Of a stretch of 64,000 bases of DNA, positions 1 through 64,000 are shown piece by piece. The stretch comes from a virus, in the IMG/VR virus record IMGVR_UViG_3300021356_000017, positions 1 to 64,000 of that record, one strand, 5' to 3'. Every line of letters starts with the position of its first letter. Position 1 is the stretch's first letter. Below the pieces are notes generated by a model, which did not search any database, was not told the origin of the DNA, and saw only the letters and a list, made by a program, of their open reading frames with translations. Made by a program: the position numbers and the translations under genes.

Positions 1-174
1 TATCAATTGTATTTGGACATTGCAGACAACAATGGTAACAAAGACAACACATGGCAATTCGATTTGAATGAGAAGGATATGGGTGCTAACGCACTGATTA
101 ACTTCGCCACTGAGGAAGGACTCGTCACTGAAATGGATGAGAACAGATTTGTAATGGAGGATGAAGAGGAATGA
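1..174 (+). CDS. 3' end of an unknown acidic protein (partial)
   Basis: Frame 1 is open from the window edge to a TGA at 172-174, giving the last 57 residues of a protein whose start lies to the left. The tail is acidic and ends MEDEEE. The stop overlaps the next start as ATGA, the same coupling used along this whole operon, which supports it as a real gene end. No domain can be recognised from this fragment. Confidence 0.75.
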   Translation, partial: YQLYLDIADNNGNKDNTWQFDLNEKDMGANALINFATEEGLVTEMDENRFVMEDEEE

Positions 175-749
175 CTTTTACCGAGAAAATAAAACAACTG
201 TATGATGACATGGATTCATCTTATGGTATGCCTAAGTGGATGAATACTTTGCTTGATGAAATGAAGTTTCACAACAAAGCACTACTCAAAAGTAATTCGA
301 GTAAGCATCCTTTTCATCCCACACAAACATTTGTTTTGGAGGCACTGGAAGATAGCATGACTGTCAAGTTCAAGTTAGTTCATACATTACAACACATTGC
401 TAACTTCCACGATGTACCTATGTCGTGGGTGATGTTGATACCTCATGCAGTTGTTGATGGTGTTAACAATAACTTCCGTGTGGAGATACAGTCCGAGTAC
501 AAGATTGACAAAGACATCTTTGTAGATGATGAGGGTAAGTCAATGATACTACCGTACATCGCTTTCCTTGATGGTAAGGATGCTGGACTGATTGACGAAG
601 ACGAAGAATATCTATTCGAGTTACCCGATGGGTTTGAAGATACAGTAAAGAAAATCAAGAACATGAAGCCTTCGCTATTACTGCCCTTGCGTAAGCATGA
701 TGAGGCTGACCTGTTTGATGATAGTGCTTTCGCTGAGGAATGGGCGTGA
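171..749 (+). CDS. hypothetical protein, 192 aa
   Basis: This is an unrecognised soluble protein with no membrane segment or signal peptide. The ATG overlaps the preceding stop as ATGA, and its own end overlaps the next gene. It has a hydrophobic central part and a very acidic C-terminal third. It sits at the head of a run of small, tightly coupled early genes. Such runs in tailed viruses often act on the host, but nothing in this protein shows that. Confidence 0.8.
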   Translation: MTFTEKIKQLYDDMDSSYGMPKWMNTLLDEMKFHNKALLKSNSSKHPFHPTQTFVLEALEDSMTVKFKLVHTLQHIANFHDVPMSWVMLIPHAVVDGVNNNFRVEIQSEYKIDKDIFVDDEGKSMILPYIAFLDGKDAGLIDEDEEYLFELPDGFEDTVKKIKNMKPSLLLPLRKHDEADLFDDSAFAEEWA

Positions 750-997
750 CTGAAAAATACGAAAGACAAGAGCCAACCTTTGAGGTTGTGTGGTTGTGCG
801 AACTCGATGAAAAGAATTGGGATGGTATCTTAGGTGCAGGTATGTATGAACCACGACCTAATTTCTATACAGAACATGATGCAATGGTGTACATCAAGAA
901 CGAGCAACTACGGAGTCGTGCTATTATCAATTACTACGAGGTAGTTGAAGGCGAATTAGAGTTCGATAGATACAAAATAATAGAGGTGGTCGAATGA
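740..997 (+). CDS. hypothetical protein, 85 aa, TEKYE N-terminus
   Basis: This is a short unknown protein. Two starts are possible: ATG at 740, or GTG at 746. The GTG start overlaps the previous TGA as GTGA and would make the protein begin with TEKYE. That matches the start of the next gene (MTEKYEG), so the GTG start is attractive. The two genes share about 20 nearly identical bases at their 5' ends but then differ, so only a short N-terminal stretch is common. The body contains FEVVWLCELDEKNW and many aromatic residues. Function unknown. Confidence 0.75.
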   Translation: MGVTEKYERQEPTFEVVWLCELDEKNWDGILGAGMYEPRPNFYTEHDAMVYIKNEQLRSRAIINYYEVVEGELEFDRYKIIEVVE

Positions 998-1236
998 CTG
1001 AAAAATACGAAGGACTCACACATGACGAAGCGTTGAAGGTTTGGGAAACAAAAGGCATACCTATGGGTAGGTGCGATTATTGTTTGGGCTTCTTCCCTAT
1101 GACACATTTCAATTCATTGAATGCACAAAAGCACATCACTTTTCAAGACGAGATTTGCGTTAAGTGCTTTGAAGAAAAGAAAAGAACAGGTGGCTACACT
1201 AAAGAACAATTGAAAATATGGGGTGAAGAAGAATGA
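994..1236 (+). CDS. small putative zinc-binding protein, 80 aa
   Basis: The protein has two cysteine pairs, CDYC near residue 28 and CVKC near residue 54, spaced as in a treble-clef or zinc-ribbon finger. The first half contains EGLTHDEALKVWE. The start ATG overlaps the upstream stop as ATGA, and its stop overlaps the next ATG the same way. The N-terminus MTEKYEG repeats that of the preceding gene. Zinc binding is inferred from the cysteine spacing; the target is unknown. Confidence 0.75.
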   Translation: MTEKYEGLTHDEALKVWETKGIPMGRCDYCLGFFPMTHFNSLNAQKHITFQDEICVKCFEEKKRTGGYTKEQLKIWGEEE

Positions 1237-1562
1237 TTGACATAGACAAATACGAAGGACATACGCCCGGACCGTGGTTAGCATCAAAGGAACTTCCTAC
1301 TGGGTGGGCGGTCATTACTGGTGATGATGATTGGATTCTTCGTGTAGACGAAAACAACAAAGGGCAACTAATGAGTGAGGCTGATGCACAACTGATAGCA
1401 GACGCACCTAAACTTTGGAATGATTTTACTCGTGTAAGGAGAGAATACAACAAGGTGTATGGTTGGTTCTTAGACATAGACAACTACATGATGGAACACC
1501 ACTATGACTTGTGGCAAGAAATACGAATTGAAATTGGATTAGACAAAGAGGAAGATGTATGA
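1233..1562 (+). CDS. TPGPW-type phage protein, 109 aa
   Basis: The sequence begins with DKYEGHTPGPW and has SEADAQLIADAPKLW near residues 48-62. This pair of motifs (TPGPW, then an ADAxLIAxAPxL helix) is typical of a small protein found widely in tailed phages of bacteria; no function is established for it. Its presence in an archaeal virus points to exchange or common ancestry across host domains. It is coupled to both neighbours by ATGA overlaps. Confidence 0.75.
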   Translation: MIDIDKYEGHTPGPWLASKELPTGWAVITGDDDWILRVDENNKGQLMSEADAQLIADAPKLWNDFTRVRREYNKVYGWFLDIDNYMMEHHYDLWQEIRIEIGLDKEEDV

Positions 1563-1834
1563 ATGAAACAATTACCATAGAGGATGTTGATGAGCAGTTC
1601 ATCAATGATGTACTTCTACTGGATGGCAACGAGGTAAGGATAGTAATGGAGATTGAGAAGTCAATGCTCAACTTCGACTGTCCTGTTTGCGCTTCTCCAC
1701 CATGCGAAGGGAATAGAGGATTTCTACTGGATACTGGCGAGTACCTTTACATAGCAAAGTGTTGTGGGGAGTTCGCTGTCTGCGAGGTAACAGGTAAGGA
1801 CACAGGTGAGGACAATGGATTGGAAACCGAATGA
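1559..1834 (+). CDS. small cysteine-containing protein, 91 aa
   Basis: This is an unknown acidic protein with CPVCASPPC near residues 41-49 and CCGEFAVC near 69-76, suggesting one bound zinc ion. The ATG overlaps the upstream stop. Its 3' end overlaps the next gene by about 20 bases if that gene starts at ATG 1815. Function unknown. Confidence 0.75.
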   Translation: MNETITIEDVDEQFINDVLLLDGNEVRIVMEIEKSMLNFDCPVCASPPCEGNRGFLLDTGEYLYIAKCCGEFAVCEVTGKDTGEDNGLETE

Positions 1835-2537
1835 AGATTTGATTAAATGGGGCAACGAGCATTTCAAGGCTCTCAGTGTAGACGCAATGTGGACACCACA
1901 AGATAGTGGTGTACAGTTCATGAAGACGGCGGAAGATACCTTCCAACTCGTATTCATGTACAACCATCCAACTGCTAGAGAGCATTACGAGAAGTTGTGT
2001 CTACTATTGAAAGAGTGCGGGTACAATGTAATTGAACCCGATGATGTTGAGGTACAAACCCCACCATTGAATCCACAGATGCAAATGCAGATGGAACACG
2101 AACACAAGCAGAAGGTAGCACAGGGCTGGAAATGCCCCGAATGTGGATACCCTCTTGCTAACAATGACTTCGACAATCACATCTTGGAATTCGTAGAAAC
2201 GATTGATGCTGAATTGAATGACGGTACTACTGCTCCTTTAGAGTTGTGGAGATACATAATGCCCTGTAACTCATGTGGCTATGACCTTTCAGTTGACCCC
2301 GATGACTTCTTGTTGTTGGCTGGCGATGAGGCATTCATGAAATGGAATAACGGTGAAGAAACTTTGGCGGCTCTTACGAGAAACAACATTGTTGATTTGG
2401 CTGATGCTGGTTGTTTTGATGAATCAGTACCACCATTCATTACACTGCTTGGTAAGACCTACAAAGGTGAAAAAGTTCCTCCGTGGATGTGGGGTACAAC
2501 CGTTAAGATTGTACATCACGGTGGCGAAGAGGAATGA
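1815..2537 (+). CDS. hypothetical zinc-ribbon protein, 240 aa
   Basis: A central zinc ribbon is visible: CPECGYPL and CNSCGYDL, about 55 residues apart. Upstream is a short Met/Gln-rich linker (NPQMQMQMEHEH), and the C-terminal part has VPPWMWGTTV. ATG at 1815 is preferred. A GTG at 1806 in the same frame would add three residues but lengthen the overlap with the previous gene. No family is recognised; binding of DNA, RNA or protein through the ribbon is possible but unproven. Confidence 0.75.
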   Translation: MDWKPNEDLIKWGNEHFKALSVDAMWTPQDSGVQFMKTAEDTFQLVFMYNHPTAREHYEKLCLLLKECGYNVIEPDDVEVQTPPLNPQMQMQMEHEHKQKVAQGWKCPECGYPLANNDFDNHILEFVETIDAELNDGTTAPLELWRYIMPCNSCGYDLSVDPDDFLLLAGDEAFMKWNNGEETLAALTRNNIVDLADAGCFDESVPPFITLLGKTYKGEKVPPWMWGTTVKIVHHGGEEE

Positions 2538-3727
2538 AGTTATCGAGGGCAACTGAGTTAGTAGCAAGAATGCCACACAAGTTGAACCCTAGTGACATCA
2601 CCAAGAGAGAGGCTACTGAACTGTGGTCTTTCATGACTACCAGTAACAAACTGAATATCACTCAGCACATGCTCAAGGTGAACCTCGCCAAAGAGTGCGG
2701 GGTATTCATGGAGAGATTAGAAGAGGTCACTGAGGGGCTGGCTCTTGCTAGAATACTAATGCTAGAGTCACCCGAAACAACTGAACATGAGTTGACACTA
2801 AAGCAAGTCGTTGAAGTAATACGCAATGCTCGTAACGATGATGTATGGATACTAGACTTCTGCCGCACACTCAGCGAAGAAGAGGCTGAACTAATATGGA
2901 GATGGGCATTAGATTACTACTGGAAAGCGATACGAAATAGAATGAGAGCGTGGTTCTCAAAGGCTAGTGGTGTCGATAGTACTCATGGCGTGGACACACA
3001 GATGGCGGTCATCTTCGATGGCCTAAGCGTAGACAAGGTAAGTTCATCGTTTACAAAACTGTCGAAGTGGACTGGTGATGTTCCCGACAGTTGGTGGTTC
3101 ATCCCCGACTGTGGAACTTTATTGTATATAGGTGATAGGGTAGTTAAAGAAAGGAGTGGAAAAATTAACGGTGAATTAACTCCGTTAGTTGAAGAAGAGG
3201 TAAATTGTTGGTGTTGGAGTAATCCAACTGGCACTGGGCGCAGGCACAGTAAGGACACAGTACTGCCTTTCTCAACCTATCAAGAACCGATGTTTCATGA
3301 ATGGCATGAGTCGCAGGTGATTTTAGACTCATACGCAAGAGGTGGATTTTTGATTTATCATGAAGGAAATTATACCTTGCTTTCCAATGGAAGTTCCGTT
3401 TTGTACGCTCAACTTTCCATGATACGGAAAAATGCTGATGATAAATTTGAGTTGTCTTTAGCCTTCATGGATGGGGATGAAGCAGTCGCCGAGGATATGA
3501 TAGTGCTTGACAACCTAACTTTCGAGTTGGAGTCGGCATTGAAGCGGAGGGGTGTTTCTCCTAGAGTCAAGTTCGTGAACCACGAGGTCGAAGATTGTTT
3601 AGTCGTGAAAGTAAATTACACTTGGAGTCCTACCCATGACTGGCATCTCAAGTTAGACAGTGTAGAAGATGACATGGGCATAGATGACATTGACGACATC
3701 AACGATTACTATACGGTGGTAGCATGA
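2534..3727 (+). CDS. hypothetical protein, 397 aa
   Basis: This is the longest gene of the first small-gene block. The N-terminal half is helix-rich and charged, with LSEEEAELIWRWALDYYW near residues 114-131. The C-terminal half looks more beta-rich and ends in a very acidic stretch (DSVEDDMGIDDIDDIND). No membrane segment, cysteine cluster or nucleotide-binding motif is visible. It overlaps both neighbours as ATGA. Function unknown. Confidence 0.8.
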   Translation: MKLSRATELVARMPHKLNPSDITKREATELWSFMTTSNKLNITQHMLKVNLAKECGVFMERLEEVTEGLALARILMLESPETTEHELTLKQVVEVIRNARNDDVWILDFCRTLSEEEAELIWRWALDYYWKAIRNRMRAWFSKASGVDSTHGVDTQMAVIFDGLSVDKVSSSFTKLSKWTGDVPDSWWFIPDCGTLLYIGDRVVKERSGKINGELTPLVEEEVNCWCWSNPTGTGRRHSKDTVLPFSTYQEPMFHEWHESQVILDSYARGGFLIYHEGNYTLLSNGSSVLYAQLSMIRKNADDKFELSLAFMDGDEAVAEDMIVLDNLTFELESALKRRGVSPRVKFVNHEVEDCLVVKVNYTWSPTHDWHLKLDSVEDDMGIDDIDDINDYYTVVA

Positions 3728-4065
3728 CACGCCCAAAGATAGACTTCCAATTGATGAAACAGATACAACTAGACATATTCAATTCGTTAGATAAATCCGA
3801 GAAGCATAGGGTAGACGACTTGTATCCTCAATTTGCTTTGAATTACACCAAAGCGATTCATGCTAAAAGAAAGAAAGCAAGAGGTAACGCCGCAGGTAGT
3901 AGCAGGTACAGTAAAGACTTGAAGCAAAAGCCGTACATAATCAAATCAGTACTCGAAGAATCAAAGTGGAAAATTAAGAACGGTGAAGAATGGGTGAAGA
4001 TTAACGGTAAATTATTTTCCAAGTATGCTCGTTATTGTTATTACATAGGAGATGAGGAAGAGTGA
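3724..4065 (+). CDS. small basic hypothetical protein, 113 aa
   Basis: The middle is strongly basic (HAKRKKARG), suggesting nucleic-acid contact, and the C-terminal part has the aromatic stretch YARYCYYIGDEEE. The start overlaps the upstream stop as ATGA, and the stop overlaps the next start (GTG) as GTGA. A QxxLxxF pattern near residue 12 resembles a PCNA-binding box but lies in a predicted amphipathic helix and is probably chance. Confidence 0.75.
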   Translation: MTRPKIDFQLMKQIQLDIFNSLDKSEKHRVDDLYPQFALNYTKAIHAKRKKARGNAAGSSRYSKDLKQKPYIIKSVLEESKWKIKNGEEWVKINGKLFSKYARYCYYIGDEEE

Positions 4066-4487
4066 ACCCTACTGAATACATCGGGCTGGGGCTGGCTCTC
4101 AAGTCATTGTCGTTCTACATATCATTCGAGCGCATTGATACAGGATATGGCTTCAAGGTACGCAGATGTATCAGCCTAAAGGAGAATGTCACTGACGACC
4201 AAAAGAAGTGCATTGAGGTATGGGCTAACACACATGACTTGACAGTGTACGGATTCAAAACGATTCAGCGTGAAGAGTTAGTACGCAAGTGGATGGACAT
4301 ACTTGAGCCGTTTGAGTTTCTAATGAAAGCGAAAGACCGTGTGAACTACTGGCAGATGAAGTGGATACTAGACAACCCCTACCCAAGAATACCAAAGTCA
4401 CAGGTTCGTAACTGGCCCAAGTTTAGACAATGGGTAGACGACTTTGATGCTAACAAGGAAAAATTGGAGTCGGACTATTTAAACTGA
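4062..4487 (+). CDS. hypothetical protein, 141 aa
   Basis: The gene starts with GTG at 4062, inside a GTGA overlap, and ends with TGA at 4485-4487 inside the promoter-like element that precedes the clamp loader. The protein has many tryptophans and arginines in the second half (NYWQMKWILDNPYPR). It looks like a compact helical protein. LAGLIDADG endonucleases sometimes share its N-terminal style (fold position aside), but no such motif is present. Function unknown. Confidence 0.7.
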   Translation: MNPTEYIGLGLALKSLSFYISFERIDTGYGFKVRRCISLKENVTDDQKKCIEVWANTHDLTVYGFKTIQREELVRKWMDILEPFEFLMKAKDRVNYWQMKWILDNPYPRIPKSQVRNWPKFRQWVDDFDANKEKLESDYLN

Positions 4488-4510
4488 TAAAGAGAAGGGA
4501 GATGAATATT
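4474..4510 (+). promoter_or_regulatory. promoter with TATA-like box before the clamp loader
   Basis: ACTATTTAAACTGATAAAG is followed by a purine-rich GGGAGATGA stretch. The TTTAAA at 4478-4483 fits an archaeal TATA box. The same 19-base core recurs at 15460-15478 ahead of another replication gene, with almost the same distance to the start codon (27 and 26 bases). That spacing would put the transcript start at or next to the ATG, so the message may be leaderless or nearly so. This is an inference from sequence repetition, not a mapped start. Confidence 0.65.
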
Positions 4511-5452
4511 ATGACTTGGAATGAGATGGTACGACCCAGCCACCCTACACAGATTGTTGGTAATCAACAATTCGTAGAGGATGCTGGGGAGTGGGAAAAA
4601 ACTGGTGTATACCCGTCTGCTCTCCTGTTCTTAGGAGGACCGGGTACAGGTAAAACAAGTGCGGCACTTGCAGTTGGAAAAACCATGCTTGGCGAAGCAT
4701 ATAATGAATTGAACATGATGAAGGGCAATGCAAGTGACGATAGAGGCATTGGATTCATTCGTGATGAAGTAAAGCGTTTCGCTCGTATCAAAGGTTACGG
4801 TGCGAAGCGCAAAGTAATTTTCTTTGATGAGGCTGACGGTCTAACTCCGTCTGCTCAAGATGCACTGAGAGGCATCATGGAAGAGTATGCTGACAAGGTA
4901 CTCTTCATTCTTACCGCTAATTACGGTGACAAGATTAGACCTGCTATCAAGAGCAGGTGTACAACATATACATTCAATCGTGTAAGTCCTACCGAGGGTG
5001 CAAAACACCTTCACAGACTAACAGAATCATGCGGTGCGCCTATTGACTGGCAACCGTTCTACGGCGATGTTGTAGAGTGGCATGATGGTGATTTGAGGGC
5101 GGCGGTCAACTCCCTAGAGCGCATCCCAAAGAATGCCGATGCCATAAAACAATTTACGGCTAAAGTAAATGATGATGATGACTGGTGGGATTTCACGGTT
5201 GAACACAAGTACAATGAATTGAGAAAGACATTACTCACAATGCTTCACGATTGCAGTGGTATACAGGAATTCATGAACAGATTCCAACGCTCGATTAGAA
5301 AGCATTTCGACAACTCTCCCGATACGACCTTTGCTATCATGGTGGTATGGGGAGACATGATGGGAAGAATCTATGAATGGGGCGGTTCAGCCGAGGCATT
5401 CGTGGAAGTATTGGTAGCGAAACTAAAGAAAGAAATGGAGAAGATAGAATGA
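4511..5452 (+). CDS. replication factor C small-subunit-like clamp loader ATPase
   Basis: This AAA+ protein would load the sliding clamp onto primed DNA. Visible motifs are Walker A GGPGTGKTS (about residues 42-50), Walker B VIFFDEAD (102-109) and the SRC motif (148-150, IKSRC), which supplies the arginine finger in RFC subunits. The 313-residue length suits RFC small subunits. ATG 4511 is preferred over the in-frame ATG 4502: it stands 9 bases behind GGGAG and at the same distance from the TATA box as the start of the 15496 gene. No large RFC subunit is seen, so the virus either loads with one subunit type or borrows host RFC-L. It overlaps the next gene as ATGA. Confidence 0.92.
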   Translation: MTWNEMVRPSHPTQIVGNQQFVEDAGEWEKTGVYPSALLFLGGPGTGKTSAALAVGKTMLGEAYNELNMMKGNASDDRGIGFIRDEVKRFARIKGYGAKRKVIFFDEADGLTPSAQDALRGIMEEYADKVLFILTANYGDKIRPAIKSRCTTYTFNRVSPTEGAKHLHRLTESCGAPIDWQPFYGDVVEWHDGDLRAAVNSLERIPKNADAIKQFTAKVNDDDDWWDFTVEHKYNELRKTLLTMLHDCSGIQEFMNRFQRSIRKHFDNSPDTTFAIMVVWGDMMGRIYEWGGSAEAFVEVLVAKLKKEMEKIE

Positions 5453-6792
5453 CAGAACAATGGGATATAGAAGATGAATACGACCACTTAGAGCCGGCAG
5501 AAGAATCTAAAGGTAATGGGTTTGGTAGTGTAGCAAAAACAAACGACACAGGTGGTTTACCACAGTCAGTAATAGATTTGCTGACTAAGTATGCTGAACG
5601 CACCAACATGAAACTGCCCGATGCGATAAAGGCATTTGCAGAAGATGTTAAGAAAAACTTTGGTGAAGATGTTACGACTGAACCCGATGAAGACTTAGTG
5701 CTTGATTGGTGTGAAGGATTCGTTGTAGAAACAAGAAGACAGACAGGCAGTGGCAACAGTAACCTATCTACATGGGTAGGGTGCTTCTTAGGTGTCGCTG
5801 ACAAGAAGGCTGACAGACAGAAGAACATCGTAAGGGCTAACTTGAAACTATTCAAAGAAGACCCGAACCACGCAGTATCATCGGGTAGAGTCGGTGTATA
5901 CTCAAAGGGCAAGGAGTTTTGGGAGGTTGAAACTAAGGACAACACAATCACAACAGAATACCCTGTAACAGAACAACCACCATATGTGATACCTTACACT
6001 GGCAAAGAGAAACTGTGTTTGACTTCATACAACGGACAGCCAACACACTATGAAAAATTTGGTAGATATGCATACTTCTTGGGTAATGAAGAGAGCAAGT
6101 TCGTGAATGACGGTGACATCCAACTATGGAGAGTTGACCTAACTGGCGACCATGTATACAAGGACCTCAAGATTGGTGAGGCATGTAAGATTCCTGTAAC
6201 TCCACCGAAAGAAGGTGGACTTGAAGCATTCAAGGATGTACTAGGTATTTACTCTAACTTTGAGATAGAGTACACAAACACATTCGTTAGTGAAGACATG
6301 CGCTCACTATTGCATCCTGCCAAGTACTGGACTTCACCGGAGTTCCATGACATGTTCGTAAGCATTGATTCCTTAGAGGAAGCATACGAGCAAAGAAAGC
6401 AGACATTCACAATCAACGGTGAAAAGCGTGTGGGTGGACCACTCGTGATTACTAAGGCAACTATTGTCAACATGAACACATCACCAAGAGATTCCGATTA
6501 CGACCAAGAAGGACACAACTATGTCATGACATTGACTAGTCCTATTGCTGGTGACATCTCTTGCTGGATAAGCGGTGCAGTCGGTATGATGACTGACCCA
6601 TTCACAACTGGTGGAGGAAAGGAATTCCCATACGGTGAGAAGAGTACAGTGTATGTATTCGGTAGAATTGGTATGAGAACCGTTGACGGACTAAGCACAC
6701 CCAAGATTACTGCACACGGTATCTTTGGGGATTGGAGAAGATGCAGACAAAGAGCAACTGGTGGAGACACAGGGGTAAAGCAATTCGAGTGA
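5449..6792 (+). CDS. hypothetical protein of the replication block, 447 aa
   Basis: ATG 5449 overlaps the clamp-loader stop as ATGA, so it is preferred to an upstream in-frame start that would overlap by 76 bases. The N-terminal part is acidic, with a helical segment around residues 40-75. The rest looks beta-rich, with segments such as STVYVFGRIGMR near the C-terminus. Its place between clamp loader and RecA-like ATPase, and its beta-rich make-up, suggest a single-stranded-DNA-binding (OB-fold) protein. No diagnostic motif confirms it, and a structure prediction would be needed to decide. Confidence 0.8.
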   Translation: MTEQWDIEDEYDHLEPAEESKGNGFGSVAKTNDTGGLPQSVIDLLTKYAERTNMKLPDAIKAFAEDVKKNFGEDVTTEPDEDLVLDWCEGFVVETRRQTGSGNSNLSTWVGCFLGVADKKADRQKNIVRANLKLFKEDPNHAVSSGRVGVYSKGKEFWEVETKDNTITTEYPVTEQPPYVIPYTGKEKLCLTSYNGQPTHYEKFGRYAYFLGNEESKFVNDGDIQLWRVDLTGDHVYKDLKIGEACKIPVTPPKEGGLEAFKDVLGIYSNFEIEYTNTFVSEDMRSLLHPAKYWTSPEFHDMFVSIDSLEEAYEQRKQTFTINGEKRVGGPLVITKATIVNMNTSPRDSDYDQEGHNYVMTLTSPIAGDISCWISGAVGMMTDPFTTGGGKEFPYGEKSTVYVFGRIGMRTVDGLSTPKITAHGIFGDWRRCRQRATGGDTGVKQFE

Positions 6793-6801
6793 GGTGATTA
6801 A

Positions 6802-7773
6802 ATGGCAGGATTTGGACAGACAGTAAAGAAACAAGAAGAGAAGAAAGAAGTAGTGAAAGCACCTACACAACAAGCACCTACGCTTGGTGGTAGTCCTTTT
6901 GCTCACTTAGAAGCAGAACTACAAGCAATGAAGCCAGTCAACTTGACTCACATGTTTGTAGGTATTGCTGGATTTGACGGAACATGTAAATCGGGTATAG
7001 TCAAAGGCGCATTCGATGAGTATGTCAAAGACAACCCCGATGCGGAACTACACGCTATCGACTTTGACATGGGTGTTAGTATGCTGAACTCAGCAGTCAA
7101 CCCTAATGAAAACATCAAGTCATGGAGGCCATGGCAAATGGGTGTTGCAGATAGAACTGCTTACGACTATCCGGGTACACATCAGCGTGTGATGGACATC
7201 ATGAAATTCATTCTTACAAGAGCCGAAAGCGGTGAAGCAAACATTTGGGGTGTACTAGTCAGTGGTCTTGACTCATGGTTAGAAGTATGTACCAACAACA
7301 TGCGTATCATTGACTTAGGACTAGCAAAGGATGGTATCGAAGCGGCTGACAATCGTGGGGCTGGGGAAGCGAAGAGAGTCGAAAGACAATCCGACTGGGC
7401 TATTCGTAACACTAGATTCCACCAACTGACTGCGCTATCTCGTAACCTAGTGAGAGCAGGCGTGAGAGTCTTTTGGGAGACACACATGAGAGCAACATCC
7501 TTCTCCTTTGGTAAGACTAACGATGATGAACAAGTATGGCAACCCGAATGGGAAAAGAAGACTAACAACTACCTTCCTACCATTATCTACACATCCACTG
7601 AGGATGAGTATGATGATGAGGGTGAATTGGTAAAGACAGTCTACAAGGCTAAATTTCACAAGTGTAAGACTAATCCTACACTGCAAGACCAAGAAAGAAC
7701 ACTGTTTGTTACAAGACCCGATAGCGAGCCGCAATGGTTCGGTCTACCGGAGTTGAGTGACGGGAGTTTGTGA
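6802..7773 (+). CDS. RecA/Sak4-like P-loop ATPase with variant Walker A
   Basis: After a charged linker of about 40 residues comes FVGIAGFDGTCKSG (52-65), a P-loop in which the usual glycine before Lys63 is Cys62. The following IDFDMG and the VLVSGLDSW strand are placed like the Walker B region of RecA-fold phage ATPases (AAA_24/Sak4 group). Those proteins pair with single-strand annealing or recombination. The length of 323 residues is usual for the group. A strong ribosome-binding site, GAGGTGAT, precedes the ATG. The family call is moderate; function in recombination-dependent replication is inferred. Confidence 0.65.
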   Translation: MAGFGQTVKKQEEKKEVVKAPTQQAPTLGGSPFAHLEAELQAMKPVNLTHMFVGIAGFDGTCKSGIVKGAFDEYVKDNPDAELHAIDFDMGVSMLNSAVNPNENIKSWRPWQMGVADRTAYDYPGTHQRVMDIMKFILTRAESGEANIWGVLVSGLDSWLEVCTNNMRIIDLGLAKDGIEAADNRGAGEAKRVERQSDWAIRNTRFHQLTALSRNLVRAGVRVFWETHMRATSFSFGKTNDDEQVWQPEWEKKTNNYLPTIIYTSTEDEYDDEGELVKTVYKAKFHKCKTNPTLQDQERTLFVTRPDSEPQWFGLPELSDGSL

Positions 7774-7909
7774 TACTCATTAATTTGAGAGGGGTTTTGA
7801 AGGGTAATGAACAGACGGGCTGAACACCTCCTTCGTAGCGGTTTTTGGGGCTTTGGTTTTCTCCCTGTGCTTTTCCGCTATCTGTTCCCCCCTTTCATGA
7901 GGTGATACT
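7774..7909 (+). promoter_or_regulatory. structured 5' leader of the sliding-clamp gene
   Basis: This 136-base gap is the longest in the early arm. It can fold into one long stem: 7798-7804 with 7890-7897 (seven pairs, one bulge), 7809-7815 (GAACAGA) with 7881-7887 (TCTGTTC), and 7836-7841 (TAGCGG) with 7875-7880 (CCGCTA). A 20-base side segment carries CACCTC (7825-7830), which is exactly complementary to the ribosome-binding site GAGGTG (7899-7904). Pairing the two would form a pseudoknot and hide the start site of the clamp gene. It could instead be a separate small RNA or a processing site. No known riboswitch class was recognised. Confidence 0.6.
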
Positions 7910-8659
7910 ATGACTAGAATAGAAGTTGACAGAAAAGAATTGCTCACCTTCCTTTCCTCGTTTGGGAAGCAAGTGACTGACCTGCGAGTGAACTGCGCTG
8001 GTAATAGAGTGGTTGTTGAGATTGGATACAGTACACACTATCTACGCAAGCAACTGCTGGGTGTCAATGTAGTGGATGAAGGATTCATTCACATCATGGA
8101 ACTTGAGAAGGCAGTAGCATTCTTGAAGTCAGCCAAGAGCGACAAAGTAGTACTGCGACAAGAAAGCACAGGTAAGTTCCTGTACATTGTAGCAGGTGGT
8201 AACAAGATACAGTTACCTAGCACTGACGACATTATCTCCGCATCAAAGACGGTAGTACAAGGAAAACTTGTAGCCAAGTCTGCTGATAGCGGCTGGAAGT
8301 CTTTTGCTGGTGAAATAATTGATACCCATGTTACAGTACAGACAAAGGATTTGATTTCCCTGTCGGGTATGAAGAACTTAGTCAAGAAGGATTCGCAGTT
8401 CAAACTGCGTGTACATTGCGGCGAAGAAGAGTTAGGCATTGTGGCTGGTAAAGCGGTCACTGGTAGACTATTCACTGTCCTTCCTGTTACTGATACAGAT
8501 GGACCTAACGCTACTGTACAGACTAACTTTGGAGACTGGTTCCCTACATGCCTACAATATTTGGATGAAGGTTCCGCTAGGCTACACTTTGCTGACAACT
8601 CTCTAGTCATCTTTGAACAGAACAACACACTGCTATTGATTACTAACGAGGCTGAGTGA
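7910..8659 (+). CDS. PCNA-like DNA sliding clamp
   Basis: The 249-residue length, the beta-rich pattern and the place between clamp loader and polymerase fit a PCNA-type clamp that forms a ring on DNA and tethers the polymerase. The interdomain region lies around residues 115-130. The C-terminal part (LHFADNSLVIFEQNNTLLLITNEAE) resembles the closing strands of the second domain. The sequence is divergent, so the call leans on length and context. Ribosome-binding site GAGGTGAT lies just before ATG 7910, at the base of a structured leader. The stop is followed after one base by the polymerase start. Confidence 0.75.
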   Translation: MTRIEVDRKELLTFLSSFGKQVTDLRVNCAGNRVVVEIGYSTHYLRKQLLGVNVVDEGFIHIMELEKAVAFLKSAKSDKVVLRQESTGKFLYIVAGGNKIQLPSTDDIISASKTVVQGKLVAKSADSGWKSFAGEIIDTHVTVQTKDLISLSGMKNLVKKDSQFKLRVHCGEEELGIVAGKAVTGRLFTVLPVTDTDGPNATVQTNFGDWFPTCLQYLDEGSARLHFADNSLVIFEQNNTLLLITNEAE

Positions 8660-8660
8660 G

Positions 8661-11063
8661 ATGATTGTAGATTTTGTACAAAGCCGTTACGAGGGTTTGT
8701 ATTTGTACGAGCGCACTCGTGGGCCTGATGGGGTACTCAAAGAGAATTATATTTACAGTGATGATAGTGCATTTGTTAAACCGTTCTTTTGGATTAGACA
8801 GAATGCGCCTTCATTCATACTAAAGAAACTTAAGAGATTCAAAGCAGTAATACATTCAAACATCGTGGCTACTGCCCTTGATGGTGGTAAACTATGGAAG
8901 GTCACTTACGACAATCCGTTTGATTCGTGGAACATGAAAGATGCTATTGACCCTAAAGGTAAGTGGACATGTGAGATGGACACACCTTACCTAGACCAAG
9001 TATTGCTTGAGCGTTATCCTAACGGCATTCCCGAATTCCATCCTCGTAAGTGGTATTACGATATGGAGTGGGAGACAGATGGTGAAGGTAGAATCACAGT
9101 CATAGCAGTGTGTGATACACATGCTGAGAAGAATGTAGTATTCGCATGGAGTCAAGATTCATATGATAATCGCATTACAAAGAAGGAATGGATAGACAGA
9201 TACGATGGCTATGAATTGCGTACATTCGCAAGCGAAGAGTACATGTTATCCAACTTCGTTGCACACTTGATAGAGTGTGACCCCGATATGCTGATTGCAC
9301 ACGCTGGGGCATGGGCTGACCTGCCTAAGTTGCATGACAGATTGGGCGAGCGAATAAAAGATATTTCACCATTAAATATTTTCTTACCACCTAAGAAAAA
9401 TGGTGAAGGTTACAAGTCCACTGCACAACCCATCAAGGGTCGTCTTGTTTATGATACTGCGGCTATGGCTACCGAAGGTAGTGGCTTCGAGGGGGTATGG
9501 CAGAAGAGTGGTCGTGGTCAAGCACAACAGCGTAAACTGAACTGGTTCGCTACTGCGCTTGGGTTGGGTCATAAACTAACAGACGAGATTGAGGGCATGA
9601 CAGTGTTCAATGGTTGGGCGGAGTACTACGATGATTTCGTTGACTATTGTTTAGTGGACACCACACTCCTTCGTGACATTGATATGAAACTGAACTGCAC
9701 AGATTTCCACCTAGCATTGCAGAATGTTGCTGGTGTACAGTTCGCTAGTACGCACAATGTATCAAACTACTTTAGAGGGTTAGTAGGTAGAAGAACAAAA
9801 CTCAAAGCACCTACTACAAGGCAAGAAGAAAGACCGGAGTTACAGGCGGCATGGGTTATGCCTCCTGTTGCTGGTAGACATGAGAATGTTGCACTGGTTG
9901 ACTTCGCATCGCTATACCCTAACATTATCCTATCAGCAAACCTTTGTTGGACTACAATGGTGGAAGAGGCTGGTGAGGATGTTATCTCATTCACTATACC
10001 ACCAAAGTTAGATGACGCTGGTAATCACATTGCTGGCACTGGTGGAACATTCCACTGGAATCAAAAGCAAGAAGGTATACTTCCAAAGGTTGTAAGAGAG
10101 TTGCTACAATTGCGTAAGCACTACAAGAAACTTATGAAAGAGTCTACTGACGCTGATGAGAAACTGGGCTACAACATGTTACAGATGGCGGTCAAGGTTT
10201 CGGTCAACGCTATCTATGGCATGGTAGGAATGGGCAAGTTACAGGGTGGCTGGACAAGTTACCCTATCGCACAGTCTATCACCTATCTAGGGCGTGAGTC
10301 AATCTCTATGCTTGTAGACAAAAGCGAAGAGATGGGCTATCGTGGTCTTGCAGGTCACACTGACTCCTGCTACATACAAGTACCATTTGATGAGGCAATA
10401 CCAGTTGCGGAAGAGTTGACTCGTATTGCTCAAGAAGAGATGGGCTTGAAGTATTTGGATGTAGAGTTGGAGGCATTCTTTGATTACTGGTTCACTGCTA
10501 ATACCAAGAACAGGAACTTTGGTATCAAGTCATGGCCACCGGAAGATGCAGGTGACATGAAGGTTACAGGATTCTCTATCAAGGCATCAACCGCACCAGC
10601 GGTAACTAAAGAGTTGATTGGCGAAGCCTTCCGCATGATAGGTAGCGGGGCTGACGAAGACGAGGTGTACGAAGCACTTCGCCCAAGCATCAAAGAATTA
10701 TTTAGTGGTGAAAAGAGTGCTGATTATGCGGCATCATTTGGTCGTATCAAGAAGCAACTACACGAGTATGACAAGGTAGTGCCTAATGCAATCAAGGCAT
10801 CGAGATATTCTAACAGATACTTGGGTACTAAATACAACAAAGGTGAAAGTGTCAAGTGGGTTTTCATTGATGATGTACCGGAGGACCAAGAATACTGTAA
10901 TGTCATTGCCTATGATGATGAGAGTCAACTTGAAGGCTACGGGGTAGATTGGTCTACGATAGTCGATAAATGGATTCACAGTAAACTCAAGAGAGTGTAT
11001 GAAACATTGGAGTGGGATTTAAATTCCTTAACTGCTAGAAGAGTACCTAAGAGGTGGTGGTGA
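8661..11063 (+). CDS. polB: family B DNA polymerase with 3'-5' exonuclease
   Basis: This is the replicative polymerase. Exonuclease motifs are present: Exo I YYDMEWE (Asp134, Glu136), Exo II region with Asp220, and Exo III YCLVD (Tyr329, Asp333). Polymerase motif A is VDFASLYPNII (Asp414) and motif B is KVSVNAIYG (512-520). Motif C reads AGHTDS (564-569): the first aspartate of the usual DTD is His566, while the catalytic Asp568 is kept. Length is 800 residues, usual for protein- or RNA-primed archaeal virus polymerases. No intein is seen. It follows the clamp gene with one base between. Confidence 0.96.
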   Translation: MIVDFVQSRYEGLYLYERTRGPDGVLKENYIYSDDSAFVKPFFWIRQNAPSFILKKLKRFKAVIHSNIVATALDGGKLWKVTYDNPFDSWNMKDAIDPKGKWTCEMDTPYLDQVLLERYPNGIPEFHPRKWYYDMEWETDGEGRITVIAVCDTHAEKNVVFAWSQDSYDNRITKKEWIDRYDGYELRTFASEEYMLSNFVAHLIECDPDMLIAHAGAWADLPKLHDRLGERIKDISPLNIFLPPKKNGEGYKSTAQPIKGRLVYDTAAMATEGSGFEGVWQKSGRGQAQQRKLNWFATALGLGHKLTDEIEGMTVFNGWAEYYDDFVDYCLVDTTLLRDIDMKLNCTDFHLALQNVAGVQFASTHNVSNYFRGLVGRRTKLKAPTTRQEERPELQAAWVMPPVAGRHENVALVDFASLYPNIILSANLCWTTMVEEAGEDVISFTIPPKLDDAGNHIAGTGGTFHWNQKQEGILPKVVRELLQLRKHYKKLMKESTDADEKLGYNMLQMAVKVSVNAIYGMVGMGKLQGGWTSYPIAQSITYLGRESISMLVDKSEEMGYRGLAGHTDSCYIQVPFDEAIPVAEELTRIAQEEMGLKYLDVELEAFFDYWFTANTKNRNFGIKSWPPEDAGDMKVTGFSIKASTAPAVTKELIGEAFRMIGSGADEDEVYEALRPSIKELFSGEKSADYAASFGRIKKQLHEYDKVVPNAIKASRYSNRYLGTKYNKGESVKWVFIDDVPEDQEYCNVIAYDDESQLEGYGVDWSTIVDKWIHSKLKRVYETLEWDLNSLTARRVPKRWW

Positions 11064-11064
11064 A

Positions 11065-11226
11065 ATGACAAGAAGAGATGTATGTTGGTATTGCGGTGGT
11101 AAGTTGATTTGGCAAAATGACTACGATGCTGAGGATTTAGGATATGAGAAGGGTATAGTTACAATACTCAATTGCAGTTCTTGTAACGCTCATGTAGAAT
11201 ATGTACACATAGAGGAAGAGGAATGA
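11065..11226 (+). CDS. zinc-ribbon microprotein, 53 aa
   Basis: This small gene starts one base after the polymerase stop (TGAAATG). It encodes MTRRDVCWYCGG near the N-terminus and CSSCNAH near residue 38, two CxxC pairs that make a minimal zinc ribbon, and ends in an acidic IEEEE tail. The acidic tail and the tight spacing match the other small genes of this operon, supporting it as real. Function unknown. Confidence 0.75.
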   Translation: MTRRDVCWYCGGKLIWQNDYDAEDLGYEKGIVTILNCSSCNAHVEYVHIEEEE

Positions 11227-11227
11227 T

Positions 11228-11443
11228 ATGGTAAAGAAATGGAAGATATGGAAAAAAGTGATGAACACAGAAACTAAACCTGCACCAGTGAAATACTGTT
11301 GTAATTGCGGGGGAATAAAGACTAGACAAACCAAATTAGATGAGTTTGCAGACATGACTCCCGAATCTCAAACGAAACTACCTTTCATGACAGAAAGCAT
11401 TGGTCGTGAAAGTCCACCTAGAAAGTACAGGGGGATGATTTGA
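11228..11443 (+). CDS. small protein with PIP-box-like motif, 71 aa
   Basis: The N-terminus is basic (MVKKWKIWKK) and is followed by a lone CCNCGG. Residues 34-40 read QTKLDEF, within RQTKLDEFA. This matches QxxLxxF, the core of PCNA-interacting (PIP) boxes, and is close to the motif RQTTLFEFA in the protein at 12863-13189. Since the virus makes its own clamp, binding to it is the natural guess. The C-terminal part is disordered-looking and basic. Start ATG lies one base after the previous stop. Confidence 0.7.
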   Translation: MVKKWKIWKKVMNTETKPAPVKYCCNCGGIKTRQTKLDEFADMTPESQTKLPFMTESIGRESPPRKYRGMI

Positions 11444-11586
11444 TGAAGAGAATAAAGTACAAGATGAGATGCAAGCAATGTTGGAAAATAATGGGTATCT
11501 CTCATCACAACTACGAAGATAAGATATTCTTTTGCAGTGATGAGTGTATGGACAAATTCAAAAAGGAGATGAAGAGGTATGGGTAA
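11443..11586 (+). CDS. TRASH/MYM-like zinc-finger microprotein, 47 aa
   Basis: The ATG overlaps the previous stop. The 47 residues are lysine-rich and contain CKQC, then FFCSDECMDKF. A CxxC followed by an FCSxxC block is the pattern of TRASH/MYM-type zinc fingers, which are known from archaeal metal-sensing regulators and several phage microproteins. Binding of zinc is likely; the partner is unknown. The stop overlaps the next start. Confidence 0.7.
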   Translation: MKRIKYKMRCKQCWKIMGISHHNYEDKIFFCSDECMDKFKKEMKRYG

Positions 11587-11695
11587 AAAAGCATTTAATT
11601 TTCTTCTAAATGTATTAAGGGCATTTAGAGATAACGAAATAGAGATTGACGGTGAATTAGATTTAGTAATAGACATATTGGAGGAACAGGAATGA
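11579..11695 (+). CDS. microprotein, 38 aa
   Basis: This is a very short frame that overlaps the previous gene by eight bases and the next by four (ATGA). It has a basic amphipathic N-terminal helix (KKAFNFLLNVLRAFR) and an acidic C-terminus (DLVIDILEEQE). The exact fit between two overlapping neighbours favours a translated gene. Function unknown. Confidence 0.6.
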   Translation: MGKKAFNFLLNVLRAFRDNEIEIDGELDLVIDILEEQE

Positions 11696-11874
11696 GCAAG
11701 ATAGAAGATTCAGTATGCGACAAAATACAGCAAAGGGCTGAGGTTGGTAAGAACAAGTACGGCGTTACTATGGAAGAAGAAGTCCTATCTATCCGTGAGT
11801 GGTTGAACCATCTCCAACAGGAATTAATGGATGCGAGTGTATATATTGAAAAGTTGTTGGGTTTGGTAGAATGA
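11692..11874 (+). CDS. small helical protein, possibly MazG-like, 60 aa
   Basis: The sequence QRAEVGKNKYGVT followed by EWLNHLQQELMDASVYIEKL resembles short helical phage proteins related to MazG/dNTP-pyrophosphohydrolases, in which a KYG turn is followed by an E-rich helix. It is much shorter than a full enzyme and shows only one acidic pair, so catalytic activity is doubtful. It overlaps both neighbours as ATGA. Confidence 0.65.
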   Translation: MSKIEDSVCDKIQQRAEVGKNKYGVTMEEEVLSIREWLNHLQQELMDASVYIEKLLGLVE

Positions 11875-12866
11875 GATATAATCCAAAAGGCGAAGACCAC
11901 AGACCTACCATCGAGGAATACCTTGAGGCTACGGGTCATCAAGAAGAGTACGAGTCATACAAGATGAGTACCTATGCTTGGAATCCTCTTGAAGAGGATA
12001 AGAAGTTGAGAATCACTAAGTCCAGTCTTGGTACATTCGGCTGGTGTCCACAGCAATATTACCTTGAGAAGTTCAAGGGTTTGCGTGGCGAGCAAAGATA
12101 CTACCACGATAGAGGACTGAATGTTCACGACATGGTTGAGTACTTTTGGGATACATTCAATAAGATGGATGAGGCATTAGAATGTATAGACAACGGAGAT
12201 GAATTAACGGCTAAACAAATGTTGTATGATGCAGTGAAGATGCCTACTGACAAATACGCTTACGGTGAAGAAGACCAAATAGCACAGTGGTTAGACTGGC
12301 AATTCGAGAGATTGAAACTCACTAAAGGTAAGGGCTGGTATCCTGCAAAGGTTGAGGCTAACATACATGCAATGCGATATGTAGAGGTTGATGGGATAGG
12401 TATACCTATTCACATGAACGGATTCATTGATACCATATTCGATACGACAGAAGGCGGCTACGCACTGATGGAGTTGAAGACTGGTAAATGGAAAGATAAC
12501 AAAGTCAGCAACATGCGAGCAGAAATGGCGTTCTATCGTATGATGCTTGAGCATAGCAATCACCACGAATACCTACCTATCACACACTGGGGCTGGGAAT
12601 TTCCCGGTGGACACATAGAAGGTGGAGAAGGTAACAAGATATTCTACGAGGAAATCAAACCTAGAACAATGAAATCGGTAGAAAACAAATTAAAGAAATT
12701 AGTAAAGGCACATGTTGAGATGGATTTCCCACCTACACCATTCTTGGGTCGCACCAAGTTGAAGTGTGAGTGGTGTGATTATCAAGAGCATTGTGACTTT
12801 TGGAACTTAACTGAGGAAGAATTAGATGACTTATTGGAGGGAATAGAATGGACAAAGAAGGAATGA
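11871..12866 (+). CDS. Cas4/RecB-like PD-(D/E)XK nuclease with iron-sulphur site
   Basis: This is a DNA exonuclease or end-processing nuclease. Motifs in order: Cys59 (GWCPQQYY), His86, Asp187 in GFIDTIFD, and Glu201-x-Lys203 in MELKTGKW. A C-terminal cysteine triplet follows: Cys299, Cys302, Cys308 (CEWCDYQEHC). One distant cysteine plus three C-terminal ones is the iron-sulphur arrangement of Cas4/AddB-type nucleases. No cas1 or CRISPR lies nearby, so the role is viral DNA processing or recombination, not adaptation. The gene overlaps the next by four bases if that starts at 12863. Confidence 0.88.
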   Translation: MRYNPKGEDHRPTIEEYLEATGHQEEYESYKMSTYAWNPLEEDKKLRITKSSLGTFGWCPQQYYLEKFKGLRGEQRYYHDRGLNVHDMVEYFWDTFNKMDEALECIDNGDELTAKQMLYDAVKMPTDKYAYGEEDQIAQWLDWQFERLKLTKGKGWYPAKVEANIHAMRYVEVDGIGIPIHMNGFIDTIFDTTEGGYALMELKTGKWKDNKVSNMRAEMAFYRMMLEHSNHHEYLPITHWGWEFPGGHIEGGEGNKIFYEEIKPRTMKSVENKLKKLVKAHVEMDFPPTPFLGRTKLKCEWCDYQEHCDFWNLTEEELDDLLEGIEWTKKE

Positions 12867-13189
12867 GAACAGTATTAACACTGCTAGAAAAGATGATGAA
12901 TGACGCAAAGGGTGACAACCCACAGTATGAGGTAAGAGTGAACTTAGCAAGTGGAGGTAACTTCCCACGCAGAAAGTCATTCACTCGTACTACCATGAGG
13001 CAAACTACATTGTTTGAGTTTGCACCAGTGGAGACTGATGTTGGTGTGATAGAGCCTGTACCGAGCAAGGTACATCCTCGTCACATCATCTATGAGGTAC
13101 ACCCAAGAGCAGTATCATTGCAGGGCATTGCTATATTGTTAGAGGAACTATTAGACGACCTAGACGATTACATTAGAAGCCAAAGGTGA
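12863..13189 (+). CDS. small protein with PIP-box-like motif, 108 aa
   Basis: ATG 12863 gives an ATGA overlap with the nuclease stop and is preferred over the in-frame ATG at 12848. Residues 47-53 read QTTLFEF within RQTTLFEFAP. This fits the PCNA-interacting box QxxLxxF and closely resembles archaeal boxes of the KQATLFDF kind seen in RFC large subunits. The motif sits after a basic stretch (PRRKSFTRTTM), typical of exposed PIP boxes. The C-terminus is an acidic helix (LLEELLDDLDDY). It may recruit, regulate or block the viral or host clamp. Confidence 0.72.
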   Translation: MRTVLTLLEKMMNDAKGDNPQYEVRVNLASGGNFPRRKSFTRTTMRQTTLFEFAPVETDVGVIEPVPSKVHPRHIIYEVHPRAVSLQGIAILLEELLDDLDDYIRSQR

Positions 13190-14280
13190 TTCACTTGGGC
13201 TTTGTACCGATAGACTTCCCTCGTGAAGTCCTAGAGTTACCGAGTAGCGGTGCTAAGGGCTGGCGCAGGATGGTGAGAAACGCCGAGGAACTTGAGTCCT
13301 ACTGGGGCGGTAAGAACGGAAGTGGTAATGTCTACTTCACTGCTTACGGCTACACACAGACTCAAGCCCCAAAGCATCACCGTGTCAACTACAATACACC
13401 GTTGATACACCATTTTGTAATGGACTTCGATTGTAAAGACTTCAAGGCTAAGGGTGCAGATGTACCATTTGAAAAGCCCCATGAAGAAGTCAAGCGACTA
13501 CACAATTATTTCATGGGTAAACAAATAGAACACTATGTATGGTTTAGTGGCGGTGGCTTTCACTTGTGGATACCACTCGCTCAAACACTGTCTCCTAAGA
13601 CTGGTAATGAGTTATCTCGAATCAAGTATTCGGGCAGGCTACTAATGAATCAATGGGAGAAAGACATAGGTACGCTGAGATGTAATGACCCTACGGTAGC
13701 GTTTGACACCAGTGGTATGATACGCATACCCAACTCTTACAACGCTAGAAGAGAGTGTTGGAGTGTACCCCTCACTAGTGACGACATCAACAATTTAAAT
13801 CATCAGCAATTAATTGAGAAAGCACAAGAACCACACAAGGGGTATATCGCCCTCGGTAGTGAGAGAGTTAAATTACAGGTAATTAAAAACAAAATCAAAG
13901 AAGGTAGTGCCAAGAAAATAGACTTGCCTACCGTACAAGAGGATAACTTACACATTCTCCCTTGCTTGGCGCAAGCGGCAATGGGTGGGGGCAATCCTAC
14001 TGATAGAGCAAGATACCTATTCGTATCGTATCTCGCAGACAGAATGCGTATGTTCTTCCCCGGTTGGAAGATTGATGACGCTACAAAAGAGTCGCATGTA
14101 CCCTCCATTGTGAGGATATGTGCAAAGCAAGAGTGGGTGGACTTTGACCCCGAATATACGGAAATGCGAGTCCGTAACATTGTTATGGCGGGTCACACCC
14201 ACGCTAATTGCTTCACCTTAGCAACAGAAGGACTGTGCGTAGGGAAGTGCAGATATTATGATGAAACAGGGTTGGTATAA
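13186..14280 (+). CDS. archaeo-eukaryotic DNA primase, PriS-PriL fused in one chain
   Basis: This protein would make primers for replication. The catalytic half shows VMDFD (Asp80, Asp82), SGGGFH (Ser121, His126) and MIRIPNS, which are the AEP-family active-site blocks. The C-terminal third has LPC (Cys260), NC (Cys342), GLC (Cys351) and GKC (Cys355). The spacing matches the four iron-sulphur cysteines of the PriL C-terminal domain. Cellular archaea keep these on two subunits. The start is GTG 13186 inside a GTGA overlap. Confidence 0.88.
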   Translation: MIHLGFVPIDFPREVLELPSSGAKGWRRMVRNAEELESYWGGKNGSGNVYFTAYGYTQTQAPKHHRVNYNTPLIHHFVMDFDCKDFKAKGADVPFEKPHEEVKRLHNYFMGKQIEHYVWFSGGGFHLWIPLAQTLSPKTGNELSRIKYSGRLLMNQWEKDIGTLRCNDPTVAFDTSGMIRIPNSYNARRECWSVPLTSDDINNLNHQQLIEKAQEPHKGYIALGSERVKLQVIKNKIKEGSAKKIDLPTVQEDNLHILPCLAQAAMGGGNPTDRARYLFVSYLADRMRMFFPGWKIDDATKESHVPSIVRICAKQEWVDFDPEYTEMRVRNIVMAGHTHANCFTLATEGLCVGKCRYYDETGLV

Positions 14281-14534
14281 TGGGTTCAAGACATAAACAT
14301 ACAAGATTCGTAAATGCATGTATAAAGTATTTGAAAGAAGAAAACGAGGTAGAAACAACAGAAGGGCTAATTGAAAATGTAACTAATTACAAAGGTTTGC
14401 CGTACTCTAACACACCATCGGCAAATCAATTAGCACAGTTACTAGCGAGAGATAGCAGATTCAAACAAGTAGATACAACTACTATTCCTTCTAGTAAAGG
14501 AACATACGATATTGCACTATGGGGGTTAAAATAA
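14280..14534 (+). CDS. small winged-helix-like protein, 84 aa
   Basis: The protein is basic at the N-terminus and has a predicted helix, NQLAQLLARDSRFKQ, followed by a turn and strand (GTYDIALWG). This fits a small winged helix-turn-helix, but that is inferred from the pattern only. The ATG overlaps the primase stop as TAATG, and its own stop overlaps the next start the same way. It may bind DNA or assist the primase. Confidence 0.7.
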   Translation: MGSRHKHTRFVNACIKYLKEENEVETTEGLIENVTNYKGLPYSNTPSANQLAQLLARDSRFKQVDTTTIPSSKGTYDIALWGLK

Positions 14535-14764
14535 TGCCATCAACATTTTGTGTACTTTGTAATGCTAAAATGACTGTAAAGCCAATAAAAATCAACAATC
14601 CAAACTATACACCTATCTGCGGTCATTGTAGATTCAATGCCGTCATACCTGAAGAGTATCGTTGTAAGGGTATATCCACTACCACTGGTGAGCGATGTAA
14701 AACATGGCGTAAGCACAACGAAGGTAGCGATTACTGTCAAAATCACAGGGAGTTGATTGTATGA
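14534..14764 (+). CDS. double zinc-finger small protein, 76 aa
   Basis: ATG 14534 (TAATG overlap) is preferred over the in-frame ATG 14519. The N-terminal part has CVLC and CGHC pairs. The C-terminal part has the pattern RCKGxxxxTGERCKxW, then YCxNH, a C-C-C-H cluster found in short zinc proteins of phages and large viruses (DUF5763-like). Two structural zinc sites are likely. Function unknown. It overlaps the nuclease gene by four bases. Confidence 0.75.
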   Translation: MPSTFCVLCNAKMTVKPIKINNPNYTPICGHCRFNAVIPEEYRCKGISTTTGERCKTWRKHNEGSDYCQNHRELIV

Positions 14765-15459
14765 AACCTCAATTAATCATAGACAGTAACGAGCGTGGTT
14801 TACTTTGTGAATCAGTACAGCGTAAAGCAAGCAAAGTAGGGTTGTCAGTAGCAAGAAAGACACTGGTTGTAGGCGACTACTTACTAGGTGGTGCTTGCGT
14901 AGAAGCCAAGAGTATCACTGACTTGTTTCAATCTAGCCACAGTGGACACTTGTGGAGACAACTGGATAACATGGATGCTAACTATGAGCGATTCTTCATT
15001 GTTATACATGGTACAGTGGAGAAACATATCAGTACAGTGAAACAAATTAACGGTAAAAAATTAACATATTCTCGTGTACAGAATGAATTGATAGGCACGA
15101 TTGCTAGGCTTATGGCTGATTTTGATTGCCAAGTATTCTATTGTAACAATGTCAGTGAAGCCGCATCATTCATTGTAAAACTCCATGATAAGATTCACAA
15201 GCCAGCAAGTAAGCATGGCGCACATTCAATACGCAGGGTTGCATCAAATGATTTGAGAGTAGACTTGTTATCCACAATACCCGGTGTAGGTCACGAAACG
15301 GCTGAGAAGATGCTAGAGAAATGCGGTAGCATAGAAGAGATGTGCTTCCCCGAATCTTTGCGTCAAATTAAAGGACTGGGTGAAGTACGGCGAAAGTTGG
15401 TCGTAGACATTCTAACTAGTGAAGAGCCTGTAAAACAGGAACGCAAAGTTCGCCGTTAG
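14761..15459 (+). CDS. ERCC4/XPF-type structure-specific nuclease with helix-hairpin-helix domain
   Basis: The N-terminal nuclease domain shows IDSNERG (Asp8, Glu11), VGDYLLGG (Asp39) and VEAKS (Glu48, Lys50). The family's usual ERK triad is EAK here, keeping the catalytic acid and lysine. The C-terminal quarter has two helix-hairpin-helix motifs, IPGVGHETAEKML and IKGLGEVRRKL, for binding branched DNA. At 232 residues it resembles the short archaeal XPF form without the helicase. It probably cuts forks, flaps or recombination intermediates. The next promoter element starts right after its stop. Confidence 0.9.
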   Translation: MKPQLIIDSNERGLLCESVQRKASKVGLSVARKTLVVGDYLLGGACVEAKSITDLFQSSHSGHLWRQLDNMDANYERFFIVIHGTVEKHISTVKQINGKKLTYSRVQNELIGTIARLMADFDCQVFYCNNVSEAASFIVKLHDKIHKPASKHGAHSIRRVASNDLRVDLLSTIPGVGHETAEKMLEKCGSIEEMCFPESLRQIKGLGEVRRKLVVDILTSEEPVKQERKVRR

Positions 15460-15495
15460 ACTATTTAAACTGATAAAGGAAAGAGAGATGATAAT
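15460..15495 (+). promoter_or_regulatory. second copy of the TATA-like promoter element
   Basis: ACTATTTAAACTGATAAAG here is identical over 19 bases to the element at 4474. It is again followed by a purine-rich stretch (GAGAGATGAT) and the start codon. TTTAAA occupies 15464-15469, and 26 bases separate it from ATG 15496. Two copies ahead of two ATPase genes argue for a shared early promoter recognised by host TBP/TFB. This is inferred from sequence only. Confidence 0.65.
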
Positions 15496-16893
15496 ATGAA
15501 CATTAAGAAGTACAAAGCGTTAGAGAAGTTTCCAGTGTTGAAGTCCTACCTTCACCACTTTTCACAGACATCAATGAAGAATGAGATACCCGGTTTGCTA
15601 TCATTCTTTTTCATACAAGGACAAGTATCTTTGCCGTATGTTAGACTACCAACTGGCGACACTCACCTAGACTTGAGAGTGCATGTATTTTGGATTCAAC
15701 CATCTCGTACTGGTAAGTCTATTGCATGGAACTTTATTAGTGACATAATGAAAGAATGCGGTGTTGATTACGAATTGTTTGCATCGGGTACTGATGCTGG
15801 ACTCGTAGGTTCTACGGAGGCAGTATTAGACGAAAATGGTAAACCTACTGGTGAGTTTAGAACAGTGGATGGATTACTAGCAGGTAAGAAAGCAATCAAC
15901 TTTGACGAAGGTTCTATTCTACTCACGCCTAACAAGCATGGGCAAGAAACGGTATTGTATTTACAAACCGCATGTAACCCTGTGGGTAGTGGAAATAACA
16001 CACTAGTCAAACACATGAAGGGTAACAAAGTAGAATGTCCGTCACTAGTATCGCTATGGATTACTACATACCCACCAAAAGGTGTCAAAGAATATGTATT
16101 GACTAAGGGTATCTTCCAGCGTGTATTGCTATACTATCGTCATTGGGATATGGAAGAAAGGCAAGATGTCAGTAATAGAAGACTAGGTACTTTCATGAAA
16201 CCATCGGATGATTATGAGTACACTAAGGATGACCTGTACAAATACTTCAATGATACAGAAGCAAGACTGAGGAAGAGATTATGCGACATGGAAGAAATGT
16301 CATACACAGAATGGGCTGAGGCTAGTAATGAACTCAAAGAAGAAGTCGTGCAAAGGCACATGTGGAAGATGTTTACTGCATCACCCGACTTTGAAACTGC
16401 ATTGTATCAATCATCGGATGATGTATTTGACCTGCTAAGAAACATGAGTCCTTCAATGTCCGAAATCGTTGCATCTTTCACACCAGCGATTGAGAACTAC
16501 TTGGGTATATTCGCTATGCACATGGCTATCTTAGACGAATCTTGGGTAGTTACTGCCGAGCATGTAGACATGGCTCATGAGATATTGATTGACCTATTCC
16601 AAAACCTAATCGAATGGCTTGAAGATTCCGTAGAAGTCGGTGGTAACAAGCAGAAAGAAGCAAAGATACACGAGGCTATGATAGCCGCTTACAACATGAT
16701 TGCACCGCACGAGTTAGATACTCACGGCGATGGGTGGAGACTGGCTAAAATGGTTATGAGTACATACGAACAAAAGAACCATGTATCTAACAGTACTGCT
16801 AGAAGACACTTTAAGGACATGGCTAGTGCATTATTCGACAGAAGAAAGTCCGGCGGTAGAAATTACATAAGACTGAAAGGTGATAATTCATGA
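15496..16893 (+). CDS. P-loop ATPase, probable replicative helicase (DUF3987/MCM-like)
   Basis: Walker A is PSRTGKS (about 69-75) and Walker B is INFDEGS (134-140). The polar SLVSLWITTYP and an arginine-rich stretch follow, in the order of AAA+ helicases. The N-terminal part lacks the MCM zinc and OB domains. The C-terminal 90 residues look like a winged helix (NSTARRHFKDMASALF). The layout resembles DUF3987-type viral helicases that take the place of MCM or DnaB. No other replicative helicase is seen, which supports this role. It has its own promoter copy and overlaps the exonuclease gene by four bases. Confidence 0.75.
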   Translation: MNIKKYKALEKFPVLKSYLHHFSQTSMKNEIPGLLSFFFIQGQVSLPYVRLPTGDTHLDLRVHVFWIQPSRTGKSIAWNFISDIMKECGVDYELFASGTDAGLVGSTEAVLDENGKPTGEFRTVDGLLAGKKAINFDEGSILLTPNKHGQETVLYLQTACNPVGSGNNTLVKHMKGNKVECPSLVSLWITTYPPKGVKEYVLTKGIFQRVLLYYRHWDMEERQDVSNRRLGTFMKPSDDYEYTKDDLYKYFNDTEARLRKRLCDMEEMSYTEWAEASNELKEEVVQRHMWKMFTASPDFETALYQSSDDVFDLLRNMSPSMSEIVASFTPAIENYLGIFAMHMAILDESWVVTAEHVDMAHEILIDLFQNLIEWLEDSVEVGGNKQKEAKIHEAMIAAYNMIAPHELDTHGDGWRLAKMVMSTYEQKNHVSNSTARRHFKDMASALFDRRKSGGRNYIRLKGDNS

Positions 16894-17495
16894 GCGACTT
16901 ACTAGCATTAGACATAGAAACGGCAAATTTTTCGCACGAAATCGGGGGTTGGCATAACACCCACATGTTTGAGCCATCAGTGGTGGCTACATGGAATGGT
17001 AAAGACGGTACAATTTACTGCAATAAATCCCTAGATGTAGATGACACAGTGAAGGCTTTGCATCCTCGTACATTAGGAGAAGATTTAGCAGAACATATCG
17101 AAAAAGGTGGACAGATAATCGGTCACAACATAAAATCGTTTGACCTACCAGTGCTTAGAGATGCACTGGATTGCTGGACTGCTGGCGATATAATGAGTAA
17201 AACAGATGCAGTGATAGACACAAAGCATCTTGTTAGAAAAGCGGCACTTGCATACGGCAGTGTCGATACATCACTTTCCATGCTTGTCAAACATACTTTG
17301 GACAACAATAAGTTGATGAGTGGTGAGGATGCACCTACGGCATGGAGAGCCGGTGATTACGATGGAGTGGCGAAATATTGTTTAAGCGATGCTAAACTGA
17401 CATACGACTTGTATCAGTTTGGTAAGAGCGAAGGCTTCATATCGTCACGAAATGTAGAAACAGGAGACATAATAGAAATAGAAGTGAAATGGTGA
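16890..17495 (+). CDS. DEDDy-type 3'-5' exonuclease
   Basis: The RNase H-like exonuclease motifs are LALDIET (Asp8, Glu10), IGHNIKSFDLPVL (Asp85) and YCLSD (Tyr163, Asp167). The tyrosine variant puts it in the DnaQ/PolB-exonuclease DEDDy group. It is a stand-alone domain of 201 residues. The polymerase keeps its own exonuclease, so this enzyme probably serves repair, recombination or host DNA breakdown. It overlaps the helicase stop as ATGA. Confidence 0.85.
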   Translation: MSDLLALDIETANFSHEIGGWHNTHMFEPSVVATWNGKDGTIYCNKSLDVDDTVKALHPRTLGEDLAEHIEKGGQIIGHNIKSFDLPVLRDALDCWTAGDIMSKTDAVIDTKHLVRKAALAYGSVDTSLSMLVKHTLDNNKLMSGEDAPTAWRAGDYDGVAKYCLSDAKLTYDLYQFGKSEGFISSRNVETGDIIEIEVKW

Positions 17496-19006
17496 ATACT
17501 ATGGCAGAACAGGAGAAGAAAGGAAGTGGAAAAGCGCAGATACATAACATAAGGGCGGCTAAAGGTGTAGCAGACACAGTAAAGTCTACACTCGGTCCTA
17601 TGGGTATGGACAAGATGATGGTAGACGGTGGTGGCAATGTTATTGTTACCAACGATGGTGCTACCATATTGAGAGAATTAGATGTATCACATCCGGGTGG
17701 AAAGATGATTGCAGAAGTAGCAAAGACACAAGAATCGCTTTGCTATGACGGTACAACGAGTACAGTCGTGTTGTCGGGTCAACTACTCGGTAACAGTGAA
17801 ATGTTGTTTGAAAAGGGTCTACACCCGAATGTCATTTGTCGTGGTTATCATGAGGCGGCGCAGATGGCTGTAAACTATCTAAAAGATGAGATTGCCATTA
17901 AAGGTGGCACTGATGAAGACTTGACATCAATCGCTCGTACTGCAATCACTGGTAAAACACTAGAGAGTGCTATTGAGTATGTATCTGCATTGTGTGTAGA
18001 TGCGGTCAAGAAAGCAGGTGACGCTGAGAGTGTGAAGGTAGTATCCTTCCCCGGTGGCTCACTAGAGGACTCAACACTATTTGATGGTGTTATAGTCAAC
18101 AAAGACTTCGTACTTGAGGGTGACAACTCATACTCAAAGATGGTGCTAATCAATGCAGGACTGGACAGTGAGAAGAGTGAAGAAAACATTCAACTGCAAG
18201 TCAATGTAGAATCATATCAAACATACAAGAAAGCAGGAAAGGCTGACTTGATTGCTAGTTGTAAACCAATAGTGGAGGCAATGCCTAACGGTGGTGTAGT
18301 CTTTGCTAGAGATAATGTCAACGATGTTGTATGCACTTTCTTGAAGAAGCACAACATCATGGTAGTAAGGCGTGTACCGGAGTCTTCTCTTCGTGCATTG
18401 AGTCGTGCTACTAACCTACCTATCATACAAACACCGGATGACTTCGAGTGGTGCGCTGATGTAACAATTGAGCGTGAGAGAAAGAATGATGTTTGGTATC
18501 TATTTGTAAGCAGTGAAGAAGAGAGCCAAGAGGCTACACTTGTACTGCGTGGTGCTACATCTCACACACTAGAAGAAGTCGAGCGTGGGTTTGATGACGC
18601 TTTGGGTGTTGTTTCACTGGTAATTAAAAACAAGAGCATTGTAGTCGGTGGAGGTAACGCATACGCTCGTATGGCTATGCACCTACGAAATCATGCGGCA
18701 CAGATAGGTGGTAGGGCGCAAATGGCTATTGAGGCGTTTGCTGACGCTTTAGAGGTGATTCCTGCTACCGTTGCTGAGAATGCTGGACATGACCCACTAG
18801 ATACCATTCTAGCCATGAGACACGAGATTCTACAAGGTAATCCTAATGTCGGTCCAAATGTCAAAGATGGCGGCGTATTAGACCTATTAGAGCAAGGAGT
18901 AGTTGAACCTCTATCACTGGTAAGGCAAGCAGTATTGAGTGCCGCAGAAGTTACTAACGCCATCCTAAGAATTGATGACATTGTAGCAAGAAGACCAGCG
19001 CAATGA
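17489..19006 (+). CDS. group II chaperonin (thermosome subunit)
   Basis: This ATP-driven folding chamber subunit has LGPMGMDKMM, TNDGATIL, DGTTS, the FDDALGVV block with the hydrolysis aspartate, and AENAGHDP. These are the group II (archaeal/CCT) signatures in the right order. Length is 505 residues against about 540 in cells, so it is slightly trimmed. The usual GGGA-x-E block reads GGGNAYARM. Starts at ATG 17489, GTG 17492 or ATG 17501 are all possible. Viral thermosomes are a known trait of magroviruses; it may fold the very large virion proteins. Confidence 0.95.
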   Translation: MVNTMAEQEKKGSGKAQIHNIRAAKGVADTVKSTLGPMGMDKMMVDGGGNVIVTNDGATILRELDVSHPGGKMIAEVAKTQESLCYDGTTSTVVLSGQLLGNSEMLFEKGLHPNVICRGYHEAAQMAVNYLKDEIAIKGGTDEDLTSIARTAITGKTLESAIEYVSALCVDAVKKAGDAESVKVVSFPGGSLEDSTLFDGVIVNKDFVLEGDNSYSKMVLINAGLDSEKSEENIQLQVNVESYQTYKKAGKADLIASCKPIVEAMPNGGVVFARDNVNDVVCTFLKKHNIMVVRRVPESSLRALSRATNLPIIQTPDDFEWCADVTIERERKNDVWYLFVSSEEESQEATLVLRGATSHTLEEVERGFDDALGVVSLVIKNKSIVVGGGNAYARMAMHLRNHAAQIGGRAQMAIEAFADALEVIPATVAENAGHDPLDTILAMRHEILQGNPNVGPNVKDGGVLDLLEQGVVEPLSLVRQAVLSAAEVTNAILRIDDIVARRPAQ

Positions 19007-19015
19007 GGTTATTTA

Positions 19016-19243
19016 ATGGGTAAACTAATTGACAAGTTGAGGCAGGAATGCCCCAAGTGTTTCACCATGCATCTACCTAGAAGGCTCTCCGGTAAGTTTC
19101 TTGATGAAAGAAAGGAGCGCATTTACATGATGTATTGTAGGCACTGCGAGCATATTTGGTTAGACCCGTCAGTTAGAAAGCGTAACTATCGTGCATTGGG
19201 TAAGATACCCATACCCGATAAGTATCGTAAATCAGTTGACTGA
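19016..19243 (+). CDS. zinc-ribbon protein, 75 aa
   Basis: CPKC near residue 12 and CRHC near residue 41 form a zinc ribbon. The rest is strongly basic (KRNYRALGKIPIPDKYRK), suggesting nucleic-acid binding. It is preceded by GAGGTTAT as ribosome-binding site. It is the last gene of the rightward arm, and its stop overlaps the last codons of the leftward arm. Confidence 0.75.
   Translation: MGKLIDKLRQECPKCFTMHLPRRLSGKFLDERKERIYMMYCRHCEHIWLDPSVRKRNYRALGKIPIPDKYRKSVD
19232..19243. other. convergent 12-base overlap of the two transcription arms
   Basis: The stop of the plus-strand zinc-ribbon gene (TGA 19241-19243) lies beyond the stop of the minus-strand propeller gene (TGA on the minus strand at 19234-19232), so the two coding ends overlap by 12 bases. 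There is no room for a separate terminator. Transcripts from both arms must end inside the opposite gene, giving antisense overlap. Confidence 0.85.
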
Positions 19244-20233
19244 AAACTCAATAACTGCGAATGTGTTTGTTCTACTTGTAGTACCGCTTCCTCCCGTATC
19301 GCTTCCAGTAACAGAAGAGGGATTGGGTGAACCTACTACTGCACTAGTACTTGTCATTCCCCAAAGTGAGTTAATGTATAATTTAGTTCCATCGTCATTC
19401 CAGTGCATACCACAAATCCACATAGTAGTACCTGTACCCGTAGAAGGTCTTGATGGGCTAGTTCCTTCATTTCCAAAGAAACTGCTAACATCTACTGTTA
19501 TTTGCGAACCAGCAGTTGAAGTGTCAAAGGCAGATGATAATGTGAACTGATGTAAAAAACCATCGTGTTCAGCCACATACAGTTTAGTTCCATCGGGATT
19601 AAATGTAATATCTGCTACATTGTTAAATGATAAATTAAGTTCAGTTCCTTCTGTATCTCCACTAGCAGTTTGATATGTAGTACCAGCGGTAAATTGTCTT
19701 ATTTTACTTTGATTCGTAGCAACACCATAACCCATGTAGTATTTAGTACCGTCATTATTCCAAGAACATGCTCTTACACCACTACCACCCGATTGTCTTA
19801 GAGTACCAGTAGCAGTAAATGTAGAAGTAAAATCGAAGGCAGATGCTAAAGTTCCGCTTCTAACTCCACCTGTTCCATGAAAAGCGGCGATTAGAACATT
19901 AGTTCCATTATCAGCCAAATCAAAACCATCAATAGAAGTAAAAGTGGAAGTTCCTAAATCTAATGTTTGGTCGGGTGCGCCATTAGAACTAGTTATGGCT
20001 AACTTAAACATCTTAACACTATTACTATCCAAGTGGTTGTTGTTACCTCTATTAGAAATATACATGTTAGAGCCATGAACTCTCATACCAGTCATCCACG
20101 CAGAATCATTTGATACGAAGTCAAAGTTTCTACCATACGGTACTTCACTACCCGAATCATATTTTGTTTTAATGTGATTTAAATCGTAAGCATTTGAAAG
20201 TACTTTTTGTTGAGCGCAACTACCAGCGAACAT
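19232..20233 (-). CDS. beta-propeller-like tail adhesin
   Basis: Short repeats of the kind FNPDGTKLYVAEHDG and WNDDGTKLYIN recur, each followed by a strand ending in QFTL or similar. Such xxDGTKxY repeats fold into beta-propeller blades and occur at tail tips of marine phages. It closes the late operon next to a fibre protein, so receptor contact at the tail tip is likely. ATG 20233 (MFAGS) has a better-placed GGGTG site than the in-frame GTG at 20242. Confidence 0.7.
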   Translation of the reverse strand: MFAGSCAQQKVLSNAYDLNHIKTKYDSGSEVPYGRNFDFVSNDSAWMTGMRVHGSNMYISNRGNNNHLDSNSVKMFKLAITSSNGAPDQTLDLGTSTFTSIDGFDLADNGTNVLIAAFHGTGGVRSGTLASAFDFTSTFTATGTLRQSGGSGVRACSWNNDGTKYYMGYGVATNQSKIRQFTAGTTYQTASGDTEGTELNLSFNNVADITFNPDGTKLYVAEHDGFLHQFTLSSAFDTSTAGSQITVDVSSFFGNEGTSPSRPSTGTGTTMWICGMHWNDDGTKLYINSLWGMTSTSAVVGSPNPSSVTGSDTGGSGTTSRTNTFAVIEFSVN

Positions 20234-20234
20234 A

Positions 20235-21809
20235 TCATACACCCAATACTATCCAGTTGTTAGAACCGATGGCGATGCATGTAGCACCTTTGTAAGAAGT
20301 AAGCGTTACATCACTTGCCGCCCCGTTGATATTGTTACCATTCCTTAGAATGGAAATACTAGAACCGGAGTCATTTAGAATGTAATATTGGTCGCCTTGC
20401 GTTGAAGTTGGAGGAAGCGTGATATTTGAACTACATAGTAAATACCTACCAGCGTGTGTGTCTAAGACTAACGGGTTGGGGTCGGAGTTTATGTCCTCTA
20501 CTGGTAAAGTCGTAGCCCTAAATGTATGTCCTGCGTCTATACTCACATCACCATCAAGGATAATATCGCCTGTACCATTCGGTTCAATTTCTATATTCCC
20601 ACTACTAGCAGAAACTATCTTGTTACCATTGACATCCAAATCACCACCCAATTGAGGTGTAGTATCAGCAACAACGCTTGCTATACCTCCACCGCCGCCA
20701 CTAGACAATACCTTCTTCCATGCGCTACCCGAATAAGCAAACACAGCACCAGTACCCGATGCTATCGCAGTGTTGACACCACTGCTATCGAATGTTACTG
20801 TACTTCCACTTGGTACATCAACAAACACCATGTATCCTTGCGGGAATGTACCGCTTGGGTTTAGGTTGATTGTAGTAGAAGGGGTGAGAACAAATATCCT
20901 GTTACTACCCATAGTGAATGTTTGGTTAGAGGATGGGGATGATACATTCACATATGTAGGTCCGAGAAGATGAGTATGTCTTGTGCCACCATTGTCTTTT
21001 GCTGAGTAATACAAATTAGCACCACCATCAGCGTTGTATGATTGCCATATAGCACCTAATCTACTACCGCTAAGACTTCCAGTTTGACCGGAGTGTAGTG
21101 CATCTATGTTGGTTACACCTGTCGTGCCACCTACCGCACCGCTTACTACTGGTGTGAGATACATCGGTGCAGGTCTAACAAACACACGCTTGTCGTTACT
21201 TTCGCTTAAATTGAGTTTCAAGTCTCCACCAGTAGCGGAATATACTGCTCTCATAACAGCAAGCACTACACTTTGTTTTACGCCTAAAGAACTCTTAGGT
21301 TCGGTCAAGAATGCAGACGGAGTGGTAGGGTATGCATTGGTCGCAGTAGTGATTGGTGTACCCATTTCCCATGTGATACAGTCATTGCTTGTGTCAGTAG
21401 AAGCATAGATTACTATCGCTACTTCTTGACCGGATGAGAGTGCGCTATATGATGCTCTTTTGTTCGCACTAGAAGATGTTAACGCTATGTCTGCACTTGA
21501 ACCCGGTCCATTCGCAAACTCGTAGAGTACACCGTCAATTACTACATGTCCACCTGCTATACGCACTGTGTATGAGTTAGTGACTTGTTCACATACACCC
21601 GGCAAATCTTCCGGTGTGTTACGGTCACTGTCAGTGTTCGCAGTATCTTCTTCAAGTATGATACCGTTACCGTGAACCCCTTCTAACAGGTTACTAAGAG
21701 TAGGACTAACAATGTGTTCACCGTCAGTTAGACCGTCTGTAAATGTTGCACTGCCAGTCATTGACCCTGCGTTTGCCTTCGTATGCCCCGATAATGGATT
21801 ACCTGTCAT
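20235..21809 (-). CDS. tail fibre protein
   Basis: The middle holds a glycine-rich hinge followed by DTTPQLGGDLDVNGNKIVS and SGNIEIEPNGTGD, a repeat typical of fibres from marine tailed phages. The N-terminal 200 residues should be the attachment part. The rest is rich in Thr, Ser, Gly and Asn, as in trimeric fibres. The start overlaps the previous stop as TAATG, so it is coupled to the small tail gene upstream. It probably forms a side or tip fibre with the downstream propeller protein. Confidence 0.8.
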   Translation of the reverse strand: MTGNPLSGHTKANAGSMTGSATFTDGLTDGEHIVSPTLSNLLEGVHGNGIILEEDTANTDSDRNTPEDLPGVCEQVTNSYTVRIAGGHVVIDGVLYEFANGPGSSADIALTSSSANKRASYSALSSGQEVAIVIYASTDTSNDCITWEMGTPITTATNAYPTTPSAFLTEPKSSLGVKQSVVLAVMRAVYSATGGDLKLNLSESNDKRVFVRPAPMYLTPVVSGAVGGTTGVTNIDALHSGQTGSLSGSRLGAIWQSYNADGGANLYYSAKDNGGTRHTHLLGPTYVNVSSPSSNQTFTMGSNRIFVLTPSTTINLNPSGTFPQGYMVFVDVPSGSTVTFDSSGVNTAIASGTGAVFAYSGSAWKKVLSSGGGGGIASVVADTTPQLGGDLDVNGNKIVSASSGNIEIEPNGTGDIILDGDVSIDAGHTFRATTLPVEDINSDPNPLVLDTHAGRYLLCSSNITLPPTSTQGDQYYILNDSGSSISILRNGNNINGAASDVTLTSYKGATCIAIGSNNWIVLGV

Positions 21810-22153
21810 TATGCCACCTCAATTGCGATTTGAATTTTCAATTCATTGGAGTTTGATTTTGTTATAGGAGATACAGTATATCTTGCTACTGGTGTAAATT
21901 CTGCCGTATCTCTAAATTGAATATATACTTCTTTTATTTTCTCGTTAAAAGAATTATCGTAGGGTAATGTTGCCTCGACTATTAACGATGTATCATCCAC
22001 GATTGTCACAGTAGGAACAAGTGTCACCGCTGGTCTACCTGCCGCACCATCGTCACTAGTGGCTGGTGTACCATCAAAGCCCAGTATGACTTCGTTGATA
22101 TTGTTGGCTATCGTTTCGATAAGCAAACGCCTAATGTAGTCACTAATCGGCAT
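21809..22153 (-). CDS. small tail-tip protein, 114 aa
   Basis: The N-terminus is helical (DYIRRLLIETIANNINEVILG), followed by a beta-rich domain (TVTIVDDTSLIVEATLP). Its size, and its place between the hub-like protein and the fibre, fit an adapter that joins fibres to the tail tip. It overlaps the hub gene by 11 bases. No family was recognised with certainty. Confidence 0.75.
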   Translation of the reverse strand: MPISDYIRRLLIETIANNINEVILGFDGTPATSDDGAAGRPAVTLVPTVTIVDDTSLIVEATLPYDNSFNEKIKEVYIQFRDTAEFTPVARYTVSPITKSNSNELKIQIAIEVA

Positions 22154-23555
22154 ATGTCACTTCCTCCGCAGTCTTGTTTAGACCAATAGGTAATCCACTC
22201 TTACCAATCTTGCCCCTATCGTGAGTGCCTTTAACACCTCCGATAAGGAAAGCGGTGTTGTGTACTCCCCTCTCGGTCATGATAGTAGAGATACGCAATT
22301 CAACTTTTCCAAATAGTGCGAGATTTTGCTCTACGACTTGAACATATGTCGCAGGGTTAGTTTGGTTAGCATCTATTGTAGAACCTTCTGTAATGCCCTG
22401 TAAAACACCTTCTATGCCCGTATCTAGGTTTAGCATAGTCAAACTGCTAAGGTTCTCCATAGGCATGTGTTTGACTTCTGTAACTACCTTCATCTCACCA
22501 TCGTACTTGACAGACATGCCCGGCCTCAAAGTTAGTAATCCTATGTGACCGTCACTAGTGATAGAACCTTTAGTCAACGCTCTAGCCTTGAGTATCTGTC
22601 TTGCTACTCTTCTTGCTGAGTTGGTGGTCCTAACTGTGTTATCCACAACTGGTGAAGAGTCCTCTCTTACTTCCGTTGTTTGACCTTCTGCATCACTGAC
22701 AGTGACTATAACTAGGTCATTGAGTGCTAATGGATTACCTTGTACAGTGACCTTGTTAGCAATGTTTTCGATTGGGTTTTCACTCTTACCGCCTACACGG
22801 AAGTCTTTGTCTATGACATAGTTAGCCTCACTGAATGTGATAGGTACATACAGTAAGTTACCGAATCTATCTAGCAGTAACATTCTACTGTCGTGTCTAC
22901 CCAAGAATCTCAATGCGGTCATCAAATTGGTGTTGTTGAAGTCAGTACCTACGAAGCGGTTACTATGCTTTCTTGCCTTGTCAGTGATGACATTGCGTGA
23001 GCGTGATATATTGACGCTAGTAGCACCGCTTTCGATAGACTCAGCCAATCTCATAGCCAAGTCTGTTGTTCTCAATCCTACATCAATTGGTTGACCGAGC
23101 CTAACTCTTTTACCCGTAAATCCAATGTCATTGAGTGTTTTACCCTTCAAGTTACGCAAGTTAGCAAGCACACCAAATGAACTGCTTTCTATTGTATGAG
23201 GTAGTAAACGCTGTGATGATTCATCAGCATTGTAAATTAGCATTGGTTTGTTAGTGTTGGAAATTAAATTATCGTTAAAGAAAGGGGCGGTGAGGCTGGT
23301 GTGACCCGGCTTTTCAGTGTGTGTCAATTGTATAGAAGACTCTCCCTCAACTAATTCATATGTCCTTTCGGGCATGACTTGTAGATTGCGTGAGTTTTTG
23401 TTCTCAATTACAACCTTTGGTTTAGTGGTCTTTTGTAGTGTTAGTCTAGCATGATGCACTGCGTTATCTACAAATACTGGCTTGCGTACATGTGTCATCA
23501 CTTCATTAGCATCAGTGCTGTATCGCCCTGTGCGTGTGTTTTTGATGACAGACAT
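22143..23555 (-). CDS. probable tail hub/baseplate protein
   Basis: The central part (residues about 190-370) contains NRFVGTDFNNTNLMTALRFL, LLLDRFGNLLYVPI, ENIANKVTVQGNPLAL and LRPGMSVKYDGEMKVV. This order of an N-terminal beta barrel, a helical insertion and a second barrel is like phage hub proteins of the gp27/gpD type. The C-terminus is basic and glycine-rich. It follows the giant virion gene and precedes the fibre genes, as expected for a tail-tip hub. The family call is an inference from pattern and place. Confidence 0.6.
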   Translation of the reverse strand: MSVIKNTRTGRYSTDANEVMTHVRKPVFVDNAVHHARLTLQKTTKPKVVIENKNSRNLQVMPERTYELVEGESSIQLTHTEKPGHTSLTAPFFNDNLISNTNKPMLIYNADESSQRLLPHTIESSSFGVLANLRNLKGKTLNDIGFTGKRVRLGQPIDVGLRTTDLAMRLAESIESGATSVNISRSRNVITDKARKHSNRFVGTDFNNTNLMTALRFLGRHDSRMLLLDRFGNLLYVPITFSEANYVIDKDFRVGGKSENPIENIANKVTVQGNPLALNDLVIVTVSDAEGQTTEVREDSSPVVDNTVRTTNSARRVARQILKARALTKGSITSDGHIGLLTLRPGMSVKYDGEMKVVTEVKHMPMENLSSLTMLNLDTGIEGVLQGITEGSTIDANQTNPATYVQVVEQNLALFGKVELRISTIMTERGVHNTAFLIGGVKGTHDRGKIGKSGLPIGLNKTAEEVTYAD

Positions 23556-23564
23556 ACCCTAGCC

Positions 23565-23900
23565 TCAGCAATTCCATCGCTTCAAGGCCGCACCCTTTGG
23601 AGTTAATTTACCCTTCTTTGAAGTCGGTCCTTTGACCCCACTCATACGAGCGCAGAATGACTTTCGCCTCTTTGCCTTCTTTGAGCCGGGTTTGAGTTTA
23701 CTTGGTTTTGTAGTGACTGGTGGTTTTAGATTTGCACCAGTCTTTCTTTTTGCCGCCGCACGACCTTTAGCACTTAGTCCACCTTTTTTGTGATGCTTAT
23801 TAGGATTGTAGCCGTGGAATGGCTTTTTACTCTTCGCTTTCATCAAAGCAAAAGCATTTTCCATTGGAGTACAACAGTCACAAAAATCGTATTCTATCAT
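23565..23900 (-). CDS. DUF6321-like basic protein, 111 aa
   Basis: The pattern GGLSAKGR, then NLKPPVT, then KPGSKKAKRRKSFCARM, GVKGP and a final KRWNC is that of the DUF6321 family of small phage proteins. Those are common in marine phages; no function is established. The protein is very basic and probably binds nucleic acid. An N-terminal CDCC may add a metal site. It overlaps the giant gene by four bases. Confidence 0.8.
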   Translation of the reverse strand: MIEYDFCDCCTPMENAFALMKAKSKKPFHGYNPNKHHKKGGLSAKGRAAAKRKTGANLKPPVTTKPSKLKPGSKKAKRRKSFCARMSGVKGPTSKKGKLTPKGAALKRWNC

Positions 23901-26900
23901 GAGGCATCACCGCTATGGTCATTTGAATTGTAGTCTACATCCCCTTTATGTCCTTTTTGGTGTAGACTTTGAGAGAATCTAGGCTTCACACTGTAATCCA
24001 TTCTATCTTGCTTTTTGTCACCTTGTACGCTACTACGCCTACGAGGTGCATCCGACCTGTGATGTTGTAGTGTATTTTCGCTCATGATAACACGAGTGAT
24101 TTCGTTATCTAGCACAGTGTTATCGAAACTACTTTCTGCCGTACCGATGATTGTAGGACCTTTGCTTATTGGCACTGTCACACTGTTACCGATACTCATT
24201 ACATACGCTGGGGCGTATGGTGGATTAGCATTAGGGCTGGTGCTTCTAACATATGTTCCACCACCTGTTGCTCTACCGTTGCTCACTTCGTATAGATACA
24301 TACCGTACTTTCCACCACCAGTAGCGGAGAAGTAGTTGCTACCATATTGAGGCGCAGAAGAGTGTAGATTGTTGTTAGGTCTAAACATCTCTACATGGTG
24401 TTTGTCTAACATACGGACAGGGCGCATCATGTACTTGATGCTCTTGTCAACCATGTTTGTTTGACTACTTGACGAGTCGAATGTAGATGTAGCATATGGG
24501 TTACTTCCTTTTCCTGTCGGTGGACCGAATACAAGAGTGGTGTTGCTGTTGGTAGCGGTAGTATCAGCACTGAGGGTAAAGCATGTAGCGTTGTTGATAG
24601 CGGCGACAGTAGCACTTGCAGGGATACCTGTTCCTGTTACTGTCATACCCACTACTAATTTTGCAGTTGAATCCATTGTGATGTGTCTAACACTTGTTGA
24701 TGAACCATCGGTTAATCCCGATGTGTGGTTTGTATCACAGGTTGCATCGGTGAACGCACCCCATCCACTGTCGCTGATAGGTGCTACGAAGTTACGGGTT
24801 TCTGCGATGTATGTACCGCCGAGCGGGTTGAAGTTGGATGTATGTGACAACTTCATTGCACCGCCTTGCGGATTACCAGCAAAGGTGAGAGCCGACAAAT
24901 CGTAATTACCTAGCGTCTGTGAGCCTGCGGTATATCCACCCTGCATTATTACACGCTGACCTACATTTCTATCTGCGTGTAGGCTGTGTGCCTCCGTGTT
25001 AATGATAATCATATTCTCATCTACGCCCTCTACATATTCTGTATCAAGACCGATACGAGGACTGCTTCTACTAACCGCATCCTTGTGAGGCGATTCACCG
25101 CTAATTGTTTCTGTGCGGTCACTGACTACTGCCTCCGGCTTGAGTAGTCCATCTTCCGCTATATTGAGCCTTGCACTGATACCACGAGGCACTTCATCTG
25201 CTTGCAGTACATCGTTTCTTGCTCTAATGAATCCATCATTGAGTATAGGTTCTGCGGTGTGATGAGATAGTACAACACCAGTAGTGTGTACGGGTTTATC
25301 TAAGTCGGTCAGTATATCTTCGTTAAATGCAGTGGGGTATCTCAATCCTCTACCATTACCATCATCACCTACACGGTGAGCGTTGGTAGGCATGTATACA
25401 TCAACCAAAATATCTGTGTTGTTATTGTTAGCATTATTCAGTCTACCGCCGAATCTTGGTACATTGTATCCACTAGATACACTAACATCTCCCGATGAAT
25501 CTACTAGACCCTTCAAGTTAACAACAGGAGAACCGTTGTTGTATAATCTAGCATACGGTGTTCTATTGTTATCTCTATCGTATTCGTAAACATCACCTGC
25601 ATCCCATGACGGGCGTATACCAAACGCTCTTACAGGGTGTCGGCGTACATCTTCACCACGAGTGTTACCCCACCAGTCAACTAGGTAATACGATATTGCT
25701 TCCTCTATCATATCAAGATTCTTACCATTGTGGTCGCCCCACCAATCTCTAATTACAGTTGAAAAGTTTCTCAAAGTTCTTACAGGGCAACCAAATGGTC
25801 TTGTGAATCTTGTACCTTCACTGTATCTTACTTGCCACTCGTACTTGTCAACACCTAGCATACCGCTAAAGTTAGTTTGCCTTTCCATAATACCGACATA
25901 TGTATTAGGATAAGTAGCATTAGAGATACTTGAGCCACCAGCGTATGTCCATGTTTCAGTTTCTTGCTGAACCAGTGGACCATGAGGATAACCGGATGAT
26001 ATGTTAGTAGATGTTACAGCATTCTCGATAAATGAACGGACACCATATGTGGACCACTGTGGTTTATTATACGGTTGTCTTAGTCCAAATCTATATCCAA
26101 ATGGTCTTGTTGTTATATCATCTGCATCGCCATCGCCGTCATATCCTGCAATATCAATACCACCGCCATCATTTTGCCATACAGGACCTACATTGTAATT
26201 TCTAGGTTTACTCCACGATGTTGAAACAAAACCATATCCGTCTAATCTACTAACTTGTGGACCACCACGAGAACCACAGGGCCAAAACATGTTCAACATC
26301 GTATATCTAGTTCCTGCGTCATCACCAGTTACATTTCCTTGAAATGTATATTCAGCAGAAGATAAACCACCAGTAAATGTACCTATGATTGTAGCGGTTG
26401 TAGCGGCAGTACCGTCACCACCAAGTAATATGTAAGAACCACTTGTGATTTCATTAGGAAGTACTTCATCAACAACTACTGTTGTTCCACCGCTGACCGC
26501 ACCGTTAACGGTGTATACTCTACCATCAAGTATGAAATTATCACCGTCACTAATAGAGAACGCATTGTTTACTGTAATTGTCTTTGTTGCTACTACATGT
26601 GAAGAATATTGTACGGCGTTTGATGCTACATCAGCCGCTTTCTTGTAGACAGGGTGAGGTGTTTTTCTTTCCATACCGAAAGGACCTGTGCTTGCATAGT
26701 AGGTAGCATCGTGGTAGTGTATAGTCTCAAAATGTTCCGGCATTGAATTCAATGGTTCTTTATTGATTGCCCTGTCTGTAAGTGGGTTCAACCATGTACG
26801 AGATGCATCGGAATAGAATGTATGAGGTCTTCCCAAATTAGGATGCCATAGACATAAGAAAGCGTCTGCTAAGTGTAGACTGTTTGTATCTCTACTACCT

Positions 26901-29900
26901 TGAAGCATTTGTGGAAGCACTCTAGTAATCATACTCGCTTGTGAATCTTTGAGTATATTGAAAGCAGGTCTACTGTCATATGCACGAGTTAATCTTAATT
27001 TAGTACCAGCAGTCAAATTGGATGTAAAACTACTCTTTGCTGTAATTGTGAATAGTTTAGGTTTGTTCATATTTGTACTATCTAATCCACTTCTTTCAGT
27101 GTAAGTGTGAGTGCGTCTTACACCATTCGCATCGGTGTAAACTAACTTATTACCGTAGTAAGGAACTTTAGGGAATCCTCTCGCATCGTCAACTGTGATT
27201 GTTGTGCTAGTCACAGACACCACAGTACATACTGGATTCACGCTAACATTTTCTAAAATACTTGAATATACATCGGGATGGGTACTTGGGTATCCCGCTA
27301 GTGTAATTTGTGTAGCGATACTTCCCGCATTTGCTCTAATGAATTCGTAATAATTGTCAAATTTATGATGTGTCAAATGCCTAAAACCATACGCAGTGCT
27401 ATCATCCGGTCCTACTCTATGTGCTATACTCCACCACGGTATATTGGTAGTCATACCCGGTGTTGTGTCGATAAACATTTGAGGTTGATACGGGAGACTT
27501 CGCCTCACAAATGCAGGAGATTCTGTGCCTTGCACACCAAACGGATTGTACAACATTAATGGTGGTATGTTAGTAAACTGACTGCCATAATCGGGGTCAT
27601 GGTCTATCATTAATTCATTGATGAATACCTCACAACCTCTCGTGTCAGCCATCGTAGCCTCAGCCAATATTAGGTCAACTCTATCTGTACTATATTCTAT
27701 TCCTACAACTAATCCTACTTGTTGACTTGTCAGTTCTTCTACTGTACCATCGGGTAGGTCGTCTGCTGGACCGTTAGAATGGAATCCTATAAACTGAGAT
27801 TTGTGTATATTTGGTTGTATAATGATTTGATAAGAACCAACCTCAGCAGGGTCGGGGAAGTGGTTGTTCAAGGTGTAAGTAGCATTAGCCTCTAGGCTCA
27901 GTATATGCTTACCGTTTGAGTTATTTGTGCCACCTGTACCAACTGATGCTAGAACTCCATATCCATCGTATCTCACCTTTGTTTCAAACATCAATGAAAA
28001 TGCCCCACCGTGTATATCACTCGGACCACTTGGGGTCGCATTTAGAGAACCTATAACTGCTATTCCATCCAGTGGATTTATTTCATTGTTAAGTGTTGTA
28101 GATATATCACTCTTCAAGTTGGTAAGTGATTGTTCTTCCATGATTGTATATTCATCGGATTGCACAGTAGCCGAGCGCACTGCCCTGTGCTTGTTATACA
28201 GTCCTTGATATGCTGGGTGTGCGAAGTGACCCGGTAATACTGCCATTGTTGGATTGACAAAGTGATGACCCATACGAGGTAATGGTATAGGTGTCATTTT
28301 CGGTCTTGAGAACACTGCGTTACCGAGTTCAGTGGAACCTCCTACGAAGTATTGCGTATGTGCCATGTCGGGGCTGTTACCGCTGACTTCTGCGTGGTCA
28401 CGCATTCTACGAGATGCGAAGAATCGTGTGCTTCCAGCAGGTATGTAGTATGACGGTACAACCTTGAATGTTGATATATCACCAGTAATTAATTCTGCAA
28501 AGTCAGCGTCACCCACACAACCAATGAATGTAGCACTACTAATACCTGTGAATGATGCCACTCCACCTCTATCTGTTACTGGGTCATACAGACGCAAGAA
28601 CTTCCTGCCGTCTTGTATACTCTCATCGTACAGGCTTGCGTCTACATTGGCATTGACTGTTAGTGTTGTACCGCTATATGATACAGCAGTCAAGTCGTTA
28701 CTGGTTATACCAGCGGAATGAGTATAGTAGTTAGGATAGCGGTGAGAGTGAGTGTTACCACACTTTGTTACATGGAAGAATAGTGTACGGTCATGTAGTT
28801 CATATGATGACTCAAGTGGTGCATGTCCAGTAGCAGTCTCCCAGCCTTTGTATGTAGGGTCGGGGAATGCTTCACCTGTCGCAGACTGACTGATATGCTC
28901 CCAGTTGACATCACCAAATGTACCACCTAGCCTCGGACCCTTTGTTTCATCAGTAAACAAATGTTTGAGACTGTCTTTGGATAGCGGTCTAATCATTCCA
29001 CCACTTCCCATTGTTTCGTTTTGATATGCTTGCAGTCTGTCGAATCCACTGCGTACAATGATGTTACCCGGTATTGTATCGGGGTCGGGTAGGCGTACCT
29101 TCATATTAGGTTCTACACCACTGTTAGCAACTGCTGGTGCAAGACCTTCTGCACTCCTATCGGATACAGCGTTGAATGTTCTTACAATAGTACCAAACGG
29201 TGAACCTCCTTCGACTACATGCACTTGTCCGGTGTCATCCTCTACCTGCACCTCAGCGAATTGCATTTCCTCATTTGGTATAGAAAGTACATTTCTCAAT
29301 TCAATAGGATGTTGTACTGCTATTTGCGGGTGAGATAATTCCTGCGCCTGTATGATAGGGAACATTGCGCTATTAGTTGTCTCAAAGGAGAATCTGTTTA
29401 TACCGTATATTTTCTCTCCTGTTTCGTATGCTGTACCGCTATCTACTCTTGTTATGAACGGTACACTACCCATACCACGAGCGTTAACTGCTGGTAGGGA
29501 TAGGTTGCCGCCATCCATACGCTTCCACACAACATGCTCTACTGAGAAGTTCTTTGCTGGTGAACGCTTTCCTAATTTGTATGCGTTGGTATGTCCAAGC
29601 CATACATCGTCACTATTGTCATAATCTGTAATTAAATTACGCTCTACATCGCCATCATTTGTAAGGAATATACTAGCAGGGCTTTCATCCAAATCAAAGA
29701 ATATATCACCAGTCTTAGCGAAACATGGTTCTGCATTGACTAGTTCTGTATCGGCAGACACGCTACCGTGTAGAGTGTAAGCAGATGGTTCATCGGCAGT
29801 AGGCGTTGCCGTATCATCTACAATCAACGCCTCTACATTTGGACCAGCGTTTGCTGGTGCTACGAATCTTGATGCGTTGTGTATGCGCTCATCCCATCTT

Positions 29901-32900
29901 GCTGTTCCAGCGAACTTGATTGCATCACTAGCAGACACGCTTTGACCTGTTTTAGATACAACAGTCAACCAATCACCAGTAGCCTTGATACCATCACGGT
30001 CATGCTTTGCTATTAGAGCAAGTTCACCTTCGTATGATACCACTACGAATCCACGAGAGAATACACCTTGAGGATGATGTAGTGAGCGTGTGACATTATC
30101 TGTGCTACGCAAGTGAATCGGCTTTGTACCGTATGTTATACCGGTAGCACTGTAAGCACCGTATGTCAAATCCCAGTCGCTAGGTGTTGAAGTATCGTTA
30201 TAATCCCAATCGTAAGGTGTTGTAATGAGTGTATCATTACCGTCTACGCTGGTAATTGGACCAAGTGATTCGGGTGTTAATTTCATTGGTGCAATGTGTG
30301 GTAGGTGTCCAAATGTACTCATAGCAGAAGAAGCAGAACCGTATGGGCTGAATCCAAGTTTAGGATACCATGCACCTAGACCAGCACCATATCCTTCTGT
30401 ACCTACTCTCAAGGAGTTGAGGTATGAGTATCTTTCACCAGCCCATCCTACTGCGCCTGCTGGTCTTGTACGGTCAATTGCATCTACAAGTCCATTGAAG
30501 TGAACTTGTGTCATGTGCTTTCTAGTACTGTCATTATAGTTGTTGTAATAGTGTACACCAGCCTTACTCCATACGAATACCTTAGTTGGTGGTGTAGTGA
30601 CTGGATTAGGGAAGGTTAAGGTAGCACCGCCCGATTGAGTGTAAAATGTTGTTACATCTTCCATCAAAGCCATACCGCTAATTCTATTTGGCGCAAGCCA
30701 AAATCGTACAGCCCATCTTGAATTACCGCTATCGTAGAATACATCACGAGAATGATACGGACCGTACATTGGTGTATCGTTAGAATCTATTGGGTTTCTA
30801 CCACCTTTATCTGTTCTAATCCATCCACTAGCGGGTATTTGCTCATGGGTGTCCTGCGTAGCACCACTAATGTATGCCTCAACATAATTTTTGGAATTGA
30901 CAGTACTAATAATATTCCCACCATCGGGTGCTACACCGCTATTTTGTTGATATACTACAAAGGTCATTTCAACCCAGCCATATCTATCTTGTCTCATTGA
31001 GTTACCCATACTCGGTGCGAATGTACCACCCATTGCTTTGAGTGCGCCTTTACCGGGATTCTCGTTAATTGCTTGTCCGATTATGGTAGCCAACTCTTCA
31101 CCGTTTTGACATCGTGTACCATCGACAACAATTACTTCACGATTAAAGTTCGCAGAAGTTTCAGCCGATGCACCGAGAATCATTGTTTTGGCTAATACAC
31201 CCGATACACGGAATGCGGTAGGGTTGACATCGTTATTTATCTTAGCAACCCTATAATCGCCATTCTCCACTGGTGCATTGAATGATAACTGATTATCAAG
31301 CCAAGAACCGCCCGGATGATAACCACCATCCATGTGATATGTCATATCAGCAGACATCGCCACTCCATAATATGCAACAGTACAATGTTGTAGAGGATGC
31401 GCTCTTTTGTATTCACCTATATTTCCTGCCGTAATGTTACTTGCTGACCTGCTGTTGAAATGCTCACCATAATGATAACCATGAGCAGGTCCTTGTGCTA
31501 GACCGTAAAAATGTGGACCGCCGGAATTACCACTTGGTATACCCTCCGCTGGCGACCAGTTGAATGTAGTATTCCAGTGATTGTCGTGAATATTAGTTTG
31601 ATATGTGCTACTCGGTGGTCCGTATTGTCCATCACTATTCTTAATATCGTTAGGTAGGTTTTCACCGTATGGTACTTTACTCCATGAGTTACCAGTGGTG
31701 ACAACATAACCCGGATGTGGTTCAACTGCCGCATCTGCATCTGTCGTTTCGGTGAACGGGAATGCTTGACCCGGACCATATATTGCATATGTAGTGAAAT
31801 AATCTACACTGTTTTTGTGGTCGGTGTATCTAGCAGTTTGGTGAGGGAATCTAATCACCATCGGTATAGAGCGTTGTTGTACTATACCGGCAGTGTATCT
31901 AGCAGAAACATGCGCTGGTGTAGTTGTGTGTTTAGTATGTGTACCTCTATCTACATCCGGTGACAAGATACTGTCTTTGTTATATGCTGGTGAATGAATA
32001 CTACCTCTATGCTGATTTAACATAGCAGTGCCGGGGAAGAACGCTAGTAGTGCGTTACAATCTAAGATAGCATAAGATGTGCTTATTTCGTTTGCATTCT
32101 GTATACCAGCAGTACCAGTTGGTCCTTTGGAATATGGATGGGTATAGAAATCGGAGTAGTCATTTTGTGAGCCATCGTTAACATCGAGTACAACACCGCT
32201 GAATCCACCTCCAAAGTATAGCGGTACACCGTGGTCGTTGCTATCTCTACCACCTCTAAAGTAAGTGATAGGCTCACTTTCTACGCTACCGTAATAACGC
32301 ATACCACTAAATATTTTATTACCGTGAAGCATCAATAAACCATCTGTATTTGACGATGAAGAACCATATTCTGCTACAAATTGAGCATTTCCGTCTACAT
32401 CGTATGCACAAAGTTTTGTTGTAGAATCACCAGCAGTGTTATTATTTTCAGTCTCCATTAGTGCGAACTTATTCTCTTTATGCCAAATAATTCTTCTTTC
32501 GCTAAAGGAACTTAATCTTGCATTACCGTCTACATTACTATATTCGGAGGCTGGTACTAACAGGTGGGTATTCTTTTCACCAGTTTTTAATGTAAATGTG
32601 CCTTTTCCGCTACTATGATGATGTGAAGCATAAATTACCATTGGGTTTTCTAATAAAGGTAAAATGTGGTCGCCAGTCTTTGAAGTATAATCTAAACCTT
32701 TCAATCCGTTTGCCCATTTTGTGGTAGAAACAGGGTCATTATATGAGTCAACAAGCACTGGTGTTGCTGTATTGGTGTGGTAGCCTCTACTCTTTGTTCT
32801 AATTTGTATGACTGTATTTGGTATGTATCCACAATCAATGCTTCTGTGTGCGTCTAAATCCGCATCGCTAGTAGGTTTATTCCATGCTTCACTCGCTGTG

Positions 32901-35900
32901 ATAACCCAAGAATCATTGTTACGCTCATCTAATTTTTCATATTCCCCATACTCAAGATGTGGTGCTTCTATACCTAAATCGGGATGGACACTAGCAGAAA
33001 ACATCGTAGAAAGCGGTCTTACTCCTTTTTGTGGATTGATTGCTCTTATCTTAATAGCATCAGCCGCTACTCCCCATTCACCAAATGTACGACCATCAGC
33101 ACAATACATATCTCTACAATCAAATGAAATACCATCTTCTTGATTAGGGTCAGCGAGATTGATTGCCTCGGCTGTGACTGCCGCTAATAGTTCATCAGTA
33201 ACTAAAGTAGTCCAATTCAATCTAGGAGTAATTATACCAGCAATGGTTACATCGGTAGATGCATGGAACATTGTAGATGTGCTATCAGTTAAAGTGGCGG
33301 CAGAAGTGTCTATATTGTTCAAACTATGTGACACTGTAAATGAATCAGCCTCTACTCCAAAGAATGCATGTAAATTGCTACCACTAACACCTCCAAAAGA
33401 CTGTCCAGCAGTATTAGTTTGTGTTCTAGTTCGATAAGAAAAAACATTTCCAACACTTCCTTTGGCTGTTGTAACAGTGTTTTCAAATGGGTCAGTGAGT
33501 TGCACAATACCGTTTTCTTTAGGGAATCCCATGTAACCCAATACATCGGGATGGTTGCCTAGTTCCTGTCCACTATCGTAAGGTGCTTCTAATTTAACAT
33601 ACAGAATTTTAGCACTTGCATCATAGAATAACCCACACGCTATACCAGCATCGGGAGCATATACACCTCGCCACCTATTACCTCTCCAACTATTTTCACT
33701 CATCTTAGAAGTATTAATTTCTAATCTCCCAGTTGCATCTCCATACCCAAGCATGTGTTGTCCTATGGTAAAACCGCCCAAACTAACATCTTTATCGTCA
33801 AAGAATATACATACTTCATCTTCAATTGTTGATGGTATTGTAGTCAAATCATTAGCAAACTTAGTGCCTATTTCTTTGTAAATATACCTTATACCGTAAC
33901 CTTGTCCACGATGGTCGGTAAATCTAAATCCGTATAACGGAGTAGCACCTATACTAGTGTCTTCTACATCCGTAGCCTTTACATGACCCGAATATGCTAA
34001 AACATCAGTAGGAGCAGTTTGTCCTTTCTGTGTAGCCTCACTATACCTAACATCGAAATGTCTGTCACCTTTTCTTCCTAAGCCGTGTTGCCCGGCTACT
34101 GGTGAAAAGCCGGGTACACCACTGGCTACTAAACCACCAAAGTTGATTCTAGCGGCGGCTGTGCTACCTGCTCTTAATCCGTTAGATAGTGTGGTGGATG
34201 GACTTTGAGCCTCAAATGACTCATCATTAACCGTATTCTGTGATATACCACCAAGTCTTGCTGATATGTTTCTTTCAATAGGATTAGCAGTATCGCTCAT
34301 TCTTGTTCCTACATCGTGGTTACTGACTAACACTTCATTAGGTTCTTCTTGTGGAGTAAGTTCTCTTAGTGTTGTGACTGGGGCGAATGGTCTACCGTGT
34401 TTGTTTAGAGGCATCGGTGCAGGGTGCATGTTTTCACCAAGCACTTCATCCGGCTGACACCAAAAGTTTCGGAATCTTCCACCATGACCGATTAAGAATT
34501 GTGGTTGATAAGACGATTGACCCTTGCTGTTGTCTAGCCATACTGCAAAGTTTCTACCACTCGCACCCGGTATGGTGGAATGTATAACGATAGAGAATCC
34601 TTCTGTACCGTTGATGTCTTCTACAACTCTACCAATGTGCGCTCTAACATAGCCCATATGACTACCCCTATCGTGGGTATCAAACGCAATCTGCTCATAC
34701 CAAAACGGTGCAGGGTCGTATGTGGAACCAGTAGCGGCAAAATCAGCATTTATGTGAGGTGAGGTAGGGTCTTTCTCACTATTAGCACTGTCTCTTCTTA
34801 CACCTATTCTTGTTAAGTCGAGTTTTTCACTTTCACCCGGATACTGATGTGATGGTCTTCTAGCGTGTGTACGACCATTGAGTGCGCTACCTTGATTGAT
34901 GATTCTCACCATCTCACGAGCCGCCGCTTCAATGTCTGTTACACCTTCTTTTACACCAACCTCTCCTAAGTCAATTGTCATCCTTCTAACGAAGTCCATC
35001 TGTGTCCAATGCTTTAGATGTTGTAACCTCGATTCATCATGGTCTGCTAAGTCAAGTGTAACATTTCTTTTACCCTTTAAACAAAGGAAAGCGGATATAA
35101 CACGAGTTCCATCCGGTGTATCGAATGCTGTGCTACCATCTCTTAATGAATGAGTAGCAGGATTTTGACTTGCCCTGTGGCTCTTTAAAGCCTTGAGTAA
35201 TAAGTTACCAGTACTCTCTTTTCTTACAAGCGAATGTAATGCATTAGCATGGTATATTGATGCTACCGCTGGCTGTACACGAGGAAGAGTACTGTCACCC
35301 ACTGTATGTGTATCGCTAGTTTCTTCATGATACAGTCCAGTATGTACAAAATGACCGTGACCTCTACCCATTTTGTGTGGGTTGTTACCTAGTGTTAGCG
35401 GGTTAGCGAGAGTATATTTGTTCTGTGCGCTCAAAGAAAGACCAGTCAAATCATCGGATATACTGTTCGGTATATCATGAGCATACGCACTCTCTATGAA
35501 TTTAGATTGTTGAGTAGAACGCAAGAACCTATTCTCGGATGGGAATCCGTTTGCTACATCTATCTGTGTTGACAAGTAGTGAGGCGCACCACCGTTGACT
35601 TGCATCAATATTTTGTCTAGTTTTTCTGTACCACCATCGTATGTGATGTCACGAGTAAAACCAATTGTAGGAGTAGCGGCACTGGATTGTACCTGCATGT
35701 GTATGTCATGGAAAGCAATGAACTCTCGGTCATGTCCTACATCATACAAGAGAACTCTAGCATGTCCTTCTGTTGCCATATATGGGTCAACATATGCTAT
35801 TACTGGTGCTTGCGATGCGGTCAATCCCATTGCTTCATAATTCATCTCAATAGTCTTGTTCACATGCTGTGCAAAGTTTTGTGCTGTCTCAAGACAGGAA

Positions 35901-38900
35901 TCACCAATCAAGAAATTCTCTAGTGGTATAGAGTCACGAGGTCTGTTAGCCAGTGTACCTACGCCGCCGTTGAAGCCTTTCCATACCAATGCCTCATTGA
36001 AAACTCCACGAGATTTAGCGAATAAACCCTCTACTGCATGTGGGTTATTGAGAGTCATGTTCATCCATACAGTATCACCATTTCTCAAACCTCCTTGAGC
36101 ATAGGGATAATACCAAGAGCGATTCAATAATGCATCATGGTCGTCTTCTACAACTGAAAATGTTCCTACTCTAATCTTCCAGCCGGATGTAATAGCGTTA
36201 ACCACATTGCCTGTAAGAGTAATTTTCGTATTATTAGTAGCAAGTTGTAGGTTAGATTCTACTTTTGACACCTCTCCTACATATGCTATGGTAGTGCCGT
36301 CATCGGAGAATATTTTGTCACCTTTTCTTATGTTAACACCGATGCTATTTGCCGTACCTACTCTATTATTACCAGCATTTGTAATTTCAACCACACTGAC
36401 GCTCGTAGCATAAGAAGCGGCGTATGTCCACTGTTCAGCCGATGTGGAGGGTAAGAATGTACACGAGTCTAATTCTTCTTGTGTAAGTGCGTAAGTTGCA
36501 CTAAAACCGGAGTTGTGACCTGCTCTTTTCAAGGTAATTTCTTCACCTATAATGGAAAGACTTGCACCGGGATAAACTAATACTTGTATTGTATTATCAC
36601 CGTCAAAAGAATTTAATTTACCTTGATAATAAACTTCTTTTGTTGTACCACCGCTTTGAGTTATTTCAGCAATATAGATTAAATCACCTTGTTCAAAAGT
36701 GATATTATTGCTAGAATCTCTTGAGTATGGTACATCGGGGAAGTTACTAGCATCTTCAAGCACGATGTTGTACGATTGTCCTGCACCACTTACTGCTGAT
36801 TCTGCTACATCTACAATTCTACTTGTCGCTCTACGAGTCTGCGTTCTAGGTGCATGTGGATTTGCTAGAGGTCCAGCCTTGAACTCTACTGCACTAACAT
36901 ATTGCCTTAGTCCGTAGTCGAGATTACCACCTTGAGTCATCACATTCGCCGCATCAAAGTAATTAGGTGAGCGACCCTCGAAATCGGATGACGGAGATTC
37001 TACATCGGATGCAAGAGGTAGCAATGTTTCATTTCTAAAACCATGCGCTAAGTATATCTTAGAACCAATAGTTGCTTGCTGTTTGAACAGTTCAGTATAT
37101 CCATCATGATGACCACCAGTTGCAGTTTTAGGTATGTTAATGAAACCAGCAGTGGCGGGGGCATTATCATATACAGCCCAAGCACCACTACCCAAGAATA
37201 CACGGCGTAACCTGTTGATACCTTTCAAATTCAAAAATTCATCAGTAACACTTGCATCGGGGAACATTTTAGGATGTGACACATAAATTTTCCACTGGTC
37301 TGTCTCATCAACTACTTCTGTTATCGTAGCGGAATTAACATGGTTTTGATTATTGATTAAATAAGAATGCGCTGAGTCCTTTGTTTTGTCTGCAACACCA
37401 ATGTCATCGGGTCTTCTCCCTACTGGTGTAGGATTCCATGTCTGTGCGGTGTATGTAGCGTCAATGTGCAACTTCATACTGTTATCCGGTCCGGGGAATA
37501 TACCGAGTTCTGTATGGTCGAAGAACTGTTGTGGGAATACAGGTATCTCTACCATAGCACGAGTACTTGCGAACTGTGTACCAAGTTGATAGTCGTGGGT
37601 TACAGTGTCAAGAGATTGGAACAATCTGTCATTGACGGTGCTTCCATCTTGCGCTAGAGAATCATTACCAAAGTCACCATCGTTGAATACATTAGTAGAT
37701 ATTTGGTATGAGCCAGCAGACGATTGACTGTATATACCAACAGCGTTACACCAAGCGTGGAATGTAGAATATGCCGTACCAGCACCATCTACAAATGTAC
37801 GATTAGCGAGTGCATCTGTTTCACTAAACAAGAACCCAGCACCTAACTTAGAATCGTACTCAGCACTAGCACCGCTATCTAGGTAGATTCTACCTTTCTT
37901 GGGGAAGCATATAGTACCCCAAGATGCAAGGTCGGGGCTACCATTATTCAGCGGTTTTACACTCATGCTCTTTGTTCCAGTATTAGTCTTGACAGAAACA
38001 GCCTGCACAGCGCACTGCCTCCTTGTAGAACCCGGCAATCTCATCAGTGGGCTAGGGTCGAAGGTAGGCTTGGTATTCATCGCACCTTGACCTACACCGC
38101 CGAGTGTGACGGTAACAACTGGTGCGTTAGGTTCTATCTCCTTGACAATGTGAGAGTCGGGTGAACCGCTACCAATACCACTTACATTCTCATTAACGAA
38201 ACTCTCCGCTATACCAGTAGCGACTACTGTTGTGGAGGATGAGTTATCAGCAGGACTGTCTGTACTCTTTACGCCTCTTATCCTACATCTACTCATCAAG
38301 TACATGATGCTGGCAATATTTGGATTATCGCCATCACCACTTACTCTAATTTGAGATAATTGATTAGTCCTTAATTTATTTGAGGGCTGTATATACAAGT
38401 CACCCAATACGCCTTCTTCATCGTCAATAATTATATTGTCAATAATGTCAAACATCTCGAATGCTCTCATAGAACTAGTAGGGCTGATGTCAAACTCAGC
38501 GGTAGCAGACTTCTCAGTAATTGGGTTAACGACTTCTATACCACCAGTTGTAGTTGTAGTGTCGTCTGCCGTACTACTGTTTGGCTCAATACATACCTTA
38601 TGGTATACAGACGGGTGCTTGCCAGTATTATGCGACCTCTTGATAGGCTTAGGAGGACTTGCTGGTTCTGCATCAGTACTCGCTGGCGGAGTGTATAGAG
38701 CAGGTGTTTTACTGTAATCTAACTCAATGTCATAGTCATCACCACCAGTGTTGTCTCCAATCAACTCATGTGACTCGCTGAATAAAGAACCATACCCGCT
38801 TATCGCTTCTTCAATGGTTATCTTACCACCCGGAGAATACAGTGTGGTATTTGCTAAATCGGAAGTGATTACATCAATGACTCTTGTAGAACCAGTAACA

Positions 38901-40876
38901 ATTAGATTACCAGCAGGTACGGTCTTTTCAACCATCAACATAGGATTAGAAACACCCATGCTTGCACCAGTCAAGTCAATTGCATTGTAATGTATCTCTA
39001 CGAATGGTGCAAAGTCGTATGATGATGATAGTGCAGGTACATGCAATAACGCTACCCTACTTTCTGTTTCGGGAATCAAGTGATACAATCTAGTATCTGC
39101 ATTGATGGCTTCCTCGGCTGGTACAGGTCCTTTCAAGAAAAACGGTGAGAAATCAAAATTACTACCACCGATGGCAATCAATTCTTTCTTTGCCGCAGGT
39201 AGTCCATTGTTGATGATTGAGTTAACAGGTGACGAATTAGTTAGCCTTAGAATAGGTGACTCAAGAGTTTCAGTGTAAAAATCAATGAGTGAGTTCATCA
39301 CAAACATTTCATCAATATGTCTTGTAGACCCATCGTATGACATCTGTACAATGTCTGCGCTACCGTCTGCTTGTTGGTCTACTGTAAGGTCGCTAGGTTT
39401 AGGGAATCTTCGCATGTACTCATGCCCAGTAATATGAGAAAACATGTGTCTACCACTGTGTCCTACTTGGAACAGGGTGTCTAGTGTAGAAGGCCACTGT
39501 ACTGCAAAAGGATTGTTAGTGTCGGTAGTAGTGGTAGCCATGCGGCTAGAATATACAAGACCGTGGTTTTCAATGTCACTTTCATCAATTACCATTTGTC
39601 CGGTCTTATCGAATATCTGTGTACCGTAATGTGGTGGTTGATATGGCTTACCTGTACCGTTGTCTATCAGTAAGTCAGCCCCTACCACTACGAAATAGTT
39701 GTCAACATCAGTTGTACGAGAATGTAGAAAACCTCTCAATCCATTAGTTCCATTGATGAAATCTATGTGTATACTCGATATTGTGATAACACCAGTGCTA
39801 CCGTTGATGCTGTGAACTCTAACTCTCTCCGGCGGTTTTTGATTTGGCTTGTGTGTATTCCTGTTTATCGCACCGGGATTGATTAGAAGATTATACGGAG
39901 TATGTGCTACTGAAATAGTTGCCGCAGTACCCGGTGTAGAATAGTAGTCTACAACTTTGTATTTACCTGTGCTATACGGCGTTGCAGTGAAATCAGTGGT
40001 AGGAGATGAAGAATCATACGCTTTACCTGTGAGTCTAGCAATCAACTCTTGAGCATCACTGGCACTGACAGTCATAGTAGTTGTTGTACCATCTGCACTG
40101 GCTGAGAATGCAGTGAATGAGTATGATTTGTCAACGACATCTATCGGCTCTTCAAATCTAAACAATGCTTTACTTTCACTACTTTTTACGGGTATGGAAG
40201 GGTCAAGCATGTTTTCATCTCTTTGATTTGAGATGTGTATTGCCTCGATAGCCCCTCTAAATTCTCCACCTTTACCACCGAGATAAACAGGCGTAGTAGA
40301 CCTAGCCAGTGTTAATTCATCGTTAATCAGTTTCTCGGCTACGGTTTCACCGTTTACCGCAATGAATATTCTTGCATCTGCAACTCCCGCCACAACATGG
40401 TATAGTGGTCTATTGTTGAAGTTTAGATTAGTAGCATCACCATAGTTAGTAGTATCATATCGGTTGTAAGAATCGTGTACACCGCCGAAATCTTGAGGTG
40501 GATATACAACACCATCCCATCTTGTAGTAGCGTTAGTAGCAGTGCTAATAACATCCACAGAAGGACCAGCGATTGATTCAAGATATACTGTCAGTTTAGC
40601 AGGACCGGGTGTATCTACTGTACCAAACTCTAAGGTAAATTGGTTATCTCTATGAGCAATAACACCACCACAGTCGGGTACTACCCATGTTTCTATAACA
40701 AAATCAGTAGTTTCTTTATCGTTAATCGAAACAATATCTCCACTACCTTGTAGCGTGGAAGTCATGTGTTTACCTTCTTTAGAACCAGTAGATGTGAATC
40801 TACCTTGTGGTATAATGACAGAATCGCTAACGCCATCAAAAAAGAAGGCGTTACTGCTTCTACCTATTGCTACCAT
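23897..40876 (-). CDS. giant virion protein, 5,659 aa
   Basis: One unbroken frame of 17 kb encodes a protein of roughly 600 kDa. The first 250 residues (TTDFVIETWVVPDCGG, then IFIAVNGETV and YLGGKGGEF) look like a LamG/concanavalin lectin domain. Another jelly-roll-like stretch lies near residues 4285-4400 (GGAFSLMFETKVRYDG). Small beta-sandwich modules with xTITVDDARGF or VGMTVTGTGIP patterns appear near the C-terminal end. The composition is Gly, Ser, Thr, Asn and His rich, with no signal peptide and no membrane segment. It lies between tail protein and hub genes, so it is probably a tail-associated surface fibre or adhesin. Exact function unknown. Confidence 0.85.
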   Translation of the reverse strand: MVAIGRSSNAFFFDGVSDSVIIPQGRFTSTGSKEGKHMTSTLQGSGDIVSINDKETTDFVIETWVVPDCGGVIAHRDNQFTLEFGTVDTPGPAKLTVYLESIAGPSVDVISTATNATTRWDGVVYPPQDFGGVHDSYNRYDTTNYGDATNLNFNNRPLYHVVAGVADARIFIAVNGETVAEKLINDELTLARSTTPVYLGGKGGEFRGAIEAIHISNQRDENMLDPSIPVKSSESKALFRFEEPIDVVDKSYSFTAFSASADGTTTTMTVSASDAQELIARLTGKAYDSSSPTTDFTATPYSTGKYKVVDYYSTPGTAATISVAHTPYNLLINPGAINRNTHKPNQKPPERVRVHSINGSTGVITISSIHIDFINGTNGLRGFLHSRTTDVDNYFVVVGADLLIDNGTGKPYQPPHYGTQIFDKTGQMVIDESDIENHGLVYSSRMATTTTDTNNPFAVQWPSTLDTLFQVGHSGRHMFSHITGHEYMRRFPKPSDLTVDQQADGSADIVQMSYDGSTRHIDEMFVMNSLIDFYTETLESPILRLTNSSPVNSIINNGLPAAKKELIAIGGSNFDFSPFFLKGPVPAEEAINADTRLYHLIPETESRVALLHVPALSSSYDFAPFVEIHYNAIDLTGASMGVSNPMLMVEKTVPAGNLIVTGSTRVIDVITSDLANTTLYSPGGKITIEEAISGYGSLFSESHELIGDNTGGDDYDIELDYSKTPALYTPPASTDAEPASPPKPIKRSHNTGKHPSVYHKVCIEPNSSTADDTTTTTGGIEVVNPITEKSATAEFDISPTSSMRAFEMFDIIDNIIIDDEEGVLGDLYIQPSNKLRTNQLSQIRVSGDGDNPNIASIMYLMSRCRIRGVKSTDSPADNSSSTTVVATGIAESFVNENVSGIGSGSPDSHIVKEIEPNAPVVTVTLGGVGQGAMNTKPTFDPSPLMRLPGSTRRQCAVQAVSVKTNTGTKSMSVKPLNNGSPDLASWGTICFPKKGRIYLDSGASAEYDSKLGAGFLFSETDALANRTFVDGAGTAYSTFHAWCNAVGIYSQSSAGSYQISTNVFNDGDFGNDSLAQDGSTVNDRLFQSLDTVTHDYQLGTQFASTRAMVEIPVFPQQFFDHTELGIFPGPDNSMKLHIDATYTAQTWNPTPVGRRPDDIGVADKTKDSAHSYLINNQNHVNSATITEVVDETDQWKIYVSHPKMFPDASVTDEFLNLKGINRLRRVFLGSGAWAVYDNAPATAGFINIPKTATGGHHDGYTELFKQQATIGSKIYLAHGFRNETLLPLASDVESPSSDFEGRSPNYFDAANVMTQGGNLDYGLRQYVSAVEFKAGPLANPHAPRTQTRRATSRIVDVAESAVSGAGQSYNIVLEDASNFPDVPYSRDSSNNITFEQGDLIYIAEITQSGGTTKEVYYQGKLNSFDGDNTIQVLVYPGASLSIIGEEITLKRAGHNSGFSATYALTQEELDSCTFLPSTSAEQWTYAASYATSVSVVEITNAGNNRVGTANSIGVNIRKGDKIFSDDGTTIAYVGEVSKVESNLQLATNNTKITLTGNVVNAITSGWKIRVGTFSVVEDDHDALLNRSWYYPYAQGGLRNGDTVWMNMTLNNPHAVEGLFAKSRGVFNEALVWKGFNGGVGTLANRPRDSIPLENFLIGDSCLETAQNFAQHVNKTIEMNYEAMGLTASQAPVIAYVDPYMATEGHARVLLYDVGHDREFIAFHDIHMQVQSSAATPTIGFTRDITYDGGTEKLDKILMQVNGGAPHYLSTQIDVANGFPSENRFLRSTQQSKFIESAYAHDIPNSISDDLTGLSLSAQNKYTLANPLTLGNNPHKMGRGHGHFVHTGLYHEETSDTHTVGDSTLPRVQPAVASIYHANALHSLVRKESTGNLLLKALKSHRASQNPATHSLRDGSTAFDTPDGTRVISAFLCLKGKRNVTLDLADHDESRLQHLKHWTQMDFVRRMTIDLGEVGVKEGVTDIEAAAREMVRIINQGSALNGRTHARRPSHQYPGESEKLDLTRIGVRRDSANSEKDPTSPHINADFAATGSTYDPAPFWYEQIAFDTHDRGSHMGYVRAHIGRVVEDINGTEGFSIVIHSTIPGASGRNFAVWLDNSKGQSSYQPQFLIGHGGRFRNFWCQPDEVLGENMHPAPMPLNKHGRPFAPVTTLRELTPQEEPNEVLVSNHDVGTRMSDTANPIERNISARLGGISQNTVNDESFEAQSPSTTLSNGLRAGSTAAARINFGGLVASGVPGFSPVAGQHGLGRKGDRHFDVRYSEATQKGQTAPTDVLAYSGHVKATDVEDTSIGATPLYGFRFTDHRGQGYGIRYIYKEIGTKFANDLTTIPSTIEDEVCIFFDDKDVSLGGFTIGQHMLGYGDATGRLEINTSKMSENSWRGNRWRGVYAPDAGIACGLFYDASAKILYVKLEAPYDSGQELGNHPDVLGYMGFPKENGIVQLTDPFENTVTTAKGSVGNVFSYRTRTQTNTAGQSFGGVSGSNLHAFFGVEADSFTVSHSLNNIDTSAATLTDSTSTMFHASTDVTIAGIITPRLNWTTLVTDELLAAVTAEAINLADPNQEDGISFDCRDMYCADGRTFGEWGVAADAIKIRAINPQKGVRPLSTMFSASVHPDLGIEAPHLEYGEYEKLDERNNDSWVITASEAWNKPTSDADLDAHRSIDCGYIPNTVIQIRTKSRGYHTNTATPVLVDSYNDPVSTTKWANGLKGLDYTSKTGDHILPLLENPMVIYASHHHSSGKGTFTLKTGEKNTHLLVPASEYSNVDGNARLSSFSERRIIWHKENKFALMETENNNTAGDSTTKLCAYDVDGNAQFVAEYGSSSSNTDGLLMLHGNKIFSGMRYYGSVESEPITYFRGGRDSNDHGVPLYFGGGFSGVVLDVNDGSQNDYSDFYTHPYSKGPTGTAGIQNANEISTSYAILDCNALLAFFPGTAMLNQHRGSIHSPAYNKDSILSPDVDRGTHTKHTTTPAHVSARYTAGIVQQRSIPMVIRFPHQTARYTDHKNSVDYFTTYAIYGPGQAFPFTETTDADAAVEPHPGYVVTTGNSWSKVPYGENLPNDIKNSDGQYGPPSSTYQTNIHDNHWNTTFNWSPAEGIPSGNSGGPHFYGLAQGPAHGYHYGEHFNSRSASNITAGNIGEYKRAHPLQHCTVAYYGVAMSADMTYHMDGGYHPGGSWLDNQLSFNAPVENGDYRVAKINNDVNPTAFRVSGVLAKTMILGASAETSANFNREVIVVDGTRCQNGEELATIIGQAINENPGKGALKAMGGTFAPSMGNSMRQDRYGWVEMTFVVYQQNSGVAPDGGNIISTVNSKNYVEAYISGATQDTHEQIPASGWIRTDKGGRNPIDSNDTPMYGPYHSRDVFYDSGNSRWAVRFWLAPNRISGMALMEDVTTFYTQSGGATLTFPNPVTTPPTKVFVWSKAGVHYYNNYNDSTRKHMTQVHFNGLVDAIDRTRPAGAVGWAGERYSYLNSLRVGTEGYGAGLGAWYPKLGFSPYGSASSAMSTFGHLPHIAPMKLTPESLGPITSVDGNDTLITTPYDWDYNDTSTPSDWDLTYGAYSATGITYGTKPIHLRSTDNVTRSLHHPQGVFSRGFVVVSYEGELALIAKHDRDGIKATGDWLTVVSKTGQSVSASDAIKFAGTARWDERIHNASRFVAPANAGPNVEALIVDDTATPTADEPSAYTLHGSVSADTELVNAEPCFAKTGDIFFDLDESPASIFLTNDGDVERNLITDYDNSDDVWLGHTNAYKLGKRSPAKNFSVEHVVWKRMDGGNLSLPAVNARGMGSVPFITRVDSGTAYETGEKIYGINRFSFETTNSAMFPIIQAQELSHPQIAVQHPIELRNVLSIPNEEMQFAEVQVEDDTGQVHVVEGGSPFGTIVRTFNAVSDRSAEGLAPAVANSGVEPNMKVRLPDPDTIPGNIIVRSGFDRLQAYQNETMGSGGMIRPLSKDSLKHLFTDETKGPRLGGTFGDVNWEHISQSATGEAFPDPTYKGWETATGHAPLESSYELHDRTLFFHVTKCGNTHSHRYPNYYTHSAGITSNDLTAVSYSGTTLTVNANVDASLYDESIQDGRKFLRLYDPVTDRGGVASFTGISSATFIGCVGDADFAELITGDISTFKVVPSYYIPAGSTRFFASRRMRDHAEVSGNSPDMAHTQYFVGGSTELGNAVFSRPKMTPIPLPRMGHHFVNPTMAVLPGHFAHPAYQGLYNKHRAVRSATVQSDEYTIMEEQSLTNLKSDISTTLNNEINPLDGIAVIGSLNATPSGPSDIHGGAFSLMFETKVRYDGYGVLASVGTGGTNNSNGKHILSLEANATYTLNNHFPDPAEVGSYQIIIQPNIHKSQFIGFHSNGPADDLPDGTVEELTSQQVGLVVGIEYSTDRVDLILAEATMADTRGCEVFINELMIDHDPDYGSQFTNIPPLMLYNPFGVQGTESPAFVRRSLPYQPQMFIDTTPGMTTNIPWWSIAHRVGPDDSTAYGFRHLTHHKFDNYYEFIRANAGSIATQITLAGYPSTHPDVYSSILENVSVNPVCTVVSVTSTTITVDDARGFPKVPYYGNKLVYTDANGVRRTHTYTERSGLDSTNMNKPKLFTITAKSSFTSNLTAGTKLRLTRAYDSRPAFNILKDSQASMITRVLPQMLQGSRDTNSLHLADAFLCLWHPNLGRPHTFYSDASRTWLNPLTDRAINKEPLNSMPEHFETIHYHDATYYASTGPFGMERKTPHPVYKKAADVASNAVQYSSHVVATKTITVNNAFSISDGDNFILDGRVYTVNGAVSGGTTVVVDEVLPNEITSGSYILLGGDGTAATTATIIGTFTGGLSSAEYTFQGNVTGDDAGTRYTMLNMFWPCGSRGGPQVSRLDGYGFVSTSWSKPRNYNVGPVWQNDGGGIDIAGYDGDGDADDITTRPFGYRFGLRQPYNKPQWSTYGVRSFIENAVTSTNISSGYPHGPLVQQETETWTYAGGSSISNATYPNTYVGIMERQTNFSGMLGVDKYEWQVRYSEGTRFTRPFGCPVRTLRNFSTVIRDWWGDHNGKNLDMIEEAISYYLVDWWGNTRGEDVRRHPVRAFGIRPSWDAGDVYEYDRDNNRTPYARLYNNGSPVVNLKGLVDSSGDVSVSSGYNVPRFGGRLNNANNNNTDILVDVYMPTNAHRVGDDGNGRGLRYPTAFNEDILTDLDKPVHTTGVVLSHHTAEPILNDGFIRARNDVLQADEVPRGISARLNIAEDGLLKPEAVVSDRTETISGESPHKDAVSRSSPRIGLDTEYVEGVDENMIIINTEAHSLHADRNVGQRVIMQGGYTAGSQTLGNYDLSALTFAGNPQGGAMKLSHTSNFNPLGGTYIAETRNFVAPISDSGWGAFTDATCDTNHTSGLTDGSSTSVRHITMDSTAKLVVGMTVTGTGIPASATVAAINNATCFTLSADTTATNSNTTLVFGPPTGKGSNPYATSTFDSSSSQTNMVDKSIKYMMRPVRMLDKHHVEMFRPNNNLHSSAPQYGSNYFSATGGGKYGMYLYEVSNGRATGGGTYVRSTSPNANPPYAPAYVMSIGNSVTVPISKGPTIIGTAESSFDNTVLDNEITRVIMSENTLQHHRSDAPRRRSSVQGDKKQDRMDYSVKPRFSQSLHQKGHKGDVDYNSNDHSGDAS

Positions 40877-40884
40877 TTAATCAC

Positions 40885-42027
40885 CTAATAAATAAAGTCC
40901 ACAGGCACGAATTGAATAGTGTAACTGAACAGTGGTTCGCCGCCTATTTGATTGAAAGAGGCTTGGGTAATAGTTCCTTTGATACCCGTATATTTAGGTT
41001 TTGTAGCATTAAACACAGTTCCGACTGGTTCAGCGTTTGCTACTTCTTTTTCTTCTTTCAAAACACCCGGTCCAGTAGGCATGTAGAAGAGTGACGAGTT
41101 GCTGTTTACAGTAGAAGTAAATGGTATCTGTATACCAATAATGTAATCACCGTATCTACTACTTCTCCTTGCATTACCATCGGGGTTGTTATCACCACCG
41201 CCAAATATTCCTACATTTCTAAACCCAGCAAGTGATAATTTTTTTGTAACAGCGGTTGAAATTGTAAAATTATTTGAATTGTTTAATATAGCAAACAGTT
41301 CTGCTACTTTATCACCGGCGGATTTTGATTTACCTGCACTGGTTGTTTTTCCACCTGAAAATCTTTCATGTGAAACTTTTCTTTTTCTCCAACTGGAAAA
41401 GGATGGATGATTTTGATTTCCATCAGCCCCTTGATTACTCCATGTCATTTCCACAGCGGCGTTAGTGCCTCCAAATTCCGGAGTATATCTTGAAGCAGTC
41501 AAATTAGTTATGTTAGAGTTAATCAAATTCATAAGACTCAATGCTATATTTTCTTCGTCATCAAATGCATTAGTGCTAGTATTGTAAACTGAAACCCACC
41601 AATCAGTGCCACTTCCACCATGCGTAGAAGCACCTGCTCTTTTTACAAAATGCACCTTGTCGTTGTTATCATTTAGTCGTATGATAAAGTTAGATGTGGT
41701 ATATACTGATGAGTCTACAAAATCGCTACCATCGGCATCATATTGTGAAAGCCATGTTAAATCCAAATCGCCTCTTGTTCTTCCAAAATTCACTCTAGCA
41801 GAAGCCTCGGTTGCACCGGCAAGTTTTGGTAAATTATCCGAATCCGAAATTATTCCCTCAATGGAAATCAAAGCCTTTGGAAGATTGAGGTCAAAGGCAT
41901 ATCTGTTAGCACCTTTACCCGGTATAGCGTGTGGATTGATGCTTCTATCAACATTCAGTGTGATATTGGTAGCCATCAAATCAATGAGTTCTCCATCACT
42001 TCTCACTAGTCTAATAGGTGTGGACAT
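40885..42027 (-). CDS. tail protein following the tape measure
   Basis: The protein opens with IRLVRSDGELIDLMATNITLN and ends in a beta-rich segment (PLFSYTIQFVPVDFIY), with a basic insertion around residues 210-245. Its place just after the tape measure is that of a distal tail or tail-tip protein. ATG 42027 overlaps the tape-measure stop as TGATG and has GAGGTAGA about eight bases upstream. No family is recognised with confidence. Confidence 0.75.
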   Translation of the reverse strand: MSTPIRLVRSDGELIDLMATNITLNVDRSINPHAIPGKGANRYAFDLNLPKALISIEGIISDSDNLPKLAGATEASARVNFGRTRGDLDLTWLSQYDADGSDFVDSSVYTTSNFIIRLNDNNDKVHFVKRAGASTHGGSGTDWWVSVYNTSTNAFDDEENIALSLMNLINSNITNLTASRYTPEFGGTNAAVEMTWSNQGADGNQNHPSFSSWRKRKVSHERFSGGKTTSAGKSKSAGDKVAELFAILNNSNNFTISTAVTKKLSLAGFRNVGIFGGGDNNPDGNARRSSRYGDYIIGIQIPFTSTVNSNSSLFYMPTGPGVLKEEKEVANAEPVGTVFNATKPKYTGIKGTITQASFNQIGGEPLFSYTIQFVPVDFIY

Positions 42028-43031
42028 CAATATCTACCTCTCATCGTTGTTCCACCTAAGTTTCTTGCCAATTCCTGTTGTATCATGTTACCAATCTCAC
42101 GAGCGAGATTGCGCTTGTCAGTGCGGTCTGTTATACCGCTTGCATTGACAGTGATGTTGTATGTTCCTCCACCCATACCTGCACCACTTGGGTTGTTACG
42201 CTGAGTTAGAGGCACTACTGCCTCCGGTCCATCTTCACCAATCAAAGCAAGAGTAGGTTTACTCACTATACCACCCTTAGCCAGTCTTGGTATATCCGAC
42301 AATCCAGTAAGACTAGATATACTACCTATACCAAGTGGGAAGTCGAAACTTAATATGTCATTCACAGCATCAATGAGTAAGTTGATTGTATTCTTGATAG
42401 GTTGTAAAGCGGCAGTAAATGTGCTAGTTAGGCTGGTAAAGACAGTTGTTACATTGTCTAAGGCGAAGAACTCACTCAAGTTCTGCGGTATGATGTCTTT
42501 CCAATTCCAATCGGGCAAGAGTTCCTTCCAATTGAAATCTCCAATTAAAGTTCTAAAGTTGAATTTAGAACTTATTTTACCCCATGCTTCCGACATTTCA
42601 GCGGTAATTATTTGTCTAATAGTTTGGAAAGCATTAGCCGCTTTTTCTCCAATTGCTGAAAAAGTAAGGTTCTCTTTTATGAACTCACTTATTCCAATTA
42701 TCTTTTCAATTGCTTTGTCTTTGACATTTTTCCACAACACTGCTATTTTTTCTCTATAACCATCCCACATCGTGCCGATATTGGCTTTTATCTCAGCAAT
42801 TTTTTCACCAACAAATAATTGAATAGCATCCCAAACATCTGTTGCTCCTGCCTTAATACCTTCCCAAGATAAATTGTCAATAAAATCTCTAATTGGTTGA
42901 ATTACTTTATCGTTAAAATACTTCTTGAGTTGTGCGAATGCTTGCTGTGCCATTTTACCTGCTTGTACGAAACCCGGACCGATATTATTGACGAGTTGTG
43001 ACATGCTCGATAATGTGGTAATCAAACTCAT
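42027..43031 (-). CDS. short tail tape-measure protein
   Basis: The first 190 residues are amphipathic helices with regularly spaced aromatics. The C-terminus has LAKGGIVSKPTLALIGEDGP, EAVVPL and a final NITVNASGITD strand. That C-terminal block is a hallmark of tape-measure proteins. At 334 residues it is short; using the usual 1.5 angstrom per residue the tail would be about 50 nm. It follows the two tail-assembly chaperone frames, the classical order. No sheath gene is visible, so a short siphovirus-like tail is inferred. Confidence 0.85.
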   Translation of the reverse strand: MSLITTLSSMSQLVNNIGPGFVQAGKMAQQAFAQLKKYFNDKVIQPIRDFIDNLSWEGIKAGATDVWDAIQLFVGEKIAEIKANIGTMWDGYREKIAVLWKNVKDKAIEKIIGISEFIKENLTFSAIGEKAANAFQTIRQIITAEMSEAWGKISSKFNFRTLIGDFNWKELLPDWNWKDIIPQNLSEFFALDNVTTVFTSLTSTFTAALQPIKNTINLLIDAVNDILSFDFPLGIGSISSLTGLSDIPRLAKGGIVSKPTLALIGEDGPEAVVPLTQRNNPSGAGMGGGTYNITVNASGITDRTDKRNLAREIGNMIQQELARNLGGTTMRGRY

Positions 43032-43035
43032 TCTA

Positions 43036-43311
43036 TCACTCCCAATCTAAAAAACTATAATCCAGTGGTACTACTTCTCTATCGCCACTCTTTGCCTGTT
43101 GCTTCTTACGCTCTATCTCCTTATTATTTTCTTCTGTTGATACCATAGCCCATACGAGTGATTGTTTAAAGACGGCTTGAGGCATTTGATAGACTTCTAA
43201 CAAAGAAATGCTGAAATGTTTTGCGATAATGTAAGCCCAAAATTCTATTTGTGTTCCAAAATCTTCTGCACTATCGAATCTTTCTTTCTTTAGAAATCTC
43301 TCCACCCTCAA
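43036..43311 (-). CDS. tail-assembly chaperone, second frame (T-like)
   Basis: This frame has no ATG near its start; the first usable codon is TTG at 43311, overlapping the stop of the preceding frame. It is open upstream in the -1 frame through the G6 run at 43329-43334. The protein is helical (EFWAYIIAKHFSISLLEVYQ) and acidic-basic mixed. Position between tail tube and tape measure, together with the frame relation, fits the T part of a G-GT pair. It would be made mainly as a fusion of about 213 residues with the upstream frame. Confidence 0.7.
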   Translation of the reverse strand: MRVERFLKKERFDSAEDFGTQIEFWAYIIAKHFSISLLEVYQMPQAVFKQSLVWAMVSTEENNKEIERKKQQAKSGDREVVPLDYSFLDWE

Positions 43312-43676
43312 GCGGTCTGCTTCGTAAACCCCCCTTGAAGAGCCTCCGCCATGTCGTTTGGTTGTGGTAAAATCTTACTGATTTGTTCACCGACATAACC
43401 TTTCAAACTCAACAACTCATCTGTTGTCAGTTTAGGATTTGTATCTGTAATCCAATTGGAGAATGCAAATTCCCAGTACCCTGCTAAGTCTAATTCAACA
43501 TCGCCTTTTTCAACTCTAATCATTCGTTGTGCGGCGGCTTGGATGTCGAGAAACGATATATCTCTCACCCAAATCTCGATGACCTCAGCATCCTCATTCG
43601 GTGCTATCGGTATCGTGTGTTTCGTCTGCTGGTCGTTCTTCAATAACAGGTTCTTGTTCGCTACTACTTTGCTCAT
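43308..43676 (-). CDS. tail-assembly chaperone, first frame (G-like)
   Basis: ATG 43676 follows GGAGAGG at a good distance and is preferred over the TTG at 43691. The 122-residue product (AEVIEIWVRDISFLDIQAAA, then a helical part) is the size of phage G-type chaperones, which bind the tape measure while the tail grows. It ends just after the G6 slip site. The 5' part overlaps the SAP-domain gene by about 80 bases in another frame. Confidence 0.7.
   Translation of the reverse strand: MSKVVANKNLLLKNDQQTKHTIPIAPNEDAEVIEIWVRDISFLDIQAAAQRMIRVEKGDVELDLAGYWEFAFSNWITDTNPKLTTDELLSLKGYVGEQISKILPQPNDMAEALQGGFTKQTA
43329..43334 (-). other. candidate -1 frameshift site (six-G run)
   Basis: On the minus strand the end of the first chaperone frame reads CAA GGG GGG TTT. 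A tRNA on the second GGG can slip back one base and still pair fully. The -1 frame then continues GTT TAC GAA without a stop into the downstream frame. Frameshifting at this place in tail-chaperone genes is a general feature of long-tailed phages. The site here is a homopolymer, not a classical two-tRNA heptamer. Confidence 0.55.
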
Positions 43677-44190
43677 CTTGTTCCTCTCCAATGGATGCGG
43701 CTACCTCTTTGGTAGGGGCTTCCGAGTCATCTTCAAGGGCTACCTCTTCAGTAGGGCTATCCGATTCCTCAGTGGAATTGATACCTTCATCATTTTGCTT
43801 TAATCGCAAAATAATCTCGGCTTTTGTACCGTATACTGGTAGACCTCTTTCTTTACAAATATCTCTCAGTTCTGCTACGGTTAGTGAATCATACATCTGT
43901 AATTCTTGAGGGAATGGGTTATCGCTTACAGGTGCGACAACTAGAGGCTCTTCTTCGACCTCTTCCTCAACCACTTCTTCGACCACTTCTTCTACTACTT
44001 CTTCGACTGGCTCTTCCACTACTTCCTCAACTATCTCTACTGGTTTTAATTTCTCAGCAATTAAAGCATGAGTAGCGTGAATATCTAGTGCAGTGAATTC
44101 TTCTGTGTGTTCTATTCCGTTAACACTACAAGCCCATACAGCATAGTCTTCTGCTCCAAGTCTGCGGTATTTGTTTAGTGATGTCTTCAT
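43594..44190 (-). CDS. SAP-domain protein with Glu-Val repeat
   Basis: ATG 44190 follows GAGGGATTTT and is preferred over the TTG 12 bases earlier. Residues about 50-80 are a low-complexity VEEVVEEPVEEVVEE repeat. After it comes SLTVAELRDICKERGLPVYG and TKAEIILRLKQ, a typical SAP helix-extension-helix. The C-terminal 90 residues are acidic and disordered-looking. SAP domains usually bind DNA; here it sits between the tail tube and chaperone genes, so a virion or assembly role is possible. Confidence 0.75.
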   Translation of the reverse strand: MKTSLNKYRRLGAEDYAVWACSVNGIEHTEEFTALDIHATHALIAEKLKPVEIVEEVVEEPVEEVVEEVVEEVVEEEVEEEPLVVAPVSDNPFPQELQMYDSLTVAELRDICKERGLPVYGTKAEIILRLKQNDEGINSTEESDSPTEEVALEDDSEAPTKEVAASIGEEQDEQSSSEQEPVIEERPADETHDTDSTE

Positions 44191-44198
44191 AAAATCCC

Positions 44199-46070
44199 TC
44201 AATATTTGATGATTGTATCTCTTGCGATAACCTTGATTGTTTTAGGCATAATTTTGAGAACTGATTTGACAACACCTTTGTCTTCCGGTATTTGTAGTGG
44301 TGCTTCGATGATTATGTAATCATCAATGATAAGCATCATTCGCTCGGTGTGACCGCTACCACTAGTTGTTGTCTTCTCAAAGTTGATACGAATTTGATTG
44401 TCAGTGTTACCGTCAGCGTTAGTGCTAAAGTCCTCAGCAGACCTCATCTTGTGATAGAACAACGGGTCATCTACTGCAATCTCCATAGTCATCTCGTAGG
44501 TTGTTTGTCCTTCTACCATTAGAGAAGTGTTACGAGAACCACCAAACGGAACTCTTTCAGTAGCACTACTTTGACTGTTTTGACCGTTGATAACATGGAA
44601 TCCTTGCATACCAGTTTGTCCTGTCAGTGTGAAGTTTAGTACCTGTGCAACTTGCACACCAGTCATGTTAATTGTACCATTGTAGAACATGAACGGTTTT
44701 TGTGTTTTCGCACCAATACCCGAAATCAAACGCTTTGGGCTAGTGTTTGCTGTATCATCAAACATTCGGTGTGCGGCATAATTAGATGCACCACCATTCA
44801 AACGCCCTGTGTCGGTGTAACACAAAGCGGAATTGAAATTGACTGCTAATCTAAGTGCGGCATCATTGTCAGTAGACATTGTAAAATCAGTAACTTTGCA
44901 CCCACGGAATACACGAGTCAACTCTTTGGAGTCAGTTGCACCACCATCTGTGCCACCTTCATTAGAGTCAATATCTCGCCTACGCTGTGACACTTCAAGA
45001 GAGAAGGAAGGCTGGTGAGTATGTGTGAAAAGTAAATGGGTTTGTGAGTTTGTAATAACAGCCGCATCACTGATAGCAGGAGCATTAGTGTTAGGGTCAT
45101 CATAGTCTCTTAGATATACATGCTCACCGCTTTCATGTGGGAAAAGAAGTGGTTCATCCAAATAGATGCGTGTACCATTTACACCAACTATACGGCGAGC
45201 CTCGTGCTTGTTAGCCTTGTTGAAATTCGTTTCTGTGAAGTTGCCGCCCCATGTGTTACCATCTGCTTCGTGTGTTGTCACAATAGGCACAGCCACGGCT
45301 TCTTCGATAATAACAAATTTATTGATAGCAAAACTGGTTGCAGAAGCCACAGTAATGAAAGATTGTCCAGCCTCAGTTGCCGCACTTAGCGTTGTGGGAG
45401 AAGGTGAGGAAGGTGCGCTACCATCCTCTACAACTTCTCCACCAAGACAGTATTTTAGCCATCTTGCACTGTGCATTGCTAGTTCAAAAGAACCGCCTTC
45501 TGTGATGAATTTGCCCGGTACTTGTATCGAAGTATCTCTACCAAGTCCGACCACATGGAATCTCTTCAAATCTACTTTAGTTTCGGGTAGTGTCAAAGCG
45601 TTTGTTATACCCAAGAATTGGTCCGTCAGTACAGATTCACTGCTACCAGTGAAATTCATGTCTGCATTAAGCGGAGGGGTTTTGTAAGGAAGAATGTGAA
45701 TATCGGTTTTATTATTGATAGCAGTTGAATTAGCAGTAAAGGTTTGTGGGGCAATTTTTAGCGTAGTTCCTTCATTAGATACAATGGTAAACTCCCTGCT
45801 CATGTCTTTGCTATCCATGTTGGTTGAGGCTGAATTTTCCGTAAAACGAATTTTTGAACCTACGAGCAAACCGGAAGGATACTTCAATTTGTCATTGGAA
45901 TCAAATAACACAGTGTTGACTCGTGAGGTAAATGCAATTGTGGAATAGTCATCACCAGCAGTTTTAGTAATCGTAGCAGTAACATCAGTTCCACCCGGAG
46001 TGATTATCATCCCTGTTTCGGATGCAAACGATACTTCTGCTAAATCTCCCTTATACACTGTGCTTGGCAT
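44199..46070 (-). CDS. major tail tube protein
   Basis: This 623-residue protein is larger than usual tube proteins (200-350). The C-terminal part (TYEMTMEIAVDDPLFYHKM, then IIDDYIIIEAPLQIPEDKG) looks like a tube barrel. A central insertion (QSFITVASATSFAINKFVII) resembles a small surface beta domain. Ribosome-binding site GAGGTGA stands before ATG 46070, one of the best in the late arm, fitting an abundant protein. Its place between neck genes and chaperones supports the call. No sheath partner is seen. Confidence 0.65.
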   Translation of the reverse strand: MPSTVYKGDLAEVSFASETGMIITPGGTDVTATITKTAGDDYSTIAFTSRVNTVLFDSNDKLKYPSGLLVGSKIRFTENSASTNMDSKDMSREFTIVSNEGTTLKIAPQTFTANSTAINNKTDIHILPYKTPPLNADMNFTGSSESVLTDQFLGITNALTLPETKVDLKRFHVVGLGRDTSIQVPGKFITEGGSFELAMHSARWLKYCLGGEVVEDGSAPSSPSPTTLSAATEAGQSFITVASATSFAINKFVIIEEAVAVPIVTTHEADGNTWGGNFTETNFNKANKHEARRIVGVNGTRIYLDEPLLFPHESGEHVYLRDYDDPNTNAPAISDAAVITNSQTHLLFTHTHQPSFSLEVSQRRRDIDSNEGGTDGGATDSKELTRVFRGCKVTDFTMSTDNDAALRLAVNFNSALCYTDTGRLNGGASNYAAHRMFDDTANTSPKRLISGIGAKTQKPFMFYNGTINMTGVQVAQVLNFTLTGQTGMQGFHVINGQNSQSSATERVPFGGSRNTSLMVEGQTTYEMTMEIAVDDPLFYHKMRSAEDFSTNADGNTDNQIRINFEKTTTSGSGHTERMMLIIDDYIIIEAPLQIPEDKGVVKSVLKIMPKTIKVIARDTIIKY

Positions 46071-46080
46071 TTATTTCACC

Positions 46081-46530
46081 TCATGGAATTAGTTCTGCTA
46101 GTATAACGACTTCAATTTGGAAGGTCATACGGAATAGGAATTTGCTTCTGTCGCTCAAATCTGTGCGAGTTTTGAATACAAGACGGTCAAAGTTTGTACC
46201 ATCACCTTTCCTCTTCGTGTGTACTAACCTCCTTATTTCATTCTCAAGAGCCTGTAAATGCTTACGCCCCTTCACTGTTCTCACATCGACAGTTATATTT
46301 ATGCGTGTCGTTACAAAGTCGTAAAATAATTCCGGTGCTTCTTCGTTGTGCGCCGTTTCGTATACAAGCACATAGTCGTGTTTCTGTAAGTCAAGACGCT
46401 TGCCGTGTTCGGGCGTAGTGTCTGCAATATCAATCACTACTGGTCTGTAATTACTAGTGTTGGACCTGTTCCAGTTGTCCTTGAACAGTTCAATAATAGC
46501 GTCTAGCCCCTCAGTCCATGTAGCAACCAT
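46081..46530 (-). CDS. tail completion/terminator-like protein, 149 aa
   Basis: The pattern of an N-terminal helix, a strand with YRPVVIDIAD, a central RINITVDVRTVKGRKHLQAL and a final beta hairpin (FRMTFQIEVVIL) is like tail terminator proteins that cap the tail tube. Its place just before the tail tube gene is the usual one. ATG 46530 overlaps the upstream stop as TGATG. Confidence 0.6.
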   Translation of the reverse strand: MVATWTEGLDAIIELFKDNWNRSNTSNYRPVVIDIADTTPEHGKRLDLQKHDYVLVYETAHNEEAPELFYDFVTTRINITVDVRTVKGRKHLQALENEIRRLVHTKRKGDGTNFDRLVFKTRTDLSDRSKFLFRMTFQIEVVILAELIP

Positions 46531-46892
46531 CACAACACCCTCTCTAGTAATTCACTATACCCTATCGGTATGAAGTGTTGACCGTCATATTTTAAATTAT
46601 ACTTAATTAAATCTGGATTTTGGCGAAGCATGGCATCGTCAGTTGCTTTCTCAACCTCCATTGCTTCTTCTTCTGTGGCTGGTTGATTTGTTTTAGTGTT
46701 AATTAAAATGTCTTCTTCAATCTTGAAGCCCATAGAACCAGCCTCTATTCTTTGCATACGCTCTCGAAAATTCTTTGGTTCTTGCGTAAATTGTTGATAC
46801 ATCTGCTGTTGAATGAATTTATCTTTCTTGAATATCTCATCCTGCATACGCTGGTGAATATTCTCGCCTTCTTTCTTGAAGACTCTATCCAT
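46530..46892 (-). CDS. neck/head-closure-like small protein, 120 aa
   Basis: This is a charged helical protein (HQRMQDEIFKKDKFIQQQMY), then an acidic middle and a C-terminal beta segment (KYDGQHFIPIGYSEL). It lies between the head-tail adaptor and the tail terminator, where head-completion proteins of the gp10/gp16 type are found. The start overlaps the adaptor stop as TAATG. The exact family is not recognised. Confidence 0.65.
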   Translation of the reverse strand: MDRVFKKEGENIHQRMQDEIFKKDKFIQQQMYQQFTQEPKNFRERMQRIEAGSMGFKIEEDILINTKTNQPATEEEAMEVEKATDDAMLRQNPDLIKYNLKYDGQHFIPIGYSELLERVL

Positions 46893-48493
46893 TACTCAAA
46901 CACCACCATCTCGATGTACTTTGGTAGTGTTTTGTCTATCTCCGCTTGATACAGTTGAACCTTGCTCGCAAGGTCAATGTTTTGCGTACCTTCCGGTATG
47001 AGTACAGAACGGTCATCAGCCATCAATAATTCAATTGCTACCATCTTCGTGCATATGTCTTCGATAGCCTTCTCAACATATCTTTCACCGTAAATGTAAG
47101 ACACCTTGATTGCATTCCATTCAAAGAACGGATAAGAGTTGTTGAAGTAAATGATACCCATCTCATGGTCCATCCACCAGTCACGCAGTCTTGCGTTGTC
47201 ACCGCTACTGCTACCACCTTGCAGGTCTACGACAAATGCATGTTGTGTTACAGTGTGTGTACCGCTTGCCATAGTAGTTAATGGTGTACCGCTTAGATTA
47301 GCACAACCTGTAAATGTAGTGCTTGTTTTACCAGTGTATGAAAACACTTCATTACCGACCATACATAGCCCTTTAGAAACAAATCCATCTGTACTGGCTA
47401 CTGTAACTGTATCCGAGGACACTCCACTAGAAGTTGTCGTCTTGTTAGATGTCTGCGAAATCTCCATATTGGTAGCATCATTTACAGCAATTGTACATGT
47501 TTCACCACCCTTAACTGGTCGCATGGAAGTTATCTTGATTTTTCCACTACCGTAATCACTGTTACATGTAGCAAAGAATTCATTGTGTACCGCTACATTA
47601 GAGGTCGAACCTTCTAGTTTGAATGTAGGACTAAACTCTACTGCGGCTTTTGAAACCCTATCTTCTTTGTTGATGAGGTCAGTGAGGTTTTGAGCCGTTG
47701 TAACATTGTCGAAATCTGCTCTCCAATTACTAGTGGCAGTGCCAACAGACAAACTAGCAGTAGAACCGTTACCTGCTGAAAGGTAAACGCTTTTGCCCGA
47801 TAATTCGTTATTATCTTTGATTTCCAGTCTTGCTTCTGCCGCACCGATTTCACGATAGTCATCCCCTTGCCATAATTCGATTCTCAACATTTGTTGTACA
47901 TTGCGGAATAGAAGGGGAGAAGTACCAACATAGTCTGTGTAGTATCTCCTACGGTATGGCTTGTATGTGTCGAAGTTAATGTATTCTGCGGCGGCTAGGT
48001 ATGGCCTCCATGCATTACGAGTCATGTTGTCAATCCTATCTTGCATCTTCAAGATAACATGGTCTACCTTTGCCTTAGTCATGCCTCTTACACGACCATT
48101 AGTGAATGATGCTTGATTCTGTACATATCCGTTGTCTGCTACTTCGTAATGACCGGGATTAAGTGAAGCCCCAGTGAAAGTTATTTTGACATGACCTGTA
48201 CCTGCTGAATCACTACTAGCACTGGCTCCGACAGTAGCGATTTCTAAATCTTCATGCCCGAATGGGTCTGCATCGCTGTACACACGAATTTTATCGCCAA
48301 CACTGAAACCAGTTGCTCTAAACTCGTTACCTGTAATGTACACTGCACCGGCATCAGCAGTGGCACTCATTAAGATTGCATCTTGTGGTCCAATATCAAG
48401 TAAGTCAGCCACTTTCTGTGCCGTAGTATACACTACCTCATCGGGATATAGAGGGCGTGTTTCAGGCTCGCCGGGGCTGAATACTTTTGGCAT
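46892..48493 (-). CDS. head-tail adaptor protein with inserted beta domain
   Basis: The first 30 residues and the C-terminal 70 (VEKAIEDICTKMVAIELLM, then a long helix) look like the helical core of head-tail adaptors. Between them are beta-rich insertions, one with SDTVTVASTDGFVSKGLCMV. At 533 residues it is several times the usual 100-150. GGAGGT lies eight bases before ATG 48493. Its position is between portal-side and tail-side genes. It probably forms the ring under the portal and carries surface domains. Confidence 0.6.
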   Translation of the reverse strand: MPKVFSPGEPETRPLYPDEVVYTTAQKVADLLDIGPQDAILMSATADAGAVYITGNEFRATGFSVGDKIRVYSDADPFGHEDLEIATVGASASSDSAGTGHVKITFTGASLNPGHYEVADNGYVQNQASFTNGRVRGMTKAKVDHVILKMQDRIDNMTRNAWRPYLAAAEYINFDTYKPYRRRYYTDYVGTSPLLFRNVQQMLRIELWQGDDYREIGAAEARLEIKDNNELSGKSVYLSAGNGSTASLSVGTATSNWRADFDNVTTAQNLTDLINKEDRVSKAAVEFSPTFKLEGSTSNVAVHNEFFATCNSDYGSGKIKITSMRPVKGGETCTIAVNDATNMEISQTSNKTTTSSGVSSDTVTVASTDGFVSKGLCMVGNEVFSYTGKTSTTFTGCANLSGTPLTTMASGTHTVTQHAFVVDLQGGSSSGDNARLRDWWMDHEMGIIYFNNSYPFFEWNAIKVSYIYGERYVEKAIEDICTKMVAIELLMADDRSVLIPEGTQNIDLASKVQLYQAEIDKTLPKYIEMVVFE

Positions 48494-48510
48494 TATTCAT
48501 ACCTCCGCAC

Positions 48511-49269
48511 CTAATTAGGGGGTAAAGTGTAATAACAGTCTTCACATGTGTCTATCAACCTACCACCTCTCGATACTCTCGTATCTGCCAGTTTTTGATT
48601 ACATATTTCACAAGTAGGTACAGGAGTGGGTGGGTTAATATTTTCTAAGTAAGTTTCATGTGTCCAATTAGGGTCGCCGGTATTTTGGCGTATTTTTTCC
48701 TCTCGCATTCTTTTTGCCTCTTCATTTTTCAAAACTGACCATGCATCTTTGAAAGACACTACTCTTGACCTCACAGCCTTTTGGAAAGATTTCTTATAGA
48801 AGTCTAGGAAAGAAGGTTCGTCATCGTCATCGTCATCTTCCGGCTTTGGTGTTTCTGCGCCGGGCATAGATGTTGCCAAGTTACCCTGCTCGTCAAAGAG
48901 AGATTTGTCGGGCATTGCTGGTTCACCACCATGTTTTTCTGCTAATTCAAACGATTTATCTTCACCCATTTCTTCATCAAAAGCGGGGTCATCCATAGGC
49001 TCTTCTGCTTCCGGCTGTTGCATGTCGTCAAACATTACAGGTGCGCCACCTACAAATTTGATACCATGCTCTTCCGGATTCATCAGTGCCTCTCTCATGA
49101 GTTTATCACGAGATTGTGTGAATTGTTCACCGCTGGTGTCGCCACCAGCCCCTCTAAGTGCGCCAGCCGCTTTACGATTAGCCCACTGTTGTAATCTCAT
49201 CTCTTCTCCGCCCTCAGTCAAAATCTTCTGTCTGTGCGGTTTTACTGCTTTAATCAATATTCTTTTCAT
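48511..49269 (-). CDS. acidic protein with C-terminal zinc ribbon, 252 aa
   Basis: ATG 49269 is preferred because GAGGT lies just upstream; a longer frame would overlap the previous gene. The middle is very acidic, with a DDDDDDDE run. The end has CEICNQKL and CEDCYYTL, a zinc ribbon. A basic N-terminus (KRILIKAVKPHRQKIL) is also present. It sits among head and neck genes; role unknown. Confidence 0.75.
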   Translation of the reverse strand: MKRILIKAVKPHRQKILTEGGEEMRLQQWANRKAAGALRGAGGDTSGEQFTQSRDKLMREALMNPEEHGIKFVGGAPVMFDDMQQPEAEEPMDDPAFDEEMGEDKSFELAEKHGGEPAMPDKSLFDEQGNLATSMPGAETPKPEDDDDDDEPSFLDFYKKSFQKAVRSRVVSFKDAWSVLKNEEAKRMREEKIRQNTGDPNWTHETYLENINPPTPVPTCEICNQKLADTRVSRGGRLIDTCEDCYYTLPPN

Positions 49270-49270
49270 G

Positions 49271-49570
49271 TCATAACCTCTTTGATTCATCTCTATGTCC
49301 TAGATTGTATTCCATTGGCTTGTCACAAGCACCGCAGGTTTCACGCCATAAGAAATGGAGAAACCCACAGTGCTTGCATCTTGTTCCTGCACCGATGTTT
49401 AACACATCACCTATATTTCTATTTCGTGTGCGTTGCTGACTAGTGATACCCTTGAGAGGGTTCTTCTCGTCAGTTTTTACATCTACTGAGTAACTAGTGT
49501 CTACCTTGACACCTTGCTTCCCAGCACGAGCAATGTCGCTTAGGTCTATGTTTCTTACATCGAAGCCCAT
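49271..49570 (-). CDS. zinc-ribbon protein, 99 aa
   Basis: CKHCGFLHF and CGACDKPM form a C-terminal zinc ribbon. The N-terminal 60 residues are charged and probably extended. ATG 49570 stands nine bases behind GAGGGTGA and is chosen over the GTG at 49579. It is the second zinc protein in a row in the head-to-neck region. Function unknown. Confidence 0.7.
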   Translation of the reverse strand: MGFDVRNIDLSDIARAGKQGVKVDTSYSVDVKTDEKNPLKGITSQQRTRNRNIGDVLNIGAGTRCKHCGFLHFLWRETCGACDKPMEYNLGHRDESKRL

Positions 49571-49585
49571 CTTATCCACTCACCC

Positions 49586-49789
49586 TCAAGCGAGTTGATA
49601 TGTTACCATTACAAAGTAATTTCCCAAGACTGGGAAAACCTCAGTGTCGATAACTGAACTTGTACTGCTAGAATCTGCTATTGCTTGGATGTCTGTCTGT
49701 ATCGCTGATTGTAGTGTAGATGTATCGGTAAATTCTCTAGGAGAGAACGGTCCGAACATCTTTACGCCAATCTTGGTTAGTGCCGCCAC
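49586..49789 (-). CDS. small virion-region protein, 67 aa
   Basis: A GTG start at 49789 is preceded by GAGGTGATTCCTC, a strong ribosome-binding site. The product has FSPREFTDTSTLQSAIQTDI and ends in a hydrophobic strand (YFVMVTYQL). Small single-domain proteins at this place are often neck or decoration proteins. Function unknown. Confidence 0.65.
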   Translation of the reverse strand: MAALTKIGVKMFGPFSPREFTDTSTLQSAIQTDIQAIADSSSTSSVIDTEVFPVLGNYFVMVTYQLA

Positions 49790-49800
49790 GAGGAATCACC

Positions 49801-50127
49801 TCAAGAGCGTCTACCGATTGCGATAAATGTACCAGCCTGCGATGCAGTTGTGTCAGCGAGTGTAGGGTTAGCCAACCCACCAGCGATTCTTACAGTTGTA
49901 CCATCAATCCTTACTTGAGGATTGAAAAGCACATCTTGTGTTGGTGGTGTTGCACCAGTGTCAGTAATAGGCGATTGCGCCAATATTCCACTGAAATTTG
50001 CACCAGCAAAATCAATTTCACTGAGGAAATCACTCAAATCAATTTCATTGTCACCAGCGGCAAAAGTGCCTGTTACAATCATTCTGTCACCGAAAACGGT
50101 TGGTCTGTTATCTATCGTTATTGCCAT
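49801..50127 (-). CDS. probable capsid decoration or fibre protein, 108 aa
   Basis: The protein is almost entirely beta-prone, with MIVTGTFAAGDNEIDLSDFL and VRIDGTTVRIAGGLAN. It lies two genes after the major capsid protein in transcription order and overlaps the previous stop as TAATG. Beta-rich proteins of this size next to capsid genes are usually decoration or capsid-fibre proteins. The role is inferred from composition and place. Confidence 0.65.
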   Translation of the reverse strand: MAITIDNRPTVFGDRMIVTGTFAAGDNEIDLSDFLSEIDFAGANFSGILAQSPITDTGATPPTQDVLFNPQVRIDGTTVRIAGGLANPTLADTTASQAGTFIAIGRRS

Positions 50128-50483
50128 TATTCTTCAACTCCTTCTGTTTCTATTTCTTCTACTGGGGGATTTAGATGCTTTTCCACGAGTGCCAACGCCG
50201 CCGTTTTTGTCAAGTATCCACTGCCTCTTGAAACCCCTTGTTCTTTGAGCCATGAGAGTATGTCACTCCTTGCCCATCCTTCATCGGGGATTCCGTCATC
50301 GCCAGCGTCTTCTGTGACACCTTCATCTCCTTCTATTTTGAATTTTGATTCCGGTAATCTGTGTCGGTATTGGTTTAGCCACTCTTGGGTAACTTTTACT
50401 GGTTGTCCTCTAATCCACTCAGCGTGTGTATAATCTACACCCCTGCGTGTATGGAAAGGACCTAGAAATGTTACCGTAGGCAT
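50127..50483 (-). CDS. HeH/SAP-like small protein, 118 aa
   Basis: The protein starts with TVTFLGPFHTRR, and the C-terminal half has ARSDILSWLKEQGVSRGSG followed by a second helix. This is similar to the helix-extension-helix motif of phage head or Rho-N-like proteins. The end is acidic (PPVEEIETEGVEE). It follows a GAGGTT site and lies between two beta-rich virion genes. It may be a head-completion protein. Confidence 0.65.
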   Translation of the reverse strand: MPTVTFLGPFHTRRGVDYTHAEWIRGQPVKVTQEWLNQYRHRLPESKFKIEGDEGVTEDAGDDGIPDEGWARSDILSWLKEQGVSRGSGYLTKTAALALVEKHLNPPVEEIETEGVEE

Positions 50484-50493
50484 CTAATCAACC

Positions 50494-50889
50494 TCAGTTG
50501 TACATCACTAGAACGCTCGTAGTGTTAGCCGAGCCACTTAGGTATTGTAGAGTAATGGTTAGACTTGACACGCTTGCACCTACTGATACTGCCGCAGTAC
50601 CAGTGTCAGTGGTAAATGCACCAAGTATAGAAGTAATGCCACCCGCTAGGATGATTGTTTCACCGTCTGCACCACCTGTTACATTGATAAGAGCCATCTT
50701 TGGTGCGGCATCGTAGCCGTTTGCACCATCGCTGTTGGATGCGTTGAAAGTACCCGGACCACCGCCCGGATAGGTTACATCTGCCGCACCGTCTAGCCAC
50801 TCAGTAGTACTTTGTGACCCTGCTCTAAGTTCCCATGCACCTACAAGAGTTGCTGTTGCTGTTCCGCTTAATGTTAATTCTTTAGCCAT
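50494..50889 (-). CDS. probable capsid decoration protein, 131 aa
   Basis: The first gene after the major capsid protein, it has a very strong ribosome-binding site (GAGGTGA) before ATG 50889, fitting high output. The product is beta-rich, with GGADGETIILAGG and SLTITLQYLSGS, few charges and no cysteine. Such properties are those of trimeric decoration or head-spike proteins. The call rests on place, size and composition. Confidence 0.65.
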   Translation of the reverse strand: MAKELTLSGTATATLVGAWELRAGSQSTTEWLDGAADVTYPGGGPGTFNASNSDGANGYDAAPKMALINVTGGADGETIILAGGITSILGAFTTDTGTAAVSVGASVSSLTITLQYLSGSANTTSVLVMYN

Positions 50890-50918
50890 AATTTTTCACC
50901 TCATTATTTTTGATGTCC

Positions 50919-52019
50919 TCACTTTAGGTCACGAACTGAACCGTGTCCTCCAAAGAAAGTTGTCCAAAGTTCACCCATTGTGCGGTACATACCCTCTTGA
51001 CCCAATCTGTTGATTGCGAATGGGTCGCCAGTTTCGATACCACTCTCAAAGTATTGAGTAGGGATAGCAGTGGAGAAGTATAGGTAGTCTGTGTCTAGGA
51101 AGTACATTCTGCTGATTGTGTCAGATTCTACATCCTTTGATGGAATGATTGGAACACCGTTGTAAGTTGCTACGATGAATCCAGCCTCGATACCGGGTAC
51201 ACCCTTAACACCGTTGTAGGTAGGTGTAACTCTCTTTTCTTCCATGAATCTTTGTTGAGATTGTAGAAGTTGTTGTAGTCTCATTAGTGTGTCATATCCA
51301 GTTAGGATAACCTTTGGATTTCCACCACGAGTCCAAATCTTTTGGAACAAGTCGTCAAGTTGGTCTAGTGATAGGTTTCTGTCAGTTCCACTGTTCTCAT
51401 TGTGTTCTGCCAATGACCATGAGTTTGCATCTCTATCAATGGAGTAAATGTCTTCATCAGTACCAGCAGAAGCACCAGTGGTAACACGGTCTAGTGACTC
51501 GAAATCGTTACCTGCCACTGTTGCTTTGTCTTTTGTTAGCATTTGGTTGATGTGTTCAGCGTGGTGCTTACCCATCTCTTCCTTTAGAACTGCTCTAATG
51601 TCGCCTAGTCCGTCATCTTTGTCGGATAGGAACATTGCTGTCTCGGACATGTCGAATGTGTGAACAACTGTCTTAGGCTTTGCCGCAATGTGTTGGAAGG
51701 TAGGCTTGGTTGTCTCAGGTAGTGTAGCGTTCTCAGCAACACCGCCTCCAACTGAGAAGGAAGGCTTTGCTGTAACTACTCTCCATCCACTTCTTTCCCA
51801 TGGCCTCTTAGGTAGGATAGAGAAAGCGTTGAATTCTTGGTTTAGTTGTGACCAAACTTTTCTACCGTAGATTGCTTGGTATGTTCCTGCTGTTGTAGAT
51901 AGCATAGGTGCATCTGCTTTCAGCAATTCGCTACCACTGTATGAGTAGCCCATTGCGTTTCCAGCACCGTAGTAGTATCTCTCCATGTCTTTGATGTTTC
52001 TTATGTAATCTCTTGCCAT
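50919..52019 (-). CDS. major capsid protein (HK97 fold)
   Basis: This 366-residue protein follows the protease/scaffold gene, the classical order. Features fitting the HK97 fold are an N-arm (ARDYIRNIKDMERYY), an E-loop and beta stretch around GGGVAENATLPE, a long spine helix (EEMGKHHAEHINQML) and a late A-domain strand (YNGVPIIPSKDV). ATG 52019 has GGGGAG upstream and is preferred over the in-frame GTG at 52028 that overlaps the protease stop. It would form the icosahedral shell after protease trimming. Confidence 0.85.
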   Translation of the reverse strand: MARDYIRNIKDMERYYYGAGNAMGYSYSGSELLKADAPMLSTTAGTYQAIYGRKVWSQLNQEFNAFSILPKRPWERSGWRVVTAKPSFSVGGGVAENATLPETTKPTFQHIAAKPKTVVHTFDMSETAMFLSDKDDGLGDIRAVLKEEMGKHHAEHINQMLTKDKATVAGNDFESLDRVTTGASAGTDEDIYSIDRDANSWSLAEHNENSGTDRNLSLDQLDDLFQKIWTRGGNPKVILTGYDTLMRLQQLLQSQQRFMEEKRVTPTYNGVKGVPGIEAGFIVATYNGVPIIPSKDVESDTISRMYFLDTDYLYFSTAIPTQYFESGIETGDPFAINRLGQEGMYRTMGELWTTFFGGHGSVRDLK

Positions 52020-52024
52020 ATTAT

Positions 52025-52885
52025 TCACTCCCCTCTTAATGTTCTGTTAGCAAGGGCGTGAACTTCATCCCAGCCCATATTTGCCATATCCTGTGTAGAA
52101 GGAATCTCAATGTTTGAAGCAGATGCAGATTTAGCGATTGGTGTACCGCTTACTGCACCCATGTTGTCAATTCTCTCGGACAAAGCCTCGATTGACTTTA
52201 CGATGTCTGCTAGTGGCGCACGAGCATCGAAAGCAGATTTCTCAGCCTCAGCCTTTGCGACCTCTAGTTCATTGTTGAATCTGTTAGCAAATGATTTTTC
52301 CAAGTCATTGCGGAAGTGTTGTTCTTTTGCCGCTTGCTTGTAAACTTCGTAAGCCGCTTCGATGTCAGCATCACTGACATTTTCACTGTTTAGGTATCCT
52401 TTGGATACTTCCGCAGGACCCATTGCACCAGCAGGTGTTTTTCCACCACTAGCGGAGATTGCGGAGATTGCACCAGTGGAAGGAGAACCTTTGTCTTGTC
52501 CTCTTCCTCTAACTTGTCCAGCAAAGTAGTCAGCACCGTCAACCGCATCCGGGTTGTCGAAGCCACCAAGTTGAGCCTTCTCTAAGTTGTCGAAGTGTGT
52601 TCTTACGCCAGCAACATCTACGCCAGCAGATTTTAGTGTGTCTTCCATCCAGTTTAGGTACTCGGAGGAAATGACATCGCTGTATTCTTCACCTTTTGCG
52701 TACATCTTTTCGTCACTCTCTTCTTCTTCTTTTTCTTCTTTAGGTTCTTCGGTCTTGTCAGCCTTAGACTCTTTTTTGCCTTCCATATGTTCACGGAGAG
52801 CAGGAGGAAGTTCGCCTTTCTCCATAGCGTCAAGTCGGGCTTCTAGCCTGTTCATCAAATCACCAATTTCTGTTGTTTCTGTCAT
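52025..52885 (-). CDS. nested in-frame scaffolding protein
   Basis: An internal ATG at 52885, codon 173 of the protease gene, lies eight bases behind AAGGAGGATA on the minus strand. This is stronger than the site of most genes here. The product, 286 residues, has an acidic coiled-coil part (EEPKEEKEEEESDEK) and a helical end (MANMGWDEVHALANRTL), as in scaffolds. Making the scaffold separately from the 3' part of the protease gene is known in lambda (C/Nu3). Internal start use here is inferred. Confidence 0.6.
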   Translation of the reverse strand: MTETTEIGDLMNRLEARLDAMEKGELPPALREHMEGKKESKADKTEEPKEEKEEEESDEKMYAKGEEYSDVISSEYLNWMEDTLKSAGVDVAGVRTHFDNLEKAQLGGFDNPDAVDGADYFAGQVRGRGQDKGSPSTGAISAISASGGKTPAGAMGPAEVSKGYLNSENVSDADIEAAYEVYKQAAKEQHFRNDLEKSFANRFNNELEVAKAEAEKSAFDARAPLADIVKSIEALSERIDNMGAVSGTPIAKSASASNIEIPSTQDMANMGWDEVHALANRTLRGE

Positions 52886-53401
52886 GGTATTATCCTCCTT
52901 TAAGATGGTAAACTGTGCTTCCGGGTTGATACCCTTTTCGCATATAGTTATCTCATGCAACTCCATTTTTGAAATCTCTTGGTAGTCGCCTTTTTCCATA
53001 TCGGACTTGCGAACTCTCTTGAAGGCTTGACCTCCAATAGAGAATCCACGAAGGTTGCCCTTACGGATTTCGGCGGCTACTTCACGAGCCTTCTCAATAT
53101 CGTTGCGGAGTTTAACTACGACAAACATACCTGCGTCATCACATTCGGATTTCCACATTCTTCCGTTGGAGTCTATGTAACTATCAATTACTTCTCCAAC
53201 TTGTATGTTTGAGTGTGCAAGTTGAACATTTCTATACTTCTCGCTCTTCATGAAGCCATCAAAGGCATCTTTCAAAGCACCACGAGTAATCAAGTCGCCT
53301 TGCTTGTCTACTAACTCTACTGACGCATAGCCAGCAACAACCAAATCTGTACTGCTCTTAACGAGAGCAATACCGGATTCGGGGTTTCTTAGTGTTAGCA
53401 T
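52025..53401 (-). CDS. capsid maturation protease fused to scaffold
   Basis: The N-terminal 170 residues are a HK97/XkdF-type serine protease: VAGYASVELVDKQGDLI, the catalytic His63 in QLAHSN, and Ser121 in RGFSIGGQA, followed by MELHEITICEKGINPEAQF. The rest is a long charged coiled coil and a small C-terminal helix that probably binds the capsid protein. The full protein is 458 residues. It would digest scaffold and capsid arms after shell assembly. A TATA-like box 24 bases before the ATG may give it its own promoter. Confidence 0.85.
   Translation of the reverse strand: MLTLRNPESGIALVKSSTDLVVAGYASVELVDKQGDLITRGALKDAFDGFMKSEKYRNVQLAHSNIQVGEVIDSYIDSNGRMWKSECDDAGMFVVVKLRNDIEKAREVAAEIRKGNLRGFSIGGQAFKRVRKSDMEKGDYQEISKMELHEITICEKGINPEAQFTILKEDNTMTETTEIGDLMNRLEARLDAMEKGELPPALREHMEGKKESKADKTEEPKEEKEEEESDEKMYAKGEEYSDVISSEYLNWMEDTLKSAGVDVAGVRTHFDNLEKAQLGGFDNPDAVDGADYFAGQVRGRGQDKGSPSTGAISAISASGGKTPAGAMGPAEVSKGYLNSENVSDADIEAAYEVYKQAAKEQHFRNDLEKSFANRFNNELEVAKAEAEKSAFDARAPLADIVKSIEALSERIDNMGAVSGTPIAKSASASNIEIPSTQDMANMGWDEVHALANRTLRGE
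52894..52898 (-). promoter_or_regulatory. internal ribosome-binding site for the nested scaffold
   Basis: GGAGG on the minus strand, in the context AAAGGAGGATAATACC, is followed after eight bases by ATG 52885. It lies inside the protease coding frame, where codons for Lys-Glu-Asp are not forced to spell it. This supports selection for initiation. Confidence 0.6.
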
Positions 53402-53425
53402 TAACCTGTGCTAGATTACTCATGG

Positions 53426-53434
53426 TATATTAAA
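53426..53434 (-). promoter_or_regulatory. TATA-like box before the protease/capsid genes
   Basis: On the minus strand the 45-base gap reads CTCTTTAATATACC; TTTAATATA fits an archaeal TATA box. It ends 24 bases before ATG 53401, similar to the spacing of the two early promoter copies (26 and 27 bases). It is the only gap of this size between the portal-side genes and the capsid genes, so an extra late promoter boosting protease, scaffold and capsid is plausible. Confidence 0.5.
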
Positions 53435-53446
53435 GAGGTAGTTAAT

Positions 53447-56400
53447 TCACGATAAAATAGGTTGGTCGTTTTCGTAGTCCAAATTTACCTCTCCACCCTC
53501 TCTATCACTTATTTTTAGGTGATTTAATCTTTCTTTACGGTTATTTTTTTCTTCATCATCCGATTCTTCCCTTTCACCATCAAAGTCCGGTAAGGTGGCA
53601 TCATCTCTCAACTTTGTAGGTCCACGAGGCGATTCATCGGGTGTTACCATGTCTATACCTAAGCCTTTTGGACCAGTCCATGTCATTCTTTCTTTGGATA
53701 TGGTATCCAGTGTGCGAATCATCAACTCCAATGCTTTCTTCTTCATGTTTGGTTTGAGTAGCCTATTCTCATCATCTTCTTCTATGATACCAGCACTACC
53801 CTCTTCCATTTGCTCTTCTGTCGGTTTCTTTGGCATATCCATCTCAGCCTTCTGCAAATATCCCTCTATCATTAATGGCGCAAGCGGCGACCAGTATGGT
53901 TGAAGGCTCTCAGCCAATATCACAGGATAGTCTGCTTTCTTTAAAGAACCAACAGCACTTGTAGGAGAATGTATCATCCAGCAATCATTGAACTTCTCAT
54001 ACTCATAACTGACTACATCTAAATCTTTCATGATTATTTGAATATGAGAATCGTTTACTTCTATGTCATGTGGTAGCAATACAGGTGCAAAGGACTTAGT
54101 GAGTAAGTCAAGAGATTCTGTGCTTGCCGCACCTTCTCCTTCTCCTTCGCCTTCTATCTCTTTGAATTGTACATTGTAAACAGGTCTTTCCTTTCTGTTC
54201 TTCTTAGTTACACCAGTAATAGATGCTCTAACAATGTCACCTATCTTGAATGCTCTTTGTTGGTTGTGTGCAGTTCCTACATCCATGTAGTGACTACCCT
54301 TGATTTCGATTACACGATTACCTAATCCACTGTCATCTAACAATGGTCCTGCGCCTAGTTGGTATGTGTAAGGTCCTTTCCCTCTCCTATCTAGTACAAT
54401 GAAGTTGAAATCTCTAGCCTCTCTTAGTAGCACCCACTTAGGATGTCTTCGCTCGCCCTTCATGTATGTAGACTTGTTATCTCTTAGTAGGATGTTGTCG
54501 TGGTCTTCTTTTAGAGATTTGATGGCATCTTCTAATCCCTCATTGTCTGTCATTCTAGTATCGTGTGGACCCGGTACAATCACATTCTCTTGACTATCAA
54601 ATTGTGAGCGTAAAATCTTCATTCTTTCATGCATGTGCATGTCGGATATATTGTTATCATCATAATTGATGATGTCTATAATATTCAATTCTTCTTCACC
54701 AAGTATAGCATCTAATGTGTAGTTTTTGTCATTTAGTTTTTCTACGGCTTCTTTAGTTGCTTTCTTCAAGCCTTTCTTTTTACCGTTTTCATCGTAAGCA
54801 GTAATCTCTTCACCGTTCTTTACAAGTACAATTCTTTTTCCATCATACCATTTACTAACTACCCAAGAGCCACTGAATCCTCTCAAATGTTCTAAGTCAT
54901 TCATGTCAAAGATTCTGTGCATTGGTCTTACAGGTGGTGTCCATGAAGCCTCATCGGATTTTGTTAGTAGAATATCGGGGTCAAGGAGTGATGTAATCAA
55001 TTCTGTCATTTCACTCATAGCGATAGAAGAAGGATTATCGCTCATCATTGAATAATTTTCATAGTTCATGCTTTGATGTGCATTGTACAGATAAGCAGGT
55101 GGAGGTGCATTACTCCATACTTGTTGTCTTACATCTTGTCCGTGTACCATATCGGTTAACTCATGAGGTACACTGTGATATAGACCATCGCCTACATTTG
55201 TACCAGCGATAATCTGTCCATCAGCAGTGAACTCACATCCGACAGTAGGACTCAATTCGTATGCTTTGTGATGCCCACCAGCGTCAAATGTGTCCATCAA
55301 AGAACCATGAGCAGGGTTAGGCGCACCTACTGGAAGATTATCTATTAAACCAGCAGTTTGCACAACACTTCTTTCGGGTGTGAAAATACCTTCTTCATCA
55401 TCTAAAACGGTTGGATTGAAGTGAACTATCGTGTCTAAATGATTCTTAGTCTGTGCAGATGTCTTACCTTTACCCTTCTGTTTGAAATCTCTCATACCGT
55501 GAATATCATTTCTAATCGCACCTACACCAGCGGCTAACATATCGTGTCCAAACTGTTGTTGATTCAACAATAAATTCAATCTACTAGGTAACTGATGAGA
55601 GTAATGCTTCTTCCAATCTCCTTCACTCAGTTTAGGTTGTAGAGCATCCATCGCACTGTGATAATCTTCTTCGTGAAGTAATCTATTAAATAATTCATCG
55701 TTATTTAAATCTCCAAGTTCTCGGACTTGTAACTCTTCATTTTGTAAAAGATGTTCAGTACTTGCACCTTTTATGTCTTTGAATGCACCGTTCTTGAGTA
55801 GATTACCAATTGTAGAAACCATCAGTGGTGTATTGAATTTATTACTTTCATTGATTAATTCTCTAGCGTGTTCATTCGCTTTAGTAGAAGGTTTGATACC
55901 TAGCGTATCAAGAACTTGAGATACGCTCATGTTACCATCTATCACAGTACCATCTTTGTTTAGATGCTGTGCAAGATTTGTGTGGAATGAGGACTTGCCT
56001 TTATTCTCTCTAATCTGTGTACCAATACCATAATTCTTGACTGTTAAACCGTGTACCCTATGAGGTACAGACGAGATATATCTTTGAGCATCTCTAAACG
56101 CTCTTGCATTGTTGGCAATAAATGTAGCAGGATTACTGGTATCGAAAGCATTAGGGTCAGCCTCTAACATTGCTGGTACTATTTTATCACGAGCAACCTC
56201 GGCTACTAATTTTCTGTGACTAGACGCAATATCATTGAGATATTTTGCATTTATTTCCCAATGACTTGAAGGTTTACCCATTACTTTCGTCATGCTTCGT
56301 TGTTGAACTTGTTGTAACTGTTGTGACTTTTCTGCTAATTGTTCTCTCAGCATCTCAACAGTAGTTGGGTCTTCTGCACCTGCTAATTGTTTATTGATTT

Positions 56401-59143
56401 TTTCAATCTCATCATTGAGTTGAGTCTCTTGCTCAAACATAGGTAAAGCCCCACCGAATCCTAGCATGTGTGATATAGAATCAAGTCTAGTAGGATTTTT
56501 CGCATCGCCTCTTTCTTTCATAGTGTTAGCAAGTCCATCAATTGCAGAATAAACCGAGTCAATAGGTAACTTATCACTTACAGAATATCCTAAAGAATTT
56601 TTCAATTCTAACAACTTGTCATCATCTTCTAAGAAATTCAAAATTTTACTAGGATTATTCGTATTCTCTATTTTAGCAATTGCATTAATTATCCTAAGTG
56701 CTGAATTCAATGTCTTGTCATTCATGAACTGATTCTTTAGATTTTGGAAACTGGGTAGTTTAACTCCCCATCCCATATAATCAGTAAAATCATCTCTAGT
56801 GATACCGCCCGATACAGCCTCATCGCCTCTCATCAAATCTTTGTAAGACATTATTGATTTTTCAGCAGGTGTGTGAGGATGCTTCATTTGCCCTCCTAAA
56901 GTTTCTATGAAGTGTGATAACTGTGCATTTTCAAGTAATCTACTATCGCTCGTAGAAGCACCATACATCATCTCAGGTTTTGCTACCATAGTAGGTATAA
57001 TAGAAACTGGGAACTTAGAAGGCTCTCTATGATTACCCAGTTCTTTTCTTTGCATAGAATTCATGTTTCTAAGTGCATATTCATACTGAGGTGAAAGACT
57101 AGACTTATGTTCAGTGTAATTGTTCTTGTCAGTAATACCTTCTCTTGTACCAACAACCCTAGAAGTATTGAAAGGTGATAACATATTTTGTAGCAAATCT
57201 TGATTGTAGTTATATTTGAACTTACCTCCTACTATTTTAGACATACCAGCCTTAGTGGGCGTAGATATTAGTTCATATTTACCTATGGGTGAAGTTCGCT
57301 CAGGCATAAAGTGATTGATTAACGATGTCATATTCTCTCTAGGTTGAATATAATTTTCACTTTCACCTCTAATATCGAACAAAAACGAGTCACCATTTTC
57401 ATCTTGAGTATTAGCATGTACTGATTCAAGGTATGTAGGTAGTGAAATTCCCGCACCTCCCTTGACTTGGAAAGGTGAAGACCAAAATGCGCCCGGTCCA
57501 AAAGTAAAATCACCGTATTCATCTTCTCTCCAATAGGGTGCTTTTTCTTCATCGGGATGTGGTCCATATACAGATGTGAAAAATCCTCTATGTTTTCTCA
57601 CATCTTTTATTTTAGACTTCAAAGAACCGCCATCTTTTGCCATTTGGTAGATAGTATCTAAGTCTTCTAATGGAATAACAGGTTCTTCTAAATTACCGTA
57701 CAAAGGATGGTCTTGCATTAATTCTCTAGTGTTAGGGTCATATCCTCCTAAGTGTAGTAAGTCTTCAAATGACATTCTTATTTTCTGTTGACTTCTTGGC
57801 GTGTTCTTTTTGAAATGTCTTGCAGTAGCATCTTGTAGTTCTTCCCACTCTAGTTCTGCCATTGGTTTATTCTTATGTAAATCCAATTTAGGCATATGTG
57901 TAAGTGTTTTTCTACCATCTACTTCGTACATCTCATGCAACTTGTCAAGAACAATCTCGGACATGCTCGCACCGCCCATATGTACAAGCGGTACATGTGA
58001 TAGCGTACCCAAAGATTGTCTTAGGAAGATACCTTCTCCTTGATTGTAATCTGTTTCGTTATTTTCTTGATACATGTGTGCATTTCTACCCTTGTGAGTA
58101 TTTGGTCTAATAGCCCAATTCATTTCGGGTGTCATACGCATTAATGCATTGTAGGTGAGTCTAGTCGTTGGAATTGATTCACCATTAGGTAATTTAATTC
58201 TCTTGTATTTATCCACACCTACATCATCAAGATGTTCTAAAACGGCATTTCTTTCTTCGGGGTTTAACCATTCTAAACCTAACATGTACCCCATGTGTCC
58301 AAGAGCAGTAGGAAGACCGCTGTAAGGGTCTATATCTTCCGAAATCCAGTCTTTTGCTCTATCATCAAAATGCCTTTCACGCATAATTTTCTCAATGTCG
58401 TCAGGTTTGTATCCTTCCTTCACTAAATCTTCTTCTTGGAAAGAATTTTCTTTTAGCCATCTAGCATAATCTCTCTCGTACATGTCATCTTGATGAGTCA
58501 CTGTGCTACCGTTTATGTGTATATTACCCATCAATGGTATATTCTTTTTATCAAAGAAACCAGCGGTATAACCTGCTTTGATAGGATGGTCGTGTGGAAG
58601 ATGGGAAAAGAAATCCTTCTCCATTTCTTTTTCTTCTTTTATTTTACCACCAAGAGAATGACTTCGTAACATCTCTACAAAGTGAGGCATACCAGTTACG
58701 GCATGTGTTCTCAATAATGGGTGATTCGCTTCATGGAAGGGAAAATGTTGTGTTTGGTGAGAGTGTTGCATGGATTTAGGAAAATAAGAAGGCCATGTAG
58801 ACATCCTATGTTTAGGGTCATCGGGTGATGCTAAACCATCTTTCCATACATGGTTAGTAGGTTCACCGTGAGTATGATGTGTGGCTAGGAGTAAGCCTTC
58901 ACCCTCAGTTTTGTCATAATCCATGTCAACGAATGTCTCATCATCCTCTTCTTTGATGATGCTATCTGCCTGTCTTTTTAGCGTTAAATAAAATCCATCG
59001 GTAGGCGATTTTTTCATATTCTCAAATGCGAGAATGTATTCTGCCGCTGATGTTCTTAGTTCAAAACCGTCTGTCAATGACTTGAGTAGTTCATTGGTGC
59101 AATGAATTAAGTGTTCTTGTGACAGACACATCACCGCCTTCAT
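53447..59143 (-). CDS. 1,898-aa head-module protein with degenerate DNA-ligase-like domain
   Basis: The N-terminal 150 residues are histidine-rich, and a long mixed region has several coiled-coil stretches (EMLREQLAEKSQQLQQVQQ). Residues about 1405-1660 resemble the nucleotidyltransferase and OB domains of ATP-dependent DNA ligase. SKWYDGKR stands at motif I, LDAILGEEELNIIDII at motif III, and the HMHERMKILR block follows. Next come NILLRDNKSTYMKGERR at motif IV and WVLLRE at motif V. At motif I the residue that should be the active Lys is Trp1432, with Lys1431 just before it. The place between portal and protease is that of MuF-type internal head proteins. It may be packaged and injected; function unknown. 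Confidence 0.8.
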   Translation of the reverse strand: MKAVMCLSQEHLIHCTNELLKSLTDGFELRTSAAEYILAFENMKKSPTDGFYLTLKRQADSIIKEEDDETFVDMDYDKTEGEGLLLATHHTHGEPTNHVWKDGLASPDDPKHRMSTWPSYFPKSMQHSHQTQHFPFHEANHPLLRTHAVTGMPHFVEMLRSHSLGGKIKEEKEMEKDFFSHLPHDHPIKAGYTAGFFDKKNIPLMGNIHINGSTVTHQDDMYERDYARWLKENSFQEEDLVKEGYKPDDIEKIMRERHFDDRAKDWISEDIDPYSGLPTALGHMGYMLGLEWLNPEERNAVLEHLDDVGVDKYKRIKLPNGESIPTTRLTYNALMRMTPEMNWAIRPNTHKGRNAHMYQENNETDYNQGEGIFLRQSLGTLSHVPLVHMGGASMSEIVLDKLHEMYEVDGRKTLTHMPKLDLHKNKPMAELEWEELQDATARHFKKNTPRSQQKIRMSFEDLLHLGGYDPNTRELMQDHPLYGNLEEPVIPLEDLDTIYQMAKDGGSLKSKIKDVRKHRGFFTSVYGPHPDEEKAPYWREDEYGDFTFGPGAFWSSPFQVKGGAGISLPTYLESVHANTQDENGDSFLFDIRGESENYIQPRENMTSLINHFMPERTSPIGKYELISTPTKAGMSKIVGGKFKYNYNQDLLQNMLSPFNTSRVVGTREGITDKNNYTEHKSSLSPQYEYALRNMNSMQRKELGNHREPSKFPVSIIPTMVAKPEMMYGASTSDSRLLENAQLSHFIETLGGQMKHPHTPAEKSIMSYKDLMRGDEAVSGGITRDDFTDYMGWGVKLPSFQNLKNQFMNDKTLNSALRIINAIAKIENTNNPSKILNFLEDDDKLLELKNSLGYSVSDKLPIDSVYSAIDGLANTMKERGDAKNPTRLDSISHMLGFGGALPMFEQETQLNDEIEKINKQLAGAEDPTTVEMLREQLAEKSQQLQQVQQRSMTKVMGKPSSHWEINAKYLNDIASSHRKLVAEVARDKIVPAMLEADPNAFDTSNPATFIANNARAFRDAQRYISSVPHRVHGLTVKNYGIGTQIRENKGKSSFHTNLAQHLNKDGTVIDGNMSVSQVLDTLGIKPSTKANEHARELINESNKFNTPLMVSTIGNLLKNGAFKDIKGASTEHLLQNEELQVRELGDLNNDELFNRLLHEEDYHSAMDALQPKLSEGDWKKHYSHQLPSRLNLLLNQQQFGHDMLAAGVGAIRNDIHGMRDFKQKGKGKTSAQTKNHLDTIVHFNPTVLDDEEGIFTPERSVVQTAGLIDNLPVGAPNPAHGSLMDTFDAGGHHKAYELSPTVGCEFTADGQIIAGTNVGDGLYHSVPHELTDMVHGQDVRQQVWSNAPPPAYLYNAHQSMNYENYSMMSDNPSSIAMSEMTELITSLLDPDILLTKSDEASWTPPVRPMHRIFDMNDLEHLRGFSGSWVVSKWYDGKRIVLVKNGEEITAYDENGKKKGLKKATKEAVEKLNDKNYTLDAILGEEELNIIDIINYDDNNISDMHMHERMKILRSQFDSQENVIVPGPHDTRMTDNEGLEDAIKSLKEDHDNILLRDNKSTYMKGERRHPKWVLLREARDFNFIVLDRRGKGPYTYQLGAGPLLDDSGLGNRVIEIKGSHYMDVGTAHNQQRAFKIGDIVRASITGVTKKNRKERPVYNVQFKEIEGEGEGEGAASTESLDLLTKSFAPVLLPHDIEVNDSHIQIIMKDLDVVSYEYEKFNDCWMIHSPTSAVGSLKKADYPVILAESLQPYWSPLAPLMIEGYLQKAEMDMPKKPTEEQMEEGSAGIIEEDDENRLLKPNMKKKALELMIRTLDTISKERMTWTGPKGLGIDMVTPDESPRGPTKLRDDATLPDFDGEREESDDEEKNNRKERLNHLKISDREGGEVNLDYENDQPILS

Positions 59144-59709
59144 TGAAGCGGTCTAAACTGGGGGCAAGCCTTGATGTTTGTGCCAAGAGTTTCGGCTCTC
59201 ATACATCCGGTACTAGGCGTAGCACCACATTCACAAATAGTAGGTGGTCTAAACTTCTTCAACTCTTTTCCACCAGCCGCAATCTCTCTTTCTACACCGC
59301 CACCCTCATGTGGGTTTTGTGCAGATGCAAGAGCCTCCATGTTAGCACTTTCCTTGCCCTTCTTTGTTTTCTTAGCATCTTCTGTTTCGATAGTCTTTCC
59401 ATTTGTGGTAAAATAACCAGTCTTGGTTTGTCCACCGGATTCAGCCATGAAAGCAGGATTAACATTAGTTATTTTCTCAGCCTTGTATCCCGGCTCGGCT
59501 TTTTCCATTTTGCCTCCGCATCCCATCTTCATACAGCCGCCCTTGTCCATTTTATCACCACAGGAAGGGCATTTTTCATCACACTTACAATCATCGCCTT
59601 TACCCTCACATTCGGGGCAGTTCTTCTTGGCTTTTTCCAATTCGTCTATTCTTAGTGCTAGTTCACGAGCCTTTTTCAAATAAGTTGCTTCTTCAAATCT
59701 AGGTTTCAT
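59140..59709 (-). CDS. cysteine-rich multi-zinc protein, 189 aa
   Basis: Cysteine clusters CPECEGKGDDCKCDEKCPSC (residues 31-50), then CMKMGC, and a C-terminal CECGATPSTGC and ACPQF suggest two or more zinc sites; the first cluster resembles a DnaJ-type zinc ribbon. An N-terminal helix (KKARELALRIDELEKAKK) comes before it. The start is a GTGAAGCAATG region, and the stop overlaps the next gene by four bases. It lies in the head module; role unknown. Confidence 0.75.
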   Translation of the reverse strand: MKPRFEEATYLKKARELALRIDELEKAKKNCPECEGKGDDCKCDEKCPSCGDKMDKGGCMKMGCGGKMEKAEPGYKAEKITNVNPAFMAESGGQTKTGYFTTNGKTIETEDAKKTKKGKESANMEALASAQNPHEGGGVEREIAAGGKELKKFRPPTICECGATPSTGCMRAETLGTNIKACPQFRPLQ

Positions 59710-60056
59710 TGCTTCACCCCTGTTTCTTGTTCTTTGGCTGTTATAGCCATTTCATGAATATCTTCCCATGACATACTGTGGACTTGCTCATTAGATAAAG
59801 ATGAGAAATCATTTCTTGACTTTAGGATAGTATCATCAAGCCCTACATCACCTCTAAATGGGTCTACTGTCAAATCAGCAGTGAGTGGAGTAGAAACAGG
59901 AACAAGACCCATTTTCTTAATGAGAGATTTTGGGTTGTTTATCATTTGTTTCAATGCTTCATTTTCTGCTTTTAGAATGTTAAGTGTGTTATCCATAGAC
60001 TCCATTTTTGTGATAAGAACGCCGACTAAATCTGCCGCATTAGGTTCTTCACTCAT
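59706..60056 (-). CDS. coiled-coil head-module protein sharing a motif with the scaffold, 116 aa
   Basis: ATG 60056 lies seven bases behind GAGGTG and is preferred over the earlier in-frame start at 60095. A coiled coil (MESMDNTLNILKAENEALKQ) is followed by a linker. The C-terminal SMSWEDIHEMA resembles NMGWDEVHALA at the end of the protease/scaffold protein. The shared end suggests that both bind the same partner, perhaps the capsid or portal protein. Confidence 0.7.
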   Translation of the reverse strand: MSEEPNAADLVGVLITKMESMDNTLNILKAENEALKQMINNPKSLIKKMGLVPVSTPLTADLTVDPFRGDVGLDDTILKSRNDFSSLSNEQVHSMSWEDIHEMAITAKEQETGVKQ

Positions 60057-60066
60057 GTAGTCCACC

Positions 60067-60414
60067 TCAAACTCTTCTACCGTATGAACCAGCACTTCTC
60101 TTGTAGTTCTTTGCTAATCTGTTAGAAGACATGAATCCAAGTCTGTTACCGGATTCAATCTGCACATTGGAAGGTTCTTCAAACTTCATGACTGGTACAC
60201 CACCAGCGAATATGTCTCTTGGTCCAACTGGGGTAACTACATCGCTCTTTGCGATTTCGTTTTCCAAGTCACCAGCCAAAAAGTCGCTGAGTTTCTGTAC
60301 TTCTGTCAATTGTTGCTTTGCCATTTGTGCATCGCCGTCTTCTAGTGCAGTAAGGAAAGCCTTCTGTGCTAGTTCCATTTTTCTTGCCATTGGGTGCATT
60401 TTTAGTAAGTCCAT
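60067..60414 (-). CDS. helical head-module protein, 115 aa
   Basis: The N-terminal half is helical (ARKMELAQKAFLTALEDGD, then AKQQLTEVQKLSDFLAGDL). The C-terminal end is basic (RLAKNYKRSAGSYGRR). It follows the portal gene after a 45-base gap that shows no clear promoter. It may be a scaffold-like or portal-associated protein; no family is recognised. Confidence 0.7.
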   Translation of the reverse strand: MDLLKMHPMARKMELAQKAFLTALEDGDAQMAKQQLTEVQKLSDFLAGDLENEIAKSDVVTPVGPRDIFAGGVPVMKFEEPSNVQIESGNRLGFMSSNRLAKNYKRSAGSYGRRV

Positions 60415-60459
60415 ATCTATCCCTACTGCTTATCTCATACCGTATCCATTTAATAACAT

Positions 60460-62193
60460 TTATGCGCCTCTAATATTTCTCGATTGCATAATATTTTCTA
60501 AATTTCTTTCTTGAATGGATGGCTGTGGACCTCTTTGTTGTACACTAGTCACAGGCGCACCGCTACCGGGTGATGCTCTTCTTTGTGGTGCGGCAGGACC
60601 TCTATTTCGTATTCCCATGCCTTGACCTCCCGGTTGTGGTGGAGGCATGATTTGTTGCATCATCTGTGGAGGCATCTGTGGACCAGCCCCTTGCATTGGA
60701 GGCATCATACCCGGAGGCATACCCGGAGGCATACCCGGTGGAGGTGCGCCACCCGGAGGTGCGGCTTGTTGTGCTTGTGGTTCGGGCTTCCTGTAAACGA
60801 ATCTAATGTCTCTATCAGCGGTGTCCTCTACTAACTCCGGTTGGAATCCTAATTGTGCCATACGCTGTGCTACATTCAATTCTTGTTCATCACGCCTTAG
60901 TCTTGTAATTTCATCTTCTTCCTCGTTTGGATATAGAGTCAATTTCCAATCCTCAACATTCATCTGCCTTAGAAGTCTTGGGAATAGAACTTGAGTGTAG
61001 ACTTTTTGACCGAATTCTACTGCCCTGTTGGTAACAAGTATTTGCAGACCCTCATTGTTCAATCCGCCGGATTTACCATTGTCTACCATAAAGATACTAG
61101 ATACACCATAGAATGCCGCCATACGGTTTCGTATTTCATCTCTTACAGCAATATACTGCATTTCTTCAAGCGTATCCATGAACTTGACCCAATTAACGCC
61201 ACCACGACCAGTACTGGATTCAATACCAACCTTTGGAACATAGTGAGGGTCACGCTCCATCTTTTCGTCAACTGCCTTCCAAAATGATTTCATTGATTCT
61301 AGGTTATCGGTAGTTACTGAAACAATACCTTTCGGCATTCTTCTCTTTTGATATGCGGTGTAAATGTAATTATCCATCGCAGTTAGAGTCATGGCTTGTC
61401 TCCACATCGTATTGACTGGGCTTCTACCGTACAACTTAGACGGTTTGTATTTACTGACATGTATGACTTCACCCTCTACGAAATATTGTGTCTTACCACT
61501 ACCGGCCATGTTAGCATAGTGTACATCGTGTAATTCAGCACCACATATTTCACAAGTCTTGTCTTCTGCGTGTGTCTTCACTTGGTCACGGTGTATCAAA
61601 CATGTACGATACCTTCCACCTCTTACACCACGCTTGTCAGCGATGATACGCATGAATATTGGGTCGCCTCTCATAATTTCTTTGACTCTAAAGAAAGCAA
61701 CTTCTTTGGTTTCGGGGTCAATAAAATACTCTTTTACTAGAATCAAAAATGCATCGTCTACAATATTCAAATCGGATTCAATCTCATTTAGCACACTGAT
61801 GAAAGACTGTTCCATGCTGTTTTCTTGTTTCAATAACCACTTAGGATATGTAAGTTCATCAATGTCGGGCTTTCTCACTGGACCTCCACATTCTTTACAT
61901 TCGTCTACTTCGCTTTGATATTCTTCATCGCACTGTGTACACTTTACTGCGAATTTCTTTTCCCAGTGGTATCCTCTACGAAACATTTCTTGTCTTAGTT
62001 TAGCAAGAATAGTTCTCAAAATCAAAGACTCATTACTGACCGCAAAAAGAGCAGGGATGGTGATACCTTGAGCCATTACTGGTTCTTGAATACCACTAGT
62101 CCACAACGGCATGGTTGGTGTAGGAGTATCTTTTCTCCTAAACGGTCTACTTAAGGTAGACAAAAAACGGTTAATTCTACTTTCTTCTGCCAT
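60460..62193 (-). CDS. portal protein with zinc-ribbon insertions
   Basis: This dodecameric ring would be the DNA gate of the head. The part about residues 230-420 (LYGRSPVNTMWRQAMTLTAM, then MAAFYGVSSIFMVDNGKSGG and NRAVEFGQKVYTQVLFPRLL) is the portal core with its long helix. Two cysteine sets (CTQC, CKEC near 86-103; CLIH...CEIC later) look like inserted zinc ribbons. The last 130 residues are Pro, Met and Gly rich (PPGMPPGMPPGMMPP). ATG 62193 has a better-spaced GAGGG than the GTG one codon earlier. Confidence 0.9.
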   Translation of the reverse strand: MAEESRINRFLSTLSRPFRRKDTPTPTMPLWTSGIQEPVMAQGITIPALFAVSNESLILRTILAKLRQEMFRRGYHWEKKFAVKCTQCDEEYQSEVDECKECGGPVRKPDIDELTYPKWLLKQENSMEQSFISVLNEIESDLNIVDDAFLILVKEYFIDPETKEVAFFRVKEIMRGDPIFMRIIADKRGVRGGRYRTCLIHRDQVKTHAEDKTCEICGAELHDVHYANMAGSGKTQYFVEGEVIHVSKYKPSKLYGRSPVNTMWRQAMTLTAMDNYIYTAYQKRRMPKGIVSVTTDNLESMKSFWKAVDEKMERDPHYVPKVGIESSTGRGGVNWVKFMDTLEEMQYIAVRDEIRNRMAAFYGVSSIFMVDNGKSGGLNNEGLQILVTNRAVEFGQKVYTQVLFPRLLRQMNVEDWKLTLYPNEEEDEITRLRRDEQELNVAQRMAQLGFQPELVEDTADRDIRFVYRKPEPQAQQAAPPGGAPPPGMPPGMPPGMMPPMQGAGPQMPPQMMQQIMPPPQPGGQGMGIRNRGPAAPQRRASPGSGAPVTSVQQRGPQPSIQERNLENIMQSRNIRGA

Positions 62194-63479
62194 CACAATC
62201 CCTCAGCGTATCCACCTATCGTGTCTGCATTAACTCCCCACTTATTAAGTAGGGAGTCGGCTTTACTTTTATGTTCTTTCCAATTGTTGTATGTTACTAA
62301 CTGATACAACTCGGTCTTACGCATTGAATCTTTTTCTTCAATATAAGACAACATAGCCTTTGCTTGTAGAGACTTTAATCTAAGGAACGGTGTAACTCCT
62401 TTTAGTAACTCTCGAATAGAATCTTTTGATGAGAAAATAAGTCTGTGAACTGGCTTGACAGTATTCTTAGCAAGTTTTTGGTCGCTAACTATTCTACCAC
62501 ATCCAAGCATCTTTTGTAAATCTTCACAGTGTCTTTTACCATTCTCTCCACTGGCTACAATAGTAACTCTAGGGTCGCCTCTTTCGCTGATAAAAATACT
62601 ACCGTCAGCATCTATGAAACCAGCGGCATACGCCATTGGGTCTTTAATAATCAAACCACTGGAACCCATTTTTACAAATCTATTACCAGTTTTGTATACA
62701 TCAACTTCTTCTCCATACATTTTGAGAAGGGCAGATATTTTTTGTGTTGTCATGAATTTATTGAACACTCCACTACCTCTACTAAGAATCTCACGAGATT
62801 GCATCTCTCCTTCTTTTTCTAATAAATCGGATATGAAGTATAGCGAATCTTGCTGATGTTTGTTCAAAGTATCAATCTGCGAAAGTGTGTTTCTCCACAT
62901 TTTTTGTGCATCTTTCTTCATTTGATTAGCCTCTACCCACTCTAACTGGTCATCCGTAGACCAATCCGACTTTTCATTGAGCATTTGTAAAACTGTGATT
63001 GCCTTGAGAAACTGTTGACATGCTTTTTGTAAACTAGTACTACGAGATTCACCGAACTTGCGTAGTGATTTCAATGCCTTATCGTCAATACCTATTCCAC
63101 GAATTACATGTTCTATTCCATTAGACCACGATAGAGATTTAATTGTACTATCTATTTCCATTGCCTTGATGCTTCTAATGTCTTCTATTATTGCATCATA
63201 TTCTGCTTTGTTCATTTTATCGTGCCTTCTCATCTTACGAAACATGCGTATGATTGTGTTTGCGTTCTTTCCATACTTTGTTTCAAACAAGCCATCTCCA
63301 TTGAGGCTCGCTGGACTAGTAATCTCATCTACTGTAACAAAATCAGTCTTGAGAATTGGTACACTAGTATGGTCGAAGTTTGGATGCTGACTAAGATTTT
63401 TAATCACAAAATCCGAGTATTCGTCATCAAAAATAAGCGGAGTATCGTAATCATCACCGATTAACATACTACCCCACAT
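62193..63479 (-). CDS. head-module protein with C-terminal LAGLIDADG homing-endonuclease domain
   Basis: The first 260 residues are a charged helical domain of no recognised family. The last 150 carry AAGFIDADGSIFI, the LAGLIDADG signature, followed by VTIVASGENGKRHCEDLQKM and the helices of a single-motif homing endonuclease. These work as dimers and cut long DNA sites. ATG 63479 is preferred, but GTG 63488 or ATG 63467 could also serve. It sits directly before the portal gene. No intein splicing blocks are seen. The endonuclease seems fused to, or invading, an older virion gene. Confidence 0.8.
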   Translation of the reverse strand: MWGSMLIGDDYDTPLIFDDEYSDFVIKNLSQHPNFDHTSVPILKTDFVTVDEITSPASLNGDGLFETKYGKNANTIIRMFRKMRRHDKMNKAEYDAIIEDIRSIKAMEIDSTIKSLSWSNGIEHVIRGIGIDDKALKSLRKFGESRSTSLQKACQQFLKAITVLQMLNEKSDWSTDDQLEWVEANQMKKDAQKMWRNTLSQIDTLNKHQQDSLYFISDLLEKEGEMQSREILSRGSGVFNKFMTTQKISALLKMYGEEVDVYKTGNRFVKMGSSGLIIKDPMAYAAGFIDADGSIFISERGDPRVTIVASGENGKRHCEDLQKMLGCGRIVSDQKLAKNTVKPVHRLIFSSKDSIRELLKGVTPFLRLKSLQAKAMLSYIEEKDSMRKTELYQLVTYNNWKEHKSKADSLLNKWGVNADTIGGYAEGL

Positions 63480-63504
63480 AATGACCACTCAAATGACCTA
63501 TGAT

Positions 63505-63906
63505 TTAATCTTTCTTCCCTTTTACAGCCACTTTCTTGTCTTTCTTTGGTTTAGCAGTAACAGCGATAACCATTACCATTCCCTTCTTACCTTTCTTATC
63601 ATTCTTCATACTTTTCACCACCGTTGGTTTACCACCGACACCTTGTTTCTTTGCTCGCTTACGCTTTGTAGCGGCTCGCTTTTGACCTTCGCTCATAGAG
63701 CCACTAGTCTTAGGTGTTTTGGAACTTACTTTTACACTTGGTCTGCACTTTGGATAACCCTTCGAGGAAGTCTTGGCTTTACTTCTACCACAAGGAGGAT
63801 GTTTACCGTCTTTGTCCTTGCGAGATACATCTACCCACTTCTCTTTGAACCAGCGGTTTAGGTTCTTGATTACAAGAGTGTCATGGCAGGTGCATCTTTC
63901 AGTCAT
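63505..63906 (-). CDS. DUF5872-like basic protein, 133 aa
   Basis: WVDVSRKDKDGKHPPCGRSK, then GYPKCRPS and GQKRAATKRKRAKKQ are the core of the DUF5872 family of small basic proteins found in phages and algal viruses. No function is established for them. The C-terminus is almost all Lys and small residues, so DNA or RNA binding is likely. ATG 63906 overlaps the stop of the upstream gene as ATGA and has GGTGAG upstream. Confidence 0.8.
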   Translation of the reverse strand: MTERCTCHDTLVIKNLNRWFKEKWVDVSRKDKDGKHPPCGRSKAKTSSKGYPKCRPSVKVSSKTPKTSGSMSEGQKRAATKRKRAKKQGVGGKPTVVKSMKNDKKGKKGMVMVIAVTAKPKKDKKVAVKGKKD

Positions 63907-64000
63907 TCCTTTCTCACCCACGCATCACAAATATGGTCAGCCATACAATTGAAGTCGTACCACTTGCAGTAACCAGTCTTAGGGTCATCCGTTGCAGAAC
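63903..64000 (-). CDS. 3' end of a cysteine-containing protein (partial)
   Basis: The minus strand is open from the window edge to a TGA at 63905-63903. The last residues read GYCKWYDFNCMADHICDAWV and end in RKE. Three cysteines in this spacing and the ATGA overlap with the next gene support a real coding end. The gene continues beyond the right edge; its family cannot be judged. Confidence 0.6.
   Translation of the reverse strand, partial: SATDDPKTGYCKWYDFNCMADHICDAWVRKE

Follow-up and report, generated by a model that had tools for sequence, protein, structure and literature searches.

A near-fixed run of G residues as the probable site of −1 ribosomal frameshifting in tail chaperone genes of a marine lineage of probably archaeal viruses

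Introduction

The tail genes of a virus in the IMG/VR collection raise the question of how a reading frame that opens without an ATG comes to be translated. The stretch of DNA analyzed, referred to here as the window, comprises 64,000 nucleotides (positions 1 to 64,000 of record IMGVR_UViG_3300021356_000017) from a source virus record of 64,777 bases with a G + C content of 42%. An original prediction, made from the letters of the sequence, proposed that a −1 frameshift at a run of six G residues joins two short frames, G and T, into a fusion protein that would correspond to GT of lambda-like tails. In phage lambda, G and GT precede the tape measure and the slippery sequence is GGGAAAG. Lambda-type G/GT systems consist of a short protein and its −1 extension, with a shift near the end of G and a product ratio that matters for tail assembly (PMC5009743); the window differs from them in having GGG_GGG_TTT rather than an X_XXZ_ZZN heptamer.

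Frameshifted tail chaperones are already known, those of haloarchaeal viruses included, and −1 sites have been listed for HVTV-1 and for HCTV-1, -2, and -5 (PMC5009743, PMC8211752). For the archaea as a whole, a 2021 review counts one studied −1 frameshift in an archaeal gene, along with reports from a few haloviruses (PMC8211752). Comparison of the window with its relatives points to −1 ribosomal frameshifting at the G run, yielding a 122-aa G protein and a 213-aa G–T fusion, and we give this reading a probability of roughly 0.92.

Gene order and identity of the chaperone frames

The gene order on the minus strand is tail tube, SAP-domain gene, G, T in the −1 frame, and tape measure, similar to that of HCTV-5, in which tail tube, chaperone, joined chaperone, and tape measure follow one another. 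G (43308..43676, minus strand), a tail assembly chaperone of 122 aa supported by family alignments, starts with an ATG at 43676, next to a likely ribosome site recognized from its sequence, GGAGAGG (43683..43689, minus strand), and ends with a TGA at 43308-43310. The −1 extension T comprises 97 aa (43036..43329, minus strand), counted from GTT, the first codon after the proposed shift, to the stop at 43036-43038. It is followed by the tail tape-measure protein (42027..43031, minus strand; PHROG 1535, E 1.1e-17). Upstream of G is the SAP-domain gene (43594..44202, minus strand; PF02037, E 5.4e-13), which shares 83 nt (43594-43676) with the start of G in a different frame, and before it the tail tube protein (44199..46070, minus strand), assigned from a PF18906 match of 24.7 bits, below the cut-off of 27, and from the order of genes as in HCTV-5. 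G and T thus occupy the position of a G/GT pair, between tail tube and tape measure genes, with the proviso that the tail-tube match falls short of the Pfam cut-off. A single 5659-aa open reading frame (23897-40876, minus strand), which takes up over a quarter of the window, adjoins the tail genes.

The window's G protein belongs to no Pfam or PHROG family, and PF16459 (Phage_TAC_13) was matched by one of 20 family members, at E 0.011. The predicted fold of G (AlphaFold, pLDDT 79.7) matches the tail assembly chaperone of Haloarcula hispanica tailed virus 2 (HHTV-2) with a Foldseek E of 1.2e-5 and a TM of 0.66 in BFVD; against PDB, Foldseek gave nothing better than E 3.7 for the same model. Neither the G nor the T profile matched PDB, and a search of 50,697 phage records with the fusion protein gave no match. 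The chaperone label relies on the position of the gene, the relation of the two frames, and the fold. The order of the genes and the predicted fold together fit the suggested correspondence to GT of lambda-like tails. By sequence, the match of G to HHTV-2 gene 47 (L259:1110-1568) scored only 6.6%; GenBank calls this gene ‘hypothetical’, and its length fits the UniProt tail assembly chaperone match. HHTV-2 genes 47 and 48 are annotated as separate genes, without a join.

Frame geometry in the window

The 3′ end of G reads ATG GCG GAG GCT CTT CAA GGG GGG TTT ACG AAG CAG ACC GCT TGA. Its six-G run (43329..43334, minus strand) makes up codons 115-116 and stands in phase as CAA GGG GGG TTT, and TTT begins 18 nt upstream of the 0-frame stop TGA (43308..43310, minus strand). 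The open stretch of the −1 frame reaches back 67 nt from the end of this TGA and forward to the stop at 43036, with 90 codons beyond the TGA, and the coordinates therefore confirm that the −1 frame runs open from the site into T. Reading with a shift of −1 in the run gives a G–T fusion of 213 aa, the length that had been estimated.

The claim that the second frame has no ATG holds for the start of T, and does not hold for its interior, where ATGs are present, the first of them 125 nt past the TGA. A TTG (43311) overlaps the TGA, with the G run ending 17 nt 5′ of it and no good ribosome site; the good ATG and ribosome site that would speak for an independent T are not there. Runs of at least six G or C occur at two places in the 64 kb (7887 and 43329). 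Across 16 window genes, GGG accounts for 40 of 965 glycine codons and GGG GGG for none of 107 Gly-Gly pairs, which argues that the site is no accident of codon usage.

The proposed slip core is G_GGG_TTT (43326..43332, minus strand), on which the glycyl-tRNA of codon 116 would move back by one base. Neither it nor A_GGG_GGG conforms to the canonical X_XXZ_ZZN, since each fails on one side. Full pairing after a slip on GGG was also claimed; this is correct for one tRNA and not for the Phe codon in the A site, which cannot re-pair (TTT to GTT).

Conservation and turnover of the site among relatives

Relatives were pooled from five viral-contig scans and the window, giving 253 sequences that reduced to 94 distinct ones, with L001 (the window) and L095 (HVTV-1) excluded; many pooled loci are one contig retrieved repeatedly. 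Four of the scans contributed the best 80 of 83, 184, 148, and 164 relatives, and the most divergent members may thus be absent. One scan of genome contigs gave no relative; six stretches fitted a pattern and none was confirmed.

The −1 relation of the two frames, exact in the window, is exact in all 94 distinct sequences as well, and among the matches listed there is no in-frame G–T fusion in any of the 94. In every one of them, 18, 21, or 24 nt separate the start of TTT from the stop of G. T is conserved from its first codons, ahead of the G stop, with V or F in 94/94 followed by Y in 93/94.

GGG GGG TTT occupies codons 115-117 in 72/94, preceded by CAA (48), TCA (10), CAG (8), TCG (3), or GCA (3). 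The other 22 have GGG GGT TTT (9), GGG or GGA GAT TTT (11), or one of two single variants, GGA AAT TTT (L185) and GCG GGG TTT (L182). It had been argued that a run interrupted in relatives keeping both frames would refute the prediction. Formally this is the case in these 22/94, but at this codon pair most of them retain another sequence recognizably prone to −1 slippage, which suggests that it is frameshifting and not the homopolymer that is kept; the variants are informative because other known slippery forms replace the G run. A canonical X_XXZ_ZZN heptamer is found at codons 116-117 in 10/94 (G_GGT_TTT in nine, A_AAT_TTT in one), and G_GGG_GGN at codons 115-116 in 15/94. The GAT TTT variants (11/94) leave T_TTT, on which the Phe tRNA alone can re-pair and which is among the better tetramers in E. 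coli tests (PMC4066793). The codon pair GGN TTT is found at 116-117 in 82/94. Among 51 representatives the class of site switched at least seven times and the frame relation was never lost.

Selection on the G run and on an upstream GGAGG

The G run is under selection at synonymous positions. On the 94-tip tree, third-base changes number four at Gly115 and five at Gly116, compared with 18, 17, 24, and 21 at Gly58, Gly66, Gly93, and Gly96, and GGG makes up 86/93 of the codons at Gly115 and 73/82 at Gly116 vs 53/428 at the other glycine codons of G. The run is thus held where other glycine codons vary freely, as would be expected if it were conserved against drifting synonymous positions, and along with the frame relation in 94/94 this supports the proposal that a frameshift joins the two chaperone frames. 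Phe117 is TTT in 94/94, with no changes vs 9, 9, and 15 at Phe42, 53, and 72; this evidence is weaker than that of the glycines, as the Tyr codon read in the −1 frame partly dictates TTT. The glycines are cleaner in this respect, since codon 115 precedes the shift and has no coding role in −1.

Selection on synonymous positions also acts on a Shine-Dalgarno-like (SD-like) GGAGG (43343..43347, minus strand), a proposed 5′ stimulator placed 10 nt before G_GGG_TTT and supported by codon bias and duplex energy. Codon 110 (Ala) is GCG in 50/66, compared with 14/263 at Ala48, 49, and 71, and codon 111 (Glu) is GAG in 67/73, so that the two codons produce GCGGAGG. Predicted pairing with the 3′ end of 16S rRNA has a minimum at GGAGG, with a mean of about −7 kcal/mol over the 51 representatives; only the G run itself has a deeper one. 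SD-like elements sit 9-14 nt before −1 sites (PMC5009743), a range that includes the spacing seen here. In the window's clade, a shift would probably be helped by pairing between GGAGG and the 16S rRNA 3′ end.

Structure downstream of the site

In sliding 70-nt folds, the excess of stability over shuffles is greatest just past TTT, at about −5.4 kcal/mol, with values mostly between 0.9 and −1.7 elsewhere. It comes mainly from clade II (18 representatives), in which a two-part stem begins about 6 nt after TTT. The stem was defined from single-sequence folds, pair counts with controls, and a ribosum alifold. The stem shows covariation: seven of its 19 pairs are altered on both sides, and the count of cells is 20 vs 8.9 in shuffles; the ‘further pair types’ measure did not go beyond shuffles (113/500). 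The ribosum alifold of clade II gives −23.6 kcal/mol vs −6.0 (sd 2.2) in column shuffles, and default RNAalifold returned no structure in clade II or clade I. In clade I, the window's clade, an alignment of 29 sequences has no consensus structure, and the window has no predicted 3′ structure (MFE −8.9, z −0.2). In clade II, a stem-loop would probably assist the shift.

A trade-off between SD strength and the 3′ stem was considered (Spearman −0.50, p 2e-4) and was lost in tree-corrected contrasts (r −0.12, p 0.39). The opposition of the two is essentially a difference between the two clades.

A model for frameshifting

In the mechanism proposed here, most ribosomes would read G to the TGA and release the 122-aa chaperone. 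In a minority, the glycyl-tRNA on the second GGG, with TTT as the next codon, would slip back by one base, from GGG to GGG. The ribosome would then read GTT TAC and go on in the T frame to give the 213-aa G–T fusion. As in phage lambda, the ratio of G to G–T would set the assembly of the tail on its tape measure. The 5′ aid in the window's clade would be the pairing of GGAGG with the 16S rRNA 3′ end, 10 nt before G_GGG_TTT, and in clade II the 3′ aid would be the stem-loop that starts about 6 nt after TTT.

The identity of the slipping tRNA is suggested by L182, whose GCG GGG TTT retains only G_GGG_TTT and so points to the tRNA on codon 116. Tests in E. coli weigh against such a site: heptamers made of G alone shift poorly there, and G_GG.G_GG.U without a stimulator had the lowest value measured, 0.018% (PMC4066793). 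The more specific proposal, that viruses of this marine, probably archaeal lineage use −1 slippage of a single glycyl-tRNA on GGG_GGG_TTT with clade-specific stimulators (SD-like element or stem-loop), is offered tentatively, at somewhat under even odds.

Alternative explanations

Different processes could account for two frames arranged in this way. In a variant of the model above, the slip might involve two glycyl-tRNAs in tandem, on A_GGG_GGG or G_GGG_GGG, and not the tRNA of codon 116 alone. A GGG codon in the A site would re-pair fully and, in 11 of the 72 sequences with GGG GGG TTT, a seventh G in front completes the heptamer G_GGG_GGG. In the other 61, however, the preceding base is A and the first tRNA would face AGG. 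Gln at the site is CAA in 55/77, much as elsewhere (66/94, 74/92, and 51/68), and such ordinary codon choice gives no sign of selection for seven G residues. L182 has GCG GGG TTT, and the SD-like element stands 10 nt from G_GGG_TTT, a distance inside the 9-14 nt range (PMC5009743), but 7 nt from A_GGG_GGG. We regard this form of slippage as unlikely, though far from negligible, and every process outside ribosomal slippage as much less probable. Among the latter is restart of translation, in which ribosomes that terminate on G would reinitiate at a GTG, TTG, or ATG overlapping the stop and make a separate T protein. G-rich sequence can serve as an SD (PMC4066793), and one of the three codons overlaps the G stop in 73/94, but any TGA stop (78/94) forces an xTG codon there. 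No start is found at the overlap in 21/94 (11/51 representatives), 16 of them with TAG or TAA stops and five with CTG. Of these 21, 19 could first start 23-29 codons into T and L177 at its codon 12; the part of T ahead of those later starts is conserved. L185, with its GGA AAT TTT site (A_AAT_TTT, 4337-4345), has no ATG, GTG, or TTG in T and is the natural case that speaks most cleanly against restart. The TTG of the window follows the end of the G run by 17 nt, which is too far for an SD. Restart therefore seems very improbable.

Slippage at the G run could also occur in transcription, with the polymerase adding one G in the run of six so that some mRNAs encode the fusion by ordinary decoding. 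A homopolymer of six or seven G residues is present in 72/94, and for the G6 form the DNA alone does not separate this process from ribosomal slippage. For a polymerase to slip, however, runs of 6-7 are short, and GGG GGG is broken in 22/94 with the −1 relation kept, including forms such as GGA GAT TTT and GCG GGG TTT whose runs do not exceed four G residues. Furthermore, an SD-like element and a 3′ stem-loop are stimulators of ribosomes. Turnover among classes of site agrees with slippage of the ribosome at a single codon pair and hardly with slippage of a polymerase, to which we give slightly less credit than to restart. The least probable explanation, with next to no weight, is an error of sequencing or assembly, or a decayed fusion gene. 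Homopolymers are error-prone, but an identical frame break recurs in 94 distinct sequences from many IMG/VR contigs, and the lack of any in-frame fusion among them argues against such an error; both G and T are conserved at the protein level. Ribosomal frameshifting thus remains the preferred reading.

Comparison with known frameshift systems

HVTV-1 and HCTV-5 (Druskaviridae) have an annotated joined tail assembly chaperone at G_GGA_AAG, a heptamer with Lys as its second codon, unlike the site in the window, with GGAGG 10 nt ahead of it; their G proteins are identical and count as one observation. A weak profile match links G to HVTV-1 gp129 (34% probability), the best of 27 HVTV-1 proteins. 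Its score is 27.7; none of 100 shuffles exceeded 26.5, and the HVTV-1 protein ranked next scored 20.7. The weak alignment sets GGG TTT opposite GGA AAG. These findings support homology of G and gp129, short of proof, and T has no similarity to T of HVTV-1. In HVTV-1, GGAGG stands exactly 10 nt before the annotated G_GGA_AAG (L095:21860-21890), a spacing identical to that in the window. In HCTV-1 (L256:14150-14175), whose chaperone looks unrelated, a G-rich AGGGGAG is placed 8 nt before G_GGA_AAC.

Actinophage-type GGGGGAA and the ‘six’ class of PRFect are likewise G-rich, non-canonical sites in tail chaperone genes (PMC10885494). The actinophage-type sites belong to bacterial phages of high GC, whereas the window has 42% GC and rare GGG and comes from a probably archaeal virus. 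The −1 sites of E. coli dnaX and of IS elements share with the window an SD-like element 9-14 nt upstream (PMC5009743); dnaX adds a 3′ stem-loop, in contrast to the window with no predicted 3′ structure. Foldseek weakly matches the fold of G to FS-gp41 of the phage Mu gp41/FS-gp41 pair (E 0.067), but Mu shifts −2 (PMC5009743) and the window's relatives are all −1.

Virus lineage and significance

The window's MCP matches archaeal-virus records only (9/9) and is 34-36% identical to those of HVTV-1 and HCTV-5. Archaeal-type genes are also present, namely a family B DNA polymerase gene (PolB, 8661-11063), an AAA clamp-loader-like gene (4502-5452), and a TCP-1/cpn60 chaperonin gene (17489-19006, plus strand; Pfam PF00118, E 4.7e-127). 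By MCP and gene content, the virus is probably archaeal and appears magrovirus-like. By analogy with the magrovirus literature, its host may be a member of the Poseidoniales (PMC10160649). A search of open-access literature found no frameshift described for magroviruses; PMC10160649 has no mention of one, and in PMC8651126 the word occurs in a reference title only. What appears new is the marine lineage, the near-fixed non-canonical G-run site, and the turnover of slippery sequences. The function would be an ordinary one, frameshifting of a tail chaperone, at an unusual and strongly selected site.

With natural variation of the site in 94 distinct sequences, rules of slippage in archaea become directly testable. 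G_GGG_TTT can be compared with G_GGT_TTT, GAT_TTT, and A_AAT_TTT, and stimulation by an SD-like element with that by a stem-loop. There is also a consequence for annotation: if the shift is not taken into account, T of these marine viruses will be missed or given a false start. If single-tRNA slippage on the G run is true, archaeal rules of slippage would differ from bacterial ones, as such codons are among the poorest shifters in E. coli, and the GGAGG-N10-G_GGN layout held in common with HVTV-1 would mean that the signal predates the split between marine and haloarchaeal tailed viruses.
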